Shown here: positions 1 through 64,000 of the stretch, one piece after another
Layout: the number at the start of each line of letters is the position of its first letter
How positions within the stretch are numbered: position 1 is the stretch's first letter
Origin: Robiginitomaculum sp.
Lineage (GTDB): Bacteria > Pseudomonadota > Alphaproteobacteria > Caulobacterales > Maricaulaceae
Assembly: GCA_021776525.1 (NCBI GenBank)
Contig: JAJFFT010000005.1
Location: 124,001 to 188,000, forward strand
Direction: 5' to 3'
Length of the DNA: 64,000 nt
Notes under the pieces: generated by a model
What the model saw: the letters and a program-made list of their open reading frames with translations, nothing else
What the model was told of the DNA's origin: nothing
Database searches by the model: none
Translations under genes and position numbers: made by a program

Positions 1-2313
1 AAAACGCAAGTCAAAGGCGTCTTTAAGGGCGTTTTCAATCTGCTGGCGCTCGAAATCTGTAAAGCCTTTGGCTTTTAGTGCCTCCCAGCCCAGCTCCGGG
101 GAGCCTTCCAGCGTGCTGTGGCCGGTTGCATAGGCACACATCTCAGCGCTTTGTTCTTCATCATAGCCAAGCGCGTCCAGGGCTTCGGGCACGGAACGGT
201 TGATGATTTTGAAATAGCCGCCACCGGCCAGTTTCTTGAACTTGACCAGTGCAAAGTCCGGCTCAATGCCCGTGGTGTCGCAATCCATCACCAAACCGAT
301 GGTGCCAGTTGGGGCAACGACGCTGACCTGTGCATTGCGGTATCCGTACAGCTTGCCGGCGCTCAAAGCCTCTTCCCAGACAACGCGGGCGCGTGTTGCC
401 AGTGTGTCAAACGGACAGGCTTCGCCATCCAGGGCCAGAGGCGCCAGATCAAGACTGTCATACTGGTCCAGTTCGCGCACGCCCTGCGCAGCCAGCGTGT
501 GATTGGCAACCACGCGCAAAGTAGATGTTTTATTGGCGTTATAGGCCGGGAAGGGGCCCATTTTAGCGGCCATTTCTGCGGAGGTTTTATAGGCGGTACC
601 GGTCATCAGGGCGCTGATATTGCCTGCGGTGGCACGCCCTTTTTCGGAATCATAAGCCAGACCGGTAGACATTAACAGGCCGCCCAGATTGGCGAAACCC
701 AGTCCCAGAGTGCGGTATTCGTGCGAGCGCTGGGCAATGATTTCAGACGGGTATTGCGCCATGGCTACGGAAATTTCCAGCACAATAGTCCATATCCGGC
801 ACGCATGTTCAAAGCGGGCGGCATCAAAATCGCCATTATCATTGACAAATTTCTTCAGGTTCAACGAGGCCAGATTACACGCCGTGTCATCCAAAAACAT
901 GTATTCAGAACACGGGTTCGAGCCGCGAATTTCTTCGGTTTGCGCACAAGTGTTCCAGGCGTTGATGGTGTCGTGAAATTGTATGCCGGGATCAGCGCAG
1001 GACCAGCCGGCGCGGGCAATCTTCTGCCACAGGCCGCGGGCTGAAATGCTTTTGTGAATTTGATTGTTGGTGCGGCATTTCAAGTCCCACATACCGTCTT
1101 CATCAACGGCGCGCATAAAACCGTTGGTGACGCGCACGGAATTGTTGGCGTTCTGGCCCGATACGGTTTGATAGGCTTCGGAATCCCAATCGGCATCAAA
1201 AACCGCCAAATCCAGCTCGTCCATGCCCAGACGGGCCAGACGCAAGGCCTGATCAATGGCACCATCAGGCACACCGTCGCGCCTGGCTTTGCGAATTTCG
1301 CGCAACAGGGCAGCGTTTTTGGCCGGGTCAAAGCAATCATCCTCATCACCAGAGCACTGGACACAGGCTTTGATGACGCTGTCGAGGCGTTTTTTAAGGA
1401 CTTTTGAGCCGGTGACCAAAGCGGCCACTTTGGCCTCTTCATGGCGTTTCCAGTCGACAAATTCTTCAATATCAGGGTGATCGGCATCGACAATGATCAT
1501 TTTTGCTGCGCGCCGCGTGGTGCCGCCCGATTTTACCGCGCCGGCGGCCCGATCACCAACCCGTAAGAAACTCATCAGGCCAGACGAAACACCGCCGCCG
1601 GAAAGTGCTTCTCCGGAGCCGCGCAAGGTAGAGAAATTAGTGCCAGAACCAGAGCCGAACTTGAAAATTCGGGTTTCTCTGGCCCACAAATCCATAATCC
1701 CGCCTTCACCGACAAGATCATCTCGCAGGCTCTGGATAAAGCAGGCATGGGGTTGTGGGTGTTCATAGGCTGTGGTCGAGCGGTGCGCCTTGCCGCTTTT
1801 CTGATCAACAAAATAATGGCCTTGTGCCGGCCCCTCAAGGCCATAGGCCCAGTGCAGGCCGGTATTAAACCATTGCGGCGAGTTGGGGGCAGCCATTTGA
1901 TTGACCAGCATGAAACGCAATTCATCATAAAAAGTGCGGGCGTCGCTTTCCGCGCTAAAATAACCCAAAGTCCAGCCCCAATACGTCCAAGTGCCGGCCA
2001 TACGGTCAAACACCTGCTTAACGCTGGTTTCTGCGCCAAAGGTGGCGTCATCATCGGCTTTGCGGCGGCGTAGCCAATCGGGCATGCCGGCTTCGTCTAT
2101 CGATTGGGTTTTGTCAGGCACGCCGGCTTTGCGCAGGTATTTTTGTGCCAAAACATCAATTGCGACCTGTGACCAATTGCTTGGGGCCTCAATATTCTCA
2201 GCTTCGAAAATTGCTGTGCCATCGGGATTGCGAATTTCGCTTTTGCTCTCCCTGAAGGTTATGTCGTTGTAAGGTCCTGTTTTTGCATCTGTATAACGAC
2301 GGTCGATTTTCAT
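1..2313 (-). CDS. nrdJ: Vitamin B12-dependent (class II) ribonucleotide reductase, 3' end outside window
   Basis: This is the N-terminal 771 codons of an adenosylcobalamin-dependent ribonucleotide reductase, which makes deoxyribonucleotides independently of oxygen. The minus-strand translation starts MKIDRRYTD and contains family landmarks: NSPQWFNTG, FKFGSGSGTNFS, a GGTTRRAAKM stretch, NANNSVRV, and the active-site region RGSNPCSEYMFLDD followed by TACNLASLNL. PTGTIGLVMDCDTTGIEPD lies near the window edge. The family is usually about 1,200 residues, so roughly a third lies beyond position 1. The start is the ATG read from 2313. The next gene is divergent, so 2314-2561 holds both promoters. 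I saw no convincing NrdR box or cobalamin riboswitch there. The family call is firm. Confidence 0.93.
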   Translation of the reverse strand, partial: MKIDRRYTDAKTGPYNDITFRESKSEIRNPDGTAIFEAENIEAPSNWSQVAIDVLAQKYLRKAGVPDKTQSIDEAGMPDWLRRRKADDDATFGAETSVKQVFDRMAGTWTYWGWTLGYFSAESDARTFYDELRFMLVNQMAAPNSPQWFNTGLHWAYGLEGPAQGHYFVDQKSGKAHRSTTAYEHPQPHACFIQSLRDDLVGEGGIMDLWARETRIFKFGSGSGTNFSTLRGSGEALSGGGVSSGLMSFLRVGDRAAGAVKSGGTTRRAAKMIIVDADHPDIEEFVDWKRHEEAKVAALVTGSKVLKKRLDSVIKACVQCSGDEDDCFDPAKNAALLREIRKARRDGVPDGAIDQALRLARLGMDELDLAVFDADWDSEAYQTVSGQNANNSVRVTNGFMRAVDEDGMWDLKCRTNNQIHKSISARGLWQKIARAGWSCADPGIQFHDTINAWNTCAQTEEIRGSNPCSEYMFLDDTACNLASLNLKKFVNDNGDFDAARFEHACRIWTIVLEISVAMAQYPSEIIAQRSHEYRTLGLGFANLGGLLMSTGLAYDSEKGRATAGNISALMTGTAYKTSAEMAAKMGPFPAYNANKTSTLRVVANHTLAAQGVRELDQYDSLDLAPLALDGEACPFDTLATRARVVWEEALSAGKLYGYRNAQVSVVAPTGTIGLVMDCDTTGIEPDFALVKFKKLAGGGYFKIINRSVPEALDALGYDEEQSAEMCAYATGHSTLEGSPELGWEALKAKGFTDFERQQIENALKDAFDLRF

Positions 2314-2561
2314 GGCTTGGACTCCCCTGTCTGGCAACACGCACTGTGGGGTCAACGTCACAGAGCCAGACATTAAATTACAGTCTGATCGGAGTCGTTC
2401 ATGGCGCGCAAGATTTTTTTCAAAGTCCGGGTGTTTTGCCGCACATGTATGTTGGTAACGTCTGTCCCAAGAGAAAAAAATAATGATAATTCTGGTTTGT
2501 ATGTGAACTTTTAACTTTCTTGTTCTAGCGTCTCACGCAGAGAAAAATTCCGGGGTAGTTC

Positions 2562-3122
2562 GTGATTACATCTCAGATCATTAAGCGTATGGATGTCGTC
2601 GTTATTGACGACTCTCAACGCATTCGTTCGCTCATGGCGGCGCTGTTGCGTGATCTGGGCTGCCAGTCTGTGGTGCCTTACGAAGGCGTGCAAGATGCCT
2701 GTCGCGGTATCGAACGCAACAGACCAACCATGGTCTTGTGTGACTGGAAAATGGCCGAGGCAGATGGGGGCGTCTTTCTGGACCGTATCCGAGCCCATAA
2801 GGATGATAATATTGCCACAACACCGGTGATCATCGTTACCGGCTTTGGCTCGCGGGATATTTTAACCGAAGCCATGCGCAAAGGCGCCACTCAGTTTCTG
2901 GTGAAGCCGGTTGTGCCGGTCGAACTCATCAAGAAAATGGGATTCGTGTACACCGATGACCGGCAAATGGTGCGTCGTAATGGGCGTATGGTTTATATAA
3001 AGCCGAAACCGGCCCCCAAAGTAAAAAAAGTGCAAGGCGTGCGCGCCGACCCTAAAGACCATCTGAAACGTCCTGCACCGGTGACCGCCGCGCAGTCTGA
3101 TTCTGATGTGTGGGAACTCTGA
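2562..3122 (+). CDS. Stand-alone response regulator receiver protein with basic tail
   Basis: This is a 186-residue protein with one CheY-like receiver domain (about residues 10-125) and no DNA-binding or enzymatic output domain. Visible phosphorelay residues are the acidic pair D16-D17, phosphoacceptor D61 in LCDWKM, T93 in IIVTGFG and K115 in FLVKPV. After the domain comes a short lysine-, arginine- and proline-rich tail of about 55 residues containing a YIKPKPAPKVKKVQ stretch, which may bind a partner. The start given is a GTG. An ATG ten codons in (2589), just before the first beta-strand, is an alternative. No histidine kinase is adjacent, so its partner is unknown. Single-domain receivers of this sort are common in alphaproteobacteria. 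Confidence 0.85.
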   Translation: MITSQIIKRMDVVVIDDSQRIRSLMAALLRDLGCQSVVPYEGVQDACRGIERNRPTMVLCDWKMAEADGGVFLDRIRAHKDDNIATTPVIIVTGFGSRDILTEAMRKGATQFLVKPVVPVELIKKMGFVYTDDRQMVRRNGRMVYIKPKPAPKVKKVQGVRADPKDHLKRPAPVTAAQSDSDVWEL

Positions 3123-3160
3123 TCTGACCTGACCCTAGCGGCTGTGCAGCCTATACTTCG

Positions 3161-3177
3161 CCGAACATATGATTCGG
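3161..3177. promoter_or_regulatory. Inverted repeat upstream of parC
   Basis: A perfect 5-bp inverted repeat, CCGAA-N7-TTCGG, lies 13 bases before the parC start codon, between the receiver gene and parC. It overlaps the place where a promoter or leader would be. It may be an operator half-site pair or chance; no regulator can be named. Confidence 0.25.
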
Positions 3178-3190
3178 TAAGAGGGTGAAC

Positions 3191-5425
3191 ATGCGCGCCA
3201 CAGAAGGGCTTATTCTGGACGAACCTATTGATGACGCGCTGTCCAGCCGTTATCTGGCCTATTCCTTATCGACCATTACCCAACGCGCTTTGCCGGATGT
3301 TCGCGACGGCTTAAAGCCGGTGCATCGACGTATCTTATATGCCATGCGCGAGCTGAAACTTGATCCAGAGTCCGGTTTTAAAAAATGCGCCCGTGTGGTT
3401 GGTGATGTGATTGGGCGGTTTCACCCCCATGGTGATCAGGCTGTTTACGACGCATTGGTGCGTCTGGCGCAGGATTTTGCCCAGCGTTACCGTCTGGTCG
3501 ATGGGCAGGGCAATTTCGGTAATGTTGATGGCGATAGCGCCGCGGCCATGCGGTATACTGAATCGCGCCTGACCATTGCTGCACGATTGCTGCTCGAAGG
3601 CATTGCAGAAGACACGGTTGATTTTCGGGCCACATATTCCGGCGAAGATGATGAGCCAGTGGTTTTGCCGGCAGGCTTTCCCAATCTATTGGCCAATGGC
3701 TCGAACGGTATTGCGGTGGGCATGGCGACTTCGATCCCGCCACACAATGCCGCCGAATTGCTGGATGCGGCGGCTCATCTGGTGAAGTTTCCGGGGGCCA
3801 GTATTGAGACCCTGATGAAATTTGTACCGGGCCCGGATTTTCCAACCGGCGGCGTCATTGTCGAACCCGAAGGTGCGCGTGCCCAAAGTTATGTCACCGG
3901 GCGCGGCGGGTTTCGTTTACGCTCGCGCTGGGAACGCGAAGATCTGCCGCGCGGGCAATGGCAGATCGTGGTGACGGAGATCCCTTATCAGGTCCAAAAA
4001 GCCAAGCTGATTGAAAAATTGGCTATGCTGATTGAAACCAAGAAGCTTCCTTTATTGGGCGATGTCCGCGACGAATCGGCCGAAGACATTCGGCTTATTC
4101 TGGAACCGCGCAGCCGCACTGTTGATCCTGATGTTTTTATGGAATCTCTGTTTGCGCTCAGCGATCTTGAAGTGCGTATCTCACTGAACCTGAATGTCCT
4201 GGGGGCCGATGGCACACCGGGCGTATTGTCGCTGCGTCAGGCCTTGCAGGCCTGGCTGGATCACCGCCGCGTGGTATTGCAACGGCGCAGCCAGGCACGG
4301 CTGCGCAAGATCGCCACACGTCTTGAGGTGTTGTCTGGCTATATTATTGCGTTTTTGAACCTCGATGAAGTAATCCGCATCATCCGCGAAGAGGATCACC
4401 CCAAGACCGATCTGATTGCCGCTTTTGATCTTAGCGAAACACAGGCCGAAGCCATTTTGAATATGCGTTTGCGCTCCTTGCGCAAACTTGAAGAAATGGA
4501 ATTGCGCCGCGAAGATGAGGCCTTGCAGTCCGAGCAAGCCGCGCTGAACGCACTGTTGGCCGATGATCAGGCACAATGGAAAACCATCACTGCCGAGATC
4601 AAAGAGGCCAAAGCTCTGTTGGGGCCAAAAACCGAGGGCGGTGCCCGGCGCAGTGGTTTTGCCGAAGCCGCGCCACAGGACCGTAATGCGGTCCTGGAGG
4701 CCATGGTCATCAAAGAGCCGCTAACCATTGTTTTATCTGAAAAAGGCTGGATACGGGCGCTCAAAGGCCACGGGGTTGATGAGGCCGACATTAAATTCAA
4801 GGAAGATGACAAGGCGGCCTTTGTGCTGCCAGTGCAAAGCACGGACAAGCTGGTGCTCTTTGCCACCAACGGCAAAGCCTACACCCTGCCATGCGATAAA
4901 CTGCCGGGCGGGCGAGGGCATGGTGACCCCATCCGATTGTTGATTGATATGGACGAAAGCCACACACCGATTGCACTTTTTGTGCATGAAGCCGGGGCCA
5001 AGCTGCTGGTGGCGGCAACCACTGGGCATGGCTTTATCTTGCCCGAAGATGCGGTCATTGCCCTGACCAAAGGTGGCAAGCAGGTACTGAATGTCAGCGG
5101 CGCAGTCGAAGCGATCTTGTGCATTCGGGTGAGCGGGGACCATCTGGCTGTGGTCGGGGAAAACCGTAAAATGCTGTGCTACCCACTGGGCGAGGTTAAT
5201 GAGATGTCTCGCGGGAAAGGCGTTAAATTACAAAGCTATAAAGATGGTGGGCTGGCCGATGTTATCACCTTTGCAGAGGAAGAGGGGCTGAGCTGGACTG
5301 ATCCGGGCGGGCGTTCCATTGCCTGCAAGGATTGGCGGAGCTGGCTTGGCAAGCGGGCTCAGGCCGGGCGCATGGCCCCGCGCGGATTTCCGCGTTCCGG
5401 TTTCTTTTCACCTAGAAAACACTAG
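3191..5425 (+). CDS. parC: DNA topoisomerase IV subunit A
   Basis: ParC is the breakage-reunion subunit of topoisomerase IV, which decatenates daughter chromosomes and acts with ParE (not in this window). The 744-residue product begins with the GyrA/ParC core: [20 protein letters not shown], then [28 protein letters not shown] and the catalytic tyrosine Y122 in [10 protein letters not shown]. The C-terminal half carries the beta-pinwheel repeats of the family (for example the [13 protein letters not shown] and [14 protein letters not shown] stretches). I chose ATG 3191 because GAGGG at 3181-3185 is well placed for it; a GTG at 3185 in frame overlaps that site. Features such as FHPHGD and the short C-terminal domain fit ParC better than GyrA. 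Confidence 0.95.
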
Positions 5426-5483
5426 CCCTCGCGCCCATATATGAATTACCATCATATCTGGGGACAATTCGGAGAGATTATCC

Positions 5484-6038
5484 ATGCTCATTTTTTTAGG
5501 CATTATCGTTGTTATCGGCTTTTGGCTGGTGGCCATTTACAACCGTTTGGTGGCCTTGCGCCAAACCGGCAATCAGGCCTGGTCTGATATCGATGTCCAA
5601 CTGAAACAGCGTTATGACCTGATCCCCAATCTGGTGGAAACCGTCAAAGGCTATGCCAAGCACGAAAAAGAAACGCTGGAAGCGGTGATCAATGCCCGTA
5701 ATGCCGCGATGAGCGCCGGCACGGTGGCTGATCAGGCGGCGGCGGAAAACATGCTGACCGGAACTTTGAAAAGCCTGTTTGCGCTGGCCGAGGCCTATCC
5801 TGATCTGAAAGCCAACACTAACTTCTTGCAATTGCAGGCCGAAATTTCCGACATCGAAAACAAGATCGCTGCGGCCCGGCGCTTTTATAATAATGCAGTG
5901 GCCGAGTTTAATACGGCGCAAGAACAGTTTCCTGCCGTTTTACTGGCCAAACAATTTGGTTTTTCCATGCGCGACTTTTTTGAAATCGCAGACAGTGAAC
6001 GCAGTGCGGTCAATACCGCGCCTTCGGTTAAATTCTAG
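5484..6038 (+). CDS. lemA: LemA family protein
   Basis: This is a 184-residue LemA family protein with one N-terminal membrane helix (LIFLGIIVVIGFWLVAIYN) followed by a long-helix cytoplasmic or periplasmic domain. Family signatures are YNRLVALR, AWSDIDVQLKQRYDLIPNLV and VKGYAKHEKETLEAV, with FYNNAVAEFNT later. The molecular role of LemA is not settled; it frequently sits next to membrane M48 proteases or TPM-domain proteins. Here it precedes such a protease by 18 bases and is probably co-transcribed with it. GGAGAG shortly before the ATG is the ribosome binding site. Confidence 0.93.
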   Translation: MLIFLGIIVVIGFWLVAIYNRLVALRQTGNQAWSDIDVQLKQRYDLIPNLVETVKGYAKHEKETLEAVINARNAAMSAGTVADQAAAENMLTGTLKSLFALAEAYPDLKANTNFLQLQAEISDIENKIAAARRFYNNAVAEFNTAQEQFPAVLLAKQFGFSMRDFFEIADSERSAVNTAPSVKF

Positions 6039-6056
6039 AACGCGGGGAGGGCGCGT

Positions 6057-7088
6057 ATGGGCGCCTACGGCCTGCGCACACAAATCTGGAGCAATAACTG
6101 GAAGTCGATCGCGCTTCTGGCTGGCTTTCCGTTTTTACTGCTCTTACTGCTCTATGGCATAAGCGTTCTTCTTTACGCGCTTGGTGGTCAGGGTGGACGT
6201 GTAGATGTCGCCATGGAACAGGCTTTTTACGCACTGCCAGATTATTTGCCCTTTGCCTTTATCGGTGCGGCCATTTGGTTCGGCGTGGCCTGGTTGTTTC
6301 ACCAAAGCATTATTGACGCGGCCACCGGGGCGCGCGCCATCAGTCAAAAAGACAATCCAGACCTTTATAATATGCTGGAAAACCTGTGTATTTCACGCGG
6401 CCTTACCATGCCGACCTTGCGCTTGATCGAGACGCCGGTGCGCAATGCCTATGCCTCGGGCCTGCGCGAGGGGAAGATGTCAGTCACCTTGACCCGTGGC
6501 CTGATCGACGCGCTGGACCCTGACGAGCTTGAAGCGGTGATGGGGCACGAATTGACCCATATTCGCAACCGTGATGTGCGTCTGCTGGTGATATCGGTGA
6601 TCTTTGTCGGGGTGTTCAGCTTTGTCGGTGAAATGCTGTTTCGAGGTATGTATTATACCAATCTTGGCCGCTCAAATCGGCATCGGCGCAGCGGCGGGGG
6701 CAATTCGGGGGTGTTGTTGCTGGTGGCCTTTGCCATTATCGCATTGTCGTGGGCTTTGGCGGTTTTGATCCGGTTTGCGCTGTCGCGCCGCCGCGAATTT
6801 CTGGCTGATGCGGGGGCGGTGGATCTGACCCGTAATCCGGATGCGATGATCCGTGCTTTGCGCAAAATTTCTGTAAATGCCGACATGACCGGTACGCCGC
6901 GCGACATCAAATCAATGTGTATTGAAAACCCCGCTGCGTCGGGTGGCCTTGGTGGGTTGTTTTCCACCCATCCGCCGCTGGACAAACGTCTTGAGGCCTT
7001 GGTGATGATGGGCGGGCGCGACCCCGGACCTGCCGTAATCGCGCCGCCAGAAAGTCAGCCCGGCCCTCAAAAAGGTCCGTGGGGCTAA
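6057..7088 (+). CDS. HtpX-like membrane zinc metalloprotease (M48)
   Basis: This 343-residue integral membrane peptidase has the M48 zinc motif HELTH (residues 164-168) and a third ligand glutamate in RREFLADAGAV near residue 248. Hydrophobic segments lie at about 18-42, 63-80, 174-194 and 218-240, the HtpX-like arrangement with the active site facing the cytoplasm. Such enzymes degrade damaged membrane proteins. It follows lemA with a short spacer and GGGAGGGCG as ribosome binding site, so LemA and the protease probably work together. It is longer than classical HtpX and has a proline-rich C-terminal tail, so I do not apply the htpX symbol. It ends 6 bases from the convergent ndk stop. Confidence 0.9.
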   Translation: MGAYGLRTQIWSNNWKSIALLAGFPFLLLLLLYGISVLLYALGGQGGRVDVAMEQAFYALPDYLPFAFIGAAIWFGVAWLFHQSIIDAATGARAISQKDNPDLYNMLENLCISRGLTMPTLRLIETPVRNAYASGLREGKMSVTLTRGLIDALDPDELEAVMGHELTHIRNRDVRLLVISVIFVGVFSFVGEMLFRGMYYTNLGRSNRHRRSGGGNSGVLLLVAFAIIALSWALAVLIRFALSRRREFLADAGAVDLTRNPDAMIRALRKISVNADMTGTPRDIKSMCIENPAASGGLGGLFSTHPPLDKRLEALVMMGGRDPGPAVIAPPESQPGPQKGPWG

Positions 7089-7094
7089 ACTGTA

Positions 7095-7517
7095 TTAGCC
7101 AACGATTTCATCATCGCTGAAAAAGAACGGGATTTCTTCGGCTGCGGTTTCTGGTGCGTCGGAACCGTGTACGGAATTGGCTTCGATGCTTTCGGCAAAT
7201 TCTTTACGGATAGTGCCTTCATCGGCGTCTGCTGGATTAGTGGCACCCATGACTTTACGATAGGTAGCAATGGCGTCTTGGCCTTCCAATGCCTGAACAA
7301 CAACCGGGCCGGACATCATAAAAGCAACCAGATCGGCAAAGAACGGGCGCTCTTTGTGGACGCCGTAAAAGCCTTCGGCTTGCTCTTGTGTCAGACGAAT
7401 GCGCTTTTGCGCAATAATGCGCAGGCCAGCGGCTTCAATTTTGGCGTTAATGGCGCCAGTTAAATTACGTTTTGTGGCGTCGGGCTTGATGATCGAAAAT
7501 GTGCGTTGCGTGGCCAT
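7095..7517 (-). CDS. ndk: Nucleoside diphosphate kinase
   Basis: Ndk transfers the gamma phosphate of ATP to nucleoside diphosphates through a phosphohistidine intermediate. The 140-residue product shows the family start [14 protein letters not shown], the nucleotide-binding region and the catalytic H117 in [12 protein letters not shown]. The length is normal for the family. It is a single-gene unit, convergent with the M48 protease and divergent from the ABC-F gene. Confidence 0.97.
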
Positions 7518-7677
7518 GAGGCTGTTCCTTGCGCTGGTGGTTTCGTTTTGATTTGGCGCGCCTATAGCAGTACGCCCGTTTCCTGTGAAGGCTCTTTTGT
7601 GTGCTGACTTGCATGCTGGCCTTTTCTTCGTGCTAACAAACCCTCATTATCCGCAAAATTTTTTTGAGAATACTGTT

Positions 7678-9549
7678 ATGCTTCACATCAATAATCTGGT
7701 TTGCAGGGTCGAGGGGCGGCTACTGATTGATAATGTCAGTTTCGCACTGTTACCTAAAACCCGCATGGGGTTGGTGGGGCGCAACGGCACCGGAAAATCA
7801 ACATTATTGCGTGTAATCAAGGGCGAGATGGACGCGATTTCCGGCGAAACCCGTATCCGCAAAGGGGCCCGTATGGGGGCCGTGGATCAGGAGGCCCCCG
7901 GCGGCACACAAACGATCATGGATTTCGTGCTCAGCGCCGATACCGAACGGGCCGCATTGCTGGTGGCCGCCAAAACCGAAGCCGACCCAGAAACAATCGC
8001 CCACATCCAGACCCGTCTTGCTGATATAAATGCGTATTCTGCTGAGGCCCGTGCCGGGACAATTTTGCACGGTCTTGGGTTTACATCTCAAGAGCAGCAA
8101 AACCCCTGTTCCAGCTTTTCTGGTGGTTGGCGGATGCGGGCCTCATTGGCATCGATGTTATTCGCTGCGCCTGATTTATTACTTCTGGATGAGCCGACCA
8201 ACTATCTCGATCTGGAAGGGGCTATTTGGCTGGAAGCTCATCTGAAGCGTTTTGCGGGCGCCGTGCTGATCGTTTCGCACGACCGGGACTTGTTAAACTC
8301 TTCTGTGCACCAGATAGCCCATCTGAACGCCGGTAAGGTCACCCTATATGAGGGCGGCTATGATTCCTTTGAAAAGCAATTGGCCGAACGCCAGCGCCTC
8401 GATATGGCTATGCGTGGTAAACAAGAAGAAGAGCGCCGCCGCCTGCAGGGGTTTGTGGATCGCTTTCGTTATTCGGCCACCAAGGCAAAACAGGCGCAAA
8501 GCCGGGTCAAGCGGCTCGAAAAAATGCGCCCCATCGCCACTATTGTTGAAAACCCGGTGGCCCCCTTTGATCTGCCTGGCCCAAAGCGGCCCATGGCCCC
8601 GCCGATGATCCGTTTTGAAGATGCCAGCGTCGGGTATGAGCCGGGCAAGCCGATTTTGAGCAAGCTCAATTTGGCCTTTGATCCGGATGACCGCATTGCC
8701 CTTTTAGGTCGTAATGGTCAGGGCAAGTCCACCTTTGCCAAACTGATCGCGGGCAAGCTGGACGTCATGAATGGGCGTATGAAGCACCACAAGCGCATGC
8801 AGGTGGCTTACTTCGCCCAACACCAGTTGGACGTGCTTAACCCTGCCGAGACGCCCTATACGCACGTGTGCGCCCTGATGGAGGGGGCAACAGAAGCACA
8901 AAGGCGGTCACGACTGGCGCGCTTTGGCCTTGGGGTGCAACATGCCGAAACCCCGGTTTGTGATCTTTCGGGCGGTGAAAAAGCGCGCCTGTTGCTGAAC
9001 CTGATTGCTTTTAATGGCCCGCATTTGCTGATTTTGGATGAGCCGACCAACCATTTGGACATGGACAGTCGTGCGGCGCTGGCCGATGCGCTGGATGCCT
9101 ATGAAGGTGCGGTCTTGTTGATCAGCCATGACCGCTTTTTGATCGAGCGCAGCATTGATCGTCTGTGGATCGTGCAAGATGGCACGGTGTCTAATTATGA
9201 TGGCGACATGGATGATTACCGCTGCCAGATGGGCGAAAAAGAGCGCAAAGCCCAGACACCGGGCAAGGTACAGGCCGGTTTGGCCATACGTCAGGCCAAG
9301 GCCGATCGGCGCGAAGCCCTGGCCCCCATGCGCCGCAATATTGCCCGCCTTGAGGCGGAGATTGAACGCCTGCGTGATGGCGTAACCCAGATTGATGCGG
9401 CATTGGCCAAGCCCGAGCTTTATGAGCGCGACCCGGAACAGGCCACGATTTTTAACATGAAGCGCACCCGAACTTTGAAACGTCTTGATGAGATCGAAAA
9501 TATGTGGCTGGTCGCACAGGAAGATTACGAGCGCGCCCGCAACCAATAA
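7678..9549 (+). CDS. ABC-F family ATPase, YheS-like
   Basis: This soluble protein of 623 residues has two ABC ATPase domains and no membrane segment, the layout of ABC-F translation factors that bind the ribosomal E site. Domain 1 has Walker A GRNGTGKST, signature FSGGWRMRASLA and Walker B LLLLDEPTNYLDLEG. Domain 2 has GRNGQGKST, LSGGEKARLLL and LLILDEPTNHLDMDS. The interdomain linker includes RFRYSATKAKQAQSR, and a coiled-coil C-terminus follows. HGLGF, FSGGWRMR and YFAQHQLDVL match YheS more than EttA or Uup. I start it at the ATG that begins MLHINNL; an upstream in-frame ATG at 7585 would add 31 residues that do not look like this family. Confidence 0.9.
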   Translation: MLHINNLVCRVEGRLLIDNVSFALLPKTRMGLVGRNGTGKSTLLRVIKGEMDAISGETRIRKGARMGAVDQEAPGGTQTIMDFVLSADTERAALLVAAKTEADPETIAHIQTRLADINAYSAEARAGTILHGLGFTSQEQQNPCSSFSGGWRMRASLASMLFAAPDLLLLDEPTNYLDLEGAIWLEAHLKRFAGAVLIVSHDRDLLNSSVHQIAHLNAGKVTLYEGGYDSFEKQLAERQRLDMAMRGKQEEERRRLQGFVDRFRYSATKAKQAQSRVKRLEKMRPIATIVENPVAPFDLPGPKRPMAPPMIRFEDASVGYEPGKPILSKLNLAFDPDDRIALLGRNGQGKSTFAKLIAGKLDVMNGRMKHHKRMQVAYFAQHQLDVLNPAETPYTHVCALMEGATEAQRRSRLARFGLGVQHAETPVCDLSGGEKARLLLNLIAFNGPHLLILDEPTNHLDMDSRAALADALDAYEGAVLLISHDRFLIERSIDRLWIVQDGTVSNYDGDMDDYRCQMGEKERKAQTPGKVQAGLAIRQAKADRREALAPMRRNIARLEAEIERLRDGVTQIDAALAKPELYERDPEQATIFNMKRTRTLKRLDEIENMWLVAQEDYERARNQ

Positions 9550-9605
9550 ACCCAAATTGCACTATTGTACGCGCCTTGCCGTGTGCGCGAATAAGTCTGT
9601 TTTAT

Positions 9606-9653
9606 CCCTAAAATGGACAGGGGCAATAAGGGGCAATATTGCCTGTTTTAGGG
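9606..9653 (+). terminator. Stem-loop after the ABC-F gene
   Basis: CCCTAAAA (9606-9613) pairs with TTTTAGGG (9646-9653), and the stem continues through ACAGG..CAAT against ATTGCCTGT with small bulges. It lies 57 bases after the ABC-F stop. There is no long U-tract, so it may end transcription weakly or protect the 3' end. Confidence 0.45.
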
Positions 9654-9682
9654 TCAGTTAAGGGTCGATAAGAGGCAATTAA

Positions 9683-9721
9683 GGGGTAAATGCGGGGCAG
9701 GCTAAGGGGCAGCTAAAGGGG
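9683..9721 (+). other. Four-run GGGG array, candidate G-quadruplex
   Basis: Four runs of four G occur at 9683-9686, 9694-9697, 9706-9709 and 9718-9721, with spacers of 7, 8 and 8 bases. Two more GGGG runs sit upstream at 9620-9623 and 9630-9633. The spacers share a GCTAA/GCTAAA look, so the array resembles a decayed tandem repeat of about 12 bases. A 9-bp inverted repeat, TTAAGGGTC with GACCCTTAA, brackets it. The array is in a convergent intergenic gap, so no gene is obviously controlled by it. Confidence 0.5.
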
Positions 9722-9792
9722 TGATTGACCCTTAAGCACGCTATCCACGGGATAACCTTGCCGGTTGTGCTTTGGCTCACATCCCCTTCGCC

Positions 9793-9875
9793 GTCCTACG
9801 GCTTGACCGGAGGACCCATAGGGCAAGGCAAGACGCGCATGGATTCACTATGGACCCTCTGGTTAAACCAGAGGG
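9793..9875. repeat. REP-like double palindrome
   Basis: Two palindromes with 5-base loops stand 39 bases apart: GTCCTACGG-CTTGA-CCGGAGGAC (9793-9815, one mismatch) and CCCTCTGG-TTAAA-CCAGAGGG (9855-9875, perfect, preceded by TGGA). Dispersed palindromes of this style, with TGGA before the stem and a CTTGA-like loop, are familiar from many alphaproteobacterial genomes. Only this copy was noticed in the window. The rest of 9550-9959 has no plausible gene. Confidence 0.6.
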
Positions 9876-9959
9876 CGTCGAGCGGTGGGGATTGTAACCT
9901 TATCCCACACCGTGGCGGTTGGGGTATTGTTTTGCCATATGCCGTATATCAAAAAGTGT

Positions 9960-11069
9960 TTACGGCGCTGTCTTTGGCCAGGCCAGCCGTCCGACATTGG
10001 CAGCGTTCAAGGAGCTGATATAAAGCCAGCCATCGCCCGGTTCCATGGCACCGGTGGTCAAGGGATATCCGCCGGCGGGATCTTGCAGGACATTAAGGAC
10101 GTGACCATCAAGGCCAAAATTGAGGACAAAGCCATAATTGACGGCCTTGGGCCGCACAGATGCGGGCAATCTTTGTACGACTTTGCGTAAAACCGGTTTG
10201 TCCGACAGATTATCCAGCGCGTCGGCGCGTGGGCTGGTCAGGCCCAGCCAGAACGAGCCATCCGGGGCACGGTTCAGATTATCAGGAAAGCCTGGTAAAT
10301 TCTCCAGCATAGCATCCACCTGGCCGGCTTTGCTGCCGTTCAGCCAGATACGTTTGATCGAATAGCTGCCTGTTTCGGCCACCAATAAGCAGGCATCATC
10401 GGGGCACATGGCGATGCCATTGGGAAAGGTCAGGCCGTCCAGCACTGTTGTGACGCTTTTATCCGCCGGATTATAGACCAGAATGCGGCCATCATTACTG
10501 TGCTCCATCAGGGCCAGCAAACTGCCTTGCAAGGTGCCGCCAGAGGCTTTGGCACCAAACCGGGTCGAGGCATCAGAAAAGAAAATGCGGCCATCTTCGG
10601 CAATATCCAGATCATCGGCATAGCCAATGGGGCTGCCATCACTGGTCTTGTCGGCCAGAACGGTGACTTCGCCATCCGGTGCAATCGACAACAGGCCGCG
10701 ATAGGCATCAGCAGCAATCAAATTGCCCGCATGGTCAAATTCCAGGCCCAGAGGGCGCCCGCCGGTATTGGCAAATTCGGATGCGGTTTTGGTGCGCGGA
10801 TCAATGCGCATGATCGCGCCATTATGCAGCGCCGTAAAAATGAAAAGCTGGTCATCAAGCATGCGGGCGGTAATGTCTTCGGGTCCATCACTTTGGCCCA
10901 AAGGGATCGTATCCAGATTAGCCAGTTTTGTATTGGCTTGCCATTGGCCCTGATAACCGGGCGAGGTGGGGGCGTCCCAGGATTGCGGGTCAATTGAAAC
11001 CGGCCATAAAAATAAATAAGCTAGGCCCAGCGCGATAATAATTCCAAAAACTCTGAGCAATGTACCCAT
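9960..11069 (-). CDS. SMP-30/strictosidine synthase-like beta-propeller protein
   Basis: This 369-residue protein has one N-terminal membrane helix (residues 5-24, LRVFGIIIALGLAYLFLWPV) and then a six-bladed propeller-type domain. Blade-like repeats are visible: GPEDITA, GRPLGLEFDHAGNLIAAD, YADDLDIAEDGRIFFSDAST, FPNGIAMCPDDACLLVAETG and LPGFPDNLNRAPDGSFWLG. The set matches the SMP-30/gluconolactonase and strictosidine-synthase-like superfamily, including APMAP-type membrane-anchored members, which are lactonases or arylesterases. The substrate cannot be told. The helix would anchor the propeller in the periplasm. The Shine-Dalgarno lies in a strong hairpin (see 11074-11104). Confidence 0.82.
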   Translation of the reverse strand: MGTLLRVFGIIIALGLAYLFLWPVSIDPQSWDAPTSPGYQGQWQANTKLANLDTIPLGQSDGPEDITARMLDDQLFIFTALHNGAIMRIDPRTKTASEFANTGGRPLGLEFDHAGNLIAADAYRGLLSIAPDGEVTVLADKTSDGSPIGYADDLDIAEDGRIFFSDASTRFGAKASGGTLQGSLLALMEHSNDGRILVYNPADKSVTTVLDGLTFPNGIAMCPDDACLLVAETGSYSIKRIWLNGSKAGQVDAMLENLPGFPDNLNRAPDGSFWLGLTSPRADALDNLSDKPVLRKVVQRLPASVRPKAVNYGFVLNFGLDGHVLNVLQDPAGGYPLTTGAMEPGDGWLYISSLNAANVGRLAWPKTAP

Positions 11070-11073
11070 AACA

Positions 11074-11104
11074 ATCCCTTTCCCCGTTATGCAGGGAAAG
11101 GGAT
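11074..11104 (-). promoter_or_regulatory. Hairpin covering the ribosome binding site of the propeller gene
   Basis: ATCCCTTTCCC and GGGAAAGGGAT form a perfect 11-bp stem with a 9-base loop. In the minus-strand transcript the 3' arm GGGAAAGGGA is the only Shine-Dalgarno-like sequence before the start codon at 11069. The hairpin lies 29 bases after the end of the dsbA-like gene, so it could equally be a 3' end or processing structure. Confidence 0.5.
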
Positions 11105-11133
11105 CATTTTTGTCTGGCTATGGCAAGCAGGAT

Positions 11134-11925
11134 TTAGCCTGCATCCTTGATGGCGGCATCCAGCAAGGATTGTAATTTTTCAGTATTGGCACCGCTGATA
11201 AAGGTATCGCCAATAATAAAGGCAGGCGTACCATCAATGCCCAACTGTGCAGCCAGCGCAAAGTTTTCGTTCATCAGGGCTTCGAAAGATTGTTTATGCG
11301 TTTTCATGTCGGCGCGCATACGGGCAACATCCAGCCCTACACCGCCGGCAATTTCGTCGATGCGTTTATCGTCAAACCCGCCGCGAGAGTCCATCAAGGC
11401 GAAATGGAAGGCGGCGTATTTTTCTTCACCCTGAAGGCGTGCCGCCCATGCCGCAGCCGAGGCAAGGCGTGAACCATTGGAGCGGCCTTCCAGAATAGGA
11501 AAGTCTTTCATGACGATTTTGATCTTGCCTGGATTTTCCGCAAGGCTGGCTTTCAACCATTTGGAAGCGATTTTGCAAAATCCACAATTGTAATCAAAAA
11601 ACTCAACCATGACGAACGGGGCGTCATCGGGGCCAATAACCGGGTCAAGTTTAGAGCCGTAAAGCGCATCACTGGCATTGCCCATGGCGGCGCGTTTGGT
11701 GGCCTGTTCTTCTACACGGCGTTTTTCCTGCAGGGCGTAAAATGCTTCTTCAACCATTTCAGGACGCGACAAAATTGCCGTGCGCACGTCACTTGCCGAT
11801 ATCTCTGTTGTGCCGCCAGGGGCAAGCTTGCCCTGTGTTCCGGCTGCAAAATAGCCAGCAGCACCGCCCGCAAGTGCGCTCACGATCAGGGGCAAAATAA
11901 GGGTGGTGGTGAGATTATTAGACAC
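11134..11925 (-). CDS. DsbA-family thiol:disulfide protein, membrane-anchored
   Basis: This 263-residue protein has an N-terminal hydrophobic segment (about residues 8-28) and a thioredoxin-fold domain with the redox motif C114-G-F-C117 in FFDYNCGFCK and a cis-proline loop GIDGTPAFIIG. A helical pre-domain (about 45-90) containing EEAFYALQEKRR resembles the Com1/DsbA-like subgroup common in alphaproteobacteria. It likely acts on cysteine pairs in the periplasm. The start is a GTG at 11925 with TGAGGAG upstream. It lies between the BepA-like gene and the propeller gene on the same strand. Confidence 0.88.
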   Translation of the reverse strand: MSNNLTTTLILPLIVSALAGGAAGYFAAGTQGKLAPGGTTEISASDVRTAILSRPEMVEEAFYALQEKRRVEEQATKRAAMGNASDALYGSKLDPVIGPDDAPFVMVEFFDYNCGFCKIASKWLKASLAENPGKIKIVMKDFPILEGRSNGSRLASAAAWAARLQGEEKYAAFHFALMDSRGGFDDKRIDEIAGGVGLDVARMRADMKTHKQSFEALMNENFALAAQLGIDGTPAFIIGDTFISGANTEKLQSLLDAAIKDAG

Positions 11926-12010
11926 AGAAAACTCCTCATAAGAAACAGGTACACGACCGATGGTCTGTCATGCCGGGTTTTTATGCTGATGGAAAGTAAA
12001 TATCGCGTGT

Positions 12011-13384
12011 TTAATGCCGTGGGCGACGCTGGCGGCTCTGGGCAATTTGCCTGCGGATACGGGGGTCCGCAGCAATGACCAGTGTAATGTCATTGGCGCG
12101 GCGCCATTCAGGGGTGCTTTGCGGCAGCTCGATGGTGGCCCGTTGGGCAAAGGACAGCGCCCGCAAATAATCGCCCATGGCATAGGCCTGTTCGGCGGTG
12201 GCCAGTTTGGCCAGTGCCAGCTTATCCTGACGCTCATAAGACACTGATAACTCGTACCAGCCAAAGCTGTTGCCGGGTTCCTGCAAAAGCAGTCTTTTCA
12301 GGTGGCCAACGGCGGTTTCGATATTATCGGCCCGGTCTGTGGCAATCAGCGCCTGGGCAAGGTTAAGCCTCAGCAAAGGCGAATCCGGGCGTAATTCAAC
12401 AGCACGTTGATGGTATTGTACCGCCTGATCGGCCTTGCCGCTTTCGAACAATACCTGGCCATACAGTTCGTTAAAATATGGGTTTTCGGGTTCTTCGGCC
12501 AACAGCTCGCCAATTTGCTCCAGCGCCTTTTTAGTGGATGCAATCTGATAATTTGCAATGGCCCTGGCATAACGTGCTGGCTGGCTGGTGTCGGTCTCGG
12601 GATACAGGTTGAACGTGGTTTGTGGAGGCTTCAAGAAACCAACAATTTTGGCCTGAATCATTTTCAGCTTGTGCAAGTCTTCGGGGCTGTCTTCAACATC
12701 ACGATAAGGGGAGCTGTCCACTCTGGTTTGCAGCGCATTGATCCGTGCCGAAGACAATGGGTGGCTGAGAAAATAGGGGTACCGGGTGGCCCCGGAAAAT
12801 ACCTCATTATAGCGAAAACGCTGGAAAAAATTCAAAAGCCCTTTTCCGGACTGACCAGTGGCCTCCATAAAGTTTTCTGCGGCCTGATCTGTTGCGGCCT
12901 CAAGTACCCGCGTATAGGCAAAAAACGTCACAGCGCCATTTTTTTGTGCGCCGCTGATGATCACGGCGGCGGCATCAGGCGCGCCCGCTACGGCGGCTAA
13001 AATCCCCAGACCCATGGTCAGGATCATCGGGCGCGAAGCTTTTTTAATAGCATCATCTGAACGCGCCAAATGGCCACCGGCCATGTGACCGGTTTCGTGG
13101 GCGATCACCCCGATCAACTCATTTGGGGTTTCTGCATTGGTGATGATGCCGGTGTGCAGGAACATGTTTTGGCCACGGGTCACAAAGGCGTTCATGCTGC
13201 CATCATTGATGATGTGGATGTTGACGTCCTGAGCGCGAAGACCAGCCGCCTCGAAAATCGGGTTGGACCAGTCGCGGGTGACCGCTTCAATCTCGGCATC
13301 GCGAATAAGGCCCTGAGCCAGAGCCGATGCCGGGAGAACCAGCACAGTGATAAATAAAGCAAAAAGGGCGCTGAAAACGCGCAT
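12011..13384 (-). CDS. BepA-like periplasmic M48 metalloprotease with TPR region
   Basis: The 457-residue product starts with a signal peptide (MRVFSALFALFITVLVLPASALAQ), followed by an M48 zinc peptidase domain with HETGH at residues 96-100 and GGH after it. The C-terminal half has TPR-like helices (NPYFNELYGQVLFESGKADQAVQYHQRA). This is the BepA/YfgC layout; in E. coli BepA handles outer-membrane protein and LPS-assembly quality control. The start was chosen for the signal peptide; an ORF extension of 16 residues upstream does not look secretory. It is downstream of rne on the same strand. Confidence 0.88.
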   Translation of the reverse strand: MRVFSALFALFITVLVLPASALAQGLIRDAEIEAVTRDWSNPIFEAAGLRAQDVNIHIINDGSMNAFVTRGQNMFLHTGIITNAETPNELIGVIAHETGHMAGGHLARSDDAIKKASRPMILTMGLGILAAVAGAPDAAAVIISGAQKNGAVTFFAYTRVLEAATDQAAENFMEATGQSGKGLLNFFQRFRYNEVFSGATRYPYFLSHPLSSARINALQTRVDSSPYRDVEDSPEDLHKLKMIQAKIVGFLKPPQTTFNLYPETDTSQPARYARAIANYQIASTKKALEQIGELLAEEPENPYFNELYGQVLFESGKADQAVQYHQRAVELRPDSPLLRLNLAQALIATDRADNIETAVGHLKRLLLQEPGNSFGWYELSVSYERQDKLALAKLATAEQAYAMGDYLRALSFAQRATIELPQSTPEWRRANDITLVIAADPRIRRQIAQSRQRRPRH

Positions 13385-13467
13385 TACGATCTCCTTTTGC
13401 CCCCTCAGACTATGTAGGCCTATATTGTCCATAGCGCAATATGGCTCCCCATTTGCGCGAGGTCGTC

Positions 13468-13500
13468 GTGGGGCACCTTGTGTGTTGCAAGGCGCCCCAC
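13468..13500 (-). terminator. Stem-loop after rne
   Basis: A 13-bp stem, GTGGGGCRCCTTG against its complement with one mismatch (13468-13480 and 13488-13500), with a 7-base loop, begins 10 bases after the rne stop. It lacks a clear U-tract, so it may be a stabilising 3' structure rather than a strong terminator. Confidence 0.5.
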
Positions 13501-13509
13501 CGACGGTGG

Positions 13510-16287
13510 TTATCCGCTAAAGCGGCGTGACCACCAGCTTTTCTTGCCAGAATCAGCAGTGTCGTCGTCCTTGGCCGCTGCCTCAGGCGCAGGCTTGGTG
13601 CCGCTAGCCTTTGGTTCAGCGGCTGTTTTTGCTGCTGCGGTTTTGCGCGGGCGGACTGCGCGCCGCTTTGGCTTAACATCGGCTTCGGCGGTATCCGCTT
13701 TGGCTTTTGCTTTGGGCTTGGATTTAGCCTTTTTTGGTGCCGCAGTCGTTTTCTCAGCAGCGGCCTCAACCGGTGCAGCCGCAGCATCATCCGATTTGGG
13801 TTTGCGCCGACGACGCACTGCGCGCTTTGGCTTCTCATCAGAGTCTTTGGTGGCTTCGGCTTTTACCTCGGCTTTGGGGGCCGTAGTCTGCGTTGTGCCA
13901 GCGTCCTTTGACTGAGGTTTACGGCGACGACGGACTGGGCGTTTGGGCTTGTCATCTGCTGCGGTATCGGCTTTGGGAGCCGGGGCCTTAGCTTCTGCCT
14001 CAGCCGCTGCAGCCGGTGTGGGCTCTTCATTGGCGGGTTTACGACGACGACGAACCGGACGCTTGGGTTTGGCATCGGTCGTGGCGTCGGCATCAGCCGT
14101 AGGGGCAGGGGCTTCGGCTTGAACCTCTGGTGCAGGTGATGCGGTTGTTTCGCCTTCGGCCTCAGCATTGCGGGGCTTGCGCCGACGACGCCGTGGTTTG
14201 GTTGGCGCTTCGACGGTGTCGCTTTTGACTTCGCCTTTTTGCGCATTTTCTGAAAGCACAGGGGCATCACCGTTTTGCGGCGTTTCTTCACCGACATTAT
14301 TTTGTGTCTGTGCGGTTTGCGCGTTTGCGCCGCCTTTGCGTCGTCCACGGCCACCGCGTCTGCCCCGCCGACGTTTTTTGGGGGCTTCTTCGGCATTATC
14401 GTCAGTGTTCTCAGTGGTGGTTGTGGTCTCTGCGACCTCTGCGCCAGTGTCAGCGGTCTCAGCTTTTTTGCCACGGCGCTGATTGCGGCCCTTTTGGCCC
14501 TGATCAGCGTCCTGATTATCGCTTTTGCCACGTTCAGAGGATTGTCTGCGCGGTGCTTTGGCTTTGCCTTTGCGACGCTCAAGAACCTCAATTTCAAAGT
14601 GTGGTGGGTGCATGGCCGCGTCAGCATCAATGAGCAGACGCATATCCAGGTCGCTTTCCATCAAAGCCAGGAAATCACGTTTTTCATTGAGCAGGTAAAG
14701 CGCGACTTTGGTTGGAATGGTCAGGCGTACTTTGGCGGTCTGACCTTTCATGGCTTCGGCTTCGAGGGCTTGAAGGGCCGAAAGAGCGGCCGATTCAACC
14801 GAGCGTACAACGCCGATACCATCGCAGGTCGGACAGACCTGGGACGAACCTTCAATGACGCTGGCCCGGCGGCGCTGGCGGGAAAGTTCCATCAGGCCAA
14901 AGCCGGAAATGCGTCCCATCTGGACCCGCGCCCGGTCGCGTTTTAGCGCGTCTTTCATGCGTTTCTCGACGGCACGAACGTTTTTGTTTTCGTCCATGTC
15001 GATAAAGTCGATGACCAGAAGGCCAGCCAGATCGCGCAGGCGCATTTGCCGACAGGCTTCGTCGGCGGCTTCCAGATTGGTTTTCAAGGCCGTGGCTTCG
15101 ATGTTACGTTCTTTGGTGGAACGACCGGAATTGACGTCCACTGCGACCAGAGCTTCGGTCTGGTGAATGACCAGATAGCCGCCAGATTTAAGGCGCACAT
15201 TGGGGTCATAAATGGCTTCCAACTGTTCTTCGACCTGATGCTTCAAAAAGATCGGGAAAGTGCCCTTATACTGTTTCACCCGTGCCGCATGGCTGGGCAT
15301 CAGCATTTTCATGAAGTCATGAGCTTCGTGATAGGCGCTTTCGCCTTCGACATAGATATCTTCAATATCCTTGTCATATAGATCACGGACCGCACGGCGG
15401 ACCAGCCCGCCTTCTTCATGGACCAGCGCCGGGGACATGGCAGACAGAGTGTTTTCGCGAATGGTGCTCCACAAGCGGCCCAGATATTCATAATCACGGC
15501 GAATTTCGACTTTGGTACGCTTGGACCCGGCGGTGCGGATAATCAGGCCAACACCCTTGGGCAGGTCCAAACTTCCGGTCACAGCCTTGAGGCGTTTGCG
15601 ATCCGCCGCATTGCTGATCTTGCGGGAAATGCCGCCACCACGTGCGGTGTTGGGCATCAAAACGCAATAGCGGCCTGCCAGAGACAGATAGCTGGTCAAT
15701 GCGGCGCCTTTATTGCCACGCTCTTCCTTGGAAACCTGAACCAGAAGAACCTGGCCCGGCTTGATCACTTCTTGAATTTTATACCGGCGCAGCTCGCGTA
15801 CCCGGCGACGGCGGCGGCGTTCGGCGGCTTCTGCGGCGATGGCGGCTTCTTCTGCGGCATCTGTATCATCGTCCAGATCATCGTCTTCGCCGTCACTGGC
15901 CTCTTCGTCGGCAGTGTCGTCATCATCCAGCTCGTCTGAGGCTTCGCTTTTGGCTTGTGCGGCGGCTGCCACAGCTTCGGCAGCTTCGGCGGCTTCTTCC
16001 TCTTCTTCCTCGAGGCGCAACAGCTCTTCGCGGTCTTTGACCGGGATTTGATAATAATCGGGGTGAATTTCGTTAAACGCTAAAAAGCCATGGCGATTGC
16101 CGCCATAATCCACAAAGGCGGCTTGCAGCGACGCCTCAACGCGGGTGATCTTGGCCAGATAAATATTACCGCGAAGCTGTTTTTTGCTTTGCGATTCGAA
16201 ATCAAATTCTTCTACACGGTTACCGTCTACGACCGCGACCCGGGTCTGTTCCGGGTGAGCGGCGTCGATTAACATACGTTTTGTCAT
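13510..16287 (-). CDS. rne: Ribonuclease E/G family endoribonuclease
   Basis: This is a 925-residue single-strand endoribonuclease, the core of the RNA degradosome. The N-terminal S1 region is split by a long acidic insertion (LEEEEEEAAEAAE to DDDLDDDTDAAEE) that ends in RRRRRR. The catalytic domain follows, with the DNase I-like part LVAVDVNSGRST and LLVIDFIDMDENKN and the zinc-link CPTCDGIG. The last 400 or so residues are low-complexity, rich in Ala, Lys, Arg and Pro, with several copies of an RRRRKP block preceded by KPKR or similar. These are likely RNA- and partner-binding segments. I start at MTKRMLIDAA; six upstream residues in the ORF are probably leader. The 5' leader is long and includes a Z-DNA-prone tract. 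Confidence 0.95.
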   Translation of the reverse strand: MTKRMLIDAAHPEQTRVAVVDGNRVEEFDFESQSKKQLRGNIYLAKITRVEASLQAAFVDYGGNRHGFLAFNEIHPDYYQIPVKDREELLRLEEEEEEAAEAAEAVAAAAQAKSEASDELDDDDTADEEASDGEDDDLDDDTDAAEEAAIAAEAAERRRRRRVRELRRYKIQEVIKPGQVLLVQVSKEERGNKGAALTSYLSLAGRYCVLMPNTARGGGISRKISNAADRKRLKAVTGSLDLPKGVGLIIRTAGSKRTKVEIRRDYEYLGRLWSTIRENTLSAMSPALVHEEGGLVRRAVRDLYDKDIEDIYVEGESAYHEAHDFMKMLMPSHAARVKQYKGTFPIFLKHQVEEQLEAIYDPNVRLKSGGYLVIHQTEALVAVDVNSGRSTKERNIEATALKTNLEAADEACRQMRLRDLAGLLVIDFIDMDENKNVRAVEKRMKDALKRDRARVQMGRISGFGLMELSRQRRRASVIEGSSQVCPTCDGIGVVRSVESAALSALQALEAEAMKGQTAKVRLTIPTKVALYLLNEKRDFLALMESDLDMRLLIDADAAMHPPHFEIEVLERRKGKAKAPRRQSSERGKSDNQDADQGQKGRNQRRGKKAETADTGAEVAETTTTTENTDDNAEEAPKKRRRGRRGGRGRRKGGANAQTAQTQNNVGEETPQNGDAPVLSENAQKGEVKSDTVEAPTKPRRRRRKPRNAEAEGETTASPAPEVQAEAPAPTADADATTDAKPKRPVRRRRKPANEEPTPAAAAEAEAKAPAPKADTAADDKPKRPVRRRRKPQSKDAGTTQTTAPKAEVKAEATKDSDEKPKRAVRRRRKPKSDDAAAAPVEAAAEKTTAAPKKAKSKPKAKAKADTAEADVKPKRRAVRPRKTAAAKTAAEPKASGTKPAPEAAAKDDDTADSGKKSWWSRRFSG

Positions 16288-16342
16288 AAATTTTCTCTTG
16301 CGCACCTCGCCTGAACTTTGTCAGGGCAATGGGTGCTGATTC

Positions 16343-16369
16343 TGTGCATATGCGCGTGCGTATGCGCGC
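16343..16369. other. 27-base alternating pyrimidine-purine tract (Z-DNA prone)
   Basis: An uninterrupted alternation of pyrimidine and purine, mostly CG and TG steps with a few TA or CA steps, spans 27 bases 56 bases upstream of the rne start. The gap 16288-16671 between the divergent rne and amiC genes holds both promoters and no credible gene. Confidence 0.6.
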
Positions 16370-16671
16370 CGTTGGGGCGTTTTTTACGTGCGATAAACGG
16401 TGCAGCAATGTGCGCATAGCGGTTATATCCAAAGTGGCACGCGTGTTTGGTGCCAGTGCGTATAAGGGCAGCATCAATTGCGCCCAGACGCGGTGTTCGT
16501 TTGCCGAGGTGCCACATAATGCACCCCGAACGTGCGCACCATGCACCAATGTCCGGATAAAGGGAAGTGCCTGCGTGATGATCTTAACAGCGTCAACCAA
16601 ACGTCAATGGTAATAGTCTATGACCAATGGCATACGGCATGTTAAAAGGCTGGGATAAAGTGGTGAATCGA

Positions 16672-17940
16672 ATGCACTTCAATGTGATAAAGGCATGTCT
16701 GGGCGTGATTGCTCTTTGTGTTATGGCCCCCTTGGCCATGGCCAAATCGCCTGTGGCTGATGTCACAAATGTGCGTTTTAGCGGTGATGCGGCGCAAACT
16801 CGCATCGTTATTGAAACCCGTGAAGAGCTGGATTACCGGCATTTTTCCTTGGCCCAGAACGGTTTGCGGCTGGTGGTTGATATGCCCGTTGTGCAATGGC
16901 AGCTCAAGGGGACGCCTGCGCCGGTTTTGTCGGGTGGCGGTGATGGTTATGGCGCCGTCACAAAATATCGCTTTGGACAATACTCTCAGACCATTTCGCG
17001 ACTGGTCTTCGATTTGAGCGAGCCGATGGATGTGGAAAAAGACTTTTTCCTCAAACCAGCACAAAATGACGGCCCTTATCGGCTGGTGTTGGATTTGCGC
17101 AAAATTGACCCCATCGCTTTTGCCTCCGAGGCCGGTTTCAGCGCGCCTTTTACACCGCGCCCGGTACGCACGGCCCGCGCTCAGACCAACCCAAATGTAA
17201 CGATTACCAATGATGCTGTGCCGTCTCACAAACGCTATACGGCCTTGCGCAGGGCCCGCAAGGTGATTGTTATTGATGCCGGGCATGGGGGCCGTGATCC
17301 AGGCACTGTGGGCAAGAAACAACACGAAAAGAACGTCAATTTACGGGCCGCCAAGGCTCTCAAAAAACGCCTCGAAAAGTCTGGTAACTACACAGTGCGG
17401 CTGTCGCGGATTACGGATGTTTATGTGCCGCTGGTGGACCGTGTTCGCTTTGCCCGCAGTCAAGAAGCTGATCTTCTGATCTCTTTGCATTCTGATGCGG
17501 CAAAAAACACCAAGGCCCGCGGCGCGTCCGTCTATACACGCATTGAATGGGCCGGCAAGCGTACCAAAAAAGAGATTATGCAGGGCGACCGCTCGATCAT
17601 CGGCGTGGATATTGCCAGCGCCCGGCCGGGTGTGGATGATATTTTGCTCAACCTCTCGCAACGCCAGACCCAGAATGAGTCGGCTATTTTTGCTGAGATT
17701 TTGACCCCGCGTCTGGCGCGCGTCGGGCCAATGTTGCCAAACTCGCACCGCGATAAAAACCTGTTTGTCCTTCTGGCACCGGACGTACCGTCGGTGCTGA
17801 TCGAAATGGGATTTTTATCCAATCGCTATGATGAGGCCAATCTTGGTTCTGATCGCTATATGCGCAAGCTAATGGGCGCAGTGGGCGACAGTGTTGACGC
17901 TTATTTCAAACAAACCGCACGGTTGCACGCCTCGCGTTAA
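16672..17940 (+). CDS. amiC: N-acetylmuramoyl-L-alanine amidase (AMIN + Amidase_3)
   Basis: This is a periplasmic zinc amidase that cuts stem peptides from septal peptidoglycan. After a signal peptide (MHFNVIKACLGVIALCVMAPLAMA) comes an AMIN domain (about residues 25-135; VADVTNVRFSGDAAQTRIVIE), a linker and an Amidase_3 domain starting at VIVIDAGHGGRDPGT, with LLISLHSDAA and SVLIEMGFLSN. The zinc ligands are the histidines in DAGHGG and SLHSD and the glutamate of KKQHEKNVN, with a catalytic glutamate in LIEMGF. The signal-peptide ATG at 16672 is preferred; an in-frame ATG at 16627 is possible, but neither has a strong ribosome binding site. The PBP1A gene follows in the same direction. Confidence 0.9.
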   Translation: MHFNVIKACLGVIALCVMAPLAMAKSPVADVTNVRFSGDAAQTRIVIETREELDYRHFSLAQNGLRLVVDMPVVQWQLKGTPAPVLSGGGDGYGAVTKYRFGQYSQTISRLVFDLSEPMDVEKDFFLKPAQNDGPYRLVLDLRKIDPIAFASEAGFSAPFTPRPVRTARAQTNPNVTITNDAVPSHKRYTALRRARKVIVIDAGHGGRDPGTVGKKQHEKNVNLRAAKALKKRLEKSGNYTVRLSRITDVYVPLVDRVRFARSQEADLLISLHSDAAKNTKARGASVYTRIEWAGKRTKKEIMQGDRSIIGVDIASARPGVDDILLNLSQRQTQNESAIFAEILTPRLARVGPMLPNSHRDKNLFVLLAPDVPSVLIEMGFLSNRYDEANLGSDRYMRKLMGAVGDSVDAYFKQTARLHASR

Positions 17941-18084
17941 GGTATTTGGTGTGGCTTAACCGCTTGCCCCTTGTGCAGAGTAACAATTATGGTCGCCTTT
18001 TGATCATGCTCTTGCCATAATGGGGTTGGAAATTCGCTCTGGCATAAATCTGCTGGCGATCACGTTTGGCGATAGGGTAGTGTA

Positions 18085-20541
18085 TTGGCCATACAGTTGA
18101 AAACATTGTGGATTTGGACGGCACGTTTGTTTGCTCTTGGCGTGGTGCTGGCTTTTGCCGGGGCCATTGCGGTAACCGTTTATGTGATTCGGGTCTCCGC
18201 AGACCTGCCAACTTATGAGGCTTTGGAGAATTATCAGCCCCCGGTGATGAGCCGTGTGCATGCCGGTGACGGTAAATTGATCGCCGAATATGCCCGTGAA
18301 CACCGTGTGTTTGTGCCCCGTGATGCGATCCCTGATTATATTATTCAGGCGTTTATTTCGGCCGAAGACAAGAATTTTTACAACCATAACGGTCTGGATG
18401 TACGCGGCATTGCGCGGGCCATACTGGCCAATATCAAAAACAAGATACAGGGGCGCCGTCTGGAAGGGGCCTCGACCCTGACCCAACAGGTGGCCGAAAA
18501 CTTCCTGCTCAGCACCGATCAGCAATTCAGCGCCAAAGTGCGTAAAATGGTGATCGCTGTGCGCATGGAAAAGGTCTTCACCAAAGACAAAATTCTCGAA
18601 CTTTATCTCAATGAAATTTACCTGGGTAACCGCTCCTACGGGGTTGCGGCTGCGGCGTTGAATTATTTTGGTAAACCACTGGACGAACTTTCATTGGCCC
18701 AGATTGCCTATCTGGCGGCTTTGCCCAAAGGCCCGGCCAATTATGACCCGGTGCGTAAAAAAGCGCGTGCCGTGGCGCGGCGCAATTGGGTTCTGGGCCG
18801 CATGGCCGTCAATGGTTATGTGACCGAAGATATGGCTGCTGCGGCCCGTGATGAAGATCTGGTGGTCACCAATCGCCTTTCGGGTGCCACGTATCTGGCC
18901 GCTGAATATTTTGTCGAGGAGGTCCGCCGCAAGGTCTTTACCATGTATGGCGAAGACCAGCTTTATGATGGTGGCCTGTCGATCCGCACGACGTTGGATA
19001 CCCGCCTGCAACTGGCCGCGCGTAATGCTTTGCGCGCCGGGTTGGAAGAATATGACAGCCGCCACGGTTATCGCGGTCCGCTGGCGCATCTGGAGACACT
19101 GGACGACTGGTCCAGCGCGCTGGCCGAGATAAAGTCCATCCCAGATGTCGATCCAGCCTGGGTGATGGCTGTGGTGCTGGATACAACATCCGAAGCAGCG
19201 CGTATTGGACTGGTGTCCGGGCGTATTGCGCAGATCCCCTTAAGTGCCCTGGAATGGGCGCGTAAACCCCGACCAGAGGCCAAACTGGGTCCGAAAATCA
19301 AAACACCGTCCGATGTGCTAAAATCTGGCGATGTGGTCTATGTCGAGGCGATCAAAGACACCGACAGCGATTATAATTTGCGCCAGCCCCCAAACGTCAA
19401 TGGGGCGATCATGGCCATGGACCCTCATACCGGGCGGGTTTTGGCTCTGGTTGGCGGCTACAGTTTTCAGCAAAGCCAGTTTGACCGTGTTGTGCAGGCG
19501 CGCCGTCAAATCGGCTCGGCGTTTAAACCCTTCGTCTATGCCGCCGCACTGGACCTTGGTTATACGCCGGCCAGTCTGGTTCTGGATGCGCCGTTTATTG
19601 CTGATGGAGGTGGTAACACACGGTTTTATAAGCCGGGAAATTATGCCGAAGGTAAATTTTACGGCCTTTCGACTTTACGTCTTGGTATCGAAAAATCACG
19701 CAATGTGATGACCGTGCGGCTGGCCCAGCAAATCGGCATGGAACCGATTGTTGATATTGGTGTGCGCACCGGTATTTATGATTCTCTGGAACCGGTTCTG
19801 GCCATGGCATTGGGGGCCGGGGAAAGCACACCGTGGCGCATGATCGGTGCCTATGCCAGTATCGTCAACGGCGGCAAAAAAATCGTACCGACAATCTTGG
19901 ACCGGGTGCAGGACCGCAATGGCAAAACCATTTATCGCTATGACGAGCGTGATTGCCCCGATTGCAATGTGCCTGCCTGGGGGGATTATGGACAAATGGA
20001 GCCGGCTTTGCCTGAAACCCGGCCTCAGGTGTTGGATCCCGTGACGGCATATCAAATTACCTCGATCATGGAGGGCGTGGTTCAACGCGGCACCGCGACC
20101 CGCTTGCGTGCTGTGGGTAAGCCACTGGGCGGTAAAACAGGCACCACCAATGACTATAAAGATGCCTGGTTTCTTGGGTTTTCTCCCGATCTGGTGGTCG
20201 GGGTTTATGTGGGCTTTGACAATCCGGCCACATTGGGTCGTGGCGAAGCCGGTGGCCGTGTGGCTGCGCCAATTGCCCGCGATTTTCTGATCGATGCGTT
20301 GAAAGACGCGCCTAATGTACCGTTTCGTATTCCTGAAGGGGTGCGGCTGGTACGGGTTAATGGTCGCACGGGCGAACTGGCCCGCCCCGGCGAGCCGGGA
20401 TCTATTCTCGAAGCCTTCCGTCCGGGGACCGAGCCAATGCGCAGCGAGCAAGGCGTGCGCTTGTCCATTGGCCGTGGTCAGGCCGGCGATGAGGATGACC
20501 AGACCGACGAAGAGGAAGATGATCTTGGCGGCTTGTATTGA
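18085..20541 (+). CDS. mrcA: Penicillin-binding protein 1A (bifunctional)
   Basis: This 818-residue class A PBP polymerises and cross-links peptidoglycan at the cytoplasmic membrane. A single N-terminal membrane helix (about 10-36) is followed by a GT51 glycosyltransferase domain with E94 in AFISAEDKNFY and QQVAENFLL, an OB-like insertion, and a transpeptidase domain with the nucleophile motif S478-A-F-K481, SRN (EKSRNVM) and K684-T-G. The tail is acidic. No ATG lies near the start; TTG 18085, preceded by AGGGT, gives the correct N-terminus, so this is a rare start codon. It lies between amiC and prfB, matching a common alphaproteobacterial order. Confidence 0.95.
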   Translation: MAIQLKTLWIWTARLFALGVVLAFAGAIAVTVYVIRVSADLPTYEALENYQPPVMSRVHAGDGKLIAEYAREHRVFVPRDAIPDYIIQAFISAEDKNFYNHNGLDVRGIARAILANIKNKIQGRRLEGASTLTQQVAENFLLSTDQQFSAKVRKMVIAVRMEKVFTKDKILELYLNEIYLGNRSYGVAAAALNYFGKPLDELSLAQIAYLAALPKGPANYDPVRKKARAVARRNWVLGRMAVNGYVTEDMAAAARDEDLVVTNRLSGATYLAAEYFVEEVRRKVFTMYGEDQLYDGGLSIRTTLDTRLQLAARNALRAGLEEYDSRHGYRGPLAHLETLDDWSSALAEIKSIPDVDPAWVMAVVLDTTSEAARIGLVSGRIAQIPLSALEWARKPRPEAKLGPKIKTPSDVLKSGDVVYVEAIKDTDSDYNLRQPPNVNGAIMAMDPHTGRVLALVGGYSFQQSQFDRVVQARRQIGSAFKPFVYAAALDLGYTPASLVLDAPFIADGGGNTRFYKPGNYAEGKFYGLSTLRLGIEKSRNVMTVRLAQQIGMEPIVDIGVRTGIYDSLEPVLAMALGAGESTPWRMIGAYASIVNGGKKIVPTILDRVQDRNGKTIYRYDERDCPDCNVPAWGDYGQMEPALPETRPQVLDPVTAYQITSIMEGVVQRGTATRLRAVGKPLGGKTGTTNDYKDAWFLGFSPDLVVGVYVGFDNPATLGRGEAGGRVAAPIARDFLIDALKDAPNVPFRIPEGVRLVRVNGRTGELARPGEPGSILEAFRPGTEPMRSEQGVRLSIGRGQAGDEDDQTDEEEDDLGGLY

Positions 20542-20609
20542 GAATGTCTGACCGCTAATCCTGAACCCCGCTCAAAAAACCGATTCAACAGTAACGGAAC
20601 ATCATTGCC

Positions 20610-21732
20610 ATGCGCGCTGAATTGCAAACCCATGCCGATAATATCAAGCAGTCGATTGAGCTGCTGAGGAGGCGTCTTTGACTGGGATAGCGCACAAAAA
20701 CGCCTTGATGAATTAAACGCCCGCGCCGAAGAGCCGGGGTTTTGGGACAGCCCGATGGCTGCGCAAAAACTGATGCGCGAACGCAATCGACTGGAAAAAG
20801 CCATGGACGACGTGTTGGCCATGCAAAGTGACCTTGATGACGCTGTTGAATTGGCGCAAATGGCCGAAGATGAAAGCGATGAGGACCTCGATAAAGAGGT
20901 TGGTCAGGCTTTTGAAGAATTGGGCAAGCGGGCCCGTACAGCCGAGCTGGAGGCGCTGCTCTCTGGCGAAGCAGACGCCAATGACGCATTCATCGAAATT
21001 CATGCCGGGGCCGGGGGCACAGAAAGCCAGGATTGGGCCTCGATGATGCAGCGCATGTATATGCGCTGGGCCAATGCCCGTGGTTATAAGGTCGAATTGA
21101 TCGAGGAACAGGCCGGGGAAGAAGCCGGGATCAAGTCCACCACCATGCTGGTCAAGGGCGAAAACGCTTTTGGCTGGGCCAAGACCGAATCCGGCGTGCA
21201 CCGTCTGGTGCGTATTTCGCCATTTGATTCCAGCGCCCGACGCCATACCAGCTTTGCCTCTGTCTGGGTCTATCCGCTGGTCGATGACACGATTGATATC
21301 GAGATCGAAGACAAGGACGTGCGGACCGACACCTATCGGGCCAGTGGTGCCGGTGGTCAGCACATCAACAAGACCGACAGCGCCATTCGTTTGACCCACA
21401 TACCCACGGGCATTGTGGTGCAGTGCCAGAATGATCGCTCGCAACACAAAAACCGTTCGACCGCGTGGGATATGCTGCGCGCCCGGCTTTACGAGCGCGA
21501 GCTGGAAATTCGTGAGGCCGATGCGCAGGCCGAGGCCGATTCCAAGTCAGAGATCGGCTGGGGTCACCAAATCCGATCTTATGTGCTGCAACCCTATCAA
21601 ATGATCAAGGATTTACGCACCGGCGTCGAAACCTCGAATACCGGGGCGGTTCTGGACGGTGATCTGGATCCCTTTATGGCGGCCGCTTTATCGCAACGTG
21701 TGGGCGGCGAGGATTCGGCAAATACGGAATGA
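20610..21732 (+). CDS. prfB: Peptide chain release factor 2, with programmed +1 frameshift
   Basis: RF2 terminates translation at UGA and UAA. The reading frame from ATG 20610 encodes [23 protein letters not shown] and then meets an in-frame TGA at 20679. Shifting +1 at CTT-TGA-C continues as [15 protein letters not shown] and the whole RF2 body, including the peptidyl hydrolysis motif GGQ in [14 protein letters not shown] and the recognition region around [12 protein letters not shown]. The frameshift site has an internal Shine-Dalgarno AGGAGG. The frameshifted product is about 373 residues, normal for RF2. The gene ends overlapping the start of the next gene (ATGA). Confidence 0.95.
20667..20682 (+). 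promoter_or_regulatory. prfB programmed +1 frameshift site
   Basis: AGGAGG (20667-20672), a three-base spacer and CTTTGAC (20676-20682) match the classic RF2 autoregulatory slippery site: slow decoding of UGA when RF2 is scarce promotes the +1 slip from CUU to UUU. The spacing to the internal Shine-Dalgarno is as in E. coli. Confidence 0.93.
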
Positions 21733-22844
21733 TAGAGAAGCGTCGCCCGGCGGTTTTCGTGACCAGCAATGTTTATCGCGCACCGGCCTGGGGCAATAAT
21801 CACCCGCTGGCCATTCCGCGCCAAAGCGCCATGTTGGATCTGTGCGAAATGCTGGGCTGGATGCCAGAAAGTGACCTTTGCCAAACCGGCATGGCCACCG
21901 ACGACACCTTGTTACGCTTTCATCAAACAGACTATCTGAACGCCTTTAAGGCTGCCTGTGATGCAGGAAAAGTCAGTCGCGATGTGCGCGAAAAATATCA
22001 CATAGGCACGATGGAAAACCCGATTTTCTCCGGCCTTTTCGAGCGTGCGGCGACAACTGTTGGTGGCTCAATTCTGGCGGCGCAATGCGCGCTGTCGGGC
22101 CAGATTGCTTATCACCCATCAGGCGGTACCCACCATGGACGGCCAGACAGGGCCAGCGGATTTTGTTATTTCAACGACCCGGTGTTTGCACTTTTGACGC
22201 TGCTGGATGGCGGTGCGGACAAGGTGCTTTATGTTGATCTGGACGCCCACCATGGAGACGGTGTGCAGGCCGCTTTTGATGCTGACCCGCGTGTTATGAC
22301 AATCTCGATACACGAGGAAAATCGTTGGCCGCACTCCGGTGCGCTGGATGATCGGGGCGGCCAGGGTAACGCCCGCAATATCCCGGTCCCCAAAGGTTTT
22401 AACGATGCGGAACTGGCCTTTGTAATGGATGAAGCCGTATTGTCACTGGCGGCGCAGTTTAACCCTGATGCGGTGGTGATCACTTGCGGTGCCGATGCGC
22501 TGGCCGGTGATCCACTTTCTGGTATGGCGCTGACTAATGGTGCGTTATGGCGCGCCGTTGAACAGCTTGTCTGTATCGGCCCGGCGGCTGTGGTGCTGGG
22601 CGGCGGCGGGTATAACCCATGGACGGTGGCACGGTGCTGGTCGGGCCTGTGGGGCGTGCTCAGCGGGCGTGAATTCCCTGATGTATTGCCGGAGGCGGCA
22701 CAAGAGATGATGCGTACGCTGGATTGTGACCTGATTGATGAAGACGAGGTCGAGCCACACTGGACCAGCACCTTGCGTGATAAACCGGGGCGGGGTGATG
22801 TGCGCGAAGCGGTAAAGAATAGTGCCGCAACTCTCAGGCGTTGA
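21729..22844 (+). CDS. Histone deacetylase/AcuC-family amidohydrolase
   Basis: This is a 371-residue zinc-dependent deacetylase-like enzyme of the arginase/HDAC fold. Visible motifs are [23 protein letters not shown] (active-site histidine pair), [13 protein letters not shown] (zinc ligands), [13 protein letters not shown] and [12 protein letters not shown]. The bacterial members deacetylate small molecules such as acetylpolyamines or proteins such as acetyl-CoA synthetase; the substrate here is unknown. It overlaps the prfB stop by ATGA, which suggests coupled translation, and ends 5 bases from the convergent OmpA gene. Confidence 0.88.
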
Positions 22845-22849
22845 TCGGA

Positions 22850-23797
22850 TTATTGCAGGCGCAGAACGATCTCGACGCGGCGATTTTTGGTACGGCTGGC
22901 CTCGTTCTTATTACTGGCGAGTGGGCTGAGCGGTCCAACCCCTGCGGGTTTAAGGCGGCTCTGTGCAATGCCGTGCGTACCGATCAATGATTGCACCACC
23001 GATGCGGCGCGATTACGCGATAAGGCCATGTTGTAATCATACCCACCGGTGTCATCGGTATGACCGACAATATAGAAATTCTGGGCGGGCGTTTCTTTTA
23101 GATAGGTTGCAATGATAGCCAGTGCCGCATCGGATTCGGGCTTTAACGCGGCGCTGCCGGTATCAAAATAAATGTCATAAACGGCGGCTTTACCGTCGGC
23201 GGCAATGGCGGCGCGCAAGGCATCCAGATCCAGCGTCACCGTGCCGGTTTCCATGGGGGCGGTATGCAGGGTGTCGATGATATAGAGATTTTTTGTGCGA
23301 CCGATCATGATCGCCAGATATGTGTCCAGATCGCCATCATGGCGTTTTGCGGCCAGATAATAATCGGTAAATGTGCCAACTGTGCCCTGATTGGTATTGG
23401 CAACCGGTTGGTTGTTCAAAGTGTATTGGCGATACCGAAAGGCATTTTTGTCGGGCTTTGAAAGATCACGCACCGTGCGTGTGATCTGGTTTTTGCCTTT
23501 TTCGCGGGCCGCAAGGATTTCAAAGCCAGCGGCGCGTAACTCATTTTGATAGCTGCGGTAAACTTCAAGGCCGGTTTTCTCCGGTGGTTTTCGTAAAATC
23601 CGGCTTTGCAGCGTGCCTTCAACGGCAATGATCTCGCCCGCATCGGTATGTCCCGTCGCGATATATTCCGTCTGGAATTCGGCGTCATATCGCCCGACCA
23701 ACTGGCTGTCTTTGAACGCAGACAAGGTCTCCTGCGCCATCACGGGCGTTGCAAGAATAAGAATAAATCCAGCGATAAAGTTGTGCATTGTACGCAT
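22850..23797 (-). CDS. OmpA-family protein with DUF4892-like N-terminal domain
   Basis: The 315-residue product has a signal peptide (MRTMHNFIAGFILILATPVMA), an N-terminal domain resembling DUF4892 (DSQLVGRYDAEF to FTDYYLAAKRHDGDLD) and a C-terminal OmpA peptidoglycan-binding domain (VYDIYFDTGSAALKPES, FYIVGHTDDTGGYDYNMALSRNRAASV, NRRVEIVL). It likely tethers the outer membrane or periplasmic complexes to peptidoglycan. Start ATG 23797 has GGGGA well placed; a GTG five codons upstream is less likely. It lies downstream of the cfa gene. Confidence 0.85.
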   Translation of the reverse strand: MRTMHNFIAGFILILATPVMAQETLSAFKDSQLVGRYDAEFQTEYIATGHTDAGEIIAVEGTLQSRILRKPPEKTGLEVYRSYQNELRAAGFEILAAREKGKNQITRTVRDLSKPDKNAFRYRQYTLNNQPVANTNQGTVGTFTDYYLAAKRHDGDLDTYLAIMIGRTKNLYIIDTLHTAPMETGTVTLDLDALRAAIAADGKAAVYDIYFDTGSAALKPESDAALAIIATYLKETPAQNFYIVGHTDDTGGYDYNMALSRNRAASVVQSLIGTHGIAQSRLKPAGVGPLSPLASNKNEASRTKNRRVEIVLRLQ

Positions 23798-23829
23798 AAT
23801 GTTCCCCAACACTGCGCAGGTATTATAGC

Positions 23830-25059
23830 CTAAAGGCCGCGCTTTTTCAATGCACGCTCGTTTTTGCCAATAAAATCACGAGTGATCGGCACGTCATCGC
23901 GAAGATGCGATAAAATAAGGTGAAAATTCATGTTGGTGCCGTATTTGAAGCCCAATGCCACACCCGTGAGGTAGAACTCCCACATGCGACAAAACCGCTC
24001 ATCATATAGCTCGCGAGCCTCATCCCAATGGGCCAGGAACCGTTCCAACCAGTGCATAATGGTATAGTGATAATGTAGGCGCCAAACCTCGCAATCATCA
24101 ACCCACAGACCGGTGCGTTCGACCGATGCAAAGGCTTCTGAAATAGACGGCGAGTAGCCACCCGGGAAAATATATTTGCGGATAAAAGCGTTGGTTGCCC
24201 CCGGCGGGTTTTGCCGTCCGATAGAATGGATCAGCGCCCGGCCACCTGGTTTCAGGAGCTTTTGCACGGTCCCGAAATATTCATCCAGATGTTGTGCGCC
24301 GACATGTTCGATCATCCCGACCGAGACAATGCGGTCGTACTTTTGAGTGACTTCCCGATAATCCTGATATTCAAACGCGGCGCGATCGGTCAGGTTCATC
24401 TCTTGGGCGCGGGCATTGGCTACACGCAGTTGTTCTTTGGCCAGTGCAATTCCTGTAACTTTGACATCGGCAACTTGCGCGAGATAAAGCCCCATACCGC
24501 CCCAGCCACAGCCAATGTCCAGCACGCTCATGCCGTCTTTCAGGTCCAGCTTTGCGGCGATGAGGCGTTTTTTGGCCAGTTGTGCTTCTTCTAAGGTGTC
24601 TTTTTTCGGGTTGACGAAATACCCGCAAGAATACTGCATGTCGTCGTCCAGAAACATCCGGTACAGCTCTTCGGTCAGGTCATAATGGTGCGAGGCATTT
24701 TCGCGCGATTTGGCAATCGGATTAAATTCGTGCAGGCGTTTCAGGGATTTGCGTACCCGGCGCACTACGTTCTGGATCGGGTGCTTGGACATATTTTTGG
24801 TGTTCATCACCATTAAGGTGAGAAAGTCCAGCAGCCTGGCCCCGTCTTCAAAAGTCAGCGTGCCATCCATATAGGCTTCTGCCGCGGCAATATCGGGCTT
24901 GAAAACCAGACGGGTATAAAGCTTTGGGTCATGAATATGGATGGTAACTTTTGGCTGGTCTGTTTCACCGGTGAAGGTATGTTGCTTTCCCTGATGATCA
25001 ATGACGCACAATGTGCCTTTGGTAATCAATTTGTTCAAAAGTGTAGAAAGAAGACGCAT
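23830..25059 (-). CDS. cfa: Cyclopropane-fatty-acyl-phospholipid synthase
   Basis: This 409-residue SAM-dependent enzyme converts cis double bonds in phospholipid acyl chains to cyclopropane rings at the membrane. Features include the SAM-binding motif MSVLDIGCGWGGMGLYLA, the CFA signature SHHYDLTEELYRMFLDDDMQYSCGYF, IVSVGMIEHVG, and the C-terminal HYHYTIMHWLERF. The N-terminal lipid-binding domain is present, so the protein is complete. The gene is downstream of the lipoate-assembly operon on the same strand, with an 81-base gap. Confidence 0.93.
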   Translation of the reverse strand: MRLLSTLLNKLITKGTLCVIDHQGKQHTFTGETDQPKVTIHIHDPKLYTRLVFKPDIAAAEAYMDGTLTFEDGARLLDFLTLMVMNTKNMSKHPIQNVVRRVRKSLKRLHEFNPIAKSRENASHHYDLTEELYRMFLDDDMQYSCGYFVNPKKDTLEEAQLAKKRLIAAKLDLKDGMSVLDIGCGWGGMGLYLAQVADVKVTGIALAKEQLRVANARAQEMNLTDRAAFEYQDYREVTQKYDRIVSVGMIEHVGAQHLDEYFGTVQKLLKPGGRALIHSIGRQNPPGATNAFIRKYIFPGGYSPSISEAFASVERTGLWVDDCEVWRLHYHYTIMHWLERFLAHWDEARELYDERFCRMWEFYLTGVALGFKYGTNMNFHLILSHLRDDVPITRDFIGKNERALKKRGL

Positions 25060-25140
25060 GCCAAGGCCCCATTGTTAAATGCGTCGGCACCTTAGCGGTG
25101 TTGTGCGCATTTGTGCAGGGGGCAACGCAATTGTGAAGTG

Positions 25141-26205
25141 CTATTTCACGGCAGTGTGTATGGCCGATGCGAAATCTGCCGGTGCGGCGCTCAACATGCC
25201 GGCATTGGCAGTATCAAAAAACGCGGTGATATGGGCATCAATATTTTTAACCGGCACCCGGCGCAAAGACGCCTCCAAATCATATATAATGCGCGGCGGT
25301 GTGACAAAAAAATCTCCGGTGATCAACACTTCGCGCAGGCGCTCATTGCGTGCGCCTTCCAGGCGGACAAAGGCGTTTACCGTGCCGCCCATGCCGGTAT
25401 GACTGCCCATCAATACACCGGCTTCGCGGGCCGGGTCATCAATTTCGGCGACAAAGTCGTCTGTGCCTATTTCTTCAGTATAAAGAGTTTGTGCGCGGCG
25501 TTCTTCGGCCTCGGTCACCTCACCCCATTTGGCTGCCAGCCCTAGTCGCTCTGTAAAGCCGCTAACCAGAGCCTGTTCCAACGTGTCCATGTCGGGCGTT
25601 TGATCGCCCAGCAAGGCCCGTAAACAGGTCACCCGATCGGCGGCACTGTCCAGGTTTTTACGCTCGACTTTGGCCTTGGCGACGTTGAGCGCCGCAAACA
25701 TGGTCTTTGGATCAAGATCGACCAGAACCGTGCCCTGATAAATCACCGTGTCGCCATCAAAAAAGCCGCCGGTGCCGGAGATTTTTCGCCCGCCCACTTC
25801 AATGTCATTGCGGGGCCGGTAATTGGCCTCAATGCCCAGTGTGGACAGGCCAGCCGCAGCGGCTTCGCAAATCATCATGGCGGTGTTGCCTAGGTCCCCA
25901 AGGTTGAGGGATTTGCGCCGCATGACCAGCGCCCAGCCCAATTGTCCCTGGTCCAGATAAATGGCCCCGCCGCCGGTGATGCGGCGCCCGATCTCGATAC
26001 CCCGTGCCGCACACTCGGTTTTATGGATTTCCTGGCTCAAAGCCTGATGTCGCCCCAACAGGGCCACAGGCTTGAAATGGATGAAGCGGATAGTGTCAGG
26101 GATTTCACCGCACCTGTGTGCGTCGATCATCGCCTGATCAAAGGCGATGTTCTCCCGGCCAGTACGCAGTCCCGTATCAATAATGCGAAAAGGTGGGTGG
26201 GACAT
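25141..26205 (-). CDS. slpl(AB): Lipoate:protein ligase of the sHdr type, sLpl(AB)
   Basis: This 354-residue ligase of the LplA/BirA fold activates lipoate or octanoate with ATP and transfers it to a lysine of the carrier protein. Visible are RRITGGGAIYLDQGQLGWALV (lipoyl-AMP binding), the catalytic lysine K141 in VGGRKISGTGG, and an extra C-terminal domain like that of fused LplA-LplB enzymes (FVRLEGARNERLREVLITGDF). Work on sulfur oxidisers showed that sHdr loci carry a dedicated ligase that modifies the lipoate-binding protein LbpA. This gene is last in a minus-strand operon with two radical SAM lipoyl synthases and lipT, so that role is inferred. It starts 3 bases after the preceding stop. 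Confidence 0.88.
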   Translation of the reverse strand: MSHPPFRIIDTGLRTGRENIAFDQAMIDAHRCGEIPDTIRFIHFKPVALLGRHQALSQEIHKTECAARGIEIGRRITGGGAIYLDQGQLGWALVMRRKSLNLGDLGNTAMMICEAAAAGLSTLGIEANYRPRNDIEVGGRKISGTGGFFDGDTVIYQGTVLVDLDPKTMFAALNVAKAKVERKNLDSAADRVTCLRALLGDQTPDMDTLEQALVSGFTERLGLAAKWGEVTEAEERRAQTLYTEEIGTDDFVAEIDDPAREAGVLMGSHTGMGGTVNAFVRLEGARNERLREVLITGDFFVTPPRIIYDLEASLRRVPVKNIDAHITAFFDTANAGMLSAAPADFASAIHTAVK

Positions 26206-26208
26206 GGC

Positions 26209-27501
26209 TTAATAATCTTCTAAGTCATCGCCTTCTTCGTAAGTTTCGCCGGGTTTTTGCATATCCAGTTGCGAGCGTATGCGGCGAATATCAACATCTG
26301 CCGGGGCAAAGGGATAAGAGGCGATGTCGGATGGTGGACTGTCGCCGTAAGGACGGTCACAGGCCGATATATCTTCGGCAAATTTTCCGGGACAACCCGA
26401 TGTGCGAAATGCGGTGCCCGCATCAATAACGCTATCCAGTTCGGCTTGCGCCAGACCAAAGTCAATCACCCGGCCTTCGCTGTCAAACTTCATTTTTTCA
26501 ACACGAATGCCATAATAATCAATCATATAACGTGCCAGTTGCACCCGGCGCCATTGATCGCGGGGGGTGGCCGGCAAATGGTCCATCAATGATCCTTGTT
26601 CGGGATAGAAACAGAACATGTGGCTGTGGCCACCAAGGTCGACAAGCTGTTGCACCAGTTCCAGAATTTCAAATTCGGTTTCGCCCATGCCGACAATAAT
26701 GTGCGCGCCAAACTTTTGTGGTCCAAATATATCGCGGGCATCCATCAGGATTTCCCAATATTTCTTCCAGCTGTGGGGCGATTGCACGCCTTTGCCACGG
26801 GTGCGGTCAAAAATTTCTGGCGTGGCGGCATCCAGCGCCACGGTGAAAATGTCGGACCCCATATCGCGCAAGGTTTGTACGTCTGAACGCGCCATGGTGG
26901 TGGGATTAGAGAGGATCGAGATCGGAATGGCATCCGGGTCCACATGGTCGGTCCAGGTTTTCAGGACACTGACCGTATCTTCGTCGGAACGCGGATGCGT
27001 GATCATCGAGATGCACATGCGGTGAAACGGACTGTTTTCCGGGTCTTGGCCGACAATCTGGGCGATTTTGCTCATCGGCACGCTGGGCCAGTCCACACGA
27101 ATGAAATTGCGATCCGCGTAATCCCGGTCGGCTTCGCGGTGGCGGGCCAGACCACAATAGGCGCAATTGGCGCGGCAGCCTTCGGGATAGGTGAGCAGGA
27201 TGTTGAGGCATCGCGTGCATTCGCAACGGTGCATTTTGCCGGGCATGATCCCCAGAGTTAGTGCCGCAGCAGTGGACAGCTGGACATATTCCGGCGAGGT
27301 CATATTGGGCGTTTGGATATTGTTATTGGGCAGATACAAGCCTTCGGGGCGGGCGTCTGCGGCTTTCACCCGACCACCATTACGGGCCTCTTTGGGGGGC
27401 TTTGCCGGGGCGCGTGGTTCCATCACGTCAAAGGGGTTAAAATCCAATCCGTCGGGTCCATTTTCACCGGGCCCTGCGTTTTCTGGTTTCAAACAGCTCA
27501 T
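26209..27501 (-). CDS. lipS2: Radical SAM lipoyl synthase, probably LipS2
   Basis: This 430-residue radical SAM protein has a CX3CX2C cluster motif (C109, C113, C116 in CRANCAYC), and an extra cysteine cluster just before it (C93, C95, C98 in CECTRC), a place where lipoyl synthases bind the auxiliary iron-sulfur cluster that donates sulfur. AHIIVGMGETEFE and EQGSLMDHLPATP are within the barrel. It belongs with the two-protein LipS1/LipS2 system that inserts the two sulfurs into octanoyl-LbpA, distinct from the classical single LipA. Which of the two radical SAM genes is LipS1 or LipS2 is assigned from gene order and is not certain. AAGGAG precedes the start. Confidence 0.75.
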   Translation of the reverse strand: MSCLKPENAGPGENGPDGLDFNPFDVMEPRAPAKPPKEARNGGRVKAADARPEGLYLPNNNIQTPNMTSPEYVQLSTAAALTLGIMPGKMHRCECTRCLNILLTYPEGCRANCAYCGLARHREADRDYADRNFIRVDWPSVPMSKIAQIVGQDPENSPFHRMCISMITHPRSDEDTVSVLKTWTDHVDPDAIPISILSNPTTMARSDVQTLRDMGSDIFTVALDAATPEIFDRTRGKGVQSPHSWKKYWEILMDARDIFGPQKFGAHIIVGMGETEFEILELVQQLVDLGGHSHMFCFYPEQGSLMDHLPATPRDQWRRVQLARYMIDYYGIRVEKMKFDSEGRVIDFGLAQAELDSVIDAGTAFRTSGCPGKFAEDISACDRPYGDSPPSDIASYPFAPADVDIRRIRSQLDMQKPGETYEEGDDLEDY

Positions 27502-27534
27502 AAATCGCGACTCCTTAAGGTCAACGGCATGGTA

Positions 27535-28602
27535 TCATGCCGCCCAATATTCTGAATAGGCAATCCAACTGGCCCGCAGTTGATCCGGGGTTGGGGTGTT
27601 TTCGTTGGCATAAGTACTTAAAATTTCATGGCGGCGTTTCAGTGCACGTGCCAAAGATGCACCAAAAAGATCGTCCAAATCCTGTTGGTAATTCTCTGGT
27701 GCGTCCAGATCGCTGTGTAACCAGTCTGCGGCGGCTTCGCCGGCCAAACGGCCCGACATAACGGCGGCATTGATCCCGGCCCCGGTAATCGGGTTGGTCA
27801 GACCAGCCGCATCTCCGGCCAGTAAAACCAGGGTATTATTCAAAAACCCATAGGGCTTTAACATGCCGCCCGCGGGTATGGCTCCGCCAGTGTGGTTTAA
27901 AACTCTCGCACCTATACGGCCCTCTTGGATCAGGCGTTCATGCAGGGAAGACAGAATGTCTTTTAAGCGCGCCTTGTCGCTGGCCACCACCCCTAGGCCC
28001 AGATTGGCCGTTTCCCCCTTGGGAAAAAGCCAGGCATAGCCACCACGTATATCTGCATTCAAAAATATATCTGTAGATTCAAAGGGTTTGAGCAAGGGGA
28101 CGCTGATCTGGCGGGTTTCCAAAATATCCTGATTAGTCGAGCCAATGGCTTTTCCGGCCAGTGAGTGGGGGCCATCGGCACCAATGATCACTTTGGGAGC
28201 AATGCGGCTTTTATCAGCCAAAATAACAACGCCATCCTTGGTGATCTGGCGGACATTGACGCCATAGTGACATATAGCACCGGCCTTGCGCGCCTCTTGT
28301 GCCAATTTGGCGTCAAAATCGGCACGGTCGATCATGCGCCCCGGAAAGTCCGCCATAAGATCGGGCGTACTATTCTCGACCATTGTCAGCATAGAAGAGA
28401 TGTTTTGCACATGGCAGTCGCGCAAGTTATTAACCATGTTTTCGATTAACGCGGGCACAAATTCAGCGCACTGAACGGGCGTGCCGGGTGTTTTTTTTCG
28501 TTCAACGGTTAAGGTTGAGAAATTATTTTGCGCGAGCGCAATGGCCGCGCATGAGCCCGCAGGCCCAAGGCCAAGAACCAGTATGTCCGGGGCTGTGTTC
28601 AT
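27535..28602 (-). CDS. lipT: LipT, FAD-dependent oxidoreductase of geranylgeranyl-reductase type
   Basis: The 355-residue flavoprotein starts with a Rossmann motif ILVLGLGPAGSCAAIAL, a VERKKTPGTPVQCAEF substrate-side segment, IIGADGPHSLAG, and the second FAD motif LVLLAGDAAGLTNPITGAGI. This resembles geranylgeranyl reductase-like oxidoreductases. In sHdr loci such a gene (LipT) is conserved between the lipS genes and is thought to supply electrons or handle redox during lipoate assembly; its exact reaction is not known. The ATG at 28602 shares one base with the TGA of lipS1 (TGATG), so the two are translationally coupled. Confidence 0.82.
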   Translation of the reverse strand: MNTAPDILVLGLGPAGSCAAIALAQNNFSTLTVERKKTPGTPVQCAEFVPALIENMVNNLRDCHVQNISSMLTMVENSTPDLMADFPGRMIDRADFDAKLAQEARKAGAICHYGVNVRQITKDGVVILADKSRIAPKVIIGADGPHSLAGKAIGSTNQDILETRQISVPLLKPFESTDIFLNADIRGGYAWLFPKGETANLGLGVVASDKARLKDILSSLHERLIQEGRIGARVLNHTGGAIPAGGMLKPYGFLNNTLVLLAGDAAGLTNPITGAGINAAVMSGRLAGEAAADWLHSDLDAPENYQQDLDDLFGASLARALKRRHEILSTYANENTPTPDQLRASWIAYSEYWAA

Positions 28603-29639
28603 CAAGCGGCGCAGGTTGCCGACACTTGGGCAGATTCGCTGCCGCCAATTTTAATGGCGCAGCAAGCATGTTCTTGATGGTAGGGGCGGCCAATGGCGTT
28701 TGATACCGCCACGGCTCCATCGGCGGGAAAGGCAATGCCATCAAGGCCAGCCATCACAGCGTAGGAATCGGTGATGCGTTTGTGCATGCCAGGCGGACGG
28801 GCACAGCCCAACAAGACCTGACGGTCTGGAAGGCGCTGGCGTGCTTCCAGGAAGATGCGCCCTACATCAGAGGTGGAGGGCGTTTTGAATGTGCCGGGTT
28901 TGGCGTAAAACGGCATGATCACCACCAGCACCAATGCGTGCACGTCATAACGGCTGACAATATCCAGGGCGTTTTCTTCGCCCAATATTTCACCGTAATG
29001 CAGGCCCACGACAATATGCGGGGTAACTTTCAGCTTGGTCGAGGTCAGCGCAGCCAGTGTCGCTTCGAAATCATCCACCGGGCGGTCGAGTTTATAGACC
29101 TGCTCTATTGTTTCTTGCGCGCCGATGACGTCCATCATGGCCGAATCGACACCAGCCGATTCCATACGCTTGGCGGCGGCTTCATCCAGAAGGGCGGTAT
29201 GAATGGCAATTTGCAGATGGGGGAAGTCCGTTTTCAGCTTCTCAACGACAGGAAGGTAGCGTTCATATTTGATTTCATTGCGTTTATTCGATCCGCCTGA
29301 GAGCAAAAATCCTTGCAGGTTTTGCAGTACAACCATGTCACGCACCTGGCGGTCCAGATGCTCGGGTTTAACTGCTGGGATCATCGGTTCCAGAATTTTT
29401 TTCTGGCAATGATCACAATTCAGCGCGCAGCCACCAGCGGTGATGGAGAAGGCGGGGAATGAATTTTTCCCACAGCCGGAAAGCTCGGACGATTCGTACT
29501 CTTTAAAGGTGGGCGTGGAAAACCGAATGGGTCGGGCCAGCGACTGCGCGGCGTTATCTTCAAATGAGCGAATGAGGTTCGCGTCCAGCTCAGCATCTTC
29601 CAGCGCTTCGATTTGCAATATGCTTTGTTGCCAATTCAT
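28602..29639 (-). CDS. lipS1: Radical SAM lipoyl synthase, probably LipS1
   Basis: This 345-residue radical SAM enzyme has a CX3CX2C motif C71-ALN-C75-DH-C78 after the strand FSITAGG, a GFLLSGGSNKRNEI segment and the core repeats of a TIM-type barrel (TPHIVVGLHYGEILGEE). Cysteines near the C-terminus (LLGCARPPG, HACCAIK) and C56 upstream may bind a second cluster. It is the first gene of the minus-strand lipoate operon. The partner radical SAM gene lies two genes on. GAGGG precedes the ATG. The LipS1/LipS2 naming relies on order. Confidence 0.75.
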   Translation of the reverse strand: MNWQQSILQIEALEDAELDANLIRSFEDNAAQSLARPIRFSTPTFKEYESSELSGCGKNSFPAFSITAGGCALNCDHCQKKILEPMIPAVKPEHLDRQVRDMVVLQNLQGFLLSGGSNKRNEIKYERYLPVVEKLKTDFPHLQIAIHTALLDEAAAKRMESAGVDSAMMDVIGAQETIEQVYKLDRPVDDFEATLAALTSTKLKVTPHIVVGLHYGEILGEENALDIVSRYDVHALVLVVIMPFYAKPGTFKTPSTSDVGRIFLEARQRLPDRQVLLGCARPPGMHKRITDSYAVMAGLDGIAFPADGAVAVSNAIGRPYHQEHACCAIKIGGSESAQVSATCAA

Positions 29640-29659
29640 ATGTTTCCCTCTTCACCGCT

Positions 29660-29684
29660 ATTCAATATGCGAATTTTCTAATAT
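29660..29684. promoter_or_regulatory. AT-rich motif in the divergent lipS1/gat promoter region
   Basis: ATTCA (29660-29664), part of ATTC-N7-GAAT, is followed by TTCTAATAT (29676-29684). The same two blocks recur upstream of the dsrE-shdr operon at 30518-30539. sHdr loci are controlled by an ArsR-type repressor in a studied relative, so this may be an operator; the spacing differs between copies (11 and 8 bases). Confidence 0.35.
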
Positions 29685-29731
29685 ACAGTCTGACAGCATG
29701 TTCCCATCATCGCAAGAGGTTTGCTTTTTTC

Positions 29732-30427
29732 ATGAAATATCTATCGGTCATACAGCATACGTCTGCCGAATACCTGGGTTTGATGGAGGATCATCTGGAA
29801 GGGCGGCGCATCCGTTTTAATTATGCGCGTCCTTTTACTGAAAAAGGTAAGCCACCAGAGATCAGCACCATCGGTGATGGTCTGGTGTTGCTGGGTGGCG
29901 GCCCGTGGGGCAGTGCCGGGGGGCGCGATGTGCCAACATTGGCGGACGAGGTGACCTTGACTCGCGCGGCATTGATGACCGGTCTGCCGATTTTGGCCTT
30001 TGGTCTGGGGGCGCAAATTCTCAGCTTGGCCGCAGATGGCAGCGTTGATGCAACGCCGCTGGAATTTAAGGCTGGCCATGCACGTCGTGTTGAGGCGGGG
30101 GCCTTGAATGGCTATCTGCCTGAACGCTTTCCCCATGTCACCTATATGCGTGATCGTCCGGTGCCGCCCGGTTATGCCAAAGTGTTGGCCGAAGATGAAG
30201 AGGGCCATGCGGCGCTGTTTCAAATCGGCGATAATGCCTTTGGCTTTGCCGGGCATCCGGGCTTCAAACTGGCCATGGCCGAAGATCTGATCATGGAATT
30301 TGAAGAAGGCCCGGTGGGCGAAACCAAAGACGCCTTTGCCAACCTTCGCGGTATGAAAACCCAGATCGAAGATGCGCTCGTACCAATTATGACCGGGCTG
30401 ATCCAACTGACCGGCTGGATGCGCTGA
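29732..30427 (+). CDS. Class I glutamine-amidotransferase-like protein lacking the catalytic cysteine
   Basis: The 231-residue protein has the GATase1 fold pattern (LVLLGGGPWG, PILAFGLGAQILS, FGFAGHPGFK), but the nucleophile position of the GxCxGxQ-type elbow is glycine (G91 in AFGLGAQ), the HPE motif reads HPG (H175, G177) and the protein has no cysteine at all. It therefore cannot hydrolyse glutamine by the usual route. The frame is intact with a good start and AGAGG upstream, so it is not a decaying pseudogene. It is divergent from lipS1 and lies just before the dsrE-shdr operon, so a non-catalytic role in lipoate or sulfur handling is inferred. Confidence 0.75.
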   Translation: MKYLSVIQHTSAEYLGLMEDHLEGRRIRFNYARPFTEKGKPPEISTIGDGLVLLGGGPWGSAGGRDVPTLADEVTLTRAALMTGLPILAFGLGAQILSLAADGSVDATPLEFKAGHARRVEAGALNGYLPERFPHVTYMRDRPVPPGYAKVLAEDEEGHAALFQIGDNAFGFAGHPGFKLAMAEDLIMEFEEGPVGETKDAFANLRGMKTQIEDALVPIMTGLIQLTGWMR

Positions 30428-30517
30428 GCGGTATCGCTTATAGTTGCCGGGCTTTTTTCTGCAATTCTATTGGCTAAATTTTCACCCCACACCAAAAAGA
30501 TGTATGTTTGATCTTGC

Positions 30518-30539
30518 ATTCATTAGCACATTCTAATAT
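30518..30539. promoter_or_regulatory. Motif upstream of dsrE-shdr operon
   Basis: ATTCA (30518-30522) and TTCTAATAT (30531-30539) repeat the blocks found at 29660-29684. An inverted repeat ATTAG-N6-CTAAT (30522-30537) overlaps. It lies about 100 bases upstream of the dsrE start in a 209-base gap otherwise without a gene. Confidence 0.35.
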
Positions 30540-30636
30540 TCTGCTGAAAACGAGGCAAAGTGCCGCAGGGGAGAAGTCCCAAGAGCACCGCCCAAAACAG
30601 GCCACGCAAAGCGGGCCGCCGGAGGGAGAGAAGACA

Positions 30637-31014
30637 ATGGCTGATAAGCTGATGATCATCATGGCTAATACCGATCCACGCAATGGCGAGGAATTGGGCG
30701 CACCAATATTTCAGGCCACAGTGGCCGCTGCCATGGAATATGAGGTCGAGGTGATTTGCACTGCAACGGCTGGCCGGTTGATGAAAAAGGGCGAAGCCGA
30801 GAAGATGTTCGTTAAGGAAGGCTCTCCCAAAAGCGTCTATTCCTTTATTCAGGATGCCCATGAAGCTGGGGTCACATTCTATTGCTGCTCACCTAATCTC
30901 GATTTGTTCGACATGACGACGGACGATTTAATCCCGGAATGCAAAGGTATTGTTGGCGGGGCCTACCTCATTGAAGAGGTGATGGAAGAAGATATCAAGG
31001 TCCTGACGTATTAA
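30637..31014 (+). CDS. DsrE-family sulfurtransferase (DsrE3 type)
   Basis: This small cytoplasmic DsrE/DsrF-like protein of 125 residues carries persulfide sulfur. It begins MADKLMIIMANTDP and has cysteines at 41, 83, 84 and 102; C83-C84 in FYCCSPNLDLF is where DsrE3 proteins place their conserved active cysteine. In sHdr loci a DsrE3-type protein passes sulfane sulfur, together with TusA, to the sHdr-LbpA system. It is the first gene of the shdr operon, 24 bases before shdrC1. I start it at the ATG with GGAGGGAGAG upstream; a longer ORF from 30508 is leader. Confidence 0.88.
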   Translation: MADKLMIIMANTDPRNGEELGAPIFQATVAAAMEYEVEVICTATAGRLMKKGEAEKMFVKEGSPKSVYSFIQDAHEAGVTFYCCSPNLDLFDMTTDDLIPECKGIVGGAYLIEEVMEEDIKVLTY

Positions 31015-31038
31015 GCCTGTTCATTAGAGGAAGACACC

Positions 31039-31788
31039 ATGTCTCATTCTGCCAGCTCCCGTGTTCAGGAATTTATCGGCGATCCGTTTGCCGAAAAATC
31101 GCTATTGCCACAGGAAAAACTGGAAGAGATTTTTACCGATATCCAGTCTGACCTGCGTTTCGATCACGAGCTGAACGGCTGTTTGAATTGCGGGATTTGT
31201 ACCGCCACGTGCCCGGCCGCGCACTATTACGATTTTTCTCCGCGCGAGATTGTCCAGTTGTTGTGGACCGAAAACCTGGATGGCATTTATGATGCCATGC
31301 AGGAAAAAATCTGGGCCTGTGCACAATGTTATACCTGTGCGGCGCGCTGCCCGTTCGGCAATTCACCGGGCGGCTTGATCATGATTTTGCGCGAAACGGC
31401 CATCAAGCATGGCATGGAAAGCGCCAAAAATGTGCTGCGCCCATTTTCGCGGGTGATGTTGAAGCTGATCTCAACAGGGAACCAGCTTTCCCCGGATATG
31501 ATCAACCCCGAACACTTTGCCGACTGGGGCCCTAATATTTCAAAGGTTGATGCGCCGCTGAAACTGTTGCGCAAGGCCATCCCGATGCCAACCCTGAACA
31601 CCACGGAAACGGCCTGGGAGGTGAACTTAAAAACCTCTGTCGAATTGTACACCATCTGGGAAGAAACCGGGGTTTTGGACCAATTGGAAACTGTGGACGA
31701 AAATCTCTTCGATGTGATCATCGATATCGTCGATGAGAAGAAAGAAGACTGGGAAGACTGGAAAGACGAACAGGACGATGACGACTGA
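31039..31788 (+). CDS. shdrC1: sHdrC1, iron-sulfur subunit of sulfur-oxidising heterodisulfide reductase-like complex
   Basis: This 249-residue HdrC-like protein carries two [4Fe-4S] ferredoxin motifs: C48-LN-C51-GI-C54-TAT-C58-P and C94-AQ-C97-YT-C100-AAR-C104-P. It would pass electrons between sHdrA and sHdrB1 in the cytoplasm. An acidic C-terminal tail (KKEDWEDWKDEQDDDD) is unusual and may be an interaction surface. An AGAGGAAG ribosome binding site precedes it. In bacteria this complex oxidises sulfane sulfur to sulfite and is distinct from the methanogen enzyme that reduces heterodisulfides. Confidence 0.92.
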   Translation: MSHSASSRVQEFIGDPFAEKSLLPQEKLEEIFTDIQSDLRFDHELNGCLNCGICTATCPAAHYYDFSPREIVQLLWTENLDGIYDAMQEKIWACAQCYTCAARCPFGNSPGGLIMILRETAIKHGMESAKNVLRPFSRVMLKLISTGNQLSPDMINPEHFADWGPNISKVDAPLKLLRKAIPMPTLNTTETAWEVNLKTSVELYTIWEETGVLDQLETVDENLFDVIIDIVDEKKEDWEDWKDEQDDDD

Positions 31789-31814
31789 TCGTCGAACCCG
31801 ATAAGGAGACCATA

Positions 31815-33176
31815 ATGGCCACCAAAGACACAAATAATGGCGAACGCTTTACCGGACACGGGTCCGAATGGCGCGATTCCGATCTTTCCAAGGAAGACGC
31901 GTTGGTCGCCACGGCATGGATCGAGCAAAGGATCAACAAACGCTCTATGTTGACCAATAAGGATCGCGTCCATGATATTCGTGATGTGATGTGGCAGCTG
32001 GAAAAAGACGGCGAGATCAAGGTTCACCGTATCCACGACGAGCACGAGCCGGTGATGGCCAAAACGCTCTATGGCTGGGACAAAAAAATCCCTACAAACC
32101 AGCTCTGGCACCATAAATCTTGCGGTCAATGCGGCAATATTCCGGGCTATCCAGCGTCTTTGCTGTGGCTGATGAACATGATGGACATCCGCTATCTGGA
32201 TGAAACTGATCAAACCTCATGTACGGCATGGAATTACCATGGTTCTGGTATTGGCAATATCGAAAGCCTAGCCGCCGTATTCTTGCGTAATTTTCACCAG
32301 GCCTATGTTTCGGCCAAGGCCGAAGGCAAACCGGAGGGGTATTATTACCCGCTGGTGCATTGCGGCACGTCGTTTGGCAATTACAAAGAAGTGCGTGAAT
32401 ATTTGCTGCTTTCTTCTGAACTGCGTGAGCGGGTTAAGAAAATCCTCGGCAAATTGGACCGCCTGGTGGATGGTAAATTGCTGATCCCCGAAGAAGTGGT
32501 GCATTATTCAGAATGGACCCATGTGATGCGTCACCGCATTAAAGAGCATCAGGTGATCGATTGCTCTAACATTCGCGCCACCATTCACCCGGCTTGCCAT
32601 GTTTACAAAATGGTGCCGCAAGACGTCATTTATGATGATGATGTGCTGAACGGCGACCGTGTGGCGGTGTCCACCGGCATTATCGAAGCACTGGGCGCGC
32701 AGGCGATTGATTATTCTACATGGTATGATTGCTGCGGTTTTGGTTTTCGCCACATTATTTCCGAACGTGAATTTACCCGTTCCTTCTCGATCGACCGCAA
32801 AATCAAAGTGGCCGTCGAAGAGGCCAATTCTGATGTGATGATCGGCCACGATACTGGCTGCATCACGACGCTGGATAAAAACCAGTGGATTGGTCAGGCC
32901 GAAGGCAAGAATTATGACCTGCCAGTGATTGCCGATGTGCAATTTGCGGCACTGGTTTGCGGCGCGCACCCTTACAAGGTTGTGCAATCGCATTGGCATG
33001 CGTCTTCTACCGAGAAGCTGTTTGAAAAACTAGGCATCGACTGGCGTGCCAAAAAAGCCGAGTTCGAGGACTATCTGAAACAGATCGAGAGCGGCGGCGA
33101 GCAGGAAAATCTTTACGACCCACGTCGGCGTATTACCGGCGGCCCTGGCTATAAGAAACAAGAGCAGATCACATGA
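31815..33176 (+). CDS. shdrB1: sHdrB1, CCG-domain subunit of sHdr
   Basis: This 453-residue HdrB-like protein has one clear CCG-type domain: HPACHVYKM, then WYDCCGFGFRH, then HDTGC. Such domains bind unusual noncubane iron-sulfur clusters at the thiol-active site. Extra cysteines lie N-terminally in HHKSCGQCGNIPG and ETDQTSC, and in VHCGTSFG. It is longer than typical HdrB, as expected for sHdrB1. TAAGGAG precedes its ATG; its stop overlaps the shdrA start (ATGA), which indicates coupled translation. Confidence 0.92.
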   Translation: MATKDTNNGERFTGHGSEWRDSDLSKEDALVATAWIEQRINKRSMLTNKDRVHDIRDVMWQLEKDGEIKVHRIHDEHEPVMAKTLYGWDKKIPTNQLWHHKSCGQCGNIPGYPASLLWLMNMMDIRYLDETDQTSCTAWNYHGSGIGNIESLAAVFLRNFHQAYVSAKAEGKPEGYYYPLVHCGTSFGNYKEVREYLLLSSELRERVKKILGKLDRLVDGKLLIPEEVVHYSEWTHVMRHRIKEHQVIDCSNIRATIHPACHVYKMVPQDVIYDDDVLNGDRVAVSTGIIEALGAQAIDYSTWYDCCGFGFRHIISEREFTRSFSIDRKIKVAVEEANSDVMIGHDTGCITTLDKNQWIGQAEGKNYDLPVIADVQFAALVCGAHPYKVVQSHWHASSTEKLFEKLGIDWRAKKAEFEDYLKQIESGGEQENLYDPRRRITGGPGYKKQEQIT

Positions 33177-34225
33177 GCACTAAACCGATTTTGATTGTTG
33201 GCGGTGGCCCGGCCGGGCTAGCCGCTGCGCATTCTCTGGCCAGCGTTGGCCAGAAATCCATCATTGTTGAAAAAGAAGATGCCTTGGGTGGCACGCCGAT
33301 CCTTTCCGGCTATGCCAAACTGGTCCCCAGCGGCGAATGGGCCAAGGATGCCATTGGTGGCATGGTGGACCGGGTGACCGGCAACAAGCTGATCACCGTG
33401 AAAACCGGCACGACTGTGAAAGAGTTTTCGGGCAAGCCCGGCAATTTCTCGGTGAAATATAGCGAAGGCAAGGGCAATAGCGTCTCTTCTGCTGTTTTGT
33501 GTACCGGCTTTACGCATTTTGACAGCATCAATAAGCCCGAATGGGGTTTTGGTACGTATCCTGATGTGGTGACCACCACGCAGGTTGAACAGATGATTTC
33601 ATCAGGGCAGGGCGTGCGTCGCCCATCCAATGGTGAAAAACCAAAACGCGTGGCGATATTGCTTTGTGTTGGCTCTCGTGATCGCCAAATCGGCCGCGAA
33701 TGGTGCTCGAAAATCTGTTGTACGGTGTCGGCCAATCTGGCGATGGAAATTCGCGAAGAACTGCCTGATTGCCACGTCTATGTTTATTATATGGACATCC
33801 GTACTTTCGGCCTTCTGGAGACCAAATATTACTGGAAAAGTCAGGAAGAATTCAAAGTCAAATACATCAAGGCGCGGATCGCCGAGGTGACGTCTGATGG
33901 CGACAAGGTGATTGTCAAAGGCGAAGACACATTGGTCAAACGCCCGATCACCATACCGTTCGACATGGTTGTGCACGCCGTGGGCATGGACCCCAATGTG
34001 GATAATATGCTGTTGTCCTCGATCTTTGACGTCAATTTGGAGCCAAATGGCTTTATTGATCGCCAAAACTCCTATGGTGGCATGGGGGCAAGCTCACGCG
34101 AGGGCGTATTTGTCGCCGGGTCTGCAACGGGCCCTGAAACCATCGATGATTCCATTGCCCAGGGTCAGGCCGCAGCGTTTAGCGCGCTGGCCATCGCCAA
34201 TGGTCAGATGGCGGCGGCGGAGTAA
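33173..34225 (+). CDS. shdrA: sHdrA, FAD-binding subunit of sHdr
   Basis: The 350-residue flavoprotein has the FAD motif GGGPAGLAAA at residues 10-19, the cluster-binding cysteines C165, C178, C182 and C183 in LLCVGSRDRQIGREWCSKICC, and a closing FAD segment FVAGSATGPETIDDS. It is shorter than methanogen HdrA and lacks its extra ferredoxin and insertion domains, which is the sHdr pattern. It is the proposed electron entry or bifurcation hub, with NAD as likely acceptor in sulfur oxidation (inferred). It follows shdrB1 with a 4-base overlap. Confidence 0.93.
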   Translation: MSTKPILIVGGGPAGLAAAHSLASVGQKSIIVEKEDALGGTPILSGYAKLVPSGEWAKDAIGGMVDRVTGNKLITVKTGTTVKEFSGKPGNFSVKYSEGKGNSVSSAVLCTGFTHFDSINKPEWGFGTYPDVVTTTQVEQMISSGQGVRRPSNGEKPKRVAILLCVGSRDRQIGREWCSKICCTVSANLAMEIREELPDCHVYVYYMDIRTFGLLETKYYWKSQEEFKVKYIKARIAEVTSDGDKVIVKGEDTLVKRPITIPFDMVVHAVGMDPNVDNMLLSSIFDVNLEPNGFIDRQNSYGGMGASSREGVFVAGSATGPETIDDSIAQGQAAAFSALAIANGQMAAAE

Positions 34226-34231
34226 TCAGCA

Positions 34232-35110
34232 GTGCTTTCTTTTTTGAACAAATCAAAAAAGGATGCCTCAGGGGCAAGCCAAGAGGCGCGCCCTGCGCTG
34301 GAGCTGTCCGGACCAATCCTGCAACAGGCCTTGCAACAGGCGATTGCCGGATGCGAGCCGATGGGTGGGATTGAGCGTTATATTGATGCGTTGAAGTTGA
34401 AATCCACGTTGTTTCAAGACGCCTTGCTGAATGGCGGCGTAAAGAACCTCACACCAGAAGCTTTTGGCGGGTTGTGTGTGTTCATGTCGACCGTGCGTCG
34501 CCGTGTGGCACCTTATCTTGAACCCGAAACCTTTACAGCCGTCAGGGGGGCGCTGGCGACCCTTTTGGACGGTCGCGAAGATACATCGAATGCCAATGAA
34601 CGGCTGGCCATGTTTTGTGAGGCCTTTCCTCAGGATAAAAAGCACCGTTGGGTACGCGATCTGGCGGCAGAAGTGCTGCATAATGTTGACCCCGAGCGCT
34701 ATCCCCTGATGACCCGCTGGATGTGGGATAAAAAGGCCAATACAGGCGTTATCCGAGAGATCTGGTTCGATGACCAGATCGACCATATGACGCTGGATGT
34801 TCCGGACACCTATCTGACCTTCATTACCCTGCGCGAAGAACTCAGCCAGTACTTGACCGAAAATGGTATTTTTCGCGATGTGCTGACCTATATCGACCTT
34901 TTATGCGCCCAGATTTATGCCGATTATATCTGCGCTCAGGGTGGGTCGTATTTGCGAACCGACTTTGCCTCGCCGCAAGACCCTATGGAATACACGCGTC
35001 GGCTGTTGGGGCTGGACGGGATTAAGGCAAAAACCAACAAAACCCGGCTGAAATCCATCGACGGCACAGCGTTTGTGCTGGATGACGCTAACCTCCTGCA
35101 ACAGAACTGA
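34232..35110 (+). CDS. Conserved sHdr-locus hypothetical protein
   Basis: This 292-residue soluble protein has no catalytic motif I recognise. It is mostly helical by eye and has three cysteines (LCVFMS, MFCEAF, LLCAQIY, YICAQ region). A gene of this size is a fixed member of shdr operons between shdrA and shdrC2. It begins at GTG 34232 six bases after the shdrA stop. A scaffold or assembly role for the sHdr complex would be a guess. Confidence 0.7.
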   Translation: MLSFLNKSKKDASGASQEARPALELSGPILQQALQQAIAGCEPMGGIERYIDALKLKSTLFQDALLNGGVKNLTPEAFGGLCVFMSTVRRRVAPYLEPETFTAVRGALATLLDGREDTSNANERLAMFCEAFPQDKKHRWVRDLAAEVLHNVDPERYPLMTRWMWDKKANTGVIREIWFDDQIDHMTLDVPDTYLTFITLREELSQYLTENGIFRDVLTYIDLLCAQIYADYICAQGGSYLRTDFASPQDPMEYTRRLLGLDGIKAKTNKTRLKSIDGTAFVLDDANLLQQN

Positions 35111-35118
35111 GCAATCAT

Positions 35119-35859
35119 ATGGCCATTCATGAAAAACATCTGATCCGCCCGGAAAACCTGAAAACCCATGATAATCTCGTGATTGATGGGGTGGATGTTT
35201 CCGGGCATTGGAGCACGTTTATCGAAACCCGGGTGGTCACCGATTATAACGAGCAATTGCAAGAAGAAATCGCCGCGCTGCCAGGCGGTGAATATATTCA
35301 CCGGTGTTGGCAATGCGGCTCGTGCACTAATGCCTGCACTGTCAATGCTATCAACCCCGAATTTAATCCGCGATACTGGATTTACCTGATCCGTATGGGT
35401 ATGGAATCTGAACTTCTGCGCGATAAAGAAATTATCTGGCAGTGCGTTTCATGTAACAAATGCACCTATGCGTGTCCCCGCGATGTGGTGCCCGAAGGGG
35501 TGATGAAGGCCACGGCCCACTGGCTGGAAATGAAAGAGCATACCGCCCCGTCTAATTCGACAATTTTCGACGAGGAATTCACCCGCCAAGTGGTGCAGAC
35601 TGGAAAAATCGAAGATGGCCGTATCTTGATGAATTTTCTCAAAAATTCCAAACAGCCCTTATTCCAGGACTGGTTGGTCGAAATGGTCAAAAAAATGATC
35701 ACCAATCTGCCGGTCAAATATCTGATGGGCATGGGATGGGCCACGGTGTTCCAGCCCAAGACCAAACGCTGGGGCAAAGCCCGCGCCGCCATTGAAGAAC
35801 ACATTGCCGAGGAAAAGGCCGCCGAGCGCGCCGCCCTTGGTCTTGATGCCGCCGAATAA
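35119..35859 (+). CDS. shdrC2: sHdrC2, second iron-sulfur subunit
   Basis: A 246-residue HdrC paralogue with two [4Fe-4S] motifs: C63-WQ-C66-GS-C69-TNA-C73 and C109-VS-C112-NK-C115-TYA-C119-P. After the ferredoxin core, it has a helical C-terminus rich in charged residues. It should pair with sHdrB2, encoded 12 bases downstream. Sequence similarity to sHdrC1 is limited to the cluster-binding part, so the two are not recent duplicates. Confidence 0.92.
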   Translation: MAIHEKHLIRPENLKTHDNLVIDGVDVSGHWSTFIETRVVTDYNEQLQEEIAALPGGEYIHRCWQCGSCTNACTVNAINPEFNPRYWIYLIRMGMESELLRDKEIIWQCVSCNKCTYACPRDVVPEGVMKATAHWLEMKEHTAPSNSTIFDEEFTRQVVQTGKIEDGRILMNFLKNSKQPLFQDWLVEMVKKMITNLPVKYLMGMGWATVFQPKTKRWGKARAAIEEHIAEEKAAERAALGLDAAE

Positions 35860-35871
35860 GAGGAAAATAAA

Positions 35872-36807
35872 ATGCCCGAACGTAAAGAAAAATACAAAAA
35901 AGTTGCCTATTATCACGGCTGCGCGCTGGAGGGGACGGCCCAACCGTACAACACCTCGACCCGCGCGATTGCCAAAAAGCTGGACCTGGAACTGGTTGAT
36001 ATTGAAAACTGGAACTGTTGCGGTGCCATGGAGGTCAAAAACGTTGACCCGGAAATTCAGACCTATCTGTCTTCACGGGTGATGTCGCTGGCTCATAACG
36101 GCATGGGCCAGGATGTGGTTATGGCCCCGTGTAATGGCTGCTATCATAATCTCAAAAAAGCTGAATACGATATTGCCAATAAGGAAAAATCTCGCGAAGT
36201 CGTTGAGAAAATTTCTGCAAAGGCAGAGCACCCAACCTATGAGGCCGGGCAGGTGGAAACCATCCACGCGCTTGACTGGATTAAGTTTGGCTATGGCGAA
36301 GATGAGTTAAAAGAAAAGATCAAAGGTGGCCTTAAGGGGCTGAAAGTCGCCAACTATTACGGTTGCATGTATACGCGCCCGCGCCATATTTTCCCCGAAA
36401 AAGATCAGGGCGGCGACAGCGAAAGCACATCAAAACCGCACTATATGGACGATCTTTTGGCCATAGCCGGTGCCGAGAATGTTGAGTTCCCCCTCAAAAC
36501 CGCGTGCTGCGGCGGGGCGCATACCCTGTCAGACAGTGACACCTCGACCAAGCTGGTTTTAAACATTCTCAAAGCCGCCGAGGCCGCCGGAGCCGATGTT
36601 ATCGCGACCGAGTGCCCGACCTGTCACTCAGGTCTGGAAATGCACCAGATCCGCGCCTTGAAACGCATGTCGGCCGAGACAAATGTCAAGATTGTATATT
36701 TTACGCAATTGCTGGGTCTGGCTTTGGGCCTCAGCGCACGTAAGGTCGGCATTCATGAAAACGTGTCTAATGCCATACCCATGCTGAAAGCCAAGAAAAT
36801 CGCATGA
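35872..36807 (+). CDS. shdrB2: sHdrB2, two-CCG-domain subunit
   Basis: This 311-residue HdrB homologue has two complete CCG domains: C17 (YYHGCALE), C49-C50-G (NWNCCGAME), C87 and C90 (CNGC); then YYGCMYTRP, TACCGGAHT and CPTCHSG. That equals the classical HdrB active-site set with two noncubane clusters. It is the likely site where the lipoate-bound sulfur is worked on. The final ATGA overlaps the next gene. Confidence 0.93.
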   Translation: MPERKEKYKKVAYYHGCALEGTAQPYNTSTRAIAKKLDLELVDIENWNCCGAMEVKNVDPEIQTYLSSRVMSLAHNGMGQDVVMAPCNGCYHNLKKAEYDIANKEKSREVVEKISAKAEHPTYEAGQVETIHALDWIKFGYGEDELKEKIKGGLKGLKVANYYGCMYTRPRHIFPEKDQGGDSESTSKPHYMDDLLAIAGAENVEFPLKTACCGGAHTLSDSDTSTKLVLNILKAAEAAGADVIATECPTCHSGLEMHQIRALKRMSAETNVKIVYFTQLLGLALGLSARKVGIHENVSNAIPMLKAKKIA

Positions 36808-37220
36808 GAAGTGTTGCCGATATTGGAAAGGCGCTGGACGCGCCTTTACCGGAAAGCGACCCGGCCGCTGCGGCGACGTTTTTGCTGCATTCGGGCGAAG
36901 AAATATTGGAACACTGGCTGCATGCGCACGATAAGGCGCCAACGGACGAGCAAAAAGAAGGCTTTCGCATTCTGGCGCTGCATCGTCAGGGTGCCAAAGG
37001 CGAGCCAAGCTTTAATGCCTGCCGGGAAACGGCCCGCGAACTGGTATATCACTATAACCTGATCACGCTGGACCCGGCCAACAAAGATATGCCGCAACGC
37101 CTCTCGATGATGCGTTTGGTGGCCAATCATTTGTATCTGTTTGTCAGCGGTAAAATGGAAGTTGACGGACTGGGAGAGTTTTGTTGCTCTTCCAAGCCGA
37201 TCCGGTTAAATTCGGCTTAA
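36804..37220 (+). CDS. Small hypothetical protein between shdrB2 and lbpA
   Basis: This 138-residue protein overlaps shdrB2 by four bases and precedes lbpA by 25 bases, so it belongs to the same transcript. It is helical and charged, with SFNACRETARELVYHYN in the middle and a CC pair near its end (EFCCSSKPIRL). I do not recognise a named domain. Translational coupling to shdrB2 suggests a stoichiometric partner or assembly factor. Similar small genes occur in some shdr loci. Confidence 0.6.
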   Translation: MRSVADIGKALDAPLPESDPAAAATFLLHSGEEILEHWLHAHDKAPTDEQKEGFRILALHRQGAKGEPSFNACRETARELVYHYNLITLDPANKDMPQRLSMMRLVANHLYLFVSGKMEVDGLGEFCCSSKPIRLNSA

Positions 37221-37245
37221 ATCACAAGACAAAAGGATTCTCACC

Positions 37246-37683
37246 ATGCCAGACGTTCGCGGTTGTCACTTCCCCGAAGACCTTCTCTATGATGTGGAAA
37301 ACCACATTTGGGTAAAAGAAGAGGGTGACGGCAAAATTAGATTGGGCATGACCGCTGTGGCCACTGCTATGGCCGGTCAACTGGTGGCCTTTACCCCCAA
37401 AAAGGTTGGCCGCAAGGTGAAAGCCGGCCGTTCGTGTGCGACGGTTGAAAGTGGCAAATGGGTTGGCCCGGCAAAGTCACAGGCTGGCGGCGAGGTTCTC
37501 GCCTCTAACGAAGCTTTGGTGGCAAATCCAAGCCTTGCCAATGATGACCCTTACGCTAACTGGATGGTGGAGATTGCCGCCGAGGACTGGGACAGCATTA
37601 AAGGTAATTATACCTCTGGCGCCGATGTCGCCGCGCCCTATGAAGCCAAAATGGAAGCCGACGGGTTTGCAGGCTGCGAGTAA
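37246..37683 (+). CDS. lbpA: LbpA, lipoate-binding protein of the sHdr pathway (GcvH-like)
   Basis: This 145-residue GcvH-fold protein carries lipoate on K71 within CATVESGKWVGPAKS, in place of the ESVKA motif of glycine-cleavage H protein. No gcvT or gcvP is nearby. LbpA shuttles sulfur intermediates to and from the sHdr complex on the dithiolane arm. C64 and C7 are additional cysteines. Its dedicated lipoylation genes are at 25-29.6 kb. AAAGGA precedes the ATG; a strong terminator follows, so it closes the operon. Confidence 0.92.
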   Translation: MPDVRGCHFPEDLLYDVENHIWVKEEGDGKIRLGMTAVATAMAGQLVAFTPKKVGRKVKAGRSCATVESGKWVGPAKSQAGGEVLASNEALVANPSLANDDPYANWMVEIAAEDWDSIKGNYTSGADVAAPYEAKMEADGFAGCE

Positions 37684-37708
37684 ACGCCTCAAGGGTTGAG
37701 TTTGTAAA

Positions 37709-37739
37709 AGCGCAGGGCGGAAACCCTGCGCTTTTTTTC
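37709..37739 (+). terminator. Rho-independent terminator of the shdr operon
   Basis: A 9-bp GC-rich stem AGCGCAGGG/CCCTGCGCT with a 6-base loop is followed by a T-run (37732-37738). It lies 25 bases after the lbpA stop. Confidence 0.95.
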
Positions 37740-37809
37740 TTGTGTCATATCATTGCCAAAGATCATTATTATATTCATTGATAGGAATGATGTGTTTGAG
37801 GGTATGAAG

Positions 37810-38982
37810 ATGAACAAACGGATTTGTGTTCTGGGCGGAGACGGGTTTTGCGGGTGGCCAACAGCACTGCATTTGTCGAAAATGGGTCACGAAGTGACGA
37901 TTGTAGACAATTTATCGCGTCGCAACATTGATAACGAGCTGGAGGTTGGCTCTTTAACGCCAATCGCACACATGGGGGTTCGCCTGGCTGCGTGGGAAGA
38001 GGTTTCGGGCCGTAAAATCTCTTTTCAAAATTTTAATATTGCCAAGGATTACGACCGGTTATTGTCGTTGATCAGCGATTTTAAACCCGACGCTGTAATC
38101 CATTTCGCCGAACAACGCGCCGCACCGTATTCGATGAAATCCTCGTATCACAAACGCTATACTGTTGATAATAATTTGAACGCCACAAACAATATTCTGG
38201 CCGCCATTGTCGAGGCCGAGGCACAAGGTACGCATGTTATACATTTAGGAACCATGGGTGTTTACGGCTACGGCACCGCAGGTATGAAAATTCCCGAAGG
38301 CTATCTGCAAATCAAAGTTGAGACAGACGAGGGCGAAAACGTCACCCAAGAGATTCTCTACCCGGCCAATCCCGGCAGTATCTATCATTTGACCAAAACC
38401 CAGGACCAGCTGTTGTTTGCCTATTACAATAAAAACGACAGTATCAAGGTCACCGACCTGCACCAGGGTATTGTCTGGGGGACACAAACCGAAGAAACCC
38501 GTTTGGACGAACGTCTGATCAACCGGTTTGATTATGATGGGGATTATGGCACGGTGCTGAACCGGTTTTTGATGCAGGCAGCAGTGGGACACCCGCTGAC
38601 CGTGCATGGTACGGGCGGCCAGACGCGGGCCTTTATTAACATCCAGGATACCGTGAAGTGTATCCTTTTGGCCGTGGAAAACCCGCCAAAGACGGGCGAG
38701 CGGGTGCACATCATGAACCAAATGACTGAAACGCATCGGGTGCGGGATCTGGCTCAGTTGATTGCCGGTTTAACGGGCGCAAAAATCGCCAATGTTGATA
38801 ACCCTAGAAATGAAGCCGCCGAGAACGAACTGCATGTTAAAAACGATAATCTGCTCAGCCTGGGGTTAAACCCAATCACACTGGAAGATGGCTTGTTGCA
38901 GGAAATCGCAGAAATTGCGCGCAAATATGCGGATCGTTGCGATCAGGATAAAATCCCGTGCGTCTCCACGTGGACGAAATAG
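37810..38982 (+). CDS. sqdB: UDP-sulfoquinovose synthase
   Basis: This 390-residue short-chain dehydrogenase-type sugar enzyme closely follows SQD1/SqdB: the NAD motif VLGGDGFCGWPTALHL, IVDNLSRR, HFAEQRAAPYSM, the catalytic T and YxxxK context HLGTMGVYGYG and IYHLTKTQDQ, and QGIVWGTQTEET. SqdB makes UDP-sulfoquinovose from UDP-glucose and sulfite, the first step in sulfolipid SQDG synthesis. The gene begins 70 bases after the shdr terminator. GAGGG suits ATG 37810 or 37804. No SQDG glycosyltransferase (sqdX/sqdD) is visible in the window, so the end product must be completed elsewhere. Confidence 0.9.
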   Translation: MNKRICVLGGDGFCGWPTALHLSKMGHEVTIVDNLSRRNIDNELEVGSLTPIAHMGVRLAAWEEVSGRKISFQNFNIAKDYDRLLSLISDFKPDAVIHFAEQRAAPYSMKSSYHKRYTVDNNLNATNNILAAIVEAEAQGTHVIHLGTMGVYGYGTAGMKIPEGYLQIKVETDEGENVTQEILYPANPGSIYHLTKTQDQLLFAYYNKNDSIKVTDLHQGIVWGTQTEETRLDERLINRFDYDGDYGTVLNRFLMQAAVGHPLTVHGTGGQTRAFINIQDTVKCILLAVENPPKTGERVHIMNQMTETHRVRDLAQLIAGLTGAKIANVDNPRNEAAENELHVKNDNLLSLGLNPITLEDGLLQEIAEIARKYADRCDQDKIPCVSTWTK

Positions 38983-39182
38983 CCGGCAGATTTTATTTGC
39001 GATTATTGGCGCAGCGTTGCTGCTTAAGGCCCACCTAGATTTGCCATAAAATCTCGTAACAATTTGCGCAGCGCCTAATATTTGCGCCCTCACATACCAA
39101 ACAAATGCCCCGCCCTTATTATTCCTTTGAATGCACAGGATGGTCGCGCTAAGCTGTATTCAGAGAGCGAAATGGGGGTCGT
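38983..39182. other. Gap between sqdB and the dipeptidase gene
   Basis: 200 bases with no plausible gene or strong terminator. It likely contains the promoter of the plus-strand dipeptidase-RidA operon. Confidence 0.5.
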
Positions 39183-40331
39183 ATGCCAATATTTTCACGC
39201 CGTAATGTCCTGATTGGCGCGGCCGCAATAGCAGGCGGAGGCTATTTTCTGACCCGTAAGAAAGACGTGCCAATTGGGTTTGACCTTAGCGAGCAGGAGT
39301 TGGCCGGGGCCCGCAACCTGCTTGGTGCGCATCCAGCTTTCGATAGTCATGCCCATCCGGGCCGCACCTTTGTAAAAGGCGCTAAAGGCTTGCCTGCAAA
39401 GCTGAAACTCTATCAGGCGCTAGGCACTTTTGAGAAAAAGGCTGTGGCCGATATGCAGATTGGCGGCATGGCCGCAGCTGCCTTTGCAACGGTTTCAGAT
39501 TTTTCAGTTCTTGATGTTGGGGACCACGGTCTGGCTGTACGCCGACCGTTTGAAGACGGCGAGGCCTATGCCCATTATCAAGTGCAGATCGCCAATCTGA
39601 ATGCCTTGGCTGATACGGGGCTGGTACAGGCCTTGTCTCGGCCGAGTGATGTCTTGGCGGCACATAAAGCGGGGCAAACAGGGGCCTGGTTTACCGCAGA
39701 GGGCGGCGATTTTCTTGAAGGGCGCACTGATCGTGTCGCTAGTGCTTATGAGGATGGTATCCGGTCAATCACGCTCATGCATTATCGCACCAATGCCCTT
39801 GGAGATATTATGACCAAGGATCCTGTGCACGGTGGACTAACCCAAACCGGTGCCGCCATTGTAAAGGCCATGAATGATGCTGGTATGGTGGTGGATGTGG
39901 CGCATGCCTCAGAAGATACAGTGCACGGGGTGCTTGGGGTTTCTCGTGCGCCGGTTCTGTGTTCACACACGCACATATTGGGCGATCATGCGCCGGCCAT
40001 TCCCCGGTTTATCAGTGCTGATCTGGCGCGCGAGATTGCCGCGCAAGGCGGTTTGATTGGATTGTGGCCAGCCGGGCTGGGCATTACCACCTTGTCTGAC
40101 CTGATCGACCGGGCCTTTGAGCTGATTGATCTCGTCGGGGTGGACCATGTTTGTCTGGGGACCGATATGGACGCCAATTATAAACCGGTGATGGAAAGTT
40201 ACCGCAAGACGCCGTATCTTGTGGGCGGCTTGATTAAACGGGGGCTTGGTCCCGATGACACCATGAAGCTCATGGGTGGTAACCTTATCCGGCTGTGGAG
40301 CGATGCCATTGCCCAAGGGGGCCGTGCATGA
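39183..40331 (+). CDS. Tat-exported membrane dipeptidase (peptidase M19)
   Basis: The 382-residue protein begins with a twin-arginine signal (FSRRNVLIGAAAIAGGG), then a zinc-dependent M19 dipeptidase domain: FDSHAHPG (first zinc ligands), ALIEGG-like FTAEGGDFLEG, LMHYRTN, VVDVAHAS, LCSHTHILGDH and VCLGTDMDAN. M19 enzymes hydrolyse dipeptides, some with D-residues. Its product would act in the periplasm. It is the first gene of a tight operon with two RidA-family lipoproteins; its stop overlaps the next start (ATGA). Confidence 0.9.
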   Translation: MPIFSRRNVLIGAAAIAGGGYFLTRKKDVPIGFDLSEQELAGARNLLGAHPAFDSHAHPGRTFVKGAKGLPAKLKLYQALGTFEKKAVADMQIGGMAAAAFATVSDFSVLDVGDHGLAVRRPFEDGEAYAHYQVQIANLNALADTGLVQALSRPSDVLAAHKAGQTGAWFTAEGGDFLEGRTDRVASAYEDGIRSITLMHYRTNALGDIMTKDPVHGGLTQTGAAIVKAMNDAGMVVDVAHASEDTVHGVLGVSRAPVLCSHTHILGDHAPAIPRFISADLAREIAAQGGLIGLWPAGLGITTLSDLIDRAFELIDLVGVDHVCLGTDMDANYKPVMESYRKTPYLVGGLIKRGLGPDDTMKLMGGNLIRLWSDAIAQGGRA

Positions 40332-40885
40332 ACCGCCGTGCCATATTGCGTCATGCTCTGGCTGGCGGTGCACTTGCATTGCCTATGACTGCCTGTTCAG
40401 TGGCCAGTGAAGGGGCTTTGCGCCCAGATTTTGATCAAAAATTACGAGATCTAGGGTTAGAGCTGCCAAAGGCACCAACACCGGTCGCGACTTATGTGCC
40501 TTACCGGCGCGCTGGAAACCTTTTGTATATTGCTGGTCAGGGGCCAGCCCTAGGCAGTAATGGTGGTGGCAGAGGGACGCTAGGCCAGGGTTTAAGTATA
40601 GAAGAAGGGTATGCTGCGGCTCGCTCTGCAGGCCTAAATGTTCTGGCCCAAGTGCATGCGGCACTTGGGACGCTGAATACGGTGCGCCAATGTGTAAAGC
40701 TTGGCGGTTTCGTAAACTCTGCGGATGATTTTCATGACCAACCCAAAGTGATCAATGGTGCATCTGATTTGTTTGTTGACATTTTTGGCGAAGCTGGAAA
40801 ACACGCCCGCTACGCCGTGGGTGTTAATACCTTGCCCTTTAACGTAGCCGTCGAAATTGAAACCGTATGGGAGGTCTGGCCTTGA
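40328..40885 (+). CDS. RidA-family lipoprotein
   Basis: This 185-residue RidA (YjgF)-like protein carries a Tat/lipoprotein signal, NRRAILRHALAGGALALPMTAC, with lipobox MTAC. RidA enzymes normally deaminate enamine/imine intermediates in the cytosol; export is unusual. The RidA domain spans about residues 35-185 with QGPALGSNGGGRGTLGQ, LGGFVNSADDFHDQPKVINGAS and the arginine region KHARYAVGVNTLP. The start is the ATG overlapping the dipeptidase stop rather than an upstream ATG in the ORF. A cytosolic relative of the same subgroup is encoded at 47335-47796. Confidence 0.85.
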   Translation: MNRRAILRHALAGGALALPMTACSVASEGALRPDFDQKLRDLGLELPKAPTPVATYVPYRRAGNLLYIAGQGPALGSNGGGRGTLGQGLSIEEGYAAARSAGLNVLAQVHAALGTLNTVRQCVKLGGFVNSADDFHDQPKVINGASDLFVDIFGEAGKHARYAVGVNTLPFNVAVEIETVWEVWP

Positions 40886-41346
40886 AAAGGCGTGTGTTAT
40901 TAGGGGCGCTTATGGTGGGGCTGGCGGCTTGTACAGCGCCAAGTATGCCAACCCGAAGCGCAATAGAAACCTTCACCGTGCCCGGCGCCCATGTGTTGGG
41001 GCCATATTCACAGGCAGTGCGAGCGGGTGATTATGTGTTTTTATCTGGCGTGATCGGTTTTGATGCCCAGACCAATAAAATGGTGAAGGCAGAAATTGAA
41101 CCCCAGACCCGGCAAGTGTTTGCCAATATTTCAGAAATCCTGGAGGCCATGGGGCTGGGCTTAAATAATGTTGTTAAAACATCCGTTTATTTGCGTAATC
41201 CGGAAGATTTTGGACCGATGAATGTGGTCTATAGCAAATATTTCACAGCGCATAAACCAGCACGTTCTACCGTGCCAGGCGTCGATTGGGGCAGCCCGGA
41301 TGTGTTGATTGAAATCGAAGTCGTGGCTTATGACCCGCCTCGGTAA
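40882..41346 (+). CDS. Second RidA-family lipoprotein
   Basis: This 154-residue RidA protein has a lipoprotein signal peptide KRRVLLGALMVGLAAC (lipobox LAAC) and the canonical RidA motifs GPYSQAVRAGDYVFLSGVIG and the catalytic arginine in KPARSTVPG, followed by IEIEVVAYDP. I choose TTG 40882 as start: it overlaps the previous stop (TTGA) and has GGAGGT six bases upstream, and it begins exactly at the signal peptide. ATG 40867 is the alternative. It belongs to the standard RidA group, so its neighbour belongs to a different subgroup. Confidence 0.83.
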   Translation: MKRRVLLGALMVGLAACTAPSMPTRSAIETFTVPGAHVLGPYSQAVRAGDYVFLSGVIGFDAQTNKMVKAEIEPQTRQVFANISEILEAMGLGLNNVVKTSVYLRNPEDFGPMNVVYSKYFTAHKPARSTVPGVDWGSPDVLIEIEVVAYDPPR

Positions 41347-41404
41347 TGAGCAATATCGCCATGTTGCATGGCGTGTAATCTACTCTACAGGCCCGTAAAA
41401 ACAC

Positions 41405-41494
41405 TGGCGGATGGGGAGGGATTCGAACCCCCGAGACGCTCACACGCCCGCTGGTTTTCAAGACCAGTGCATTCAACCACTCTGCCACCCATCC
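41405..41494 (-). tRNA. tRNA-Ser (anticodon UGA)
   Basis: A 90-base tRNA with acceptor stem GGATGGG/CCCATCC, discriminator G, encoded CCA, the D-arm pattern TGGCAGAGTGGTTGAATGC, anticodon stem CTGGT/ACCAG with loop CTTGAAA (anticodon TGA), a long variable arm (GGGCGTGTGAGCGTC) and the T-loop GGTTCGAATC. All are typical of class II tRNA-Ser. Confidence 0.96.
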
Positions 41495-41758
41495 GCGCTG
41501 GCAGAGGGCTAGCAAGGCTGGCGCGTTGCCGCAAGCCATCGTCTGTAATTAGCGGTGGATTTGGTCACAATTCAGTAACCATGGCGTTTAACCCAAGATT
41601 CAGCGCGGTACGCTAAGGTCACCCAATAATAAGAGCCGGAAAACCGGCACATCAGGGGAGGTGGCGCTAAAAGTGTTGCCGAATTAAGGAAAGCCAGAAT
41701 GGTGCCGTTTAAGGATAAAAGTCTTGTTTCTTGGTACACAACCACACGGGTCGGGGGC

Positions 41759-42751
41759 ATGTTGCCGATAAAGTCCATTCGTGTTTTGGGCACCATGGCG
41801 GTTCTGGCCATGGTTAGCGCCTGTAGTACGGGCGGGGTAAACCTTTCTGCAAATGGCAGCCGTTGGGGCGCACCCATCAATGCACACGTTCGACTGGGTC
41901 ACAAAAAAAACCGCAATGATGATGGACGCTATAACCCTTCGCCGTCACCTGCGGTGGCCGGTTCCGGCGCACACCAGAAAATTGGCCGCCCTTATCAGAT
42001 TTCCGGCCGTACCTATGTGCCGGCACGCCAGGATGATTATGACCGCACTGGAGTAGCGTCATGGTACGGGGCAAAATTCCATGGTCGGAAAACCGCCAAT
42101 GGCGAAGTCTTTGATATGAACAGCCTTAGCGCCGCACATACAACATTGCCATTGCCTAGTCTGGTCCGTGTGACCAATCTGGAAAATGGCCGCTCTATTA
42201 TCGTTCGGGTCAATGACCGGGGGCCTTTTGTCAATAACCGTCTCATCGACATGTCCAAGGCAGCGGCGCAGGAACTGGGGTATACCCGTCAGGGGACAAC
42301 GCGGGTTCGGGTGCAATATGTTGGGCCAGCAGTTAAAAACCCAGGGCGTAGTCAGGCCCAGGTGCGCCATGTTTCGTCGCGCCCGCAACAGGCCGATGCC
42401 TGGTCGCAACCCGTACAAAGAGCCGTGCCTCAGGCCGCATCATATGACCCACAACAAGGATGGCCGGACGAGTCGAAAGACAAATACCCAATCGCGCTAT
42501 CGCGTCCACGCATTGCACAGGGCGGTTGGTTCGTCCAATTGGGCGCCTTTGGGGACCGCAATAAAGCCCAAAGCATAGCTTCGAACCTGCGCACAGGCGG
42601 CAATGCCAGCGTCCAGACCGCATGGATCAATAACAAATATATTCACCGTGTTCTGGTCGGGCCATATCCGGGCAAAGAGGGAGCAGAGCAACAGCGCTAT
42701 GAGGTGGCCAATGCAGGCTATCCAGAGGCGCGGGTTACAGAACAACGATAA
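41759..42751 (+). CDS. rlpA: RlpA-like septal lytic transglycosylase lipoprotein with SPOR domain
   Basis: The 330-residue lipoprotein has the signal MLPIKSIRVLGTMAVLAMVSAC (lipobox VSAC), a DPBB domain (GVASWYGAKFHGRKTANGEVFD to VRVNDRGPFVNNRLIDMSKAAAQELG) and a C-terminal SPOR domain (GGWFVQLGAFGDRNKAQSIA to VLVGPYPGK) that binds denuded septal glycan. RlpA aids daughter-cell separation as an outer-membrane lipoprotein. I start at the signal-peptide ATG; the ORF extends 20 residues upstream. The 264-base gap before it (41495-41758) holds a small GC hairpin and presumably the promoter. Confidence 0.9.
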   Translation: MLPIKSIRVLGTMAVLAMVSACSTGGVNLSANGSRWGAPINAHVRLGHKKNRNDDGRYNPSPSPAVAGSGAHQKIGRPYQISGRTYVPARQDDYDRTGVASWYGAKFHGRKTANGEVFDMNSLSAAHTTLPLPSLVRVTNLENGRSIIVRVNDRGPFVNNRLIDMSKAAAQELGYTRQGTTRVRVQYVGPAVKNPGRSQAQVRHVSSRPQQADAWSQPVQRAVPQAASYDPQQGWPDESKDKYPIALSRPRIAQGGWFVQLGAFGDRNKAQSIASNLRTGGNASVQTAWINNKYIHRVLVGPYPGKEGAEQQRYEVANAGYPEARVTEQR

Positions 42752-42782
42752 TTTGAGACAACGTTGGGGAACGGGGTGGAGA

Positions 42783-42818
42783 AAGCGGGTTCGACGGGGA
42801 GGTCGGACCCGCTTTTTT
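42783..42818 (+). terminator. Terminator after rlpA
   Basis: AAGCGGGTTCGAC pairs with GTCGGACCCGCTT (one G-T step) and runs into a T6 tract. The stop codon of the convergent HIT gene begins inside the tract at 42819-42817, so the terminator is shared at its tail. Confidence 0.92.
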
Positions 42819-43263
42819 ATGCCTCGATCTGTTTAATGGCTTCGGCGATACGTTCCGCTTGGGCGTGAAGCACTTCCCGGTCGGCCGGATTACCTTTGCC
42901 GTGACGATCGAAAGGTTGCTCCTTAAAGCGCGGGATTATATGAAAGTGCAGGTGAAAAACGGTCTGCCCGGCCGCTTCGCCATTGAATTGTGTGATAATC
43001 AGACCATCTGGATCAAAAGCCTTTTCAACACCGATGGCGATTTTTTTGACGCGGATAATGGCCTGCGCCAAAACCTTATCATCGGTATCAATCAGATTGC
43101 GGCCGGCATTTTTAGGCAGGATCAATGTGTGGCCGGGTGATTGCGGAAACAGGTCCATAAAGGCCAGCACGTGGTCATCTTCATAAACTTTGCAACAGGG
43201 CATGTCGCCACGTAGAATTTGCGCAAAAATATTGTTCTGATCGTACGCACCGCGAATGTTCAC
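42817..43263 (-). CDS. HIT-family hydrolase
   Basis: This 148-residue protein has the histidine triad HLHFH near residue 104, preceded by FNGEAAGQTV, and the early KVYEDDHVLAFMDLFPQSPGHTLI segment. HIT proteins of this Hint group hydrolyse adenosine phosphoramidates or adenylylated lysine. It starts at GTG 43263 with GGAGGAG. It is downstream of the P450 gene on the same strand. Confidence 0.93.
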   Translation of the reverse strand: MNIRGAYDQNNIFAQILRGDMPCCKVYEDDHVLAFMDLFPQSPGHTLILPKNAGRNLIDTDDKVLAQAIIRVKKIAIGVEKAFDPDGLIITQFNGEAAGQTVFHLHFHIIPRFKEQPFDRHGKGNPADREVLHAQAERIAEAIKQIEA

Positions 43264-43344
43264 CGCTCACTCCTCCATTTTGTACTGACCACCATTATCA
43301 TGGGATCATTGACATCTGGATGTGGCATAGTGCGCGCAATGAGG

Positions 43345-44607
43345 CTAGCGCCTGGCATGCAAGATCACCGGAACATCTGTAAAACCCAGAACAAAGTTAG
43401 AGGCAATACGAACCGGTTCGCCCACCATCTCAATATGCTCAAAGCGTTTGATGATTTCTTCCCAAAGAATTTTGATTTGCATTTCGGCAACGCGATTGCC
43501 CATGCACCGGTGAATGCCAAAACCAAAGGCGATATGTCGCCTTGCCATGGGGCGATCAATGATAAACGCGTCCGGGTTTTCAATCATCTCTTCGTCGCGA
43601 TTGCCAGAGGCATACCACATGATGACTTTGTCGCCCTTGCGAATGTGCTGGCCTTGGAACTCTATGTCTTGTGTGGCGGTGCGGCGCATATGGGCCAGCG
43701 GTGTCTGATAGCGAATAATCTCGGAAACCATATTGGGGATCAAAGACGGATCGGCCTTAAGCTTGTCATATTCGCCTGGAAACTGGTTAAGTGCCACAAC
43801 GCCGCTGGAAATTGAATTTCGGGTCGTGTCATTGCCGCCGATGATCAACAACATCAGGTTACCCAAAAAATCCATCGGGTCGTTGATCATATCTTTGGTG
43901 TCGGGGTCGTGGGCTAGAAGAGAGATGAAATCAAACTTGCGCGGCTCAGCGGCGCGCTCGTGCCAAAGCTTGGTGAAATAGGCCAGACATTCCCCCAATA
44001 TACGCTGGCGTTCTTCCATGTCGGCGCCTTGGACACCGACAGTCTCGCTGGTCGTTGCCACATCGGACCAATAGGGTAGCAAATGGCGGTCCTCAAAAGG
44101 AAAATCAAAGAGTGTGGCCAGCATCTGCGTTGTCAGCTCGATCGACACCAGATCAACCCAGTTGATAGTTTCGCCTATGGGCAGGCTGTCCAGGATGTTG
44201 CAAACGCGCTGCCGGATAAGGGATTCCAGTTCGACCAGACGCGCAGGTGCAACAGCCGGCTGAGCGGCTTTGCGTTGTTCATCATGAATTGGCGGATCCT
44301 GAGCGATAAAATTTGTTGGTGTAAAATTCGGGTCAGTATCGCCAATGACAATATCCCGTTTCGAGGAAAACACCGTATGGTTGGTATCAACCGCAACAAT
44401 GTCTTTGTATTTTGTTATTGACCAATAGGGGCCAAAATCGCTCTTGGGGCAATAATGAACCGGGGCGTCGCGGCGCAGGCGTTTGAAATATTCACCATGA
44501 CAATTGTTCTGAAATAATTCAGCTTTGGAAACATCAAGCGTTTCAAGGGGCAGCGCCCATGGGTCCGGTATATCGGTACCTTCAAGTGTTTTGATTGTTT
44601 CTGTCAT
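43345..44607 (-). CDS. Cytochrome P450, CYP153-like
   Basis: A soluble 420-residue heme monooxygenase. Motifs are the I-helix GGNDTTRNSIS (the D-T-T oxygen activation site), ExxR as SEIIRYQTP, and the heme ligand loop FGFGIHRCMGNRVAE. The GGNDTTRNS form and the N-terminus are characteristic of CYP153, which hydroxylates medium-chain alkanes or fatty acids at the terminal carbon; the substrate is inferred from that family. No ferredoxin or ferredoxin reductase gene is adjacent, so redox partners must be elsewhere. GGAGGGG fits ATG 44607; an upstream in-frame ATG adds 7 residues. Confidence 0.85.
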   Translation of the reverse strand: MTETIKTLEGTDIPDPWALPLETLDVSKAELFQNNCHGEYFKRLRRDAPVHYCPKSDFGPYWSITKYKDIVAVDTNHTVFSSKRDIVIGDTDPNFTPTNFIAQDPPIHDEQRKAAQPAVAPARLVELESLIRQRVCNILDSLPIGETINWVDLVSIELTTQMLATLFDFPFEDRHLLPYWSDVATTSETVGVQGADMEERQRILGECLAYFTKLWHERAAEPRKFDFISLLAHDPDTKDMINDPMDFLGNLMLLIIGGNDTTRNSISSGVVALNQFPGEYDKLKADPSLIPNMVSEIIRYQTPLAHMRRTATQDIEFQGQHIRKGDKVIMWYASGNRDEEMIENPDAFIIDRPMARRHIAFGFGIHRCMGNRVAEMQIKILWEEIIKRFEHIEMVGEPVRIASNFVLGFTDVPVILHARR

Positions 44608-44715
44608 GTGCCCCTCCATCAAGGGCACAGTTTAATCGCATAATGGACAAAGCAACAAGGAATTCCGAACGCTGCATACTATTTAAGTCGCGTTATCTTT
44701 GTGAACACGGGTTGA

Positions 44716-45354
44716 TCATGCGACGTCTGTAACGATCAGGTCATTACCGCAGATGCGCCGTAACCGTGCCACCTCTTCGCTGTCGGCATTATCTGGAATG
44801 GTGCAAAAATTTTGATAGTCTTCGCGTGTGCTTTTTACGCTGCTCCATGTGTGGTTCAAATGGGGCATCGGCATGTCACCACGTGCGCAATGGGCGCCTA
44901 TGACGCTGAAGGCTTTGACGGCCATATAATAAGCGGTTTCAGTAAGATTTGCCGCGTCCGTATCGGCGTCTATATCTTCGCGTTTGTAATAGACGATAGG
45001 GCCGGCATCGACTTTGGGCCAGATAACGTGTCCGGTGGCGCCATAATGGCGGGCATTATCACGTAATGCATATGCCACAGGATGAGCCCCTGGGTATTCT
45101 GGCGGCCCCGGATGGACGTTGTAAGGCTCTGGTCCAAGTGTGCAGATAACGTCTTCAGGAACGATGACGCTGCAATTAAAAGTGATAAGACGGGTTGTGG
45201 TCTCTCGGCCTGCCAGTTTTTCTCTTAGGCCCTCAATATCAAAAGCACATTCGATGTTGAGACTGGGGTTCTGTCCACGGAGGTAATTAACCAGAAACGG
45301 GGCTTCAACAGGTTTCGTGAGAATAACAATGCGATACGTCAAATCTATCTCCAT
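44716..45354 (-). CDS. Formyltransferase-domain protein
   Basis: A 212-residue single-domain relative of methionyl-tRNA and ArnA formyltransferases. The catalytic Asn-His-Asp set is apparent: N and H in YNVHPGPPEYPG and D in GHVIWPKVDAGPIVYY. It lacks the C-terminal tRNA-binding domain, so a small-molecule or sugar formyl acceptor, or another folate-linked reaction, is more likely than fMet-tRNA. It lies upstream of the P450 gene in the same direction. Substrate unknown. Confidence 0.72.
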   Translation of the reverse strand: MEIDLTYRIVILTKPVEAPFLVNYLRGQNPSLNIECAFDIEGLREKLAGRETTTRLITFNCSVIVPEDVICTLGPEPYNVHPGPPEYPGAHPVAYALRDNARHYGATGHVIWPKVDAGPIVYYKREDIDADTDAANLTETAYYMAVKAFSVIGAHCARGDMPMPHLNHTWSSVKSTREDYQNFCTIPDNADSEEVARLRRICGNDLIVTDVA

Positions 45355-45397
45355 TACGGACAGACAAGTTTGATTCGCTTAAAAAACGGTAAGGGCC

Positions 45398-46153
45398 TCA
45401 GATATAACGGCTGACCCACGCGGCAATAACATTGGCCGCGTAACGTGCATCATCGGCACTGGTCAGCAAATGGTTGGCACTGTCCAGCGAGACAAAGCTC
45501 TTGGGATGTTTGGCCCGTGCGAATATGTGTGCCGCGTTTTCAATACCAACGGTTTGATCCGCCGGAGCGTGTAGAACCAGTATTGCACGCTTCAGGTCGG
45601 CGATATCTGCATCCAGATTATGGGCACGAACATCGTCCAGAAAATGTTTCTGTACGCGAAAGGCGCGCCCGGCCAGTGTCACTTCGGCTTCGCCGGATTT
45701 CTCAATATCGCAAATCGCTGGCCCCAGGTTATGTAAGACATGGGCTGGGTCGGCGGGGGCGCCGATGGTGGTGACAGCGCGTACGCTGGGCAGGTGCTTG
45801 GCGGCGGCCAATACGGCTGCGCCGCCCAGGCTGTGGCCGATGATCAACGATGGAGCGGCAACGCGTTTTTCCAGCGCCAACGCAGCCTGGCGAAGATCGG
45901 CGATGTTCGAGGTGAAGTTGGTGTTGGCAAATTCGCCTTCTGAATGCCCCAGTCCGGTAAAATCAAAGCGTAGAACCGCAAACCCGGCCTTTGCCAGCGT
46001 GCGGGCGATCAGGCGTGCCGCCAATATGTCTTTGGAACAGGTGAAACAGTGTGCGAAAATAGCCGCGGCACGGACCTCACCTTCGGGTTGCTCCAAAAGT
46101 GCGGCCAAAGGTGTGCCATTGGCACTGTCGAAGTCAAAACGTATCGAGGGCAT
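45398..46153 (-). CDS. Alpha/beta hydrolase
   Basis: This 251-residue hydrolase has the nucleophile elbow GHSLGGAAV, the acidic residue in ILVLHAPADQTV and the histidine in LDSANHLL. The N-terminus (FDSANGTPLAALLEQPEGEVRAAAIFAHCFTCSKD) is of a type often fused to OsmC; here it is stand-alone. It is the last gene in a minus-strand operon with the GNAT and RidA genes (2- and 3-base gaps). The substrate is unknown. Confidence 0.83.
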   Translation of the reverse strand: MPSIRFDFDSANGTPLAALLEQPEGEVRAAAIFAHCFTCSKDILAARLIARTLAKAGFAVLRFDFTGLGHSEGEFANTNFTSNIADLRQAALALEKRVAAPSLIIGHSLGGAAVLAAAKHLPSVRAVTTIGAPADPAHVLHNLGPAICDIEKSGEAEVTLAGRAFRVQKHFLDDVRAHNLDADIADLKRAILVLHAPADQTVGIENAAHIFARAKHPKSFVSLDSANHLLTSADDARYAANVIAAWVSRYI

Positions 46154-46155
46154 GG

Positions 46156-47331
46156 CTAATCTCCTGTGGGTTTCACAGATAGGCTGTCCTGATCTTTGCG
46201 AAAAGGGGTCAGCCCATCAAGAGCAATCACATCTTGTTCAACCATGGCGCGTTCATGGTCCAGATATTGGGCAACCGCTTCATGCAGGCCCGCATCGCCA
46301 AACCAGTGCGCCGAATGAGTTAAAACCGGTGCGTATCCTCTGGCGATTTTGTGTTCGCCTTGTGCGCCGGCTTCGACGCGGGCCAGTCCACGGGCAATAG
46401 CGGCCTCGACGGCCTGATGATAGCACAGCTCAAAATGCAGGCCCGGCCGTGGATCGCTGCGCCCCCAATAACGGCCATAAAGTGCATCACCGCCAATAAA
46501 ATTGAGCGCCCCGGCAATCCATTGGTCATCCTTGCGGGCCATGATCAGTAATAACTGGTCTTTCATGCGTTGGTGTAAAAGCTCGAAAAATTCACGGTTA
46601 AGATAGGGCCGGCCCCATTTGCGTGCGCCGGTGTCCTGATAGAAAGCAAAAAACGCGTCCCAGTGTTCGGATTTTAAATCATCGCCGCTCAGGTGAATAA
46701 TCTCGATACCATCCTGCGCCTGTTGGCGTTCTTTGCGCAGGTTTTTACGCTTGCGTGACGACAGGCTGGCCAGAAAGTCATCATATGAATCGTAACCCGG
46801 ATTGTGAAAATGATATTGGACATCAATGCGGTGGGCAAAGCCCTGTGTCACAAGAGCGTCTATATCGTCGTCCTGTGCAAAAGTGACGTGGACCGACGAT
46901 GCATTGGTTTCGAACGCTGCGCTGCGCAGGCCGGTCGCCAGAAGGGCACGTATTTCAGCATTTTTGCCCAACAAACGTGGCCCAGGCACCGGCGTAAAAG
47001 GTACGGAGGCCTGTAATTTCGGGTAGTACTGCCCGCCGGCGCGCTCATAAGCATGGGCCCAACCATGATCAAACACATATTCGCCGAGGCTGTGGCTTTT
47101 CAGATAAAGCGGCACAGCCCCAACCAGTGTTCCGGCCTCATCTTCGGCAATCAAATGCAGGCTTTGCCAGCCCGATTGTTCGCTGACACAGCCGCTTTCT
47201 TCCAGAGCTTGTAAAAATGCCCAGCCAAGAAATGGATTTATTGTGGACGGGTCCGGGTTGGCCAGTGCGTCCCACCGGGCCGGTGCAATGGAGGCGAGGG
47301 CGGGGACAAGACGTAACGCATAAGACGACAA
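46156..47331 (-). CDS. GNAT-fold protein of the DUF482 (peptidogalycan synthesis-like) family
   Basis: The 391-residue protein is built like the FemAB/GNAT double-fold family DUF482: NPFLGWAFLQALEESGCV, VFDHGWAHAYERAGGQYYPKLQ, SSRKRKNLRKERQQAQ and GRYWGRSDPRPGLHFELCYHQAVEAAI. Many alphaproteobacteria carry one, sometimes described as peptidogalycan biosynthesis-like, but the reaction is not established. It is between a RidA gene and an alpha/beta hydrolase gene in one operon. Confidence 0.8.
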   Translation of the reverse strand: MSSYALRLVPALASIAPARWDALANPDPSTINPFLGWAFLQALEESGCVSEQSGWQSLHLIAEDEAGTLVGAVPLYLKSHSLGEYVFDHGWAHAYERAGGQYYPKLQASVPFTPVPGPRLLGKNAEIRALLATGLRSAAFETNASSVHVTFAQDDDIDALVTQGFAHRIDVQYHFHNPGYDSYDDFLASLSSRKRKNLRKERQQAQDGIEIIHLSGDDLKSEHWDAFFAFYQDTGARKWGRPYLNREFFELLHQRMKDQLLLIMARKDDQWIAGALNFIGGDALYGRYWGRSDPRPGLHFELCYHQAVEAAIARGLARVEAGAQGEHKIARGYAPVLTHSAHWFGDAGLHEAVAQYLDHERAMVEQDVIALDGLTPFRKDQDSLSVKPTGD

Positions 47332-47334
47332 GGC

Positions 47335-47796
47335 TTATTGCACCTCGAAAATCGCGTCGACTTCTACGGCAGACCCAAGGGGAAGGTTCGGACAGGAAAC
47401 AGCGGCTCGCGCATGGCGGCCAATATCTCCAAACACCTCGACCATCAGGTCAGATGCCCCGTTAATGACGTGGGGAATATCTTCAAAATCGGCGGTGGCA
47501 TTGACAAACCCGCCAAGGCGCACGACCCGGGTGATGTTTTCCAACTTGCCATCCAATGCCGCATTGGCCTGGGCAATCAAATTCAGGGCACACAGCCGCG
47601 CAGCCTGTTGGCCGGTTTCAACATCCATGGTTTGTCCCAGTCGTCCCTTGACCAGACCATCAGGCCCAAAGGCGATTTGCCCGGAGATGGTCAACAGCGA
47701 TCCAACGCGCACAAAAGGGACATAGTTAGCCACCGGAGCTGCCGCTTTGGGCAAGGTGATTCCGAGTTTTTTCAGGCGAGCATGAATGGCGGGCAT
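47335..47796 (-). CDS. Cytosolic RidA-family protein
   Basis: This 153-residue RidA protein has no signal peptide. It belongs to the same subgroup as the lipoprotein at 40328-40885, sharing the LGITLPKA-like start, GGFVNATADFEDIPHVINGASDLMVEVF and GRHARAAVSCPNLP. The arginine expected to bind the carboxylate in RidA is in HARAAV. The start was set at ATG 47796, preceded by TTGGAGA; the ORF upstream is leader. It heads the GNAT-hydrolase operon and is divergent from the next gene. Confidence 0.88.
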   Translation of the reverse strand: MPAIHARLKKLGITLPKAAAPVANYVPFVRVGSLLTISGQIAFGPDGLVKGRLGQTMDVETGQQAARLCALNLIAQANAALDGKLENITRVVRLGGFVNATADFEDIPHVINGASDLMVEVFGDIGRHARAAVSCPNLPLGSAVEVDAIFEVQ

Positions 47797-47834
47797 AAGA
47801 TTCTCCAAAAAGGTTGTGCGGACTTTAGCTTGAC

Positions 47835-47852
47835 TTGACGTGTACGTTAACG
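47835..47852. promoter_or_regulatory. Possible LiuR-type operator
   Basis: TTGACGTGTACGTTAACG differs at two positions from the TTGACGTTTACGTAAACG type of site I recall for the MerR-family LiuR regulators of branched-chain amino acid and fatty acid breakdown. It is placed between the divergent RidA (47796) and hydrolase (47868) starts. The match is from memory. Confidence 0.4.
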
Positions 47853-47867
47853 GGCAAAAGGAACGCA

Positions 47868-48752
47868 ATGGGGGATATCATGCACGAATCGCACTGTGTT
47901 CAAAAAGAAATCAAGATCACAACACGCAAGGGCGCTGTTTTAGCGGTGACCCTGTATATGCCCAAAAACCCCAAAGCCGGTGTTCTGATCTCTTCTGGGA
48001 CCGGCTATCCCAAAGAATTTTATGCCCAGTTTGCACAATATGGCGCGTCGAGGGGCTTTGCGTGCCTGATTTATGATTATCAGGGCATTGCCGATTCTGC
48101 CCCGACCGATATGCGAGATTGCAGCGCAGATTTTCTCACTTGGGGTACATCAGATGCGCCGGCGGCGCTGGATGCGTTGGTCAGCCAAATGGACGGTGCG
48201 CCGGTCTTTACGCTGGGGCATAGCTTTGGGGGGCAATTGGTGGGGTTGATGGATAACCACCATAAGGCCAGAGGCCATGCCTTGGTTGCGGTAGGCAATG
48301 GGCATTGGCGTGGACATCGGGCCGGTGACTGGTGGATGGAATTTGTTTTCTTCTTTATTTTGGGGCCATTATCGCTGGCACGCCATGGATATTTGAAGGG
48401 CCCAGATTTTTGGCCTGGGGCCAGCATGCCGGCCACGGTGTTTTTGCAATGGCGCAAATGGTGCCTGAGCAAAAACTATTACTGGGACGACGTACAAGAT
48501 AAACTGGGCGGCGCACATTTCGATATGGATGGCGCGCATATGCGCCAATTCGCCTTTACGGATGATCCAGTTGTAAACCCCAAAACCGAACCATTTACCA
48601 AAGCGTGCTATCGCGGCGCCAATTATGATACGCGCTGGATCAGCCCCGACGAGATCGGGGTTGAGAAGATCGGCCATAGCAGCGCGTTCTCTCGTCGGGC
48701 GCGAAAATTCTGGGCCATGCCGTTTGACTGGTTCGAGCGTTTAATAACCTGA
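47868..48752 (+). CDS. Alpha/beta hydrolase (serine hydrolase type)
   Basis: This 294-residue protein has the nucleophile motif LGHSFGGQLV and typical folds before it (GVLISSGTGYPKEFYAQFAQYGASRG, LIYDYQGIADSAP). A histidine is near the end (VEKIGHSSAF). It has no signal peptide. A hydrophobic stretch in the middle (FVFFFILGPLSLA) may form a lid or membrane contact. ATG 47868 has AAAGGAA upstream; an ATG four codons on is possible. Substrate unknown. Confidence 0.82.
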   Translation: MGDIMHESHCVQKEIKITTRKGAVLAVTLYMPKNPKAGVLISSGTGYPKEFYAQFAQYGASRGFACLIYDYQGIADSAPTDMRDCSADFLTWGTSDAPAALDALVSQMDGAPVFTLGHSFGGQLVGLMDNHHKARGHALVAVGNGHWRGHRAGDWWMEFVFFFILGPLSLARHGYLKGPDFWPGASMPATVFLQWRKWCLSKNYYWDDVQDKLGGAHFDMDGAHMRQFAFTDDPVVNPKTEPFTKACYRGANYDTRWISPDEIGVEKIGHSSAFSRRARKFWAMPFDWFERLIT

Positions 48753-48864
48753 ACAAACCCCGCGATTTGTATTCATCACGCGTTCAGGCAGGGAATCATA
48801 AGTTCATATTCGAGATCGGGGCCGTCATAACGTCCCTCGCGCGGTTCCGGTTTCTGGTTGTAAC

Positions 48865-48922
48865 AAACCCAGCCCAGCGCCGGTTTCCATGATGGAGACC
48901 GGCGTTTCTGGTTTCTGGGTTT
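48865..48922. repeat. Nested inverted repeat upstream of the acyl-CoA synthetase gene
   Basis: An inner stem of 13 bp (CGCCGGTTTCCAT against ATGGAGACCGGCG, one wobble; 48878-48904) is enclosed by an outer 8-bp stem AAACCCAG/CTGGGTTT (48865-48872 and 48915-48922). TTTCTGGTT recurs on both sides (48852 and 48905 on). It may be a terminator-like 3' end of the hydrolase gene or a small REP element. The rest of the 246-base gap has no gene. Confidence 0.5.
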
Positions 48923-48998
48923 ATGACCTAGCCTCTTCCCCAAACCAAAAACCTGCGATACATGGCTTAGGATGTTGTGAAAACAAAAGAGCCTGACC

Positions 48999-50951
48999 AT
49001 GCGTGTTCTTTGGACCCCGAACGATGAACAAAAAATGACGTGCCGTATGGGACGTTTTGCCAAGGATGTGGCGGGCATTGATCCGACAGATTCGGATGCC
49101 TATGCCCGGCTTCATGCCTGGTCAATTGAAGACCCGGCCCGGTTCTGGCGCGCGATCTGGGATGTATGCGCCATTAAAGGTGATCCGGGAAAACGTATTC
49201 TTGTTGATGAAGACCAGATGCCGGGCGCGCAATTTTTCCCCGACGGTCTGTTAAACGCCGCAGAAAACCTTTTGGAGCGCGGCCACCCAAAAGATCAGGC
49301 GCTGGTGTTCTGGGCCGAAGATGGTCGCCAAGAGGTCTGGAGCCGATCACAGCTAAAAGAAACCGCGGGACGTTATGCCGCCGCCTATCGGGCGCTGGGG
49401 GTGCGTGCCGGGGACCGGATCGCCGCCATTATGCCTAATATGCCGCACACTATTGCGGCCTTTATTGGCGCAGCATGGATTGGCGCGGTGTTTTCGTCTG
49501 CATCGCCGGATTTTGGGGTTAGCGGCGTTACGGACCGGTTCGGCCAGATCGAGCCAAAAATTCTCATTGCCTGCGATGGTTATCGCTATGGTGGAAAAAT
49601 CTTTGACGTGGGCGGCAAGCTGGGCGCCATTGTTGAAAATTTGCCAAGCATTGAGCACGTGGTGGTGGTCCCCTACGAGGGGACTCAGGCCGATTTTAGC
49701 GATGATGATCGTTTTATCAGTATGGAAAAATTCCTAAAAATAGGCGAGGGCGGCGGCGTGCCTTATAAGGCATTTGGCTTTAATCATCCGCTATATATTC
49801 TGTTTTCTTCAGGCACGACCGGCAAGCCAAAATGCATTGTTCATTCCGCCGGTGGTGCGCTGATCCAACAGTTCAAAGAACACCAATTGCATTGCGACAA
49901 TGGCGAAGGCAGTCGGGTTTTCTTCTTTTCAACCTGTGGTTGGATGATGTGGAACTGGCTTGTTGCCGGGCTGGGTGTTGGCGCCACAATCTTGCTTTAT
50001 GATGGATCGCCATTTGCCATGGACGGCCGTGTGTTGTTTCGCATCGCGGATCGCGAAAAGGCGGATTATTTTGGCGTTTCGGCAAAATGGATCGATGCGG
50101 TTCATAAATCAGGGCAACACCCGGCAGCAGAAAATAACCTCGGCGCCATACGTATGATTGGCTCAACAGGATCGCCATTATCGCCCGAAGGCTTCAGCTT
50201 TATTGCCGACGAAATTTCAACCACCGCCCAGATCGCCAGTATGTCGGGCGGCACTGATATTGTTTCCTGTTTTGTGCTCGGCAACCCGTTGCAAAGCGTC
50301 TATGAGGGAGAAATTCAGGGGCCGGGCCTTGGTATGGCCGTCGAGATTTGGGACGACGATCATGCGCCGGTGATCGGCCAAAAAGGCGAATTGGTCTGTG
50401 TAAAACCGTTTCCATCCATGCCTGTTGGCTTTTGGAATGATGCCGATAATGCCCGCTATAAAGCTGCATATTTCGAAGACTATCCCGGCATCTGGCGTCA
50501 TGGCGATTGGGCCGAGATTACCAAACATGGCGGGGTGATTATTCATGGGAGATCTGATGCCACATTAAACCCTGGCGGCGTGCGCATTGGCACGGCCGAG
50601 ATTTACAATCAGGTCGAGCAAGTGCCGCAAATACTGGACAGTGTCTGCGTTGGCCAGGACTGGCAGGACGACGTACGGGTGATCCTGTTTGTGGTGCTGC
50701 GCGAGGGCGTTGCCCTTGATGAAGCTCTGATTAAAGAGATCAAAGGTAAAATCAGAAAAGGCGCAAGCCCCCGCCATGTGCCGGCCAAAATTATCGCGGT
50801 GGCGGATATTCCGCGCACAAAGTCCGGCAAAATCACCGAACTGGCTGTGCGTGATGTGGTCCATGGTCGGCCAGTAAAAAACCAGCACGCACTGGCAAAC
50901 CCGGAAGCCTTGGCTTTGTTTGAAAAATTGGAACAGCTGCAAACCGCATAA
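48999..50951 (+). CDS. aacS: Acetoacetyl-CoA synthetase
   Basis: This 650-residue AMP-forming ligase activates acetoacetate. Motifs are YILFSSGTTGKPKCIVHSAGG (phosphate-binding loop), SGGTDIVSCFVLGNP, WRHGDWAEITKHGGVIIHGRSDATLNPGGVRIGTAEIY and the C-terminal catalytic lysine in RTKSGKITELAV. The FFSTCGWMMWNW stretch and overall length are typical of acetoacetate-CoA ligase rather than acetyl-CoA synthetase. It probably feeds ketone bodies, or the last step of leucine breakdown, into acetyl-CoA. Confidence 0.93.
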   Translation: MRVLWTPNDEQKMTCRMGRFAKDVAGIDPTDSDAYARLHAWSIEDPARFWRAIWDVCAIKGDPGKRILVDEDQMPGAQFFPDGLLNAAENLLERGHPKDQALVFWAEDGRQEVWSRSQLKETAGRYAAAYRALGVRAGDRIAAIMPNMPHTIAAFIGAAWIGAVFSSASPDFGVSGVTDRFGQIEPKILIACDGYRYGGKIFDVGGKLGAIVENLPSIEHVVVVPYEGTQADFSDDDRFISMEKFLKIGEGGGVPYKAFGFNHPLYILFSSGTTGKPKCIVHSAGGALIQQFKEHQLHCDNGEGSRVFFFSTCGWMMWNWLVAGLGVGATILLYDGSPFAMDGRVLFRIADREKADYFGVSAKWIDAVHKSGQHPAAENNLGAIRMIGSTGSPLSPEGFSFIADEISTTAQIASMSGGTDIVSCFVLGNPLQSVYEGEIQGPGLGMAVEIWDDDHAPVIGQKGELVCVKPFPSMPVGFWNDADNARYKAAYFEDYPGIWRHGDWAEITKHGGVIIHGRSDATLNPGGVRIGTAEIYNQVEQVPQILDSVCVGQDWQDDVRVILFVVLREGVALDEALIKEIKGKIRKGASPRHVPAKIIAVADIPRTKSGKITELAVRDVVHGRPVKNQHALANPEALALFEKLEQLQTA

Positions 50952-51026
50952 TGCCCTGCGTCTCTTTGTGTTCTTTACGCCCCGCGCATTTGTGTTAGTG
51001 CTGGCCCATAAGAACAGGGGATCAGC

Positions 51027-51413
51027 ATGGAAACATCAATTATCATTGCGCGTATTTTGGGGCCGCTTTACGTGGTTTCGGCCTTTGGCTGGCTGTTTAA
51101 TCGCAAGGTTTACGGTGATCTGGTCGAGGAATACGTGAACCATCGCGGTTTGCTCTACCTCTCGGCGGTTCTGGCCTTTCTCTTTGGCGCAACCATATTG
51201 ACTATACACAATGTCTGGGTTGCCGATTGGCGGGTGATTATTACTCTTTTGGCGATGATTGGGTTGATCAAAGGCCTCAGCATTCTGGTCTATCCGGAAG
51301 TGTCAGTGCGTCTGGCCAAGGCAATATCCTCCAACATGGCCGCCATGACGGGGGCGTTTTCGCTGATATTTGCTCTTGGGGTTGTATTAACCTGGTTTGG
51401 CTATTTCGCGTAA
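51027..51413 (+). CDS. Small integral membrane protein, four predicted helices
   Basis: This 128-residue protein has four hydrophobic segments at about 5-23, 42-60, 68-90 and 105-126, joined by short charged loops (NRKVYGDLVEEYVNHRG). There is no motif that I can name. It is between aacS and the TPP riboswitch, in the same direction as both. AGGGGATC precedes the ATG. Confidence 0.7.
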   Translation: METSIIIARILGPLYVVSAFGWLFNRKVYGDLVEEYVNHRGLLYLSAVLAFLFGATILTIHNVWVADWRVIITLLAMIGLIKGLSILVYPEVSVRLAKAISSNMAAMTGAFSLIFALGVVLTWFGYFA

Positions 51414-51432
51414 CGCAAAAAGCGCGCTATAG

Positions 51433-53442
<2,010 letters not shown>

Positions 53443-53555
53443 GGGCCGGGATTACACATAGGCGGCAAACTTGAACCTTTTCTCGCAACAAAACCTTTGC
53501 GCATTGGCTGGACTGCGGTTAGCGTAGCAGTTGAAAGAAATGGGGAGTTTTAATC

Positions 53556-55040
53556 ATGAAAAGACGTGAGTTTTTGTATGGCGCAGCCGCTGTTAGCGTA
53601 TTGGCCGGGTGTAAACCAAAAGGTGAAGCGGCGGCACCGGCGGCAACACAGACTCCGTCCTGGATGAAAGATGCCACCGCCCATGGCAAAATGATCGCCA
53701 GCGGCGAAATGAGCGCGCTGGAGCAGGCCGATCTGGCTATTGAACGGGCGCAAAAACTTAACGAAACCCTGAACTTTATGGTCACGCCAACCTATGATCA
53801 GGCGCGCGTTGAAGCCGTTACAGATTTGCCCTCCGGGCCGTTTTCCGGGGTGCCGACCCTGACCAAGGACTTGCAGGAGACCACCGGCGTGCGCACCGCC
53901 TATGGCTCACGCGCTTTTATGAAGAATATACCCGATCATGACCACCGCTTTGTCACCGCCATGCACGAGGCCGGGCTGGTCTCCATTGGCAAATCGGCAA
54001 CGCCGGAATTTGGCTTTTTGCCAACCACGGAACCTTTGGTCTTTGGGCCAACGCGTAATCCGTGGAACCCGGCGCACAGCTCCGGCGGATCGTCCGGTGG
54101 TTCGGCGGCCGCCGTTGCCGCCGGTGTGGTGCCGATGGCGCAGTCATCAGACGGTGGTGGCTCGATCCGTATCCCGGCCAATTGCTGTGGCCTGTTTGGG
54201 ATGAAGGCCTCGCGCGGGCGCTGGCCGGATTCCGACGGCACAGATTGGGAACTGACGGTCAAAGGTTTCGTGTCGCATTCCGTGCGCGATTCGCAAACCG
54301 CCATGGCAACAATGGCCGCCACTGACAAAGGTTTGCCCGCACCGGTTCTGGCTGATGGCACGAAGGCTGGGCCGTACAAAATTGGTTTTGCCACGCGTAA
54401 TGGGTGGGGCGATGAGGTTCATCCGGATTGTAAAAAAGCGGTGCTGATGGCCGCCAAAACCTGCGCCGAACTCGGCCACCATGTGGAAGAAGCTGCACCG
54501 GCTTATACCGCAGCGGCGTTCAACGATGCTTTTATGACGCTTTGGTCCTTTGGGGCCAAACAGGTGGTTGGCAATGTCTCCAAGGCGCTGGGCGGCAAGC
54601 CGGTGCCTCAGGATTTGCTGGAGCCATTCACATGGTGGCTCTATGAAAAAGTGGCGGACAAAGACCCCAGTGTTTTGGAGGCTGTCTATGCACAATTTGC
54701 CGCAGAACAGGCCGCATCGCGTGTGTTTCACGAACAGTATGATTTCTTTCTGACGCCGGTTTTGGGCGCGCCGCCGATTAAAATCGGTGCCATAGACCAA
54801 AGCAAGGACCTGGATGCACAATTTGAATGGATCCAGCCTTATGTGGCCTTTACGCCCTTTGCCAATGCCACCGGGCATCCGGCCATGTCGGTCCCCACAT
54901 TGTGGAATGATGACAACCTTCCGGTTGGTGTGCAGTTTGAGGCCAATATGGGCAATGAAGCCAATCTGTTCGCCTTGGCCAGCCAGATTGAAGAGGCCGC
55001 TCCATGGGCGCACCGCTGGCCCGAGCTGGCGCTTGTCTAA
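53556..55040 (+). CDS. Amidase signature-family lipoprotein
   Basis: The 494-residue amidase has a Tat/lipoprotein signal (KRREFLYGAAAVSVLAGC; lipobox LAGC) and the amidase signature catalytic triad: K104 (PTLTKDL), the cis-serine near S180 (HSSGGSSGGSAAAVAAG) and the nucleophile S203 (SSDGGGSIRIPAN). It is thus an exported amide hydrolase anchored at a membrane face. The substrate is unknown; related enzymes act on acylamides, peptides or nylon oligomers. It is followed by the potassium channel gene after 20 bases. Confidence 0.87.
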   Translation: MKRREFLYGAAAVSVLAGCKPKGEAAAPAATQTPSWMKDATAHGKMIASGEMSALEQADLAIERAQKLNETLNFMVTPTYDQARVEAVTDLPSGPFSGVPTLTKDLQETTGVRTAYGSRAFMKNIPDHDHRFVTAMHEAGLVSIGKSATPEFGFLPTTEPLVFGPTRNPWNPAHSSGGSSGGSAAAVAAGVVPMAQSSDGGGSIRIPANCCGLFGMKASRGRWPDSDGTDWELTVKGFVSHSVRDSQTAMATMAATDKGLPAPVLADGTKAGPYKIGFATRNGWGDEVHPDCKKAVLMAAKTCAELGHHVEEAAPAYTAAAFNDAFMTLWSFGAKQVVGNVSKALGGKPVPQDLLEPFTWWLYEKVADKDPSVLEAVYAQFAAEQAASRVFHEQYDFFLTPVLGAPPIKIGAIDQSKDLDAQFEWIQPYVAFTPFANATGHPAMSVPTLWNDDNLPVGVQFEANMGNEANLFALASQIEEAAPWAHRWPELALV

Positions 55041-55060
55041 CGCACAACAGGGTTAGAGGC

Positions 55061-55516
55061 ATGTTGGCAGAAAACCTGATGTTGGCAACCGCAATGGTTG
55101 TCCTGACCTCGCTGATTCATTTGATGGGACTTACGGCGCTGATCTGGATGATGCGTTCCACCAAGGCCACGGATCAGGCGAGGGTCAGCGTTTTGCGGTC
55201 CAGCGCAATTATTCTGATGGTTGTATTGGGCATCTTTGCCGCACATACAGTTGAAGTCTGGCTTTATGCGCTTTTGTACTTTGAACTGGAACTGTTCTCG
55301 ACCTTCGAAGCTTGCCTGTATTTCTCGACCAGCGTGTTTACCACGGTTGGGTTTGGCGATCTTGTGGTTGGACCAAGGTGGCGGTTGTTAACGGCGATTG
55401 AGTCGGCGAACGGGTTTTTATTGCTGGGCTGGTCAACGGCATTTCTGATTAGCCTGACCGGACGGATGCGGGCGCTGGAGCACTCTTGGCTGGAAGGCAG
55501 TGAAGGCCAAGACTAG
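55061..55516 (+). CDS. Two-transmembrane potassium channel-like protein
   Basis: This 151-residue membrane protein has three hydrophobic segments at about 6-30, 47-72 and 110-133 and the selectivity filter T94-T-V-G-F-G-D100, after a pore helix LYFSTSVF. The filter is that of potassium channels of the Ion_trans_2 type; there is an extra N-terminal helix. No RCK/TrkA regulatory domain is attached. It is convergent with, and overlaps by four bases, the antiporter gene. Confidence 0.85.
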   Translation: MLAENLMLATAMVVLTSLIHLMGLTALIWMMRSTKATDQARVSVLRSSAIILMVVLGIFAAHTVEVWLYALLYFELELFSTFEACLYFSTSVFTTVGFGDLVVGPRWRLLTAIESANGFLLLGWSTAFLISLTGRMRALEHSWLEGSEGQD

Positions 55517-56769
55517 GCTTTTTTACGCTGTTTTTGCGGATTGACTACCGCGTAATAAGGCTTCCACAACGTAATTGTCACGGGAACAAGAATGTTCAGG
55601 ATAAATGCGGTCAGCATCAGGGTGTAAAAAGCTTCGGTGTTGAGAATTGAGTTTTGCACATAGGCAATGTCGATCACAACAAAGGCCAGTTCAGCGCGCC
55701 CCAACATGCCTAAGCCCACCAATATACTGCCTTGCCAGTTCATGCCGCTGGTGAACCGGGCGGCTATGGATGCCGATAAGACCTGGGCTAAGAAAACACT
55801 GCCCAACATCAGGCTGATATGTGGGATGACCGAGGCCAGGATGGCCCAGTCGAAAATAATCTTACTGCCGAGTTCGACAAAGAACACTGGGCCAATCCAG
55901 GAAAAAGCGACATTATCAACAATGCGCCGGGTGTCGGCATAGGAGCCTTTGGCATCTTTGCGGCCAAAATATTCTTCCTTGAGTATCAGACCGGCCATAT
56001 AGGCACCGATGGCCGGGTGAAAGCCAAATTCATGAGCTAACAGTCCGACCAGCAAAGCCAGTAATAACACCGTCAGAGTGGAATGACGGCCAAAGGCAAG
56101 TAGGTGACGGATGCCAAAAGTCCGGATCAATGGGACGTGGCGCAACCAGCCCTTGACCTTATGTGGAAACAACCCGGCCCCCAGAATGGAAACCACTACA
56201 AAAAAAGCAATGGCCTTGCCCGTTATCAACACAACGCTGAGTATATTAACCGGGCCTTGCCCGCTGGCGATCGGGACGATAATAGCCACCAGCGCCAGCG
56301 ACGCGATGTCGTCCAGCACGGCAGAGGTCATGATGCGTTTTGCCGCAGCGGACTTGTGCAAACCCAGGCTTTTCAAAGAGACCATGGTCAAAGAAACTGC
56401 CGTCGCTGTCATGGTCAGGGCGCACATCAGGGCAATGCTGGTATCTTGCCAGAAATAGTCCGCCACCAGATATGCAGCCAGAAAGGGTGCAACGGCACCA
56501 AAAAAGGCTATGCCCCAGCTTTTCTTGATGCTCGAAATAAAGTTTTTAGTGTTTTCCTCGAACCCCAACGCGAACATTATAAAAATAATACCCAGCGTGG
56601 CCAGCCCGGAAATAAAGTGGTCACTTTCTACCGGCATAATGCCGGTATTGACCATCAAAGCGCCCAAAGCCAGGAACCACAAAACAGGTGTCAGTTTGGT
56701 TTTTCGGGCCAGAATATTGGCCACGAAAACAGCCACCCAAATCAGCGCCAGAAGATTGAGTGATTCCAT
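55513..56769 (-). CDS. CPA2-family cation:proton antiporter
   Basis: This 418-residue protein is made of about 12 hydrophobic segments and resembles KefB/RosB-like Na+/H+ or K+/H+ exchangers. Typical features are the TATAVSLTMVSLKSLG repeat, the polar DD pair in SAVLDDIASLALVAI, GFHPAIGAYMAGLILKEEYFG and GRAELAFVVIDIAY. No cytosolic TrkA-N domain follows. The neighbouring channel and the antiporter are both probable potassium or pH homeostasis proteins, encoded tail to tail. Confidence 0.88.
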   Translation of the reverse strand: MESLNLLALIWVAVFVANILARKTKLTPVLWFLALGALMVNTGIMPVESDHFISGLATLGIIFIMFALGFEENTKNFISSIKKSWGIAFFGAVAPFLAAYLVADYFWQDTSIALMCALTMTATAVSLTMVSLKSLGLHKSAAAKRIMTSAVLDDIASLALVAIIVPIASGQGPVNILSVVLITGKAIAFFVVVSILGAGLFPHKVKGWLRHVPLIRTFGIRHLLAFGRHSTLTVLLLALLVGLLAHEFGFHPAIGAYMAGLILKEEYFGRKDAKGSYADTRRIVDNVAFSWIGPVFFVELGSKIIFDWAILASVIPHISLMLGSVFLAQVLSASIAARFTSGMNWQGSILVGLGMLGRAELAFVVIDIAYVQNSILNTEAFYTLMLTAFILNILVPVTITLWKPYYAVVNPQKQRKKA

Positions 56770-56795
56770 GTTTCGGCCCGCCTGTGGTCAAATGG

Positions 56796-57257
56796 TTATG
56801 GGGTTATCGCTTCTTTGGTCACAAATTCCAGAATGCCGCGCATTTTGAGTAGCGCCGGCGTGGTGGCATCCAGCCCATACCATGCCCCCAGTTTTTCAGG
56901 GTTTAAAAAGGCGATCTGTGTTTCATCGTTCTGGCTCCAGACCAGAACTTTGACGGGCAAGTCCAGGCCAATGCGCGGATCAGCCTGAATAAGCGGTGTA
57001 CCCAGTCTGGGGTTACCAAAGATCAACACTTCTTCGGCCGCCAGGCTTTGCCCGATCTTTTGAGCACCGGCGGCATGGTTGACCCGTGCAAAAACGGTTG
57101 CCCCCTTTGCCGTTACGGCTGCTTCCAACCGGTCCATGGTTTGGGCAACGCTAAATGGGCTGGTTTTTATGATCAGTTCATTTGAGGCGGTTTGTGGAGC
57201 CGGGGGCAGGCAGGCCATCAAAAACAGGCTAAAACCCAAAGCAATCAACACGCGCAT
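56796..57257 (-). CDS. DUF302 lipoprotein
   Basis: The 153-residue protein has a lipoprotein signal (MRVLIALGFSLFLMAC) and a DUF302 domain: KTSPFSVAQTMDRLEAAVTAKGATVFARVNHAAGA, LIFGNPRLGTPL and LPVKVLVWSQNDETQIAFLNP. The family has a compact alpha/beta fold and unknown function. It sits 26 bases upstream of the antiporter gene and 34 bases downstream of the GH5 gene. Confidence 0.85.
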   Translation of the reverse strand: MRVLIALGFSLFLMACLPPAPQTASNELIIKTSPFSVAQTMDRLEAAVTAKGATVFARVNHAAGAQKIGQSLAAEEVLIFGNPRLGTPLIQADPRIGLDLPVKVLVWSQNDETQIAFLNPEKLGAWYGLDATTPALLKMRGILEFVTKEAITP

Positions 57258-57291
57258 GGCCGCACTCCATATTCAAAGAATTGATGTAAGC

Positions 57292-58317
57292 TTACTCGGG
57301 CCGGGCACGCAGGGCCAGTGCGGATTGATCAAAAAGGGCGCGACGAATTGGCCAAACCCAGTTTTCACGTGCCGGAGAATAAACGCCAAATTCTGCTGCA
57401 AAATCAAAGGCACACCATCCCATATTTCGGGCTTCGGCGGCGCGGCGTACAGCACGAACCCAGTCGGCGCGGTCTCGCATATTGGTGGCTTCTGTGGCTC
57501 CAAATTCACCGAGCCAAACAAGCTGGCCCCGTGATTGCCCCAGCGCTGCGGCGCGGTCAAATTCGCGTCTTAAATGACGTTTCTCTGCACGGCTGCCCCA
57601 GGGACGACCGGCCGGCGGAGCGCCGTCAAACCATGTGGCGCCCTGGTGGGTGAATTTATAAGGGTCATAATAGTGAAAAGTCAGGACCAAACGAGGGTCA
57701 GCAGGCGCATTGTACCGCGCCAATCCATCAATACTGTTCCAATTATCGCCGCCCATAATAATCCACCGGTTCGGATTACTTTTGCGTACGGTCTGGTACA
57801 TCTGATCAGCCAGGTTTTGCCATATGGCACCTTGCAGCTTGTCTTGTGGTTCGTTCAGCAATTCAAAGATCACCGATGCGGGGGCATTGGCGTAATAGCG
57901 GGCGATCTGATCCCAGATCGCGACGGCTCGTGGTCCATGGACTTTGGGGTCTGTATAAAGGGCCGCATAATCATGAAGGTCGATGATCACAGATAGACCA
58001 AAGCCGCGCGCCTGAGTGATCACCGTGTCTATGCGATCAAAAAATGCCTGATCAATCGTATAGGGTGCCTGCATTTGCGCATGATGGTTCCAGGCGATCA
58101 ATACCCGCACGCTATCAAAACCAGCCAATGAGATACGTTGCAGGTCTTTGCGGCGTATCGTATAGCCCCATTCCCCTTCGTTGGGCGCATTCAGCGCATT
58201 GGCAAGATTGACACAACGCATGGCCGGGAAGGCTGTGCTTTGTGCCAGCACGGGCCGTGTGGTTGCCGACGTGATAAGCAGCAAAAAAGCCAGACATATG
58301 TGTCTCAATACGATCAT
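57292..58317 (-). CDS. Secreted glycoside hydrolase family 5 enzyme
   Basis: This 341-residue enzyme has a signal peptide (about residues 1-25) and a GH5 (cellulase A type) barrel. The acid/base glutamate is E156 in FELLNEPQD, and the nucleophile E271 in WLGEFGATE; other landmarks are GFDSVRVLIAW, VIIDLHDYA and VLTFHYYDPYKFTHQG. It hydrolyses beta-1,4- or beta-1,3-glucans or mannans; the linkage cannot be told from sequence by eye. It is divergent from the carboxylase gene. Confidence 0.9.
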   Translation of the reverse strand: MIVLRHICLAFLLLITSATTRPVLAQSTAFPAMRCVNLANALNAPNEGEWGYTIRRKDLQRISLAGFDSVRVLIAWNHHAQMQAPYTIDQAFFDRIDTVITQARGFGLSVIIDLHDYAALYTDPKVHGPRAVAIWDQIARYYANAPASVIFELLNEPQDKLQGAIWQNLADQMYQTVRKSNPNRWIIMGGDNWNSIDGLARYNAPADPRLVLTFHYYDPYKFTHQGATWFDGAPPAGRPWGSRAEKRHLRREFDRAAALGQSRGQLVWLGEFGATEATNMRDRADWVRAVRRAAEARNMGWCAFDFAAEFGVYSPARENWVWPIRRALFDQSALALRARPE

Positions 58318-58431
58318 GGGCCGTGTTTATCACCATGGTCTTGATATTTTGCCAACACGGTTATGGTGGTTGCCGCTATGCCCGCACACGGGTAAGACTG
58401 GTGCATATATTCTGATATTCTGGCAGGGCTG

Positions 58432-60414
58432 ATGTTTACAAAAATTCTGATCGCCAACCGTGGTGAAATTGCTGTGCGGATCATTCGCGCCTGCAAAAAG
58501 CTTTCGGTTCAATCCGTTGCCGTTTATTCCGATGCGGATGCCAATTCACTTGCGGTTGAGTTGGCCGACGAAGCGGTTTGGATTGGCGCGGCGCCAGCGG
58601 CGCAAAGCTATCTCGATAGTGATAAAATCATCGCTGCTGCGAAAACCACCGGCGCTGAGGCGGTCCATCCGGGGTTTGGTTTTCTATCGGAAAATGCAGC
58701 ATTTGCCCAACGCCTCGAAGCAGAAGGCATCGCCTTTATTGGTCCCAATGTTACCGCCATCGAAATAATGGGCGACAAGATTGCCTCCAAAGAATTTGCC
58801 AATAAAGCCAAGGTCAATACCGTGCCAGGCCATATGGGATTGATTGAAACGGCCGAGGAGGCTGTGAGCATAGCCAAACAGGTTGGCTTTCCAGTGATGA
58901 TCAAGGCCTCAGCAGGCGGCGGCGGCAAGGGAATGCGTATCGCCTGGGACGCGGATGAGGCTTTTGAAGGTTTTACATCGGCCCGCAATGAAGCGCGTAC
59001 GGCTTTTGGTGATGAGCGCATCTTTATTGAGCGTTTTATTACCGAGCCGCGTCATATTGAAATTCAGGTTCTGGGCGATAAATACGGGCATATTATCCAT
59101 TTGAACGAGCGTGAATGCTCGATCCAGCGGCGCAATCAGAAAGTTATTGAAGAGGCACCATCGCCGTTTCTGGATGAAAAAAACCGCGCCGCAATGGGTG
59201 CACAGGCCATCGCGCTGGCTGCCGCGGTCAATTATGACAGTGCCGGAACTGTCGAGTTTATTGTTGATAAAGACCGTAATTTCTATTTTCTTGAAATGAA
59301 TACACGCCTTCAGGTCGAACACCCGGTAACTGAAATGATAACCGGCGTTGATCTGGTCGAACAGATGATGCGTGTCGCTTCTGGTGAAAAGTTGGCTATG
59401 AAACAGGACGATATTGGTATTGATGGCTGGGCGCTGGAAACCCGTATCTATGCCGAAGATCCATATCGCAACTTTTTGCCGTCTATTGGACGCCTGAACA
59501 GATTTACACAACCCGCGCAGTCCGATGCCGTAAGGCTCGATTCCGGGGTGCGCGCTGGTGATGATGTGTCAATTTTTTATGACCCAATGCTGGCCAAGCT
59601 GGTTACGCACGGTGCGGATCGGCAAAGCGCCATTACGGCTATGGAAAGTGCGCTGGACGAGTTTGATATTGCCGGTGTTCAATCCAATATTCCATTCTTG
59701 AGCGCAGTGCTTGCCCAAAAACGCTTTCAATCGGGGGCTATCACGACGGCCTATATCGCCGAAGAGTTCGAGGGTGGCTTTGACGGCGTACAAACTAGCC
59801 CCGGTATGCGACGTGTTATGTGTGCGGCGGCGGCTTATATGTGTCTGACATTGTCTGAACGCGCCGCCCATATCAGTAACAGAATGACACCACCCGCGCC
59901 TTTGCCGCTGCACTGGGTGGTTCTTTTGGACCGCGAGGCCAATGACGTGGAAATCCGTCTTCATGAGGGCGGGGCTGAGGTTAGGCTTAATGGAAAATGG
60001 CATGACCTGCTGAGCGACTGGAACCCGACACAGCATGTCTTTCGCGGCACTTTGGATGGGACGCGGTTTGCTTTGACGGTGGACAATGAAACCGAAGGCT
60101 ATGTGCTGCGTTATCGCGGGGCACAGGTGAGGGCCATTGTCTGCTCGCCACGCATTACCGAGTTGCACGCCATTTTGCCTGAAAAGGCCCATGCAGATAC
60201 CGGGCAACACATTCTCAGCCCGATGCCAGGGCGGATCGTTCTGGTGGAAGTCAGTGAAGGGCAGGAGGTCAAAACCGGTGAGCCGGTCTTGGTTGTTGAG
60301 GCGATGAAGATGGAAAACATTATCCGTGCCGAACGTGATGGGGTGATCGATACGATCCATGTTGCCGCAGATGATAATGTTGCGGCCGACGAGGTGCTGG
60401 TCAGCTTTGCCTAA
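58432..60414 (+). CDS. pccA: Biotin-dependent acyl-CoA carboxylase alpha subunit, probably propionyl-CoA carboxylase
   Basis: This 660-residue subunit contains a biotin carboxylase domain (KILIANRGEIAVRIIRA, KASAGGGGKGMRIAW, FLEMNTRLQVEHPVTE), a linker BT-type domain, and a C-terminal biotinyl domain with K626 in VVEAMKMENI. That is the alpha-subunit layout of propionyl-CoA, methylcrotonyl-CoA or geranyl-CoA carboxylases. The choice of acyl-CoA is set by the beta subunit, which is not in the window, so PccA is only the likeliest name. Confidence 0.85.
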   Translation: MFTKILIANRGEIAVRIIRACKKLSVQSVAVYSDADANSLAVELADEAVWIGAAPAAQSYLDSDKIIAAAKTTGAEAVHPGFGFLSENAAFAQRLEAEGIAFIGPNVTAIEIMGDKIASKEFANKAKVNTVPGHMGLIETAEEAVSIAKQVGFPVMIKASAGGGGKGMRIAWDADEAFEGFTSARNEARTAFGDERIFIERFITEPRHIEIQVLGDKYGHIIHLNERECSIQRRNQKVIEEAPSPFLDEKNRAAMGAQAIALAAAVNYDSAGTVEFIVDKDRNFYFLEMNTRLQVEHPVTEMITGVDLVEQMMRVASGEKLAMKQDDIGIDGWALETRIYAEDPYRNFLPSIGRLNRFTQPAQSDAVRLDSGVRAGDDVSIFYDPMLAKLVTHGADRQSAITAMESALDEFDIAGVQSNIPFLSAVLAQKRFQSGAITTAYIAEEFEGGFDGVQTSPGMRRVMCAAAAYMCLTLSERAAHISNRMTPPAPLPLHWVVLLDREANDVEIRLHEGGAEVRLNGKWHDLLSDWNPTQHVFRGTLDGTRFALTVDNETEGYVLRYRGAQVRAIVCSPRITELHAILPEKAHADTGQHILSPMPGRIVLVEVSEGQEVKTGEPVLVVEAMKMENIIRAERDGVIDTIHVAADDNVAADEVLVSFA

Positions 60415-60428
60415 GGCAATAAAAAGGC

Positions 60429-60458
60429 AAAAAACCCCGGTACGCATCCGTACCGGGG
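60429..60458 (-). terminator. Terminator between the convergent carboxylase and bactofilin genes
   Basis: A perfect 10-bp stem CCCCGGTACG/CGTACCGGGG with a CATC loop. On the minus strand it is followed by TTTTTT, so it terminates the bactofilin transcript; on the plus strand the tail is weak. Confidence 0.92.
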
Positions 60459-60484
60459 CTTATTAAATCAAAATTTTCTAATAT

Positions 60485-60997
60485 TCAGTTCTTTTTTGTA
60501 CCCAATGCAGCATCAGCACGCACTGCGACCGAAGGGGCCGCTTTTGGTGCTGCCGGGGCCGGGGCTGATGGTTGTGGTTGGGCTTTTCGCGCGCCGGTCG
60601 GGTCGTTGTCGTGATGGCACTGGCCTTCAAAATAGGCACCATTTTCCATCGACAGAGTGGAATGTACAATATCACCTTCAACGTGCGCCGTAGAGGCCAG
60701 TTGTATCTGGCGGGCCCGTAATTTGCCGATAACTTTGCCGCGCACTGTGATTTGTTCGGCGTGGATTTCACCTTTAACAACGGCTTTTTCGCCAATGGTC
60801 AAAGACTGTGCACGGATATCCCCTTCGACGCTGCCGTCAAGTTGGACCTCACCCTGTGTTTTGATGGAACCGGTAATAACCAGATCGGCACTGAGGATGG
60901 ATGGTGTGGTATTGCGTGTCATGTTTTTACTCATACCAATTGGATTTGAGGCAGCAGGAGCCGCTTTGCGGTTGGAATCATTACCCTTGTTGAACAT
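60485..60997 (-). CDS. Bactofilin
   Basis: This 170-residue cytoskeletal protein forms beta-helical filaments at the membrane. The core (about residues 32-125) is a DUF583 repeat pattern: SADLVITGSIKTQGEVQLDGSVEGDIRA, LTIGEKAVVKGEI, ITVRGKVIGKLRA and AHVEGDIVHSTLSMENGAYFEG. N- and C-terminal tails are disordered, the latter rich in Ala and Pro. It overlaps the 3' end of the upstream M23 peptidase gene by 17 bases, a known alphaproteobacterial pairing. Confidence 0.93.
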   Translation of the reverse strand: MFNKGNDSNRKAAPAASNPIGMSKNMTRNTTPSILSADLVITGSIKTQGEVQLDGSVEGDIRAQSLTIGEKAVVKGEIHAEQITVRGKVIGKLRARQIQLASTAHVEGDIVHSTLSMENGAYFEGQCHHDNDPTGARKAQPQPSAPAPAAPKAAPSVAVRADAALGTKKN

Positions 60998-62216
60998 AAA
61001 GACCAGCTTTCAAAAACTTTTGAGGATCATAAGGTTTCCCTTTGAACCACACTTCATAGTGCAAGTGAACGCCTGTACTGCGTCCGCTTGATCCCATGCT
61101 GCCAACTTGTTGGCCGAATTTGACCTTTTGGCCGCGTTTAACCTTGAGCTTGGCCATATGCCCATAACGAGTTTTAAAGCCAAAGCCGTGATCAATTTCA
61201 ACAAGCCGCCCATAGCCGGCTTTCCAGCCTGCATAGACAACTGTTCCATCTGCTGTTGCGGTGATCGGCGCTAGGCGAAATGCCCCAAAGTCTTGGCCAG
61301 AATGATGCGCGGCCCGGTGTGTAATAGGATCTACGCGGGTGCCAAATCCGCTTGTGCGCCTGTGAGGAACGCTGATTGGTTCGCCCAATGGCACTTCATG
61401 GACCATGGTTTTGAGTTGTTCTTCCTTGGCTAGACGCCCCGTCAGACGTGCAACGCGGCGCGTAAAGTCCTTATCCAGTGACAAGGCTTCGCCAAATAAT
61501 TGTGTCTCATTTAACGCAATCAGTGGCCCGCCAGCTTTACTGTCGTCCTGAGCGATCATGTCATCAAGGTTGAGGCCGGTCATGGCCAGAACGGCTTTTA
61601 AGCCTTCAATGCGGGTTTCTGCTCGTTCTTCGGCTGTGCGCAGAATTTGACTTTCTTGTTCGTGCAGCCATGCCATACGGGACAACGGGTCTGTGCTTTT
61701 AGAGCGCGTTGGCTTGCTGGCGGCTGAGAAGTTGCGGGACTGGCGCGGTGTTTGGTCTTCTGTAACGGCATCCATCACCAGAGTGCTGACGCCACTGTCG
61801 CCGGGCAGTAATGTGTCCAGCGCAGAACTGTCAGGCTGATCAAGCAAGAGCTTCAAAGTATCAAGGCGGCGTTCGATATCATTGGCGGCCGTGGTGAACG
61901 CCGTTGTGCGATTGTCCAGAAGGGCCTGTGTTGAGGCTTCTTTGGCGCGGGCCTCTGCAACCAGTCTTTGGAAGTGCATGCGGCTGGCAAATGCCTGACG
62001 AGATTGCGAAGACAGCAGGTGGCCACTGAGGAACACGCTGGCACTGGCATAGCCAAACCACAGAACCAGCACCATGGCTGTTCCGGTTGCTATAATTTGT
62101 GCGCGGGTGCTCAATGAGAGATAGCGGACTTCCCCGTTGCTGCGGTGATAAATCTGCCGCTCAGGAAAAATATGCTCAAGAACCTCCCGTGCCCTTTCCA
62201 GGACGCGTGCGATCAT
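60981..62216 (-). CDS. M23 family peptidase, bactofilin-linked
   Basis: This 411-residue protein has an N-terminal cytoplasmic part, one membrane helix (ATGTAMVLVLWFGYASASVF, about residues 44-65), coiled-coil segments, and a C-terminal M23 (LytM) domain with zinc ligands in AAHHSGQDFGAF and HLHYEVW. M23 enzymes cleave peptidoglycan cross-links; LmdC-like members act with the bactofilin BacA at sites of curved or polar growth. The overlap with the bactofilin gene supports joint action here. The upstream gap (62217-62361) holds its promoter. Confidence 0.9.
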   Translation of the reverse strand: MIARVLERAREVLEHIFPERQIYHRSNGEVRYLSLSTRAQIIATGTAMVLVLWFGYASASVFLSGHLLSSQSRQAFASRMHFQRLVAEARAKEASTQALLDNRTTAFTTAANDIERRLDTLKLLLDQPDSSALDTLLPGDSGVSTLVMDAVTEDQTPRQSRNFSAASKPTRSKSTDPLSRMAWLHEQESQILRTAEERAETRIEGLKAVLAMTGLNLDDMIAQDDSKAGGPLIALNETQLFGEALSLDKDFTRRVARLTGRLAKEEQLKTMVHEVPLGEPISVPHRRTSGFGTRVDPITHRAAHHSGQDFGAFRLAPITATADGTVVYAGWKAGYGRLVEIDHGFGFKTRYGHMAKLKVKRGQKVKFGQQVGSMGSSGRSTGVHLHYEVWFKGKPYDPQKFLKAGLYVQQG

Positions 62217-62361
62217 CCGATCCCCCTAATTTTCGTAATTACCTGCGTTCGTCTGGGATAAAAGCGGATTACCAGTCTGATTTCAATACTAAAATCATTA
62301 ACAATCATCTATTTTACGGTTTATGGTGCCATTTCAGGGCAGTTTTTTGCATATTCCCGTC

Positions 62362-63177
62362 TCAGGGGAGGAAATTCTCGTAATACCCGGCACTTAACCC
62401 GGCCATTTCGCGGGCGTTATGGTTAAAGGGTGGGCGCAGGCCCGCGGGCAGGTATTCTCTAACCAGGCTCTGAAAGTATTGCTGCGGCTCAGCTTTTTTT
62501 GCAACGCAAATCCGGTTGAACCAGTGCACGCCCTTGGCAACATGCCCGATTTCTTCGTCATAGATAATGCCCAGTATTGAAGCACTGTGCGTGTCGCCAG
62601 CGCTGTTGAGTCTTTCGATCATTTTTGGGGTTACATCCAATCCCCGAGCTTCCAGCAACATCGGGGCTATGGCCAGACGGGCGGCCAGATCGTTTTTGGT
62701 GTTAAGAGCGGCTTCCCATAGTCCCTGATGGACCGGCATGGCCCCATAATGACTGTTCAATTCGTCAAGTCGTTTGGTGATCAGCGTAAAGTGTTTGGCT
62801 TCATCCCCGGCTACATTAAGCCAGTCTTTGGCAAAACTGTGCCTGTCTTCATTGGCCAAAGCCACATCATGCGTAAACCGCGCGACCATATCCAAGGCCA
62901 GATCAATGGCGTTTAGTTCAATGTGGGCAATGGCGTGTAACAGCGCGATGCGCCCTTCTGGCGTACCAATGCGCCGTCGGGGGACAGCGCCTGGTGCGAC
63001 CATATCCAACTGTTCTGGCCGTCCGGGATTGTCTGGGGGTACGGGGCGGGTGCCTAGTGGAGCAAAAGGAATGTCTCCTTCGTTCCAGTCCTGCACCAGA
63101 GCCAGCGTTTGCGCCGCCTTTTGCGCGGGCGAGCATTGGCGCAGTGCAGATATAGTTCGGCTAAGTATATCAGCCAT
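62362..63177 (-). CDS. DUF455 ferritin-like protein
   Basis: This 271-residue protein belongs to DUF455, a ferritin-like four-helix family, some members of which are annotated near MiaE-type diiron hydroxylases. Carboxylate/histidine motifs consistent with a diiron site are HAIAHIELNAIDLA, AGDEAKHFTLI and YDEEIGHVAKGVHWF. The role is unknown. It overlaps the end of the bcp gene by eight bases, so the two are co-transcribed. Confidence 0.85.
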   Translation of the reverse strand: MADILSRTISALRQCSPAQKAAQTLALVQDWNEGDIPFAPLGTRPVPPDNPGRPEQLDMVAPGAVPRRRIGTPEGRIALLHAIAHIELNAIDLALDMVARFTHDVALANEDRHSFAKDWLNVAGDEAKHFTLITKRLDELNSHYGAMPVHQGLWEAALNTKNDLAARLAIAPMLLEARGLDVTPKMIERLNSAGDTHSASILGIIYDEEIGHVAKGVHWFNRICVAKKAEPQQYFQSLVREYLPAGLRPPFNHNAREMAGLSAGYYENFLP

Positions 63178-63649
63178 TCAAGGTTTGAACTTCGGATAAT
63201 ACGGCATCGACATGGCCTTTGAGCCGAACCTTGTGCCAGACCTTGGCAATGGTACCGTCAGCCTTGATCAAAAATGTCGCCCGCTCACAGCCCATATATT
63301 TTCGGCCATACATGCTTTTTTCGATCCAAACGCCATAAGCCTTGATGGCCTCTAGGTCTTCATCAGCAGCCAGAGCAATTTTCAACTCATGTTTTGCCTT
63401 GAATTTGTCATGTTTTTGGACACTGTCTTTGGATATTCCAAGGATTGATGCACCTGCTTTTGCAAAGTCCTCAATTTTTTCGGAAAACCCAATGGCTTGT
63501 GTGGTGCAACCAGATGTGTCGTCTTTTGGATAGAAGTAAAGAACCAGTGTTTTGCCTCTAAAGTCATTCAGGGATACGCTGCCTCCGCCATCGCGGGGCA
63601 AGGTAAAGTCGGGGGCAGGTGAGTTCTCTGTGGGGGACGCGCTCATCAT
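63170..63649 (-). CDS. bcp: BCP-type peroxiredoxin, apparently 1-Cys
   Basis: This 159-residue thiol peroxidase has the peroxidatic cysteine C48 in YPKDDTSGCTTQAIGF. In E. coli Bcp the resolving cysteine lies five residues on (CTVQACG type); here that place is isoleucine, so a 1-Cys mechanism or resolving cysteine elsewhere (C124 or so in MGCERATF) is implied. The start ATG has GAGGAG. It is divergent from the AsmA-like gene. Confidence 0.92.
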   Translation of the reverse strand: MMSASPTENSPAPDFTLPRDGGGSVSLNDFRGKTLVLYFYPKDDTSGCTTQAIGFSEKIEDFAKAGASILGISKDSVQKHDKFKAKHELKIALAADEDLEAIKAYGVWIEKSMYGRKYMGCERATFLIKADGTIAKVWHKVRLKGHVDAVLSEVQTLNG

Positions 63650-63722
63650 AACTCCTCATAAAGTAAATGGGGCATAGTAAGATGGTGATAATGCCTAAGT
63701 CAGCCAGTTGGACAAGAGTTTT

Positions 63723-64000
63723 GTGAGCGATACCCCTAACCAAACTCAGAAGAACCTGTTGCAGCGGTTGTTCCCGAAACGCCACGCACCGCTTTGGCGG
63801 GCCACATTTATGCATACGCTGGAATTTTTTGCGCTGATTCTGGCTCTGGTCTTTGCAATCAGCGGTGGTTTGGCCTGGCGCTTGGCACAAGGCCCTGTTT
63901 CGCTGGAATTTTTACGTCAGGATGCACAAGCGGCACTGGTTGATGTGTTTGAAGGCGGGACGGCAACCATTGGAACGCTTCAGGCCAATTGGTCACCGCA
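63723..64000 (+). CDS. N-terminus of AsmA/YhdP-like protein (partial)
   Basis: From GTG 63723 the frame reads MSDTPNQTQKNLLQR, with one membrane helix (TLEFFALILALVFAISGGLAWRLA), then GPVSLEFLRQDAQAALVDVFEGGTATIGTLQANW. The helix and the GPVSLEFL block resemble YhdP/AsmA-like large proteins that move phospholipids to the outer membrane. The gene runs past the window end, so the call is tentative. Confidence 0.6.
   Translation, partial: MSDTPNQTQKNLLQRLFPKRHAPLWRATFMHTLEFFALILALVFAISGGLAWRLAQGPVSLEFLRQDAQAALVDVFEGGTATIGTLQANWSP

Follow-up and report, generated by a model that had tools for sequence, protein, structure and literature searches.

The systems closest to the locus described here are the type I sHdr-LbpA locus of H. 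denitrificans (PMC11582611, PMC12423496) and the LipS1/LipS2-sLpl(AB) pathway (PMC10332631). An sHdr locus is assigned to type I when shdrC1B1AHC2B2 lie within one syntenic cluster (PMC11582611), and a lipS1/lipT/lipS2/slplAB set has been described for LbpA, in which LipT was proposed to act as an electron donor and lipX was labelled a putative glutamine amidotransferase (PMC10332631). The literature pairing delipoylation with HDAC appears, to judge from titles and abstracts, to concern sirtuins. In this study, we analyzed a stretch of 64,000 nucleotides (the window) from a Robiginitomaculum-like genome. The sequence evidence indicates with high confidence that positions 25141-37683 represent a type I sHdr-LbpA locus with a dedicated lipoate-assembly module in this marine alphaproteobacterium. 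The locus itself is of an already well-known cluster type and is mostly ordinary, and it widens the range of a well-studied sulfur-oxidation pathway to include marine Robiginitomaculum-like bacteria; a literature search found no paper pairing sHdr with Robiginitomaculum. What is new is that a predicted enzyme of the histone deacetylase family is a repeated, unreported neighbor of the sHdr cluster in many sulfur oxidizers.

The plus-strand run, dsrE3-shdrC1B1AHC2B2I-lbpA, is arranged back to back with the minus-strand run, lipS1-lipT-lipS2-slplAB, and every named gene of the locus is an intact ORF at the coordinates and on the strand listed in Table 1. The intergenic gaps inside each run are -4 to +33 bp, indicating two operons. 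Dozens of genomes from several orders show the same gene order, among the sHdrA-bearing loci of Alpha- and Gammaproteobacteria in which contig ends allow it, so that it is not a product of chance; relatives with this order reach 97% sHdrA identity. The original prediction of a complete-looking sHdr-LbpA locus with its own lipoate operon was borne out, as the protein families, the published type I criterion and the lipS1/lipT/lipS2/slplAB set all agree, and the gene content and strand split that it had given are backed for each gene by family scans. It had omitted lipX, which sits between lipS1 and dsrE3, the deacetylase gene and sqdB.

Table 1. Features of the sHdr-LbpA locus and its surroundings, in positions of the window.
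Feature	Positions	Strand	Evidence
HDLP-type (class I) zinc-dependent deacetylase/deacylase, predicted	21729..22844	+	PF00850; Aquifex HDLP 1c3r, 250 bits; linkage; tree
sLpl(AB) lipoate/octanoate-protein ligase	25141..26205	-	PF21948, 151 bits; LplB-like C-terminus; synteny
LipS2 radical SAM lipoyl synthase subunit	26209..27501	-	NCBIfam NF053743, 184 bits (cut-off 270), best match; C109/C113/C116 invariant
LipT flavoprotein, putative electron donor to LipS1/S2, TTG start	27535..28605	-	geranylgeranyl-reductase-type FAD protein; synteny
LipS1 radical SAM lipoyl synthase subunit	28602..29639	-	NCBIfam NF053742, 189 bits (cut-off 230), best match; C71/C75/C78 invariant
LipX, class I glutamine-amidotransferase-like, without catalytic cysteine (Gly91)	29732..30427	+	family match; name from PMC10332631
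DsrE3-type sulfur carrier	30628..31014	+	PF13686; C44, C87, C105 conserved; GGAGG ribosome site backs start
sHdrC1, two [4Fe-4S] motifs	31039..31788	+	family match; conserved Cys
sHdrB1, CCG-domain subunit	31815..33176	+	PF02754, HdrB models; eight invariant Cys
sHdrA flavoprotein	33173..34225	+	solved H. denitrificans sHdrA 6tjr, 590 bits, E 1e-176
sHdrH ("hyp" gene of the original prediction)	34232..35110	+	conserved in 73 loci; position/name from PMC11582611
sHdrC2, two [4Fe-4S] motifs	35119..35859	+	family match; conserved Cys
sHdrB2, two complete CCG motifs	35872..36807	+	PF02754 twice; ten invariant Cys
sHdrI ("small ORF" of the original prediction), soluble protein	36804..37220	+	62 relatives; invariant C73, C127, C128; name from PMC11582611
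LbpA lipoate-binding protein, lipoyl lysine K71 in ESGK	37246..37683	+	GcvH-like family; K71, C7, C144 conserved
Intrinsic terminator closing shdr-lbpA operon, predicted	37706..37735	+	12-pair stem and T run
SqdB-like UDP-sulfoquinovose synthase, neighbor outside operon	37804..38982	+	Arabidopsis SQD1, 332 bits, full length

Order, spacing and family matches place shdrC1B1AHC2B2 in sequence within one cluster, which is the type I arrangement. The cysteine motifs were invariant in alignments of 33-61 relatives and the lipoyl lysine of LbpA is conserved, confirming the earlier statement that these residues are all present. The occurrence of sHdrB1 was limited to 10 of 385 alphaproteobacterial genomes. 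Two assignments based on structural models were considered and rejected: that of sHdrI (pLDDT 88) to HEPN four-helix bundles (Z 13.0 and 11.6), because the Foldseek E value was 0.24 and helical bundles reach such Z values by chance, and that of a function to sHdrH from its fold (pLDDT 76), for which only weak matches were obtained, the top five being all HhH-GPD-type DNA glycosylases with Z 3.9-6.1.

LbpA shares 29.6% identity with the genome's own GcvH, which is encoded by a separate gene in a gcvTHP-like operon, and its scores are under the curated GcvH cut-offs (99.7 vs 117 bits and 69.5 vs 115.85 bits), so that the two proteins are distinct, as had been supposed. Among the lipoate-assembly proteins, the radical SAM motif CX3CX2C is invariant in 33 sequences each of LipS1 and LipS2, and sLplAB scored 119 bits against a cut-off of 550 for the NCBIfam LplAB model, with an LplB score also under its cut-off. 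The nucleophile elbow GxCxG of LipX carries Gly91 in place of the cysteine in 45 of 45 relatives in the alignment, and a re-cut set (n = 32) had one Glu and no Cys at this position; Gly91 aligns to the cysteine of GICLGAQ in 9xfs. Because of the missing catalytic cysteine, which rules out standard glutaminase chemistry, the label "glutamine amidotransferase" is probably wrong for LipX.

Sulfur entry had been predicted to be encoded outside the locus, and the whole-genome search that was suggested for tusA located a single copy, together with dsrE2, on contig 4 (G000:C4:756 kb); with DsrE3 in the locus itself, a sulfur transferase supply for sHdr is thus present. The contig 4 island comprises dsrE2-tusA-fadL, two anion symporters and an operon for a SoeABC-like Mo enzyme, the last being tentatively assigned from its architecture (a DMSO-reductase-family Mo subunit, an FeS subunit and a DmsC-type anchor). 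No YeeE/SoxT-type transporter was found in the genome search, nor was SoxY, which is a weak absence because control genomes were also silent for the SoxY family. An sHdrR-like regulator was not found beside the sHdr locus. The closest ArsR protein of the genome (contig 6, 540 kb; 45% over 94 aa) is encoded divergently from a small phosphatase-like ORF and a gene that is probably of the metallo-beta-lactamase fold, and on this reading of the sequences it seems closer to a BigR-type regulator than to sHdrR.

Gene content, synteny, conserved residues and linkage are observations, from which we infer every reaction of the pathway with the chemistry taken from PMC10332631 and PMC11582611. On the basis of the protein families, TusA, DsrE2 and DsrE3 would hand sulfane sulfur on to the sHdr complex, at which lipoylated LbpA would be an essential partner, with sulfite as the product in the cytoplasm. 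LbpA would be matured by the attachment of octanoate by sLplAB and the insertion of sulfur by LipS1/LipS2, for which LipT would be the likely electron donor. The sulfite would probably be oxidized by the SoeABC-like enzyme whose genes lie next to dsrE2-tusA on contig 4.

The deacetylase gene of the window lies on the strand opposite to the lip genes, 2.3 kb beyond slplAB, displaced by two unrelated genes. In 24 of the 30 sHdr loci of Alpha- and Gammaproteobacteria that were informative, a member of its clade directly precedes lipS1 in the same orientation, at a distance of 11-183 bp. In a set of 385 unselected alphaproteobacterial genomes, the five relatives closest to the deacetylase of the window, not counting its own genome, were all located within 1.3 kb of lipS1 (5/5), and an orthologous dsrE2-tusA adjoins the deacetylase and lipS1 genes in other genomes. 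The best solved match is Aquifex HDLP, and the equivalents of its H131, H132, D166, D168, H170, D173, D258 and Y297, which represent the zinc ligands, the His-His dyad, the class I Asp and the Tyr, are kept in 29 of 29 sequences. To judge from this conserved linkage, the deacetylase probably belongs to the lipoate module as well. We found no paper linking an HDLP-type deacetylase to sHdr; the literature containing both sHdr and histone deacetylase is, going by titles and abstracts, unrelated, and the main text of PMC10332631 does not mention a linked deacetylase.

As for what the deacetylase does, our preferred reading, which is tentative and less likely than not, is that it belongs to the sHdr-LbpA/LipS1-S2 system as a component missed so far, acting as an acyl-lysine hydrolase. 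By hydrolysis of acyl-lysine amides, it could delipoylate or deoctanoylate LbpA or proofread it by stripping off wrong acyl groups, or could free octanoate or lipoate for sLplAB. Alternatively, the gene could be a hitchhiker from an ancestral transferred cluster that adjoins the lip genes without any role in lipoate or sulfur metabolism, which we consider rather unlikely. In the tree, the lipS1-linked copies all fall to one side of a branch that has a bootstrap value of 63%, and they may share a single origin; relatives at 42-53% identity are present in many genomes without lipS1, and most of the 20 examined there have ABC-transporter genes close by (16 of 20 an ABC-ATPase-like gene and 8 of 20 an NMT1/THI5-type binding protein); and the deacetylase was not found in the examined flanks of L010, L055 and L059, of which L010 and L059 stand for two sHdr clades without it. 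However, a mere passenger would not be expected from a linkage to lipS1 kept with tight same-strand spacing across Alpha- and Gammaproteobacteria and outliving rearrangement, as in L027 and L028 (downstream, opposite strand), in L006 (near lipS2 on the lip strand) and in the window, nor from catalytic residues that are all invariant. If LbpA in its lipoylated or octanoylated form is indeed acted on by the deacetylase, this would account for the control or proofreading of a dedicated lipoyl carrier. The enzyme would then represent a class I HDAC-family "eraser" of lipoyl-proteins, and a bacterial enzyme of the HDLP type would gain both a testable substrate and a physiological role.

The locus as a whole could also be read in other ways. 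The curated models that match the hdr-like genes are those of methanogen HdrA/B/C and fumarate reductase, as would be the case for a reductive or electron-bifurcating Hdr of the methanogen kind or a fumarate-reductase-like complex not involved in sulfur oxidation, but all these matches are far under the cut-offs. Moreover, the match of sHdrA to its H. denitrificans counterpart (6tjr, 590 bits) has three times the bit score of the best match to a methanogen HdrA (193 bits). This speaks against a grouping with unrelated Hdr or fumarate-reductase-like proteins, an outcome that had been named as adverse to the prediction. In addition, DsrE3, LbpA, LipS1/S2 and sLplAB are linked to the hdr-like genes. 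This reading is thus extremely improbable. Another reading starts from the SqdB-like protein encoded beside lbpA. Enzymes of the SQD1/SqdB family use sulfite, and sulfite from sHdr might be fed into sulfolipid synthesis, making the pathway assimilatory rather than dissimilatory. The protein matches Arabidopsis SQD1 over its whole length (the 338 bits to NF041015 being under the cut-off of 575), and no APS/PAPS reductase (CysH) was found in the genome, the sole PF01507 match over the cut-off being CysD, although the assembly is 94.7% complete and CysH could be absent from it. However, this sulfolipid reading is weak because a strong terminator, resembled by a hairpin also seen after lbpA in L009, separates lbpA from sqdB, because another gene on the opposite strand intervenes between the two in L002-L004, and because their linkage is confined to the closest relatives; with a SoeABC-like sulfite-oxidizing enzyme encoded beside tusA in addition, it is very unlikely. 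Oxidation of sulfur by a type I sHdr-LbpA system is, therefore, the reading preferred here.

Compared with H. denitrificans, which is likewise an alphaproteobacterium, the locus has in common shdrC1B1AHC2B2, sHdrI, LbpA, a DsrE3-type carrier and linked lipS1, lipT, lipS2, slplAB and lipX. It differs in that no soxT1A/soxT1B, sHdrR or sox genes lie beside it, that tusA lies on a different contig together with dsrE2 and soeABC-like genes, that lipX stands apart from slplAB as the first gene on the shdr strand, with the lip genes divergent, and that an HDLP-type deacetylase is encoded nearby. With the LipS1/LipS2-sLpl(AB) pathway (PMC10332631), it shares all four genes and lipX in one cluster and a GcvH-like LbpA as the target, whereas LipX here and in relatives is without the amidotransferase cysteine, and an in-frame stop interrupts the canonical lipA, which lies at another place in the assembly. 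The deacetylase matches HDLP of Aquifex aeolicus along almost its full length, C-terminal tail included, with all zinc and catalytic residues, but with a long branch in the tree. The sirtuin lipoamidases CobB of E. coli and SrtN of B. subtilis (PMC8556138) are NAD-dependent and unrelated in fold to the HDLP-type deacetylase, and the likeness lies in the reaction proposed for the latter, the removal of lipoyl from lysine.

All of the genes named in the original prediction, which had described an sHdr-LbpA sulfur-oxidation locus with its own lipoate-assembly operon, were found in their places by an ORF list and family scans, but lipX had been omitted and sHdrI had been entered merely as a small ORF; both are known from H. 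denitrificans (PMC10332631, PMC11582611). The minus strand carries slplAB, lipS2, lipT and lipS1, with intergenic gaps of 3, 33 and -4 bp. Divergent from these genes, and separated from lipS1 by 92 bp, the plus-strand run carries lipX, dsrE3, shdrC1, B1, A, H, C2, B2, I and lbpA, with gaps of -4 to 26 bp from dsrE3 to lbpA.

Features in the window and elsewhere in the source assembly (G000, with contigs C4 to C6; L-numbers denote the DNA stretches compared)
Feature	Position	Strand	Remark
Deacetylase	21729-22844	plus	HDLP-type (class I), zinc-dependent
lipX	29732-30427	plus	
sHdrH	34232-35110	plus	
sHdrI	36804-37220	plus	
Strong terminator	37706-37735		Closes plus-strand operon
Sulfatase group	G000:C4:748.7-752.7 kb (L131:2679-6650)		
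ArsR-type regulator unit	G000:C6:539-540 kb (L145:6588-8312)		
cysD, cysNC, cysQ-like	G000:C5:281-285 kb (L141)		
Canonical lipA	G000:C5:353.5 kb (L137, L142)		

The sHdr-LbpA reading proved correct in families, motifs and synteny. sHdrA scored 590 bits against the solved H. denitrificans protein and 193 bits against methanogen HdrA, and the predicted cysteine motifs are present: relatives show no variation in the cysteines of the ferredoxin and CCG motifs (C1, B1, C2, B2) or of the radical SAM motifs (LipS1, LipS2). The predicted lipoyl lysine of LbpA is K71, which is kept in relatives, as are two cysteines; LbpA, whose grouping with GcvH had been named as a possible refutation, is distinct from it, scoring below the GcvH cut-offs and sharing only 29.6% identity with the genome's own GcvH. 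LipS1, LipS2 and LplAB scored below the NCBIfam cut-offs, which we tentatively attribute to models trained on other lineages because synteny and motifs agree. The reading frame of the canonical lipA is interrupted by a single TAA stop roughly three quarters of the way along but is intact on either side, so the stop is due either to misassembly or to very recent decay; should it be real, LipS1/S2 might have to lipoylate 2-oxoacid dehydrogenases too. The sHdrH model showed a weak likeness, short of showing kinship, to HhH-GPD-type DNA glycosylases (top five rows, best Z 6.1), and the sHdrI model resembled HEPN four-helix bundles at Z 13.0, below the level showing kinship.

LipX was placed in the class I glutamine amidotransferase group by family scan. 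All 45 relatives carry glycine at the nucleophile position, which in a solved homologue falls within GICLGAQ, and a re-cut set (n = 32) contained one glutamate and no cysteine there, which makes standard glutaminase chemistry impossible. A function in binding is suggested by the strictly kept residues, including QH at 8-9 and others within EDHLEGR at 19-25.

The source assembly, in which the window occupies G000:C5:124001-188000, comprises 2.96 Mb in 7 contigs and is 94.7% complete. A search of 84,980 species genomes yielded 305 sHdrA relatives, the top ten listed being MAGs named Robiginitomaculum sp. (nearest, 97% identity). The entire locus, with gene order kept, occurs in Alpha- and Gammaproteobacteria (Hyphomicrobiales, Rhodospirillales, Kordiimonadaceae, Woeseiaceae, Lysobacterales and others); sHdrB1 and LipS1 were each found in 10 of 385 sampled alphaproteobacterial genomes, with both in 9.

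As predicted, sulfur entry is encoded outside the locus: the sole tusA lies on contig 4 between dsrE2 and a fadL-type porin gene. Farther downstream come genes for two DASS/Na_sulph_symp transporters and a universal stress protein, then an operon of three Mo-enzyme genes with SoeABC architecture (Mo subunit of 1003 aa, FeS subunit of 250 aa, DmsC anchor). This island is most plausibly the detached half of a single system that also comprises the sHdr locus, because orthologous dsrE2-tusA directly adjoins the deacetylase and lipS1 within the sHdr loci of other genomes. Just upstream of it are genes for a sulfatase, a formylglycine-generating-enzyme-like protein and a sodium:sulfate symporter, which gives the impression that the use of sulfate esters is clustered with sulfur oxidation. 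The assembly has two rhodanese genes, one mercaptopyruvate-sulfurtransferase-like. A YeeE/SoxT importer was not found in it, with a positive control, nor was SoxY, for which the control was silent too. About 20 relatives' loci (L012, L030, L033, L040, L045 and others) have an ArsR-type gene, probably sHdrR, in the vicinity of lbpA, usually right after it; the window's clade lacks it at this place. The contig 6 ArsR-type regulator, with cysteines resembling the sHdrR-like family, is oriented away from two neighbors, a probable metallo-beta-lactamase-fold gene and a small phosphatase-like ORF, and looks like a BigR-type persulfide-detoxification unit.

The gene after lbpA encodes a full-length relative of Arabidopsis SQD1, and it is tempting to regard sHdr sulfite as a source for sulfolipid via SqdB, given that CysD and a CysNC fusion are present with no CysH over cut-off in the assembly. 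However, the terminator between lbpA and sqdB, the gene that intervenes in L002-L004 and the narrow conservation of the linkage argue against a designed link. The cysD, cysNC and cysQ-like genes adjoin dTDP-sugar genes, an arrangement for sulfate activation, perhaps for sulfated polymers, with no assimilatory sulfate reduction found.

The deacetylase linkage, which was unexpected, was first seen by tblastn of window genes against sHdr loci, and was counted in the 33 loci whose sequence extends 1.3 kb or more upstream of lipS1. The deacetylase was present in 27, lying immediately upstream of lipS1 on the same strand, 11-183 bp off, in 24. Three of the six loci without it (L002-L004) have a window-like arrangement and end before its expected place, so that the informative fractions are 27/30 and 24/30. 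It is downstream on the opposite strand in L027 and L028, whereas in L006, which is closely related to the window, it occupies the lip strand close to lipS2. In the unselected sample of 385 alphaproteobacterial genomes, and leaving aside the source assembly, the top five matches (55-59% identity) all lie 96-1,228 bp from lipS1, three of them in one genus, giving about three independent cases; no match at 53% identity or below was near a lipS1 match, and almost all such matches came from genomes that lack one. In a tree, a single branch (63% bootstrap, 100% SH-aLRT) sets apart 35 linked deacetylases, the window's copy among them; this copy therefore belongs to the linked clade, despite its displacement to the opposite strand, 2.3 kb past slplAB. 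The main text of PMC10332631 mentions no deacetylase, and a literature search found none linked to sHdr, although papers beyond its coverage may report one.

Among solved proteins, the best relative of the deacetylase is Aquifex aeolicus HDLP, with a match along almost the entire chain. A review (PMC8556138) lists HDLP as a class I protein deacetylase and gives two sirtuins, CobB and SrtN, as lipoamidases of bacteria. Across 29 sequences, none of the zinc and catalytic residues varies. Relatives outside sHdr loci (L107-L126; 45-53% identity), almost all of them from genomes that lack lipS1, often adjoin ABC-transporter genes, in some cases together with an NMT1/THI5-type binding protein, and this points to amide hydrolysis in a different setting. 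An O-methyltransferase gene is likewise a frequent neighbor of these relatives, and the whole set makes up a second, unexplained gene neighborhood for the family. From the HDLP kinship, the invariant residues, the lipoamidase precedent and the context of the unlinked relatives, we infer that the substrate could be an acyl-lysine or acyl-amide, hydrolyzed within the lipoate module. Taken together, the locus, whose value lies in an unreported, repeatedly conserved deacetylase and a corrected view of LipX, is a further member of the sHdr-LbpA systems and ordinary in kind.

Follow-up and report, generated by a model that had tools for sequence, protein, structure and literature searches.

The window, that is the whole stretch of 64,000 nucleotides analysed here, carries within an sHdr-LbpA locus a gene that resembles a glutamine amidotransferase (GATase), and the question is what such a protein does there. 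The sHdr-LbpA system is an important cytoplasmic route of sulfur oxidation, and how it assembles lipoate and passes sulfur on is a matter of continuing study. The open reading frame (29732-30427, plus strand) is intact, runs from an ATG to a TGA and encodes 231 amino acids, none of them cysteine. Relatives were collected in a bacterial genome scan, which gave 118 loci with a relative, 80 of which were kept; these loci, the loci of another search and the window protein together yielded 82 distinct sequences (one of them, L106, without its N-terminus). Relatives support the start of the window frame, 71 of the 82 sequences having Met at the first position, in agreement with the good start claimed in the earlier note. 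From the reading of the frame, its relatives and an AlphaFold2 model, the product is described here as a LipX-like pseudo-glutamine-amidotransferase.

By position and annotation the gene matches the published lipX and is already known by that name. In the accessible parts of the respective papers, lipX is a "putative glutamine amidotransferase" (PMC10332631), a GATase1 gene is labelled in such clusters (PMC6067878), and a figure legend on a recent model counts lipX as one of the lipoate assembly enzyme genes (PMC11582611); the accessible part of PMC12423496 does not mention it. In Hyphomicrobium denitrificans, the start of lipX overlaps the stop of slpl(AB) (PMC10332631, in part) and lipX (Hden_0687) adjoins dsrE3C (Hden_0688) (PMC10451225, in part). 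The resulting order slpl(AB)-lipX-dsrE3C is shared with most of the 80 loci, and synteny, together with L047, L059 and similar loci from Hyphomicrobiales, suggests that the window gene is orthologous to Hden_0687. Unlike in H. denitrificans, the lip operon of the window points away from lipX. The descriptions of Hden_0687, as far as the accessible text of these five papers goes, make no mention of a loss of the catalytic cysteine, and in the accessible open-access literature, most subscription journals lying outside the scope of the search, no report was found in which a catalytic residue is said to be absent or a lipX mutant is described.

The divergent neighbour of lipX on the minus strand (28602-29639) encodes a LipS1 family lipoyl synthase (NCBIfam LipS1, 189.4 bits, E of 9e-56, under the cut-off of 230). 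It is followed on the same strand by a LipT-type FAD oxidoreductase (27535-28605; GG-red-SF, 180.5 bits; name taken from the accessible part of PMC10332631), a LipS2 family lipoyl synthase (26209-27501; NCBIfam LipS2, 184 bits, under the cut-off of 270) and the lipoate:protein ligase sLpl(AB) (25141-26205; Pfam LplA-B_cat, 151 bits). Downstream of lipX, on the plus strand, a DsrE-family sulfurtransferase gene occupies the dsrE3C position (30637-31014; Pfam DrsE_2, 43.5 bits); the start at 30637 follows from a reading of the sequence, the listed TTG start at 30508 being less likely. The open reading frames at 31039-36807 (plus strand) are presumably sHdrC1, B1, A, hyp, C2 and B2 in this order, with labels assigned by position after the published gene order, and the GcvH-like lipoate-binding protein LbpA is encoded at 37246-37683 (plus strand; Pfam GCV_H, 100 bits). 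The window gene thus lies beside both slpl(AB)/lip and dsrE3C-shdr genes, and at least one lip, dsrE or shdr gene was found on the same stretch in 78 of the 80 window-type loci: sLpl(AB) in 72, DsrE in 69, LipS2 in 63, LipS1 in 59 and LbpA in 48, with many stretches cut by contig ends. The usual arrangement is sLpl(AB)-LipX-DsrE in one direction. At the two exceptional loci (L044 and L045, both at 10001-10696, from two Robiginitomaculum genomes) LipX has been relocated from the lip and shdr genes to a site beside a topoisomerase-like gene, and LipS1 is still encoded elsewhere in these genomes. In L069 and L077, extended open frames were considered as fusions of LipX to sLpl(AB) or LipS2, but turned out to be stop-free alternative frames.

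The glutaminase chemistry of GATases depends on a nucleophilic cysteine. In a phmmer alignment with the solved GATase 9xfs, AFGLGAQ of the window protein stands opposite GICLGAQ and GFAGH opposite GLQFH, which places Gly91 (codon 30002-30004, plus strand) at the position of the nucleophile and H175-P176-G177 (codons 175-177, 30254-30262, plus strand) at that of the former HPE motif, the window protein reading HPG in place of the catalytic His and Glu motif. The earlier note had likewise read an intact frame, glycine at both positions and no cysteine, and all of these readings were confirmed. The refuting case named there, close relatives in shdr loci that keep the triad, was looked for and did not turn up, and the loss extends across shdr loci: among the 82 distinct sequences, position 91 is Gly in all and position 177 is Gly in 81. 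The comparison was extended to four groups, from which fragments below 150 amino acids and identical sequences had been removed beforehand, namely 92 window-type sequences, 21 gammaproteobacterial, 2 sox-type and, outside the family, the 21 GATase homologues nearest to it. Gly occupies position 91 in 92/92, 21/21 and 2/2 members of the first three groups (115/115 in total), and Cys in 21/21 of the other homologues. In the set of 82 sequences, the changes at positions 91 and 177 are far beyond chance. Of the triad changes only that of Cys to Gly is universal, and the earlier picture has to be qualified: residue 175 remains His in 70 of the 82 window-type sequences and is Asn in the other 12, and the gammaproteobacterial branch has Arg at 175 and retains Glu at 177 (each 21/21). 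At position 177 the window-type branch (n = 92) has Gly in 91 cases and Ala in 1. The weight that had been given to the complete lack of cysteine is not supported; only 14 of the 82 sequences are free of it, the others have 1 to 4 cysteines at scattered positions, and as judged from the alignment this property is incidental and confined to close relatives of the window protein and a few others. Given glycine at the nucleophile position and the chemistry of GATases, LipX, as read from its sequence, is unable to cleave glutamine by way of a cysteine, and the putative glutamine amidotransferase activity of the published annotation is not possible in that way.

The fold of the family was assessed with profiles and models. 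The window protein scores 20.1 bits against Pfam GATase (PF00117), under the gathering score of 22.8, which two of its relatives exceed (L122 with 30.6 bits, L125 with 25.2 bits); the best NCBIfam match is PRK07053 (47.6 bits, covering residues 1-217, against a cut-off of 250). Though weak, these profile hits agree with membership of the GATase class. The AlphaFold2 model of the window protein (mean pLDDT 94.4, pTM 0.92) has as its best solved matches 8khs (DnfC; Z 26.2, rmsd 2.5, 223 residues), 3l7n (Z 24.8) and 3m3p (Z 24.5), and the model of a gammaproteobacterial member (mean pLDDT 91.9) also has 8khs as its top match (Z 26.8, rmsd 2.4, 225 residues). Both main branches are therefore predicted to have the alpha/beta fold of class I GATases. 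This fold is shared with the PRK07053-like class I enzymes (PF00117, NF005458; DnfC 8khs, TM1158 1o1y, 3m3p), from which LipX differs in lacking the nucleophilic cysteine, and the window protein also in lacking the HPE glutamate, in falling below the Pfam and NCBIfam cut-offs and in its own K179/E184/D185 signature. Among the fold matches of the LipX model is the glutaminase-like domain of human carbamoyl phosphate synthetase I (5dou, 6uel). The GATase domain of that protein lacks the catalytic cysteine and has been kept for a role other than glutaminase; it is one domain of a large synthetase, and the likeness to LipX considered here is one of fold.

Two signatures mark the family. The N-terminal one, QHxxxEYLGLMEDHLEGRxIRFxYxRPF (codons 8-35, 29753-29836, plus strand), is near-invariant in the branch of the window protein, and its residues Q8, L15, E19, R25, I27, Y31 and R33 are invariant in both main branches. 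In the C-terminal one, KxxMxEDLIME (codons 179-189, 30266-30298, plus strand), K179, E184 and D185 are invariant in 92/92 window-type and 21/21 gammaproteobacterial sequences. Lysine at position 179 falls outside the three most frequent residues of the 21 Cys-containing homologues, and E19, R25, Y31, R33, K179, E184 and D185, all invariant or nearly so in both main groups, are mostly not so among these homologues. The K179/E184/D185 set is absent from the sox-type pair. The two signatures presumably lie near each other, going by the topology of GATases. No invariant Ser, Thr, Cys or His was found in the alignment of both main branches.

The LipX frame is clearly under purifying selection. The dN/dS values were 0.066-0.080 against the six closest orthologues (within the genus) and 0.122-0.144 against three further ones, at dS above 1 throughout, so that synonymous sites are near saturation; the dS of a tenth orthologue could not be estimated. 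In a tree of the family all Gly91 sequences fall on one side of a branch (support 98/93), and the same split was obtained after omission of columns 91, 95 and 175-177 (support 92/78); the window-type set was thinned for these trees (81/136 and 75/136 sequences used), and a warning that long branches meet applies to both. Since both trees set the Gly sequences apart by one branch, a single loss of the cysteine is the simplest account. LipX can be recognised as a well-defined family of bacterial pseudo-GATases in which the nucleophile was apparently lost once.

The distribution of the family was determined in two genome samples, with search sets (A1 and A2) assembled from the family members of this analysis; those of A2 came mostly from sHdr-positive genomes. 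Among 385 alphaproteobacterial genomes, 12 match the family with more than 220 bits and the remainder with 78 bits at most. sHdrB1 (E up to 1e-60) is present in 10 of the 385; all 10 carry a family member, at a distance of 1.3 to 4.2 kb from sHdrB1, compared with 2 of the 375 genomes without sHdrB1. In 369 genomes of a second class, the Gammaproteobacteria (the class of G101), a family member is present in 22/22 sHdrB1-positive genomes versus 1/347 negatives; these 22 and the negative one, G827, score at least 287 bits and the next score is 107. Fisher tests gave very small p values, which overstate the case because the genomes of both samples share ancestry, so that the counts do not represent independent events. 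For a control with sHdr-negative near kin of the gammaproteobacterial carriers, the order around G617 offered only 3 genomes and that around G509 only 1. G827 (L180; 2.2 Mb) has a strong gammaproteobacterial LipX and no match to sHdrB1 or sHdrA, owing either to an incomplete assembly or to a real loss. LipS1 was searched for in 35 family-carrying genomes and detected in 30; it was not found at E 1e-20 in G388, G302, G394, G596 and G681, some of which could be explained by incomplete assemblies. Overall, LipX is a conserved family under selection that is predicted to adopt the GATase fold, lacks the catalytic cysteine and is tied to sHdr sulfur oxidizers, and its link to lipoate synthesis is looser than its link to sHdr.

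Within the second class, two of the 22 sHdrB1-positive genomes (G101 and G657) have a window-type LipX next to shdr, and the other 20 have the branch that is about 27% identical to the window protein. That branch is mostly encoded away from lip and shdr genes, which counts against a role as an sHdr partner. In the readable cases (neighbourhoods were read for 10 of 14 gammaproteobacterial stretches) its gene often lies in a run of LysR, LipX, a DUF2281-like gene and an AI-2E transporter, as in L167 (8088-11219) and similarly in L166, L173, L176 and L179; the full run is not seen in all. Also counting against such a role are G827, with its LipX but no sHdrB1 or sHdrA match, and a divergent relative of about 225 bits with Gly91 in two genomes of one genus, G302 and G394, where it is found in a sox-like cluster (L135, 9359-10102; L136, 9116-9826) whose gene names come from the reading of open reading frames, except for one sulfur transporter matched by Pfam. 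No sHdrB1, sHdrA or LipS1 match was found in these two genomes. A search for plasmid-borne relatives with the window protein gave none, and one with the sox-type relative gave three weak matches in records labelled Acinetobacter.

Our preferred reading, to which we assign a probability of about 0.55, is that LipX is a non-catalytic partner protein of the sHdr/LbpA sulfur-oxidation system that has the fold of a GATase. The nucleophilic cysteine would have been lost, most simply in a single event that preceded the spread of the family among sulfur oxidizers, with the class I fold kept. LipX may then have been retained because it binds something, most likely another protein of the sHdr-LbpA system, with sLpl(AB), LbpA or a DsrE-type sulfur carrier as candidates. 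Binding might involve the family-specific residues E19, R25, Y31, R33 and K179/E184/D185/M188/E189, which, going by the sequence, would form a surface. As an adaptor or chaperone, LipX could take part in loading or holding LbpA or sulfane sulfur, or in passing either of them on. A role on the side of sulfur oxidation is favoured over one in lipoate synthesis because the tie to sHdr persists in the branch that is encoded elsewhere and because LipX is present where LipS1 was not found. A stronger version, in which LipX is a so far unrecognised, nearly obligatory non-catalytic component of sHdr-based sulfur oxidation, a pseudo-glutaminase adaptor rather than a lipoate-assembly enzyme, draws on the 32/32 sHdrB1 genomes in the two samples, on two branches with unlike genomic settings and on the retention of LipX in genomes without a LipS1 match, and is put forward tentatively, as rather doubtful. 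The present label misleads: it names an enzyme that this protein, strictly co-occurring with sHdr, cannot be by its sequence, and this is a direct, testable gap.

The selected, non-glutaminase protein proposed earlier is supported by glycine at position 91 throughout the family in shdr loci, and the same observation bears on the idea that LipX is an ordinary GATase supplying ammonia to a neighbour. That idea draws on the fold and on annotation only (including a legend in the accessible part of PMC10332631), and with Gly at the nucleophile in 115/115 sequences it is contradicted and extremely improbable. A single degenerate copy or pseudogene, as the two altered catalytic positions might suggest, is more improbable still, since the same state is found family-wide in intact frames with dN/dS of about 0.07; both readings were rejected on these grounds. 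More credit is due to the possibility that the old site still binds glutamine, glutamate or a lipoyl or octanoyl amide, leaves it uncleaved and signals the nutrient or cofactor state to partners. The window-type branch retains the GGGPWG loop, Q95 (87/92) and H175 (78/92), and the GGGP loop and H175 of most of its members leave room for ligand binding; inactive GATase mutants can hold glutamine, and one of them, the C89A GMP synthetase with glutamine (4wio), is among the fold matches. Q95 is, however, kept in only 4 of the 21 gammaproteobacterial sequences and H175 is replaced by Arg in all 21, so that such binding would not be the shared function of the family, and we regard this reading as unlikely. 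Less likely again is an enzyme with a different chemistry, using K179, E184, D185, E19 and Y31, for instance on octanoyl- or lipoyl-LbpA. Several charged residues are indeed invariant in both branches and lipX is listed with the lipoate assembly enzymes (PMC11582611, figure legend), but no nucleophile (Ser, Thr or Cys) and no His is invariant across branches, and 5 of the 35 family-carrying genomes have no LipS1 match. Moreover, LbpA was modified in E. coli with the Thioalkalivibrio lipS1-slpl(AB)-lipT-lipS2 genes, on a cloned piece also described as carrying lipY (PMC10332631, accessible part).

Partly palindromic, operator-like sites ATTAGNANNTTCTAATAT are present upstream of lipX/lipS1 (29667-29684) and of dsrE (30522-30539). 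The pattern has 7 matches on both strands with up to 3 mismatches, against 0.79 expected, in a test that is post hoc because the pattern was derived from the very sites. In the H. denitrificans region, the SoxR repressor bound 4 of 5 intergenic probes tested, including the regions upstream of lipS1 and dsrE3C (PMC10451225, accessible part). The core TCTAATAT recurs upstream of lipX in six relatives.
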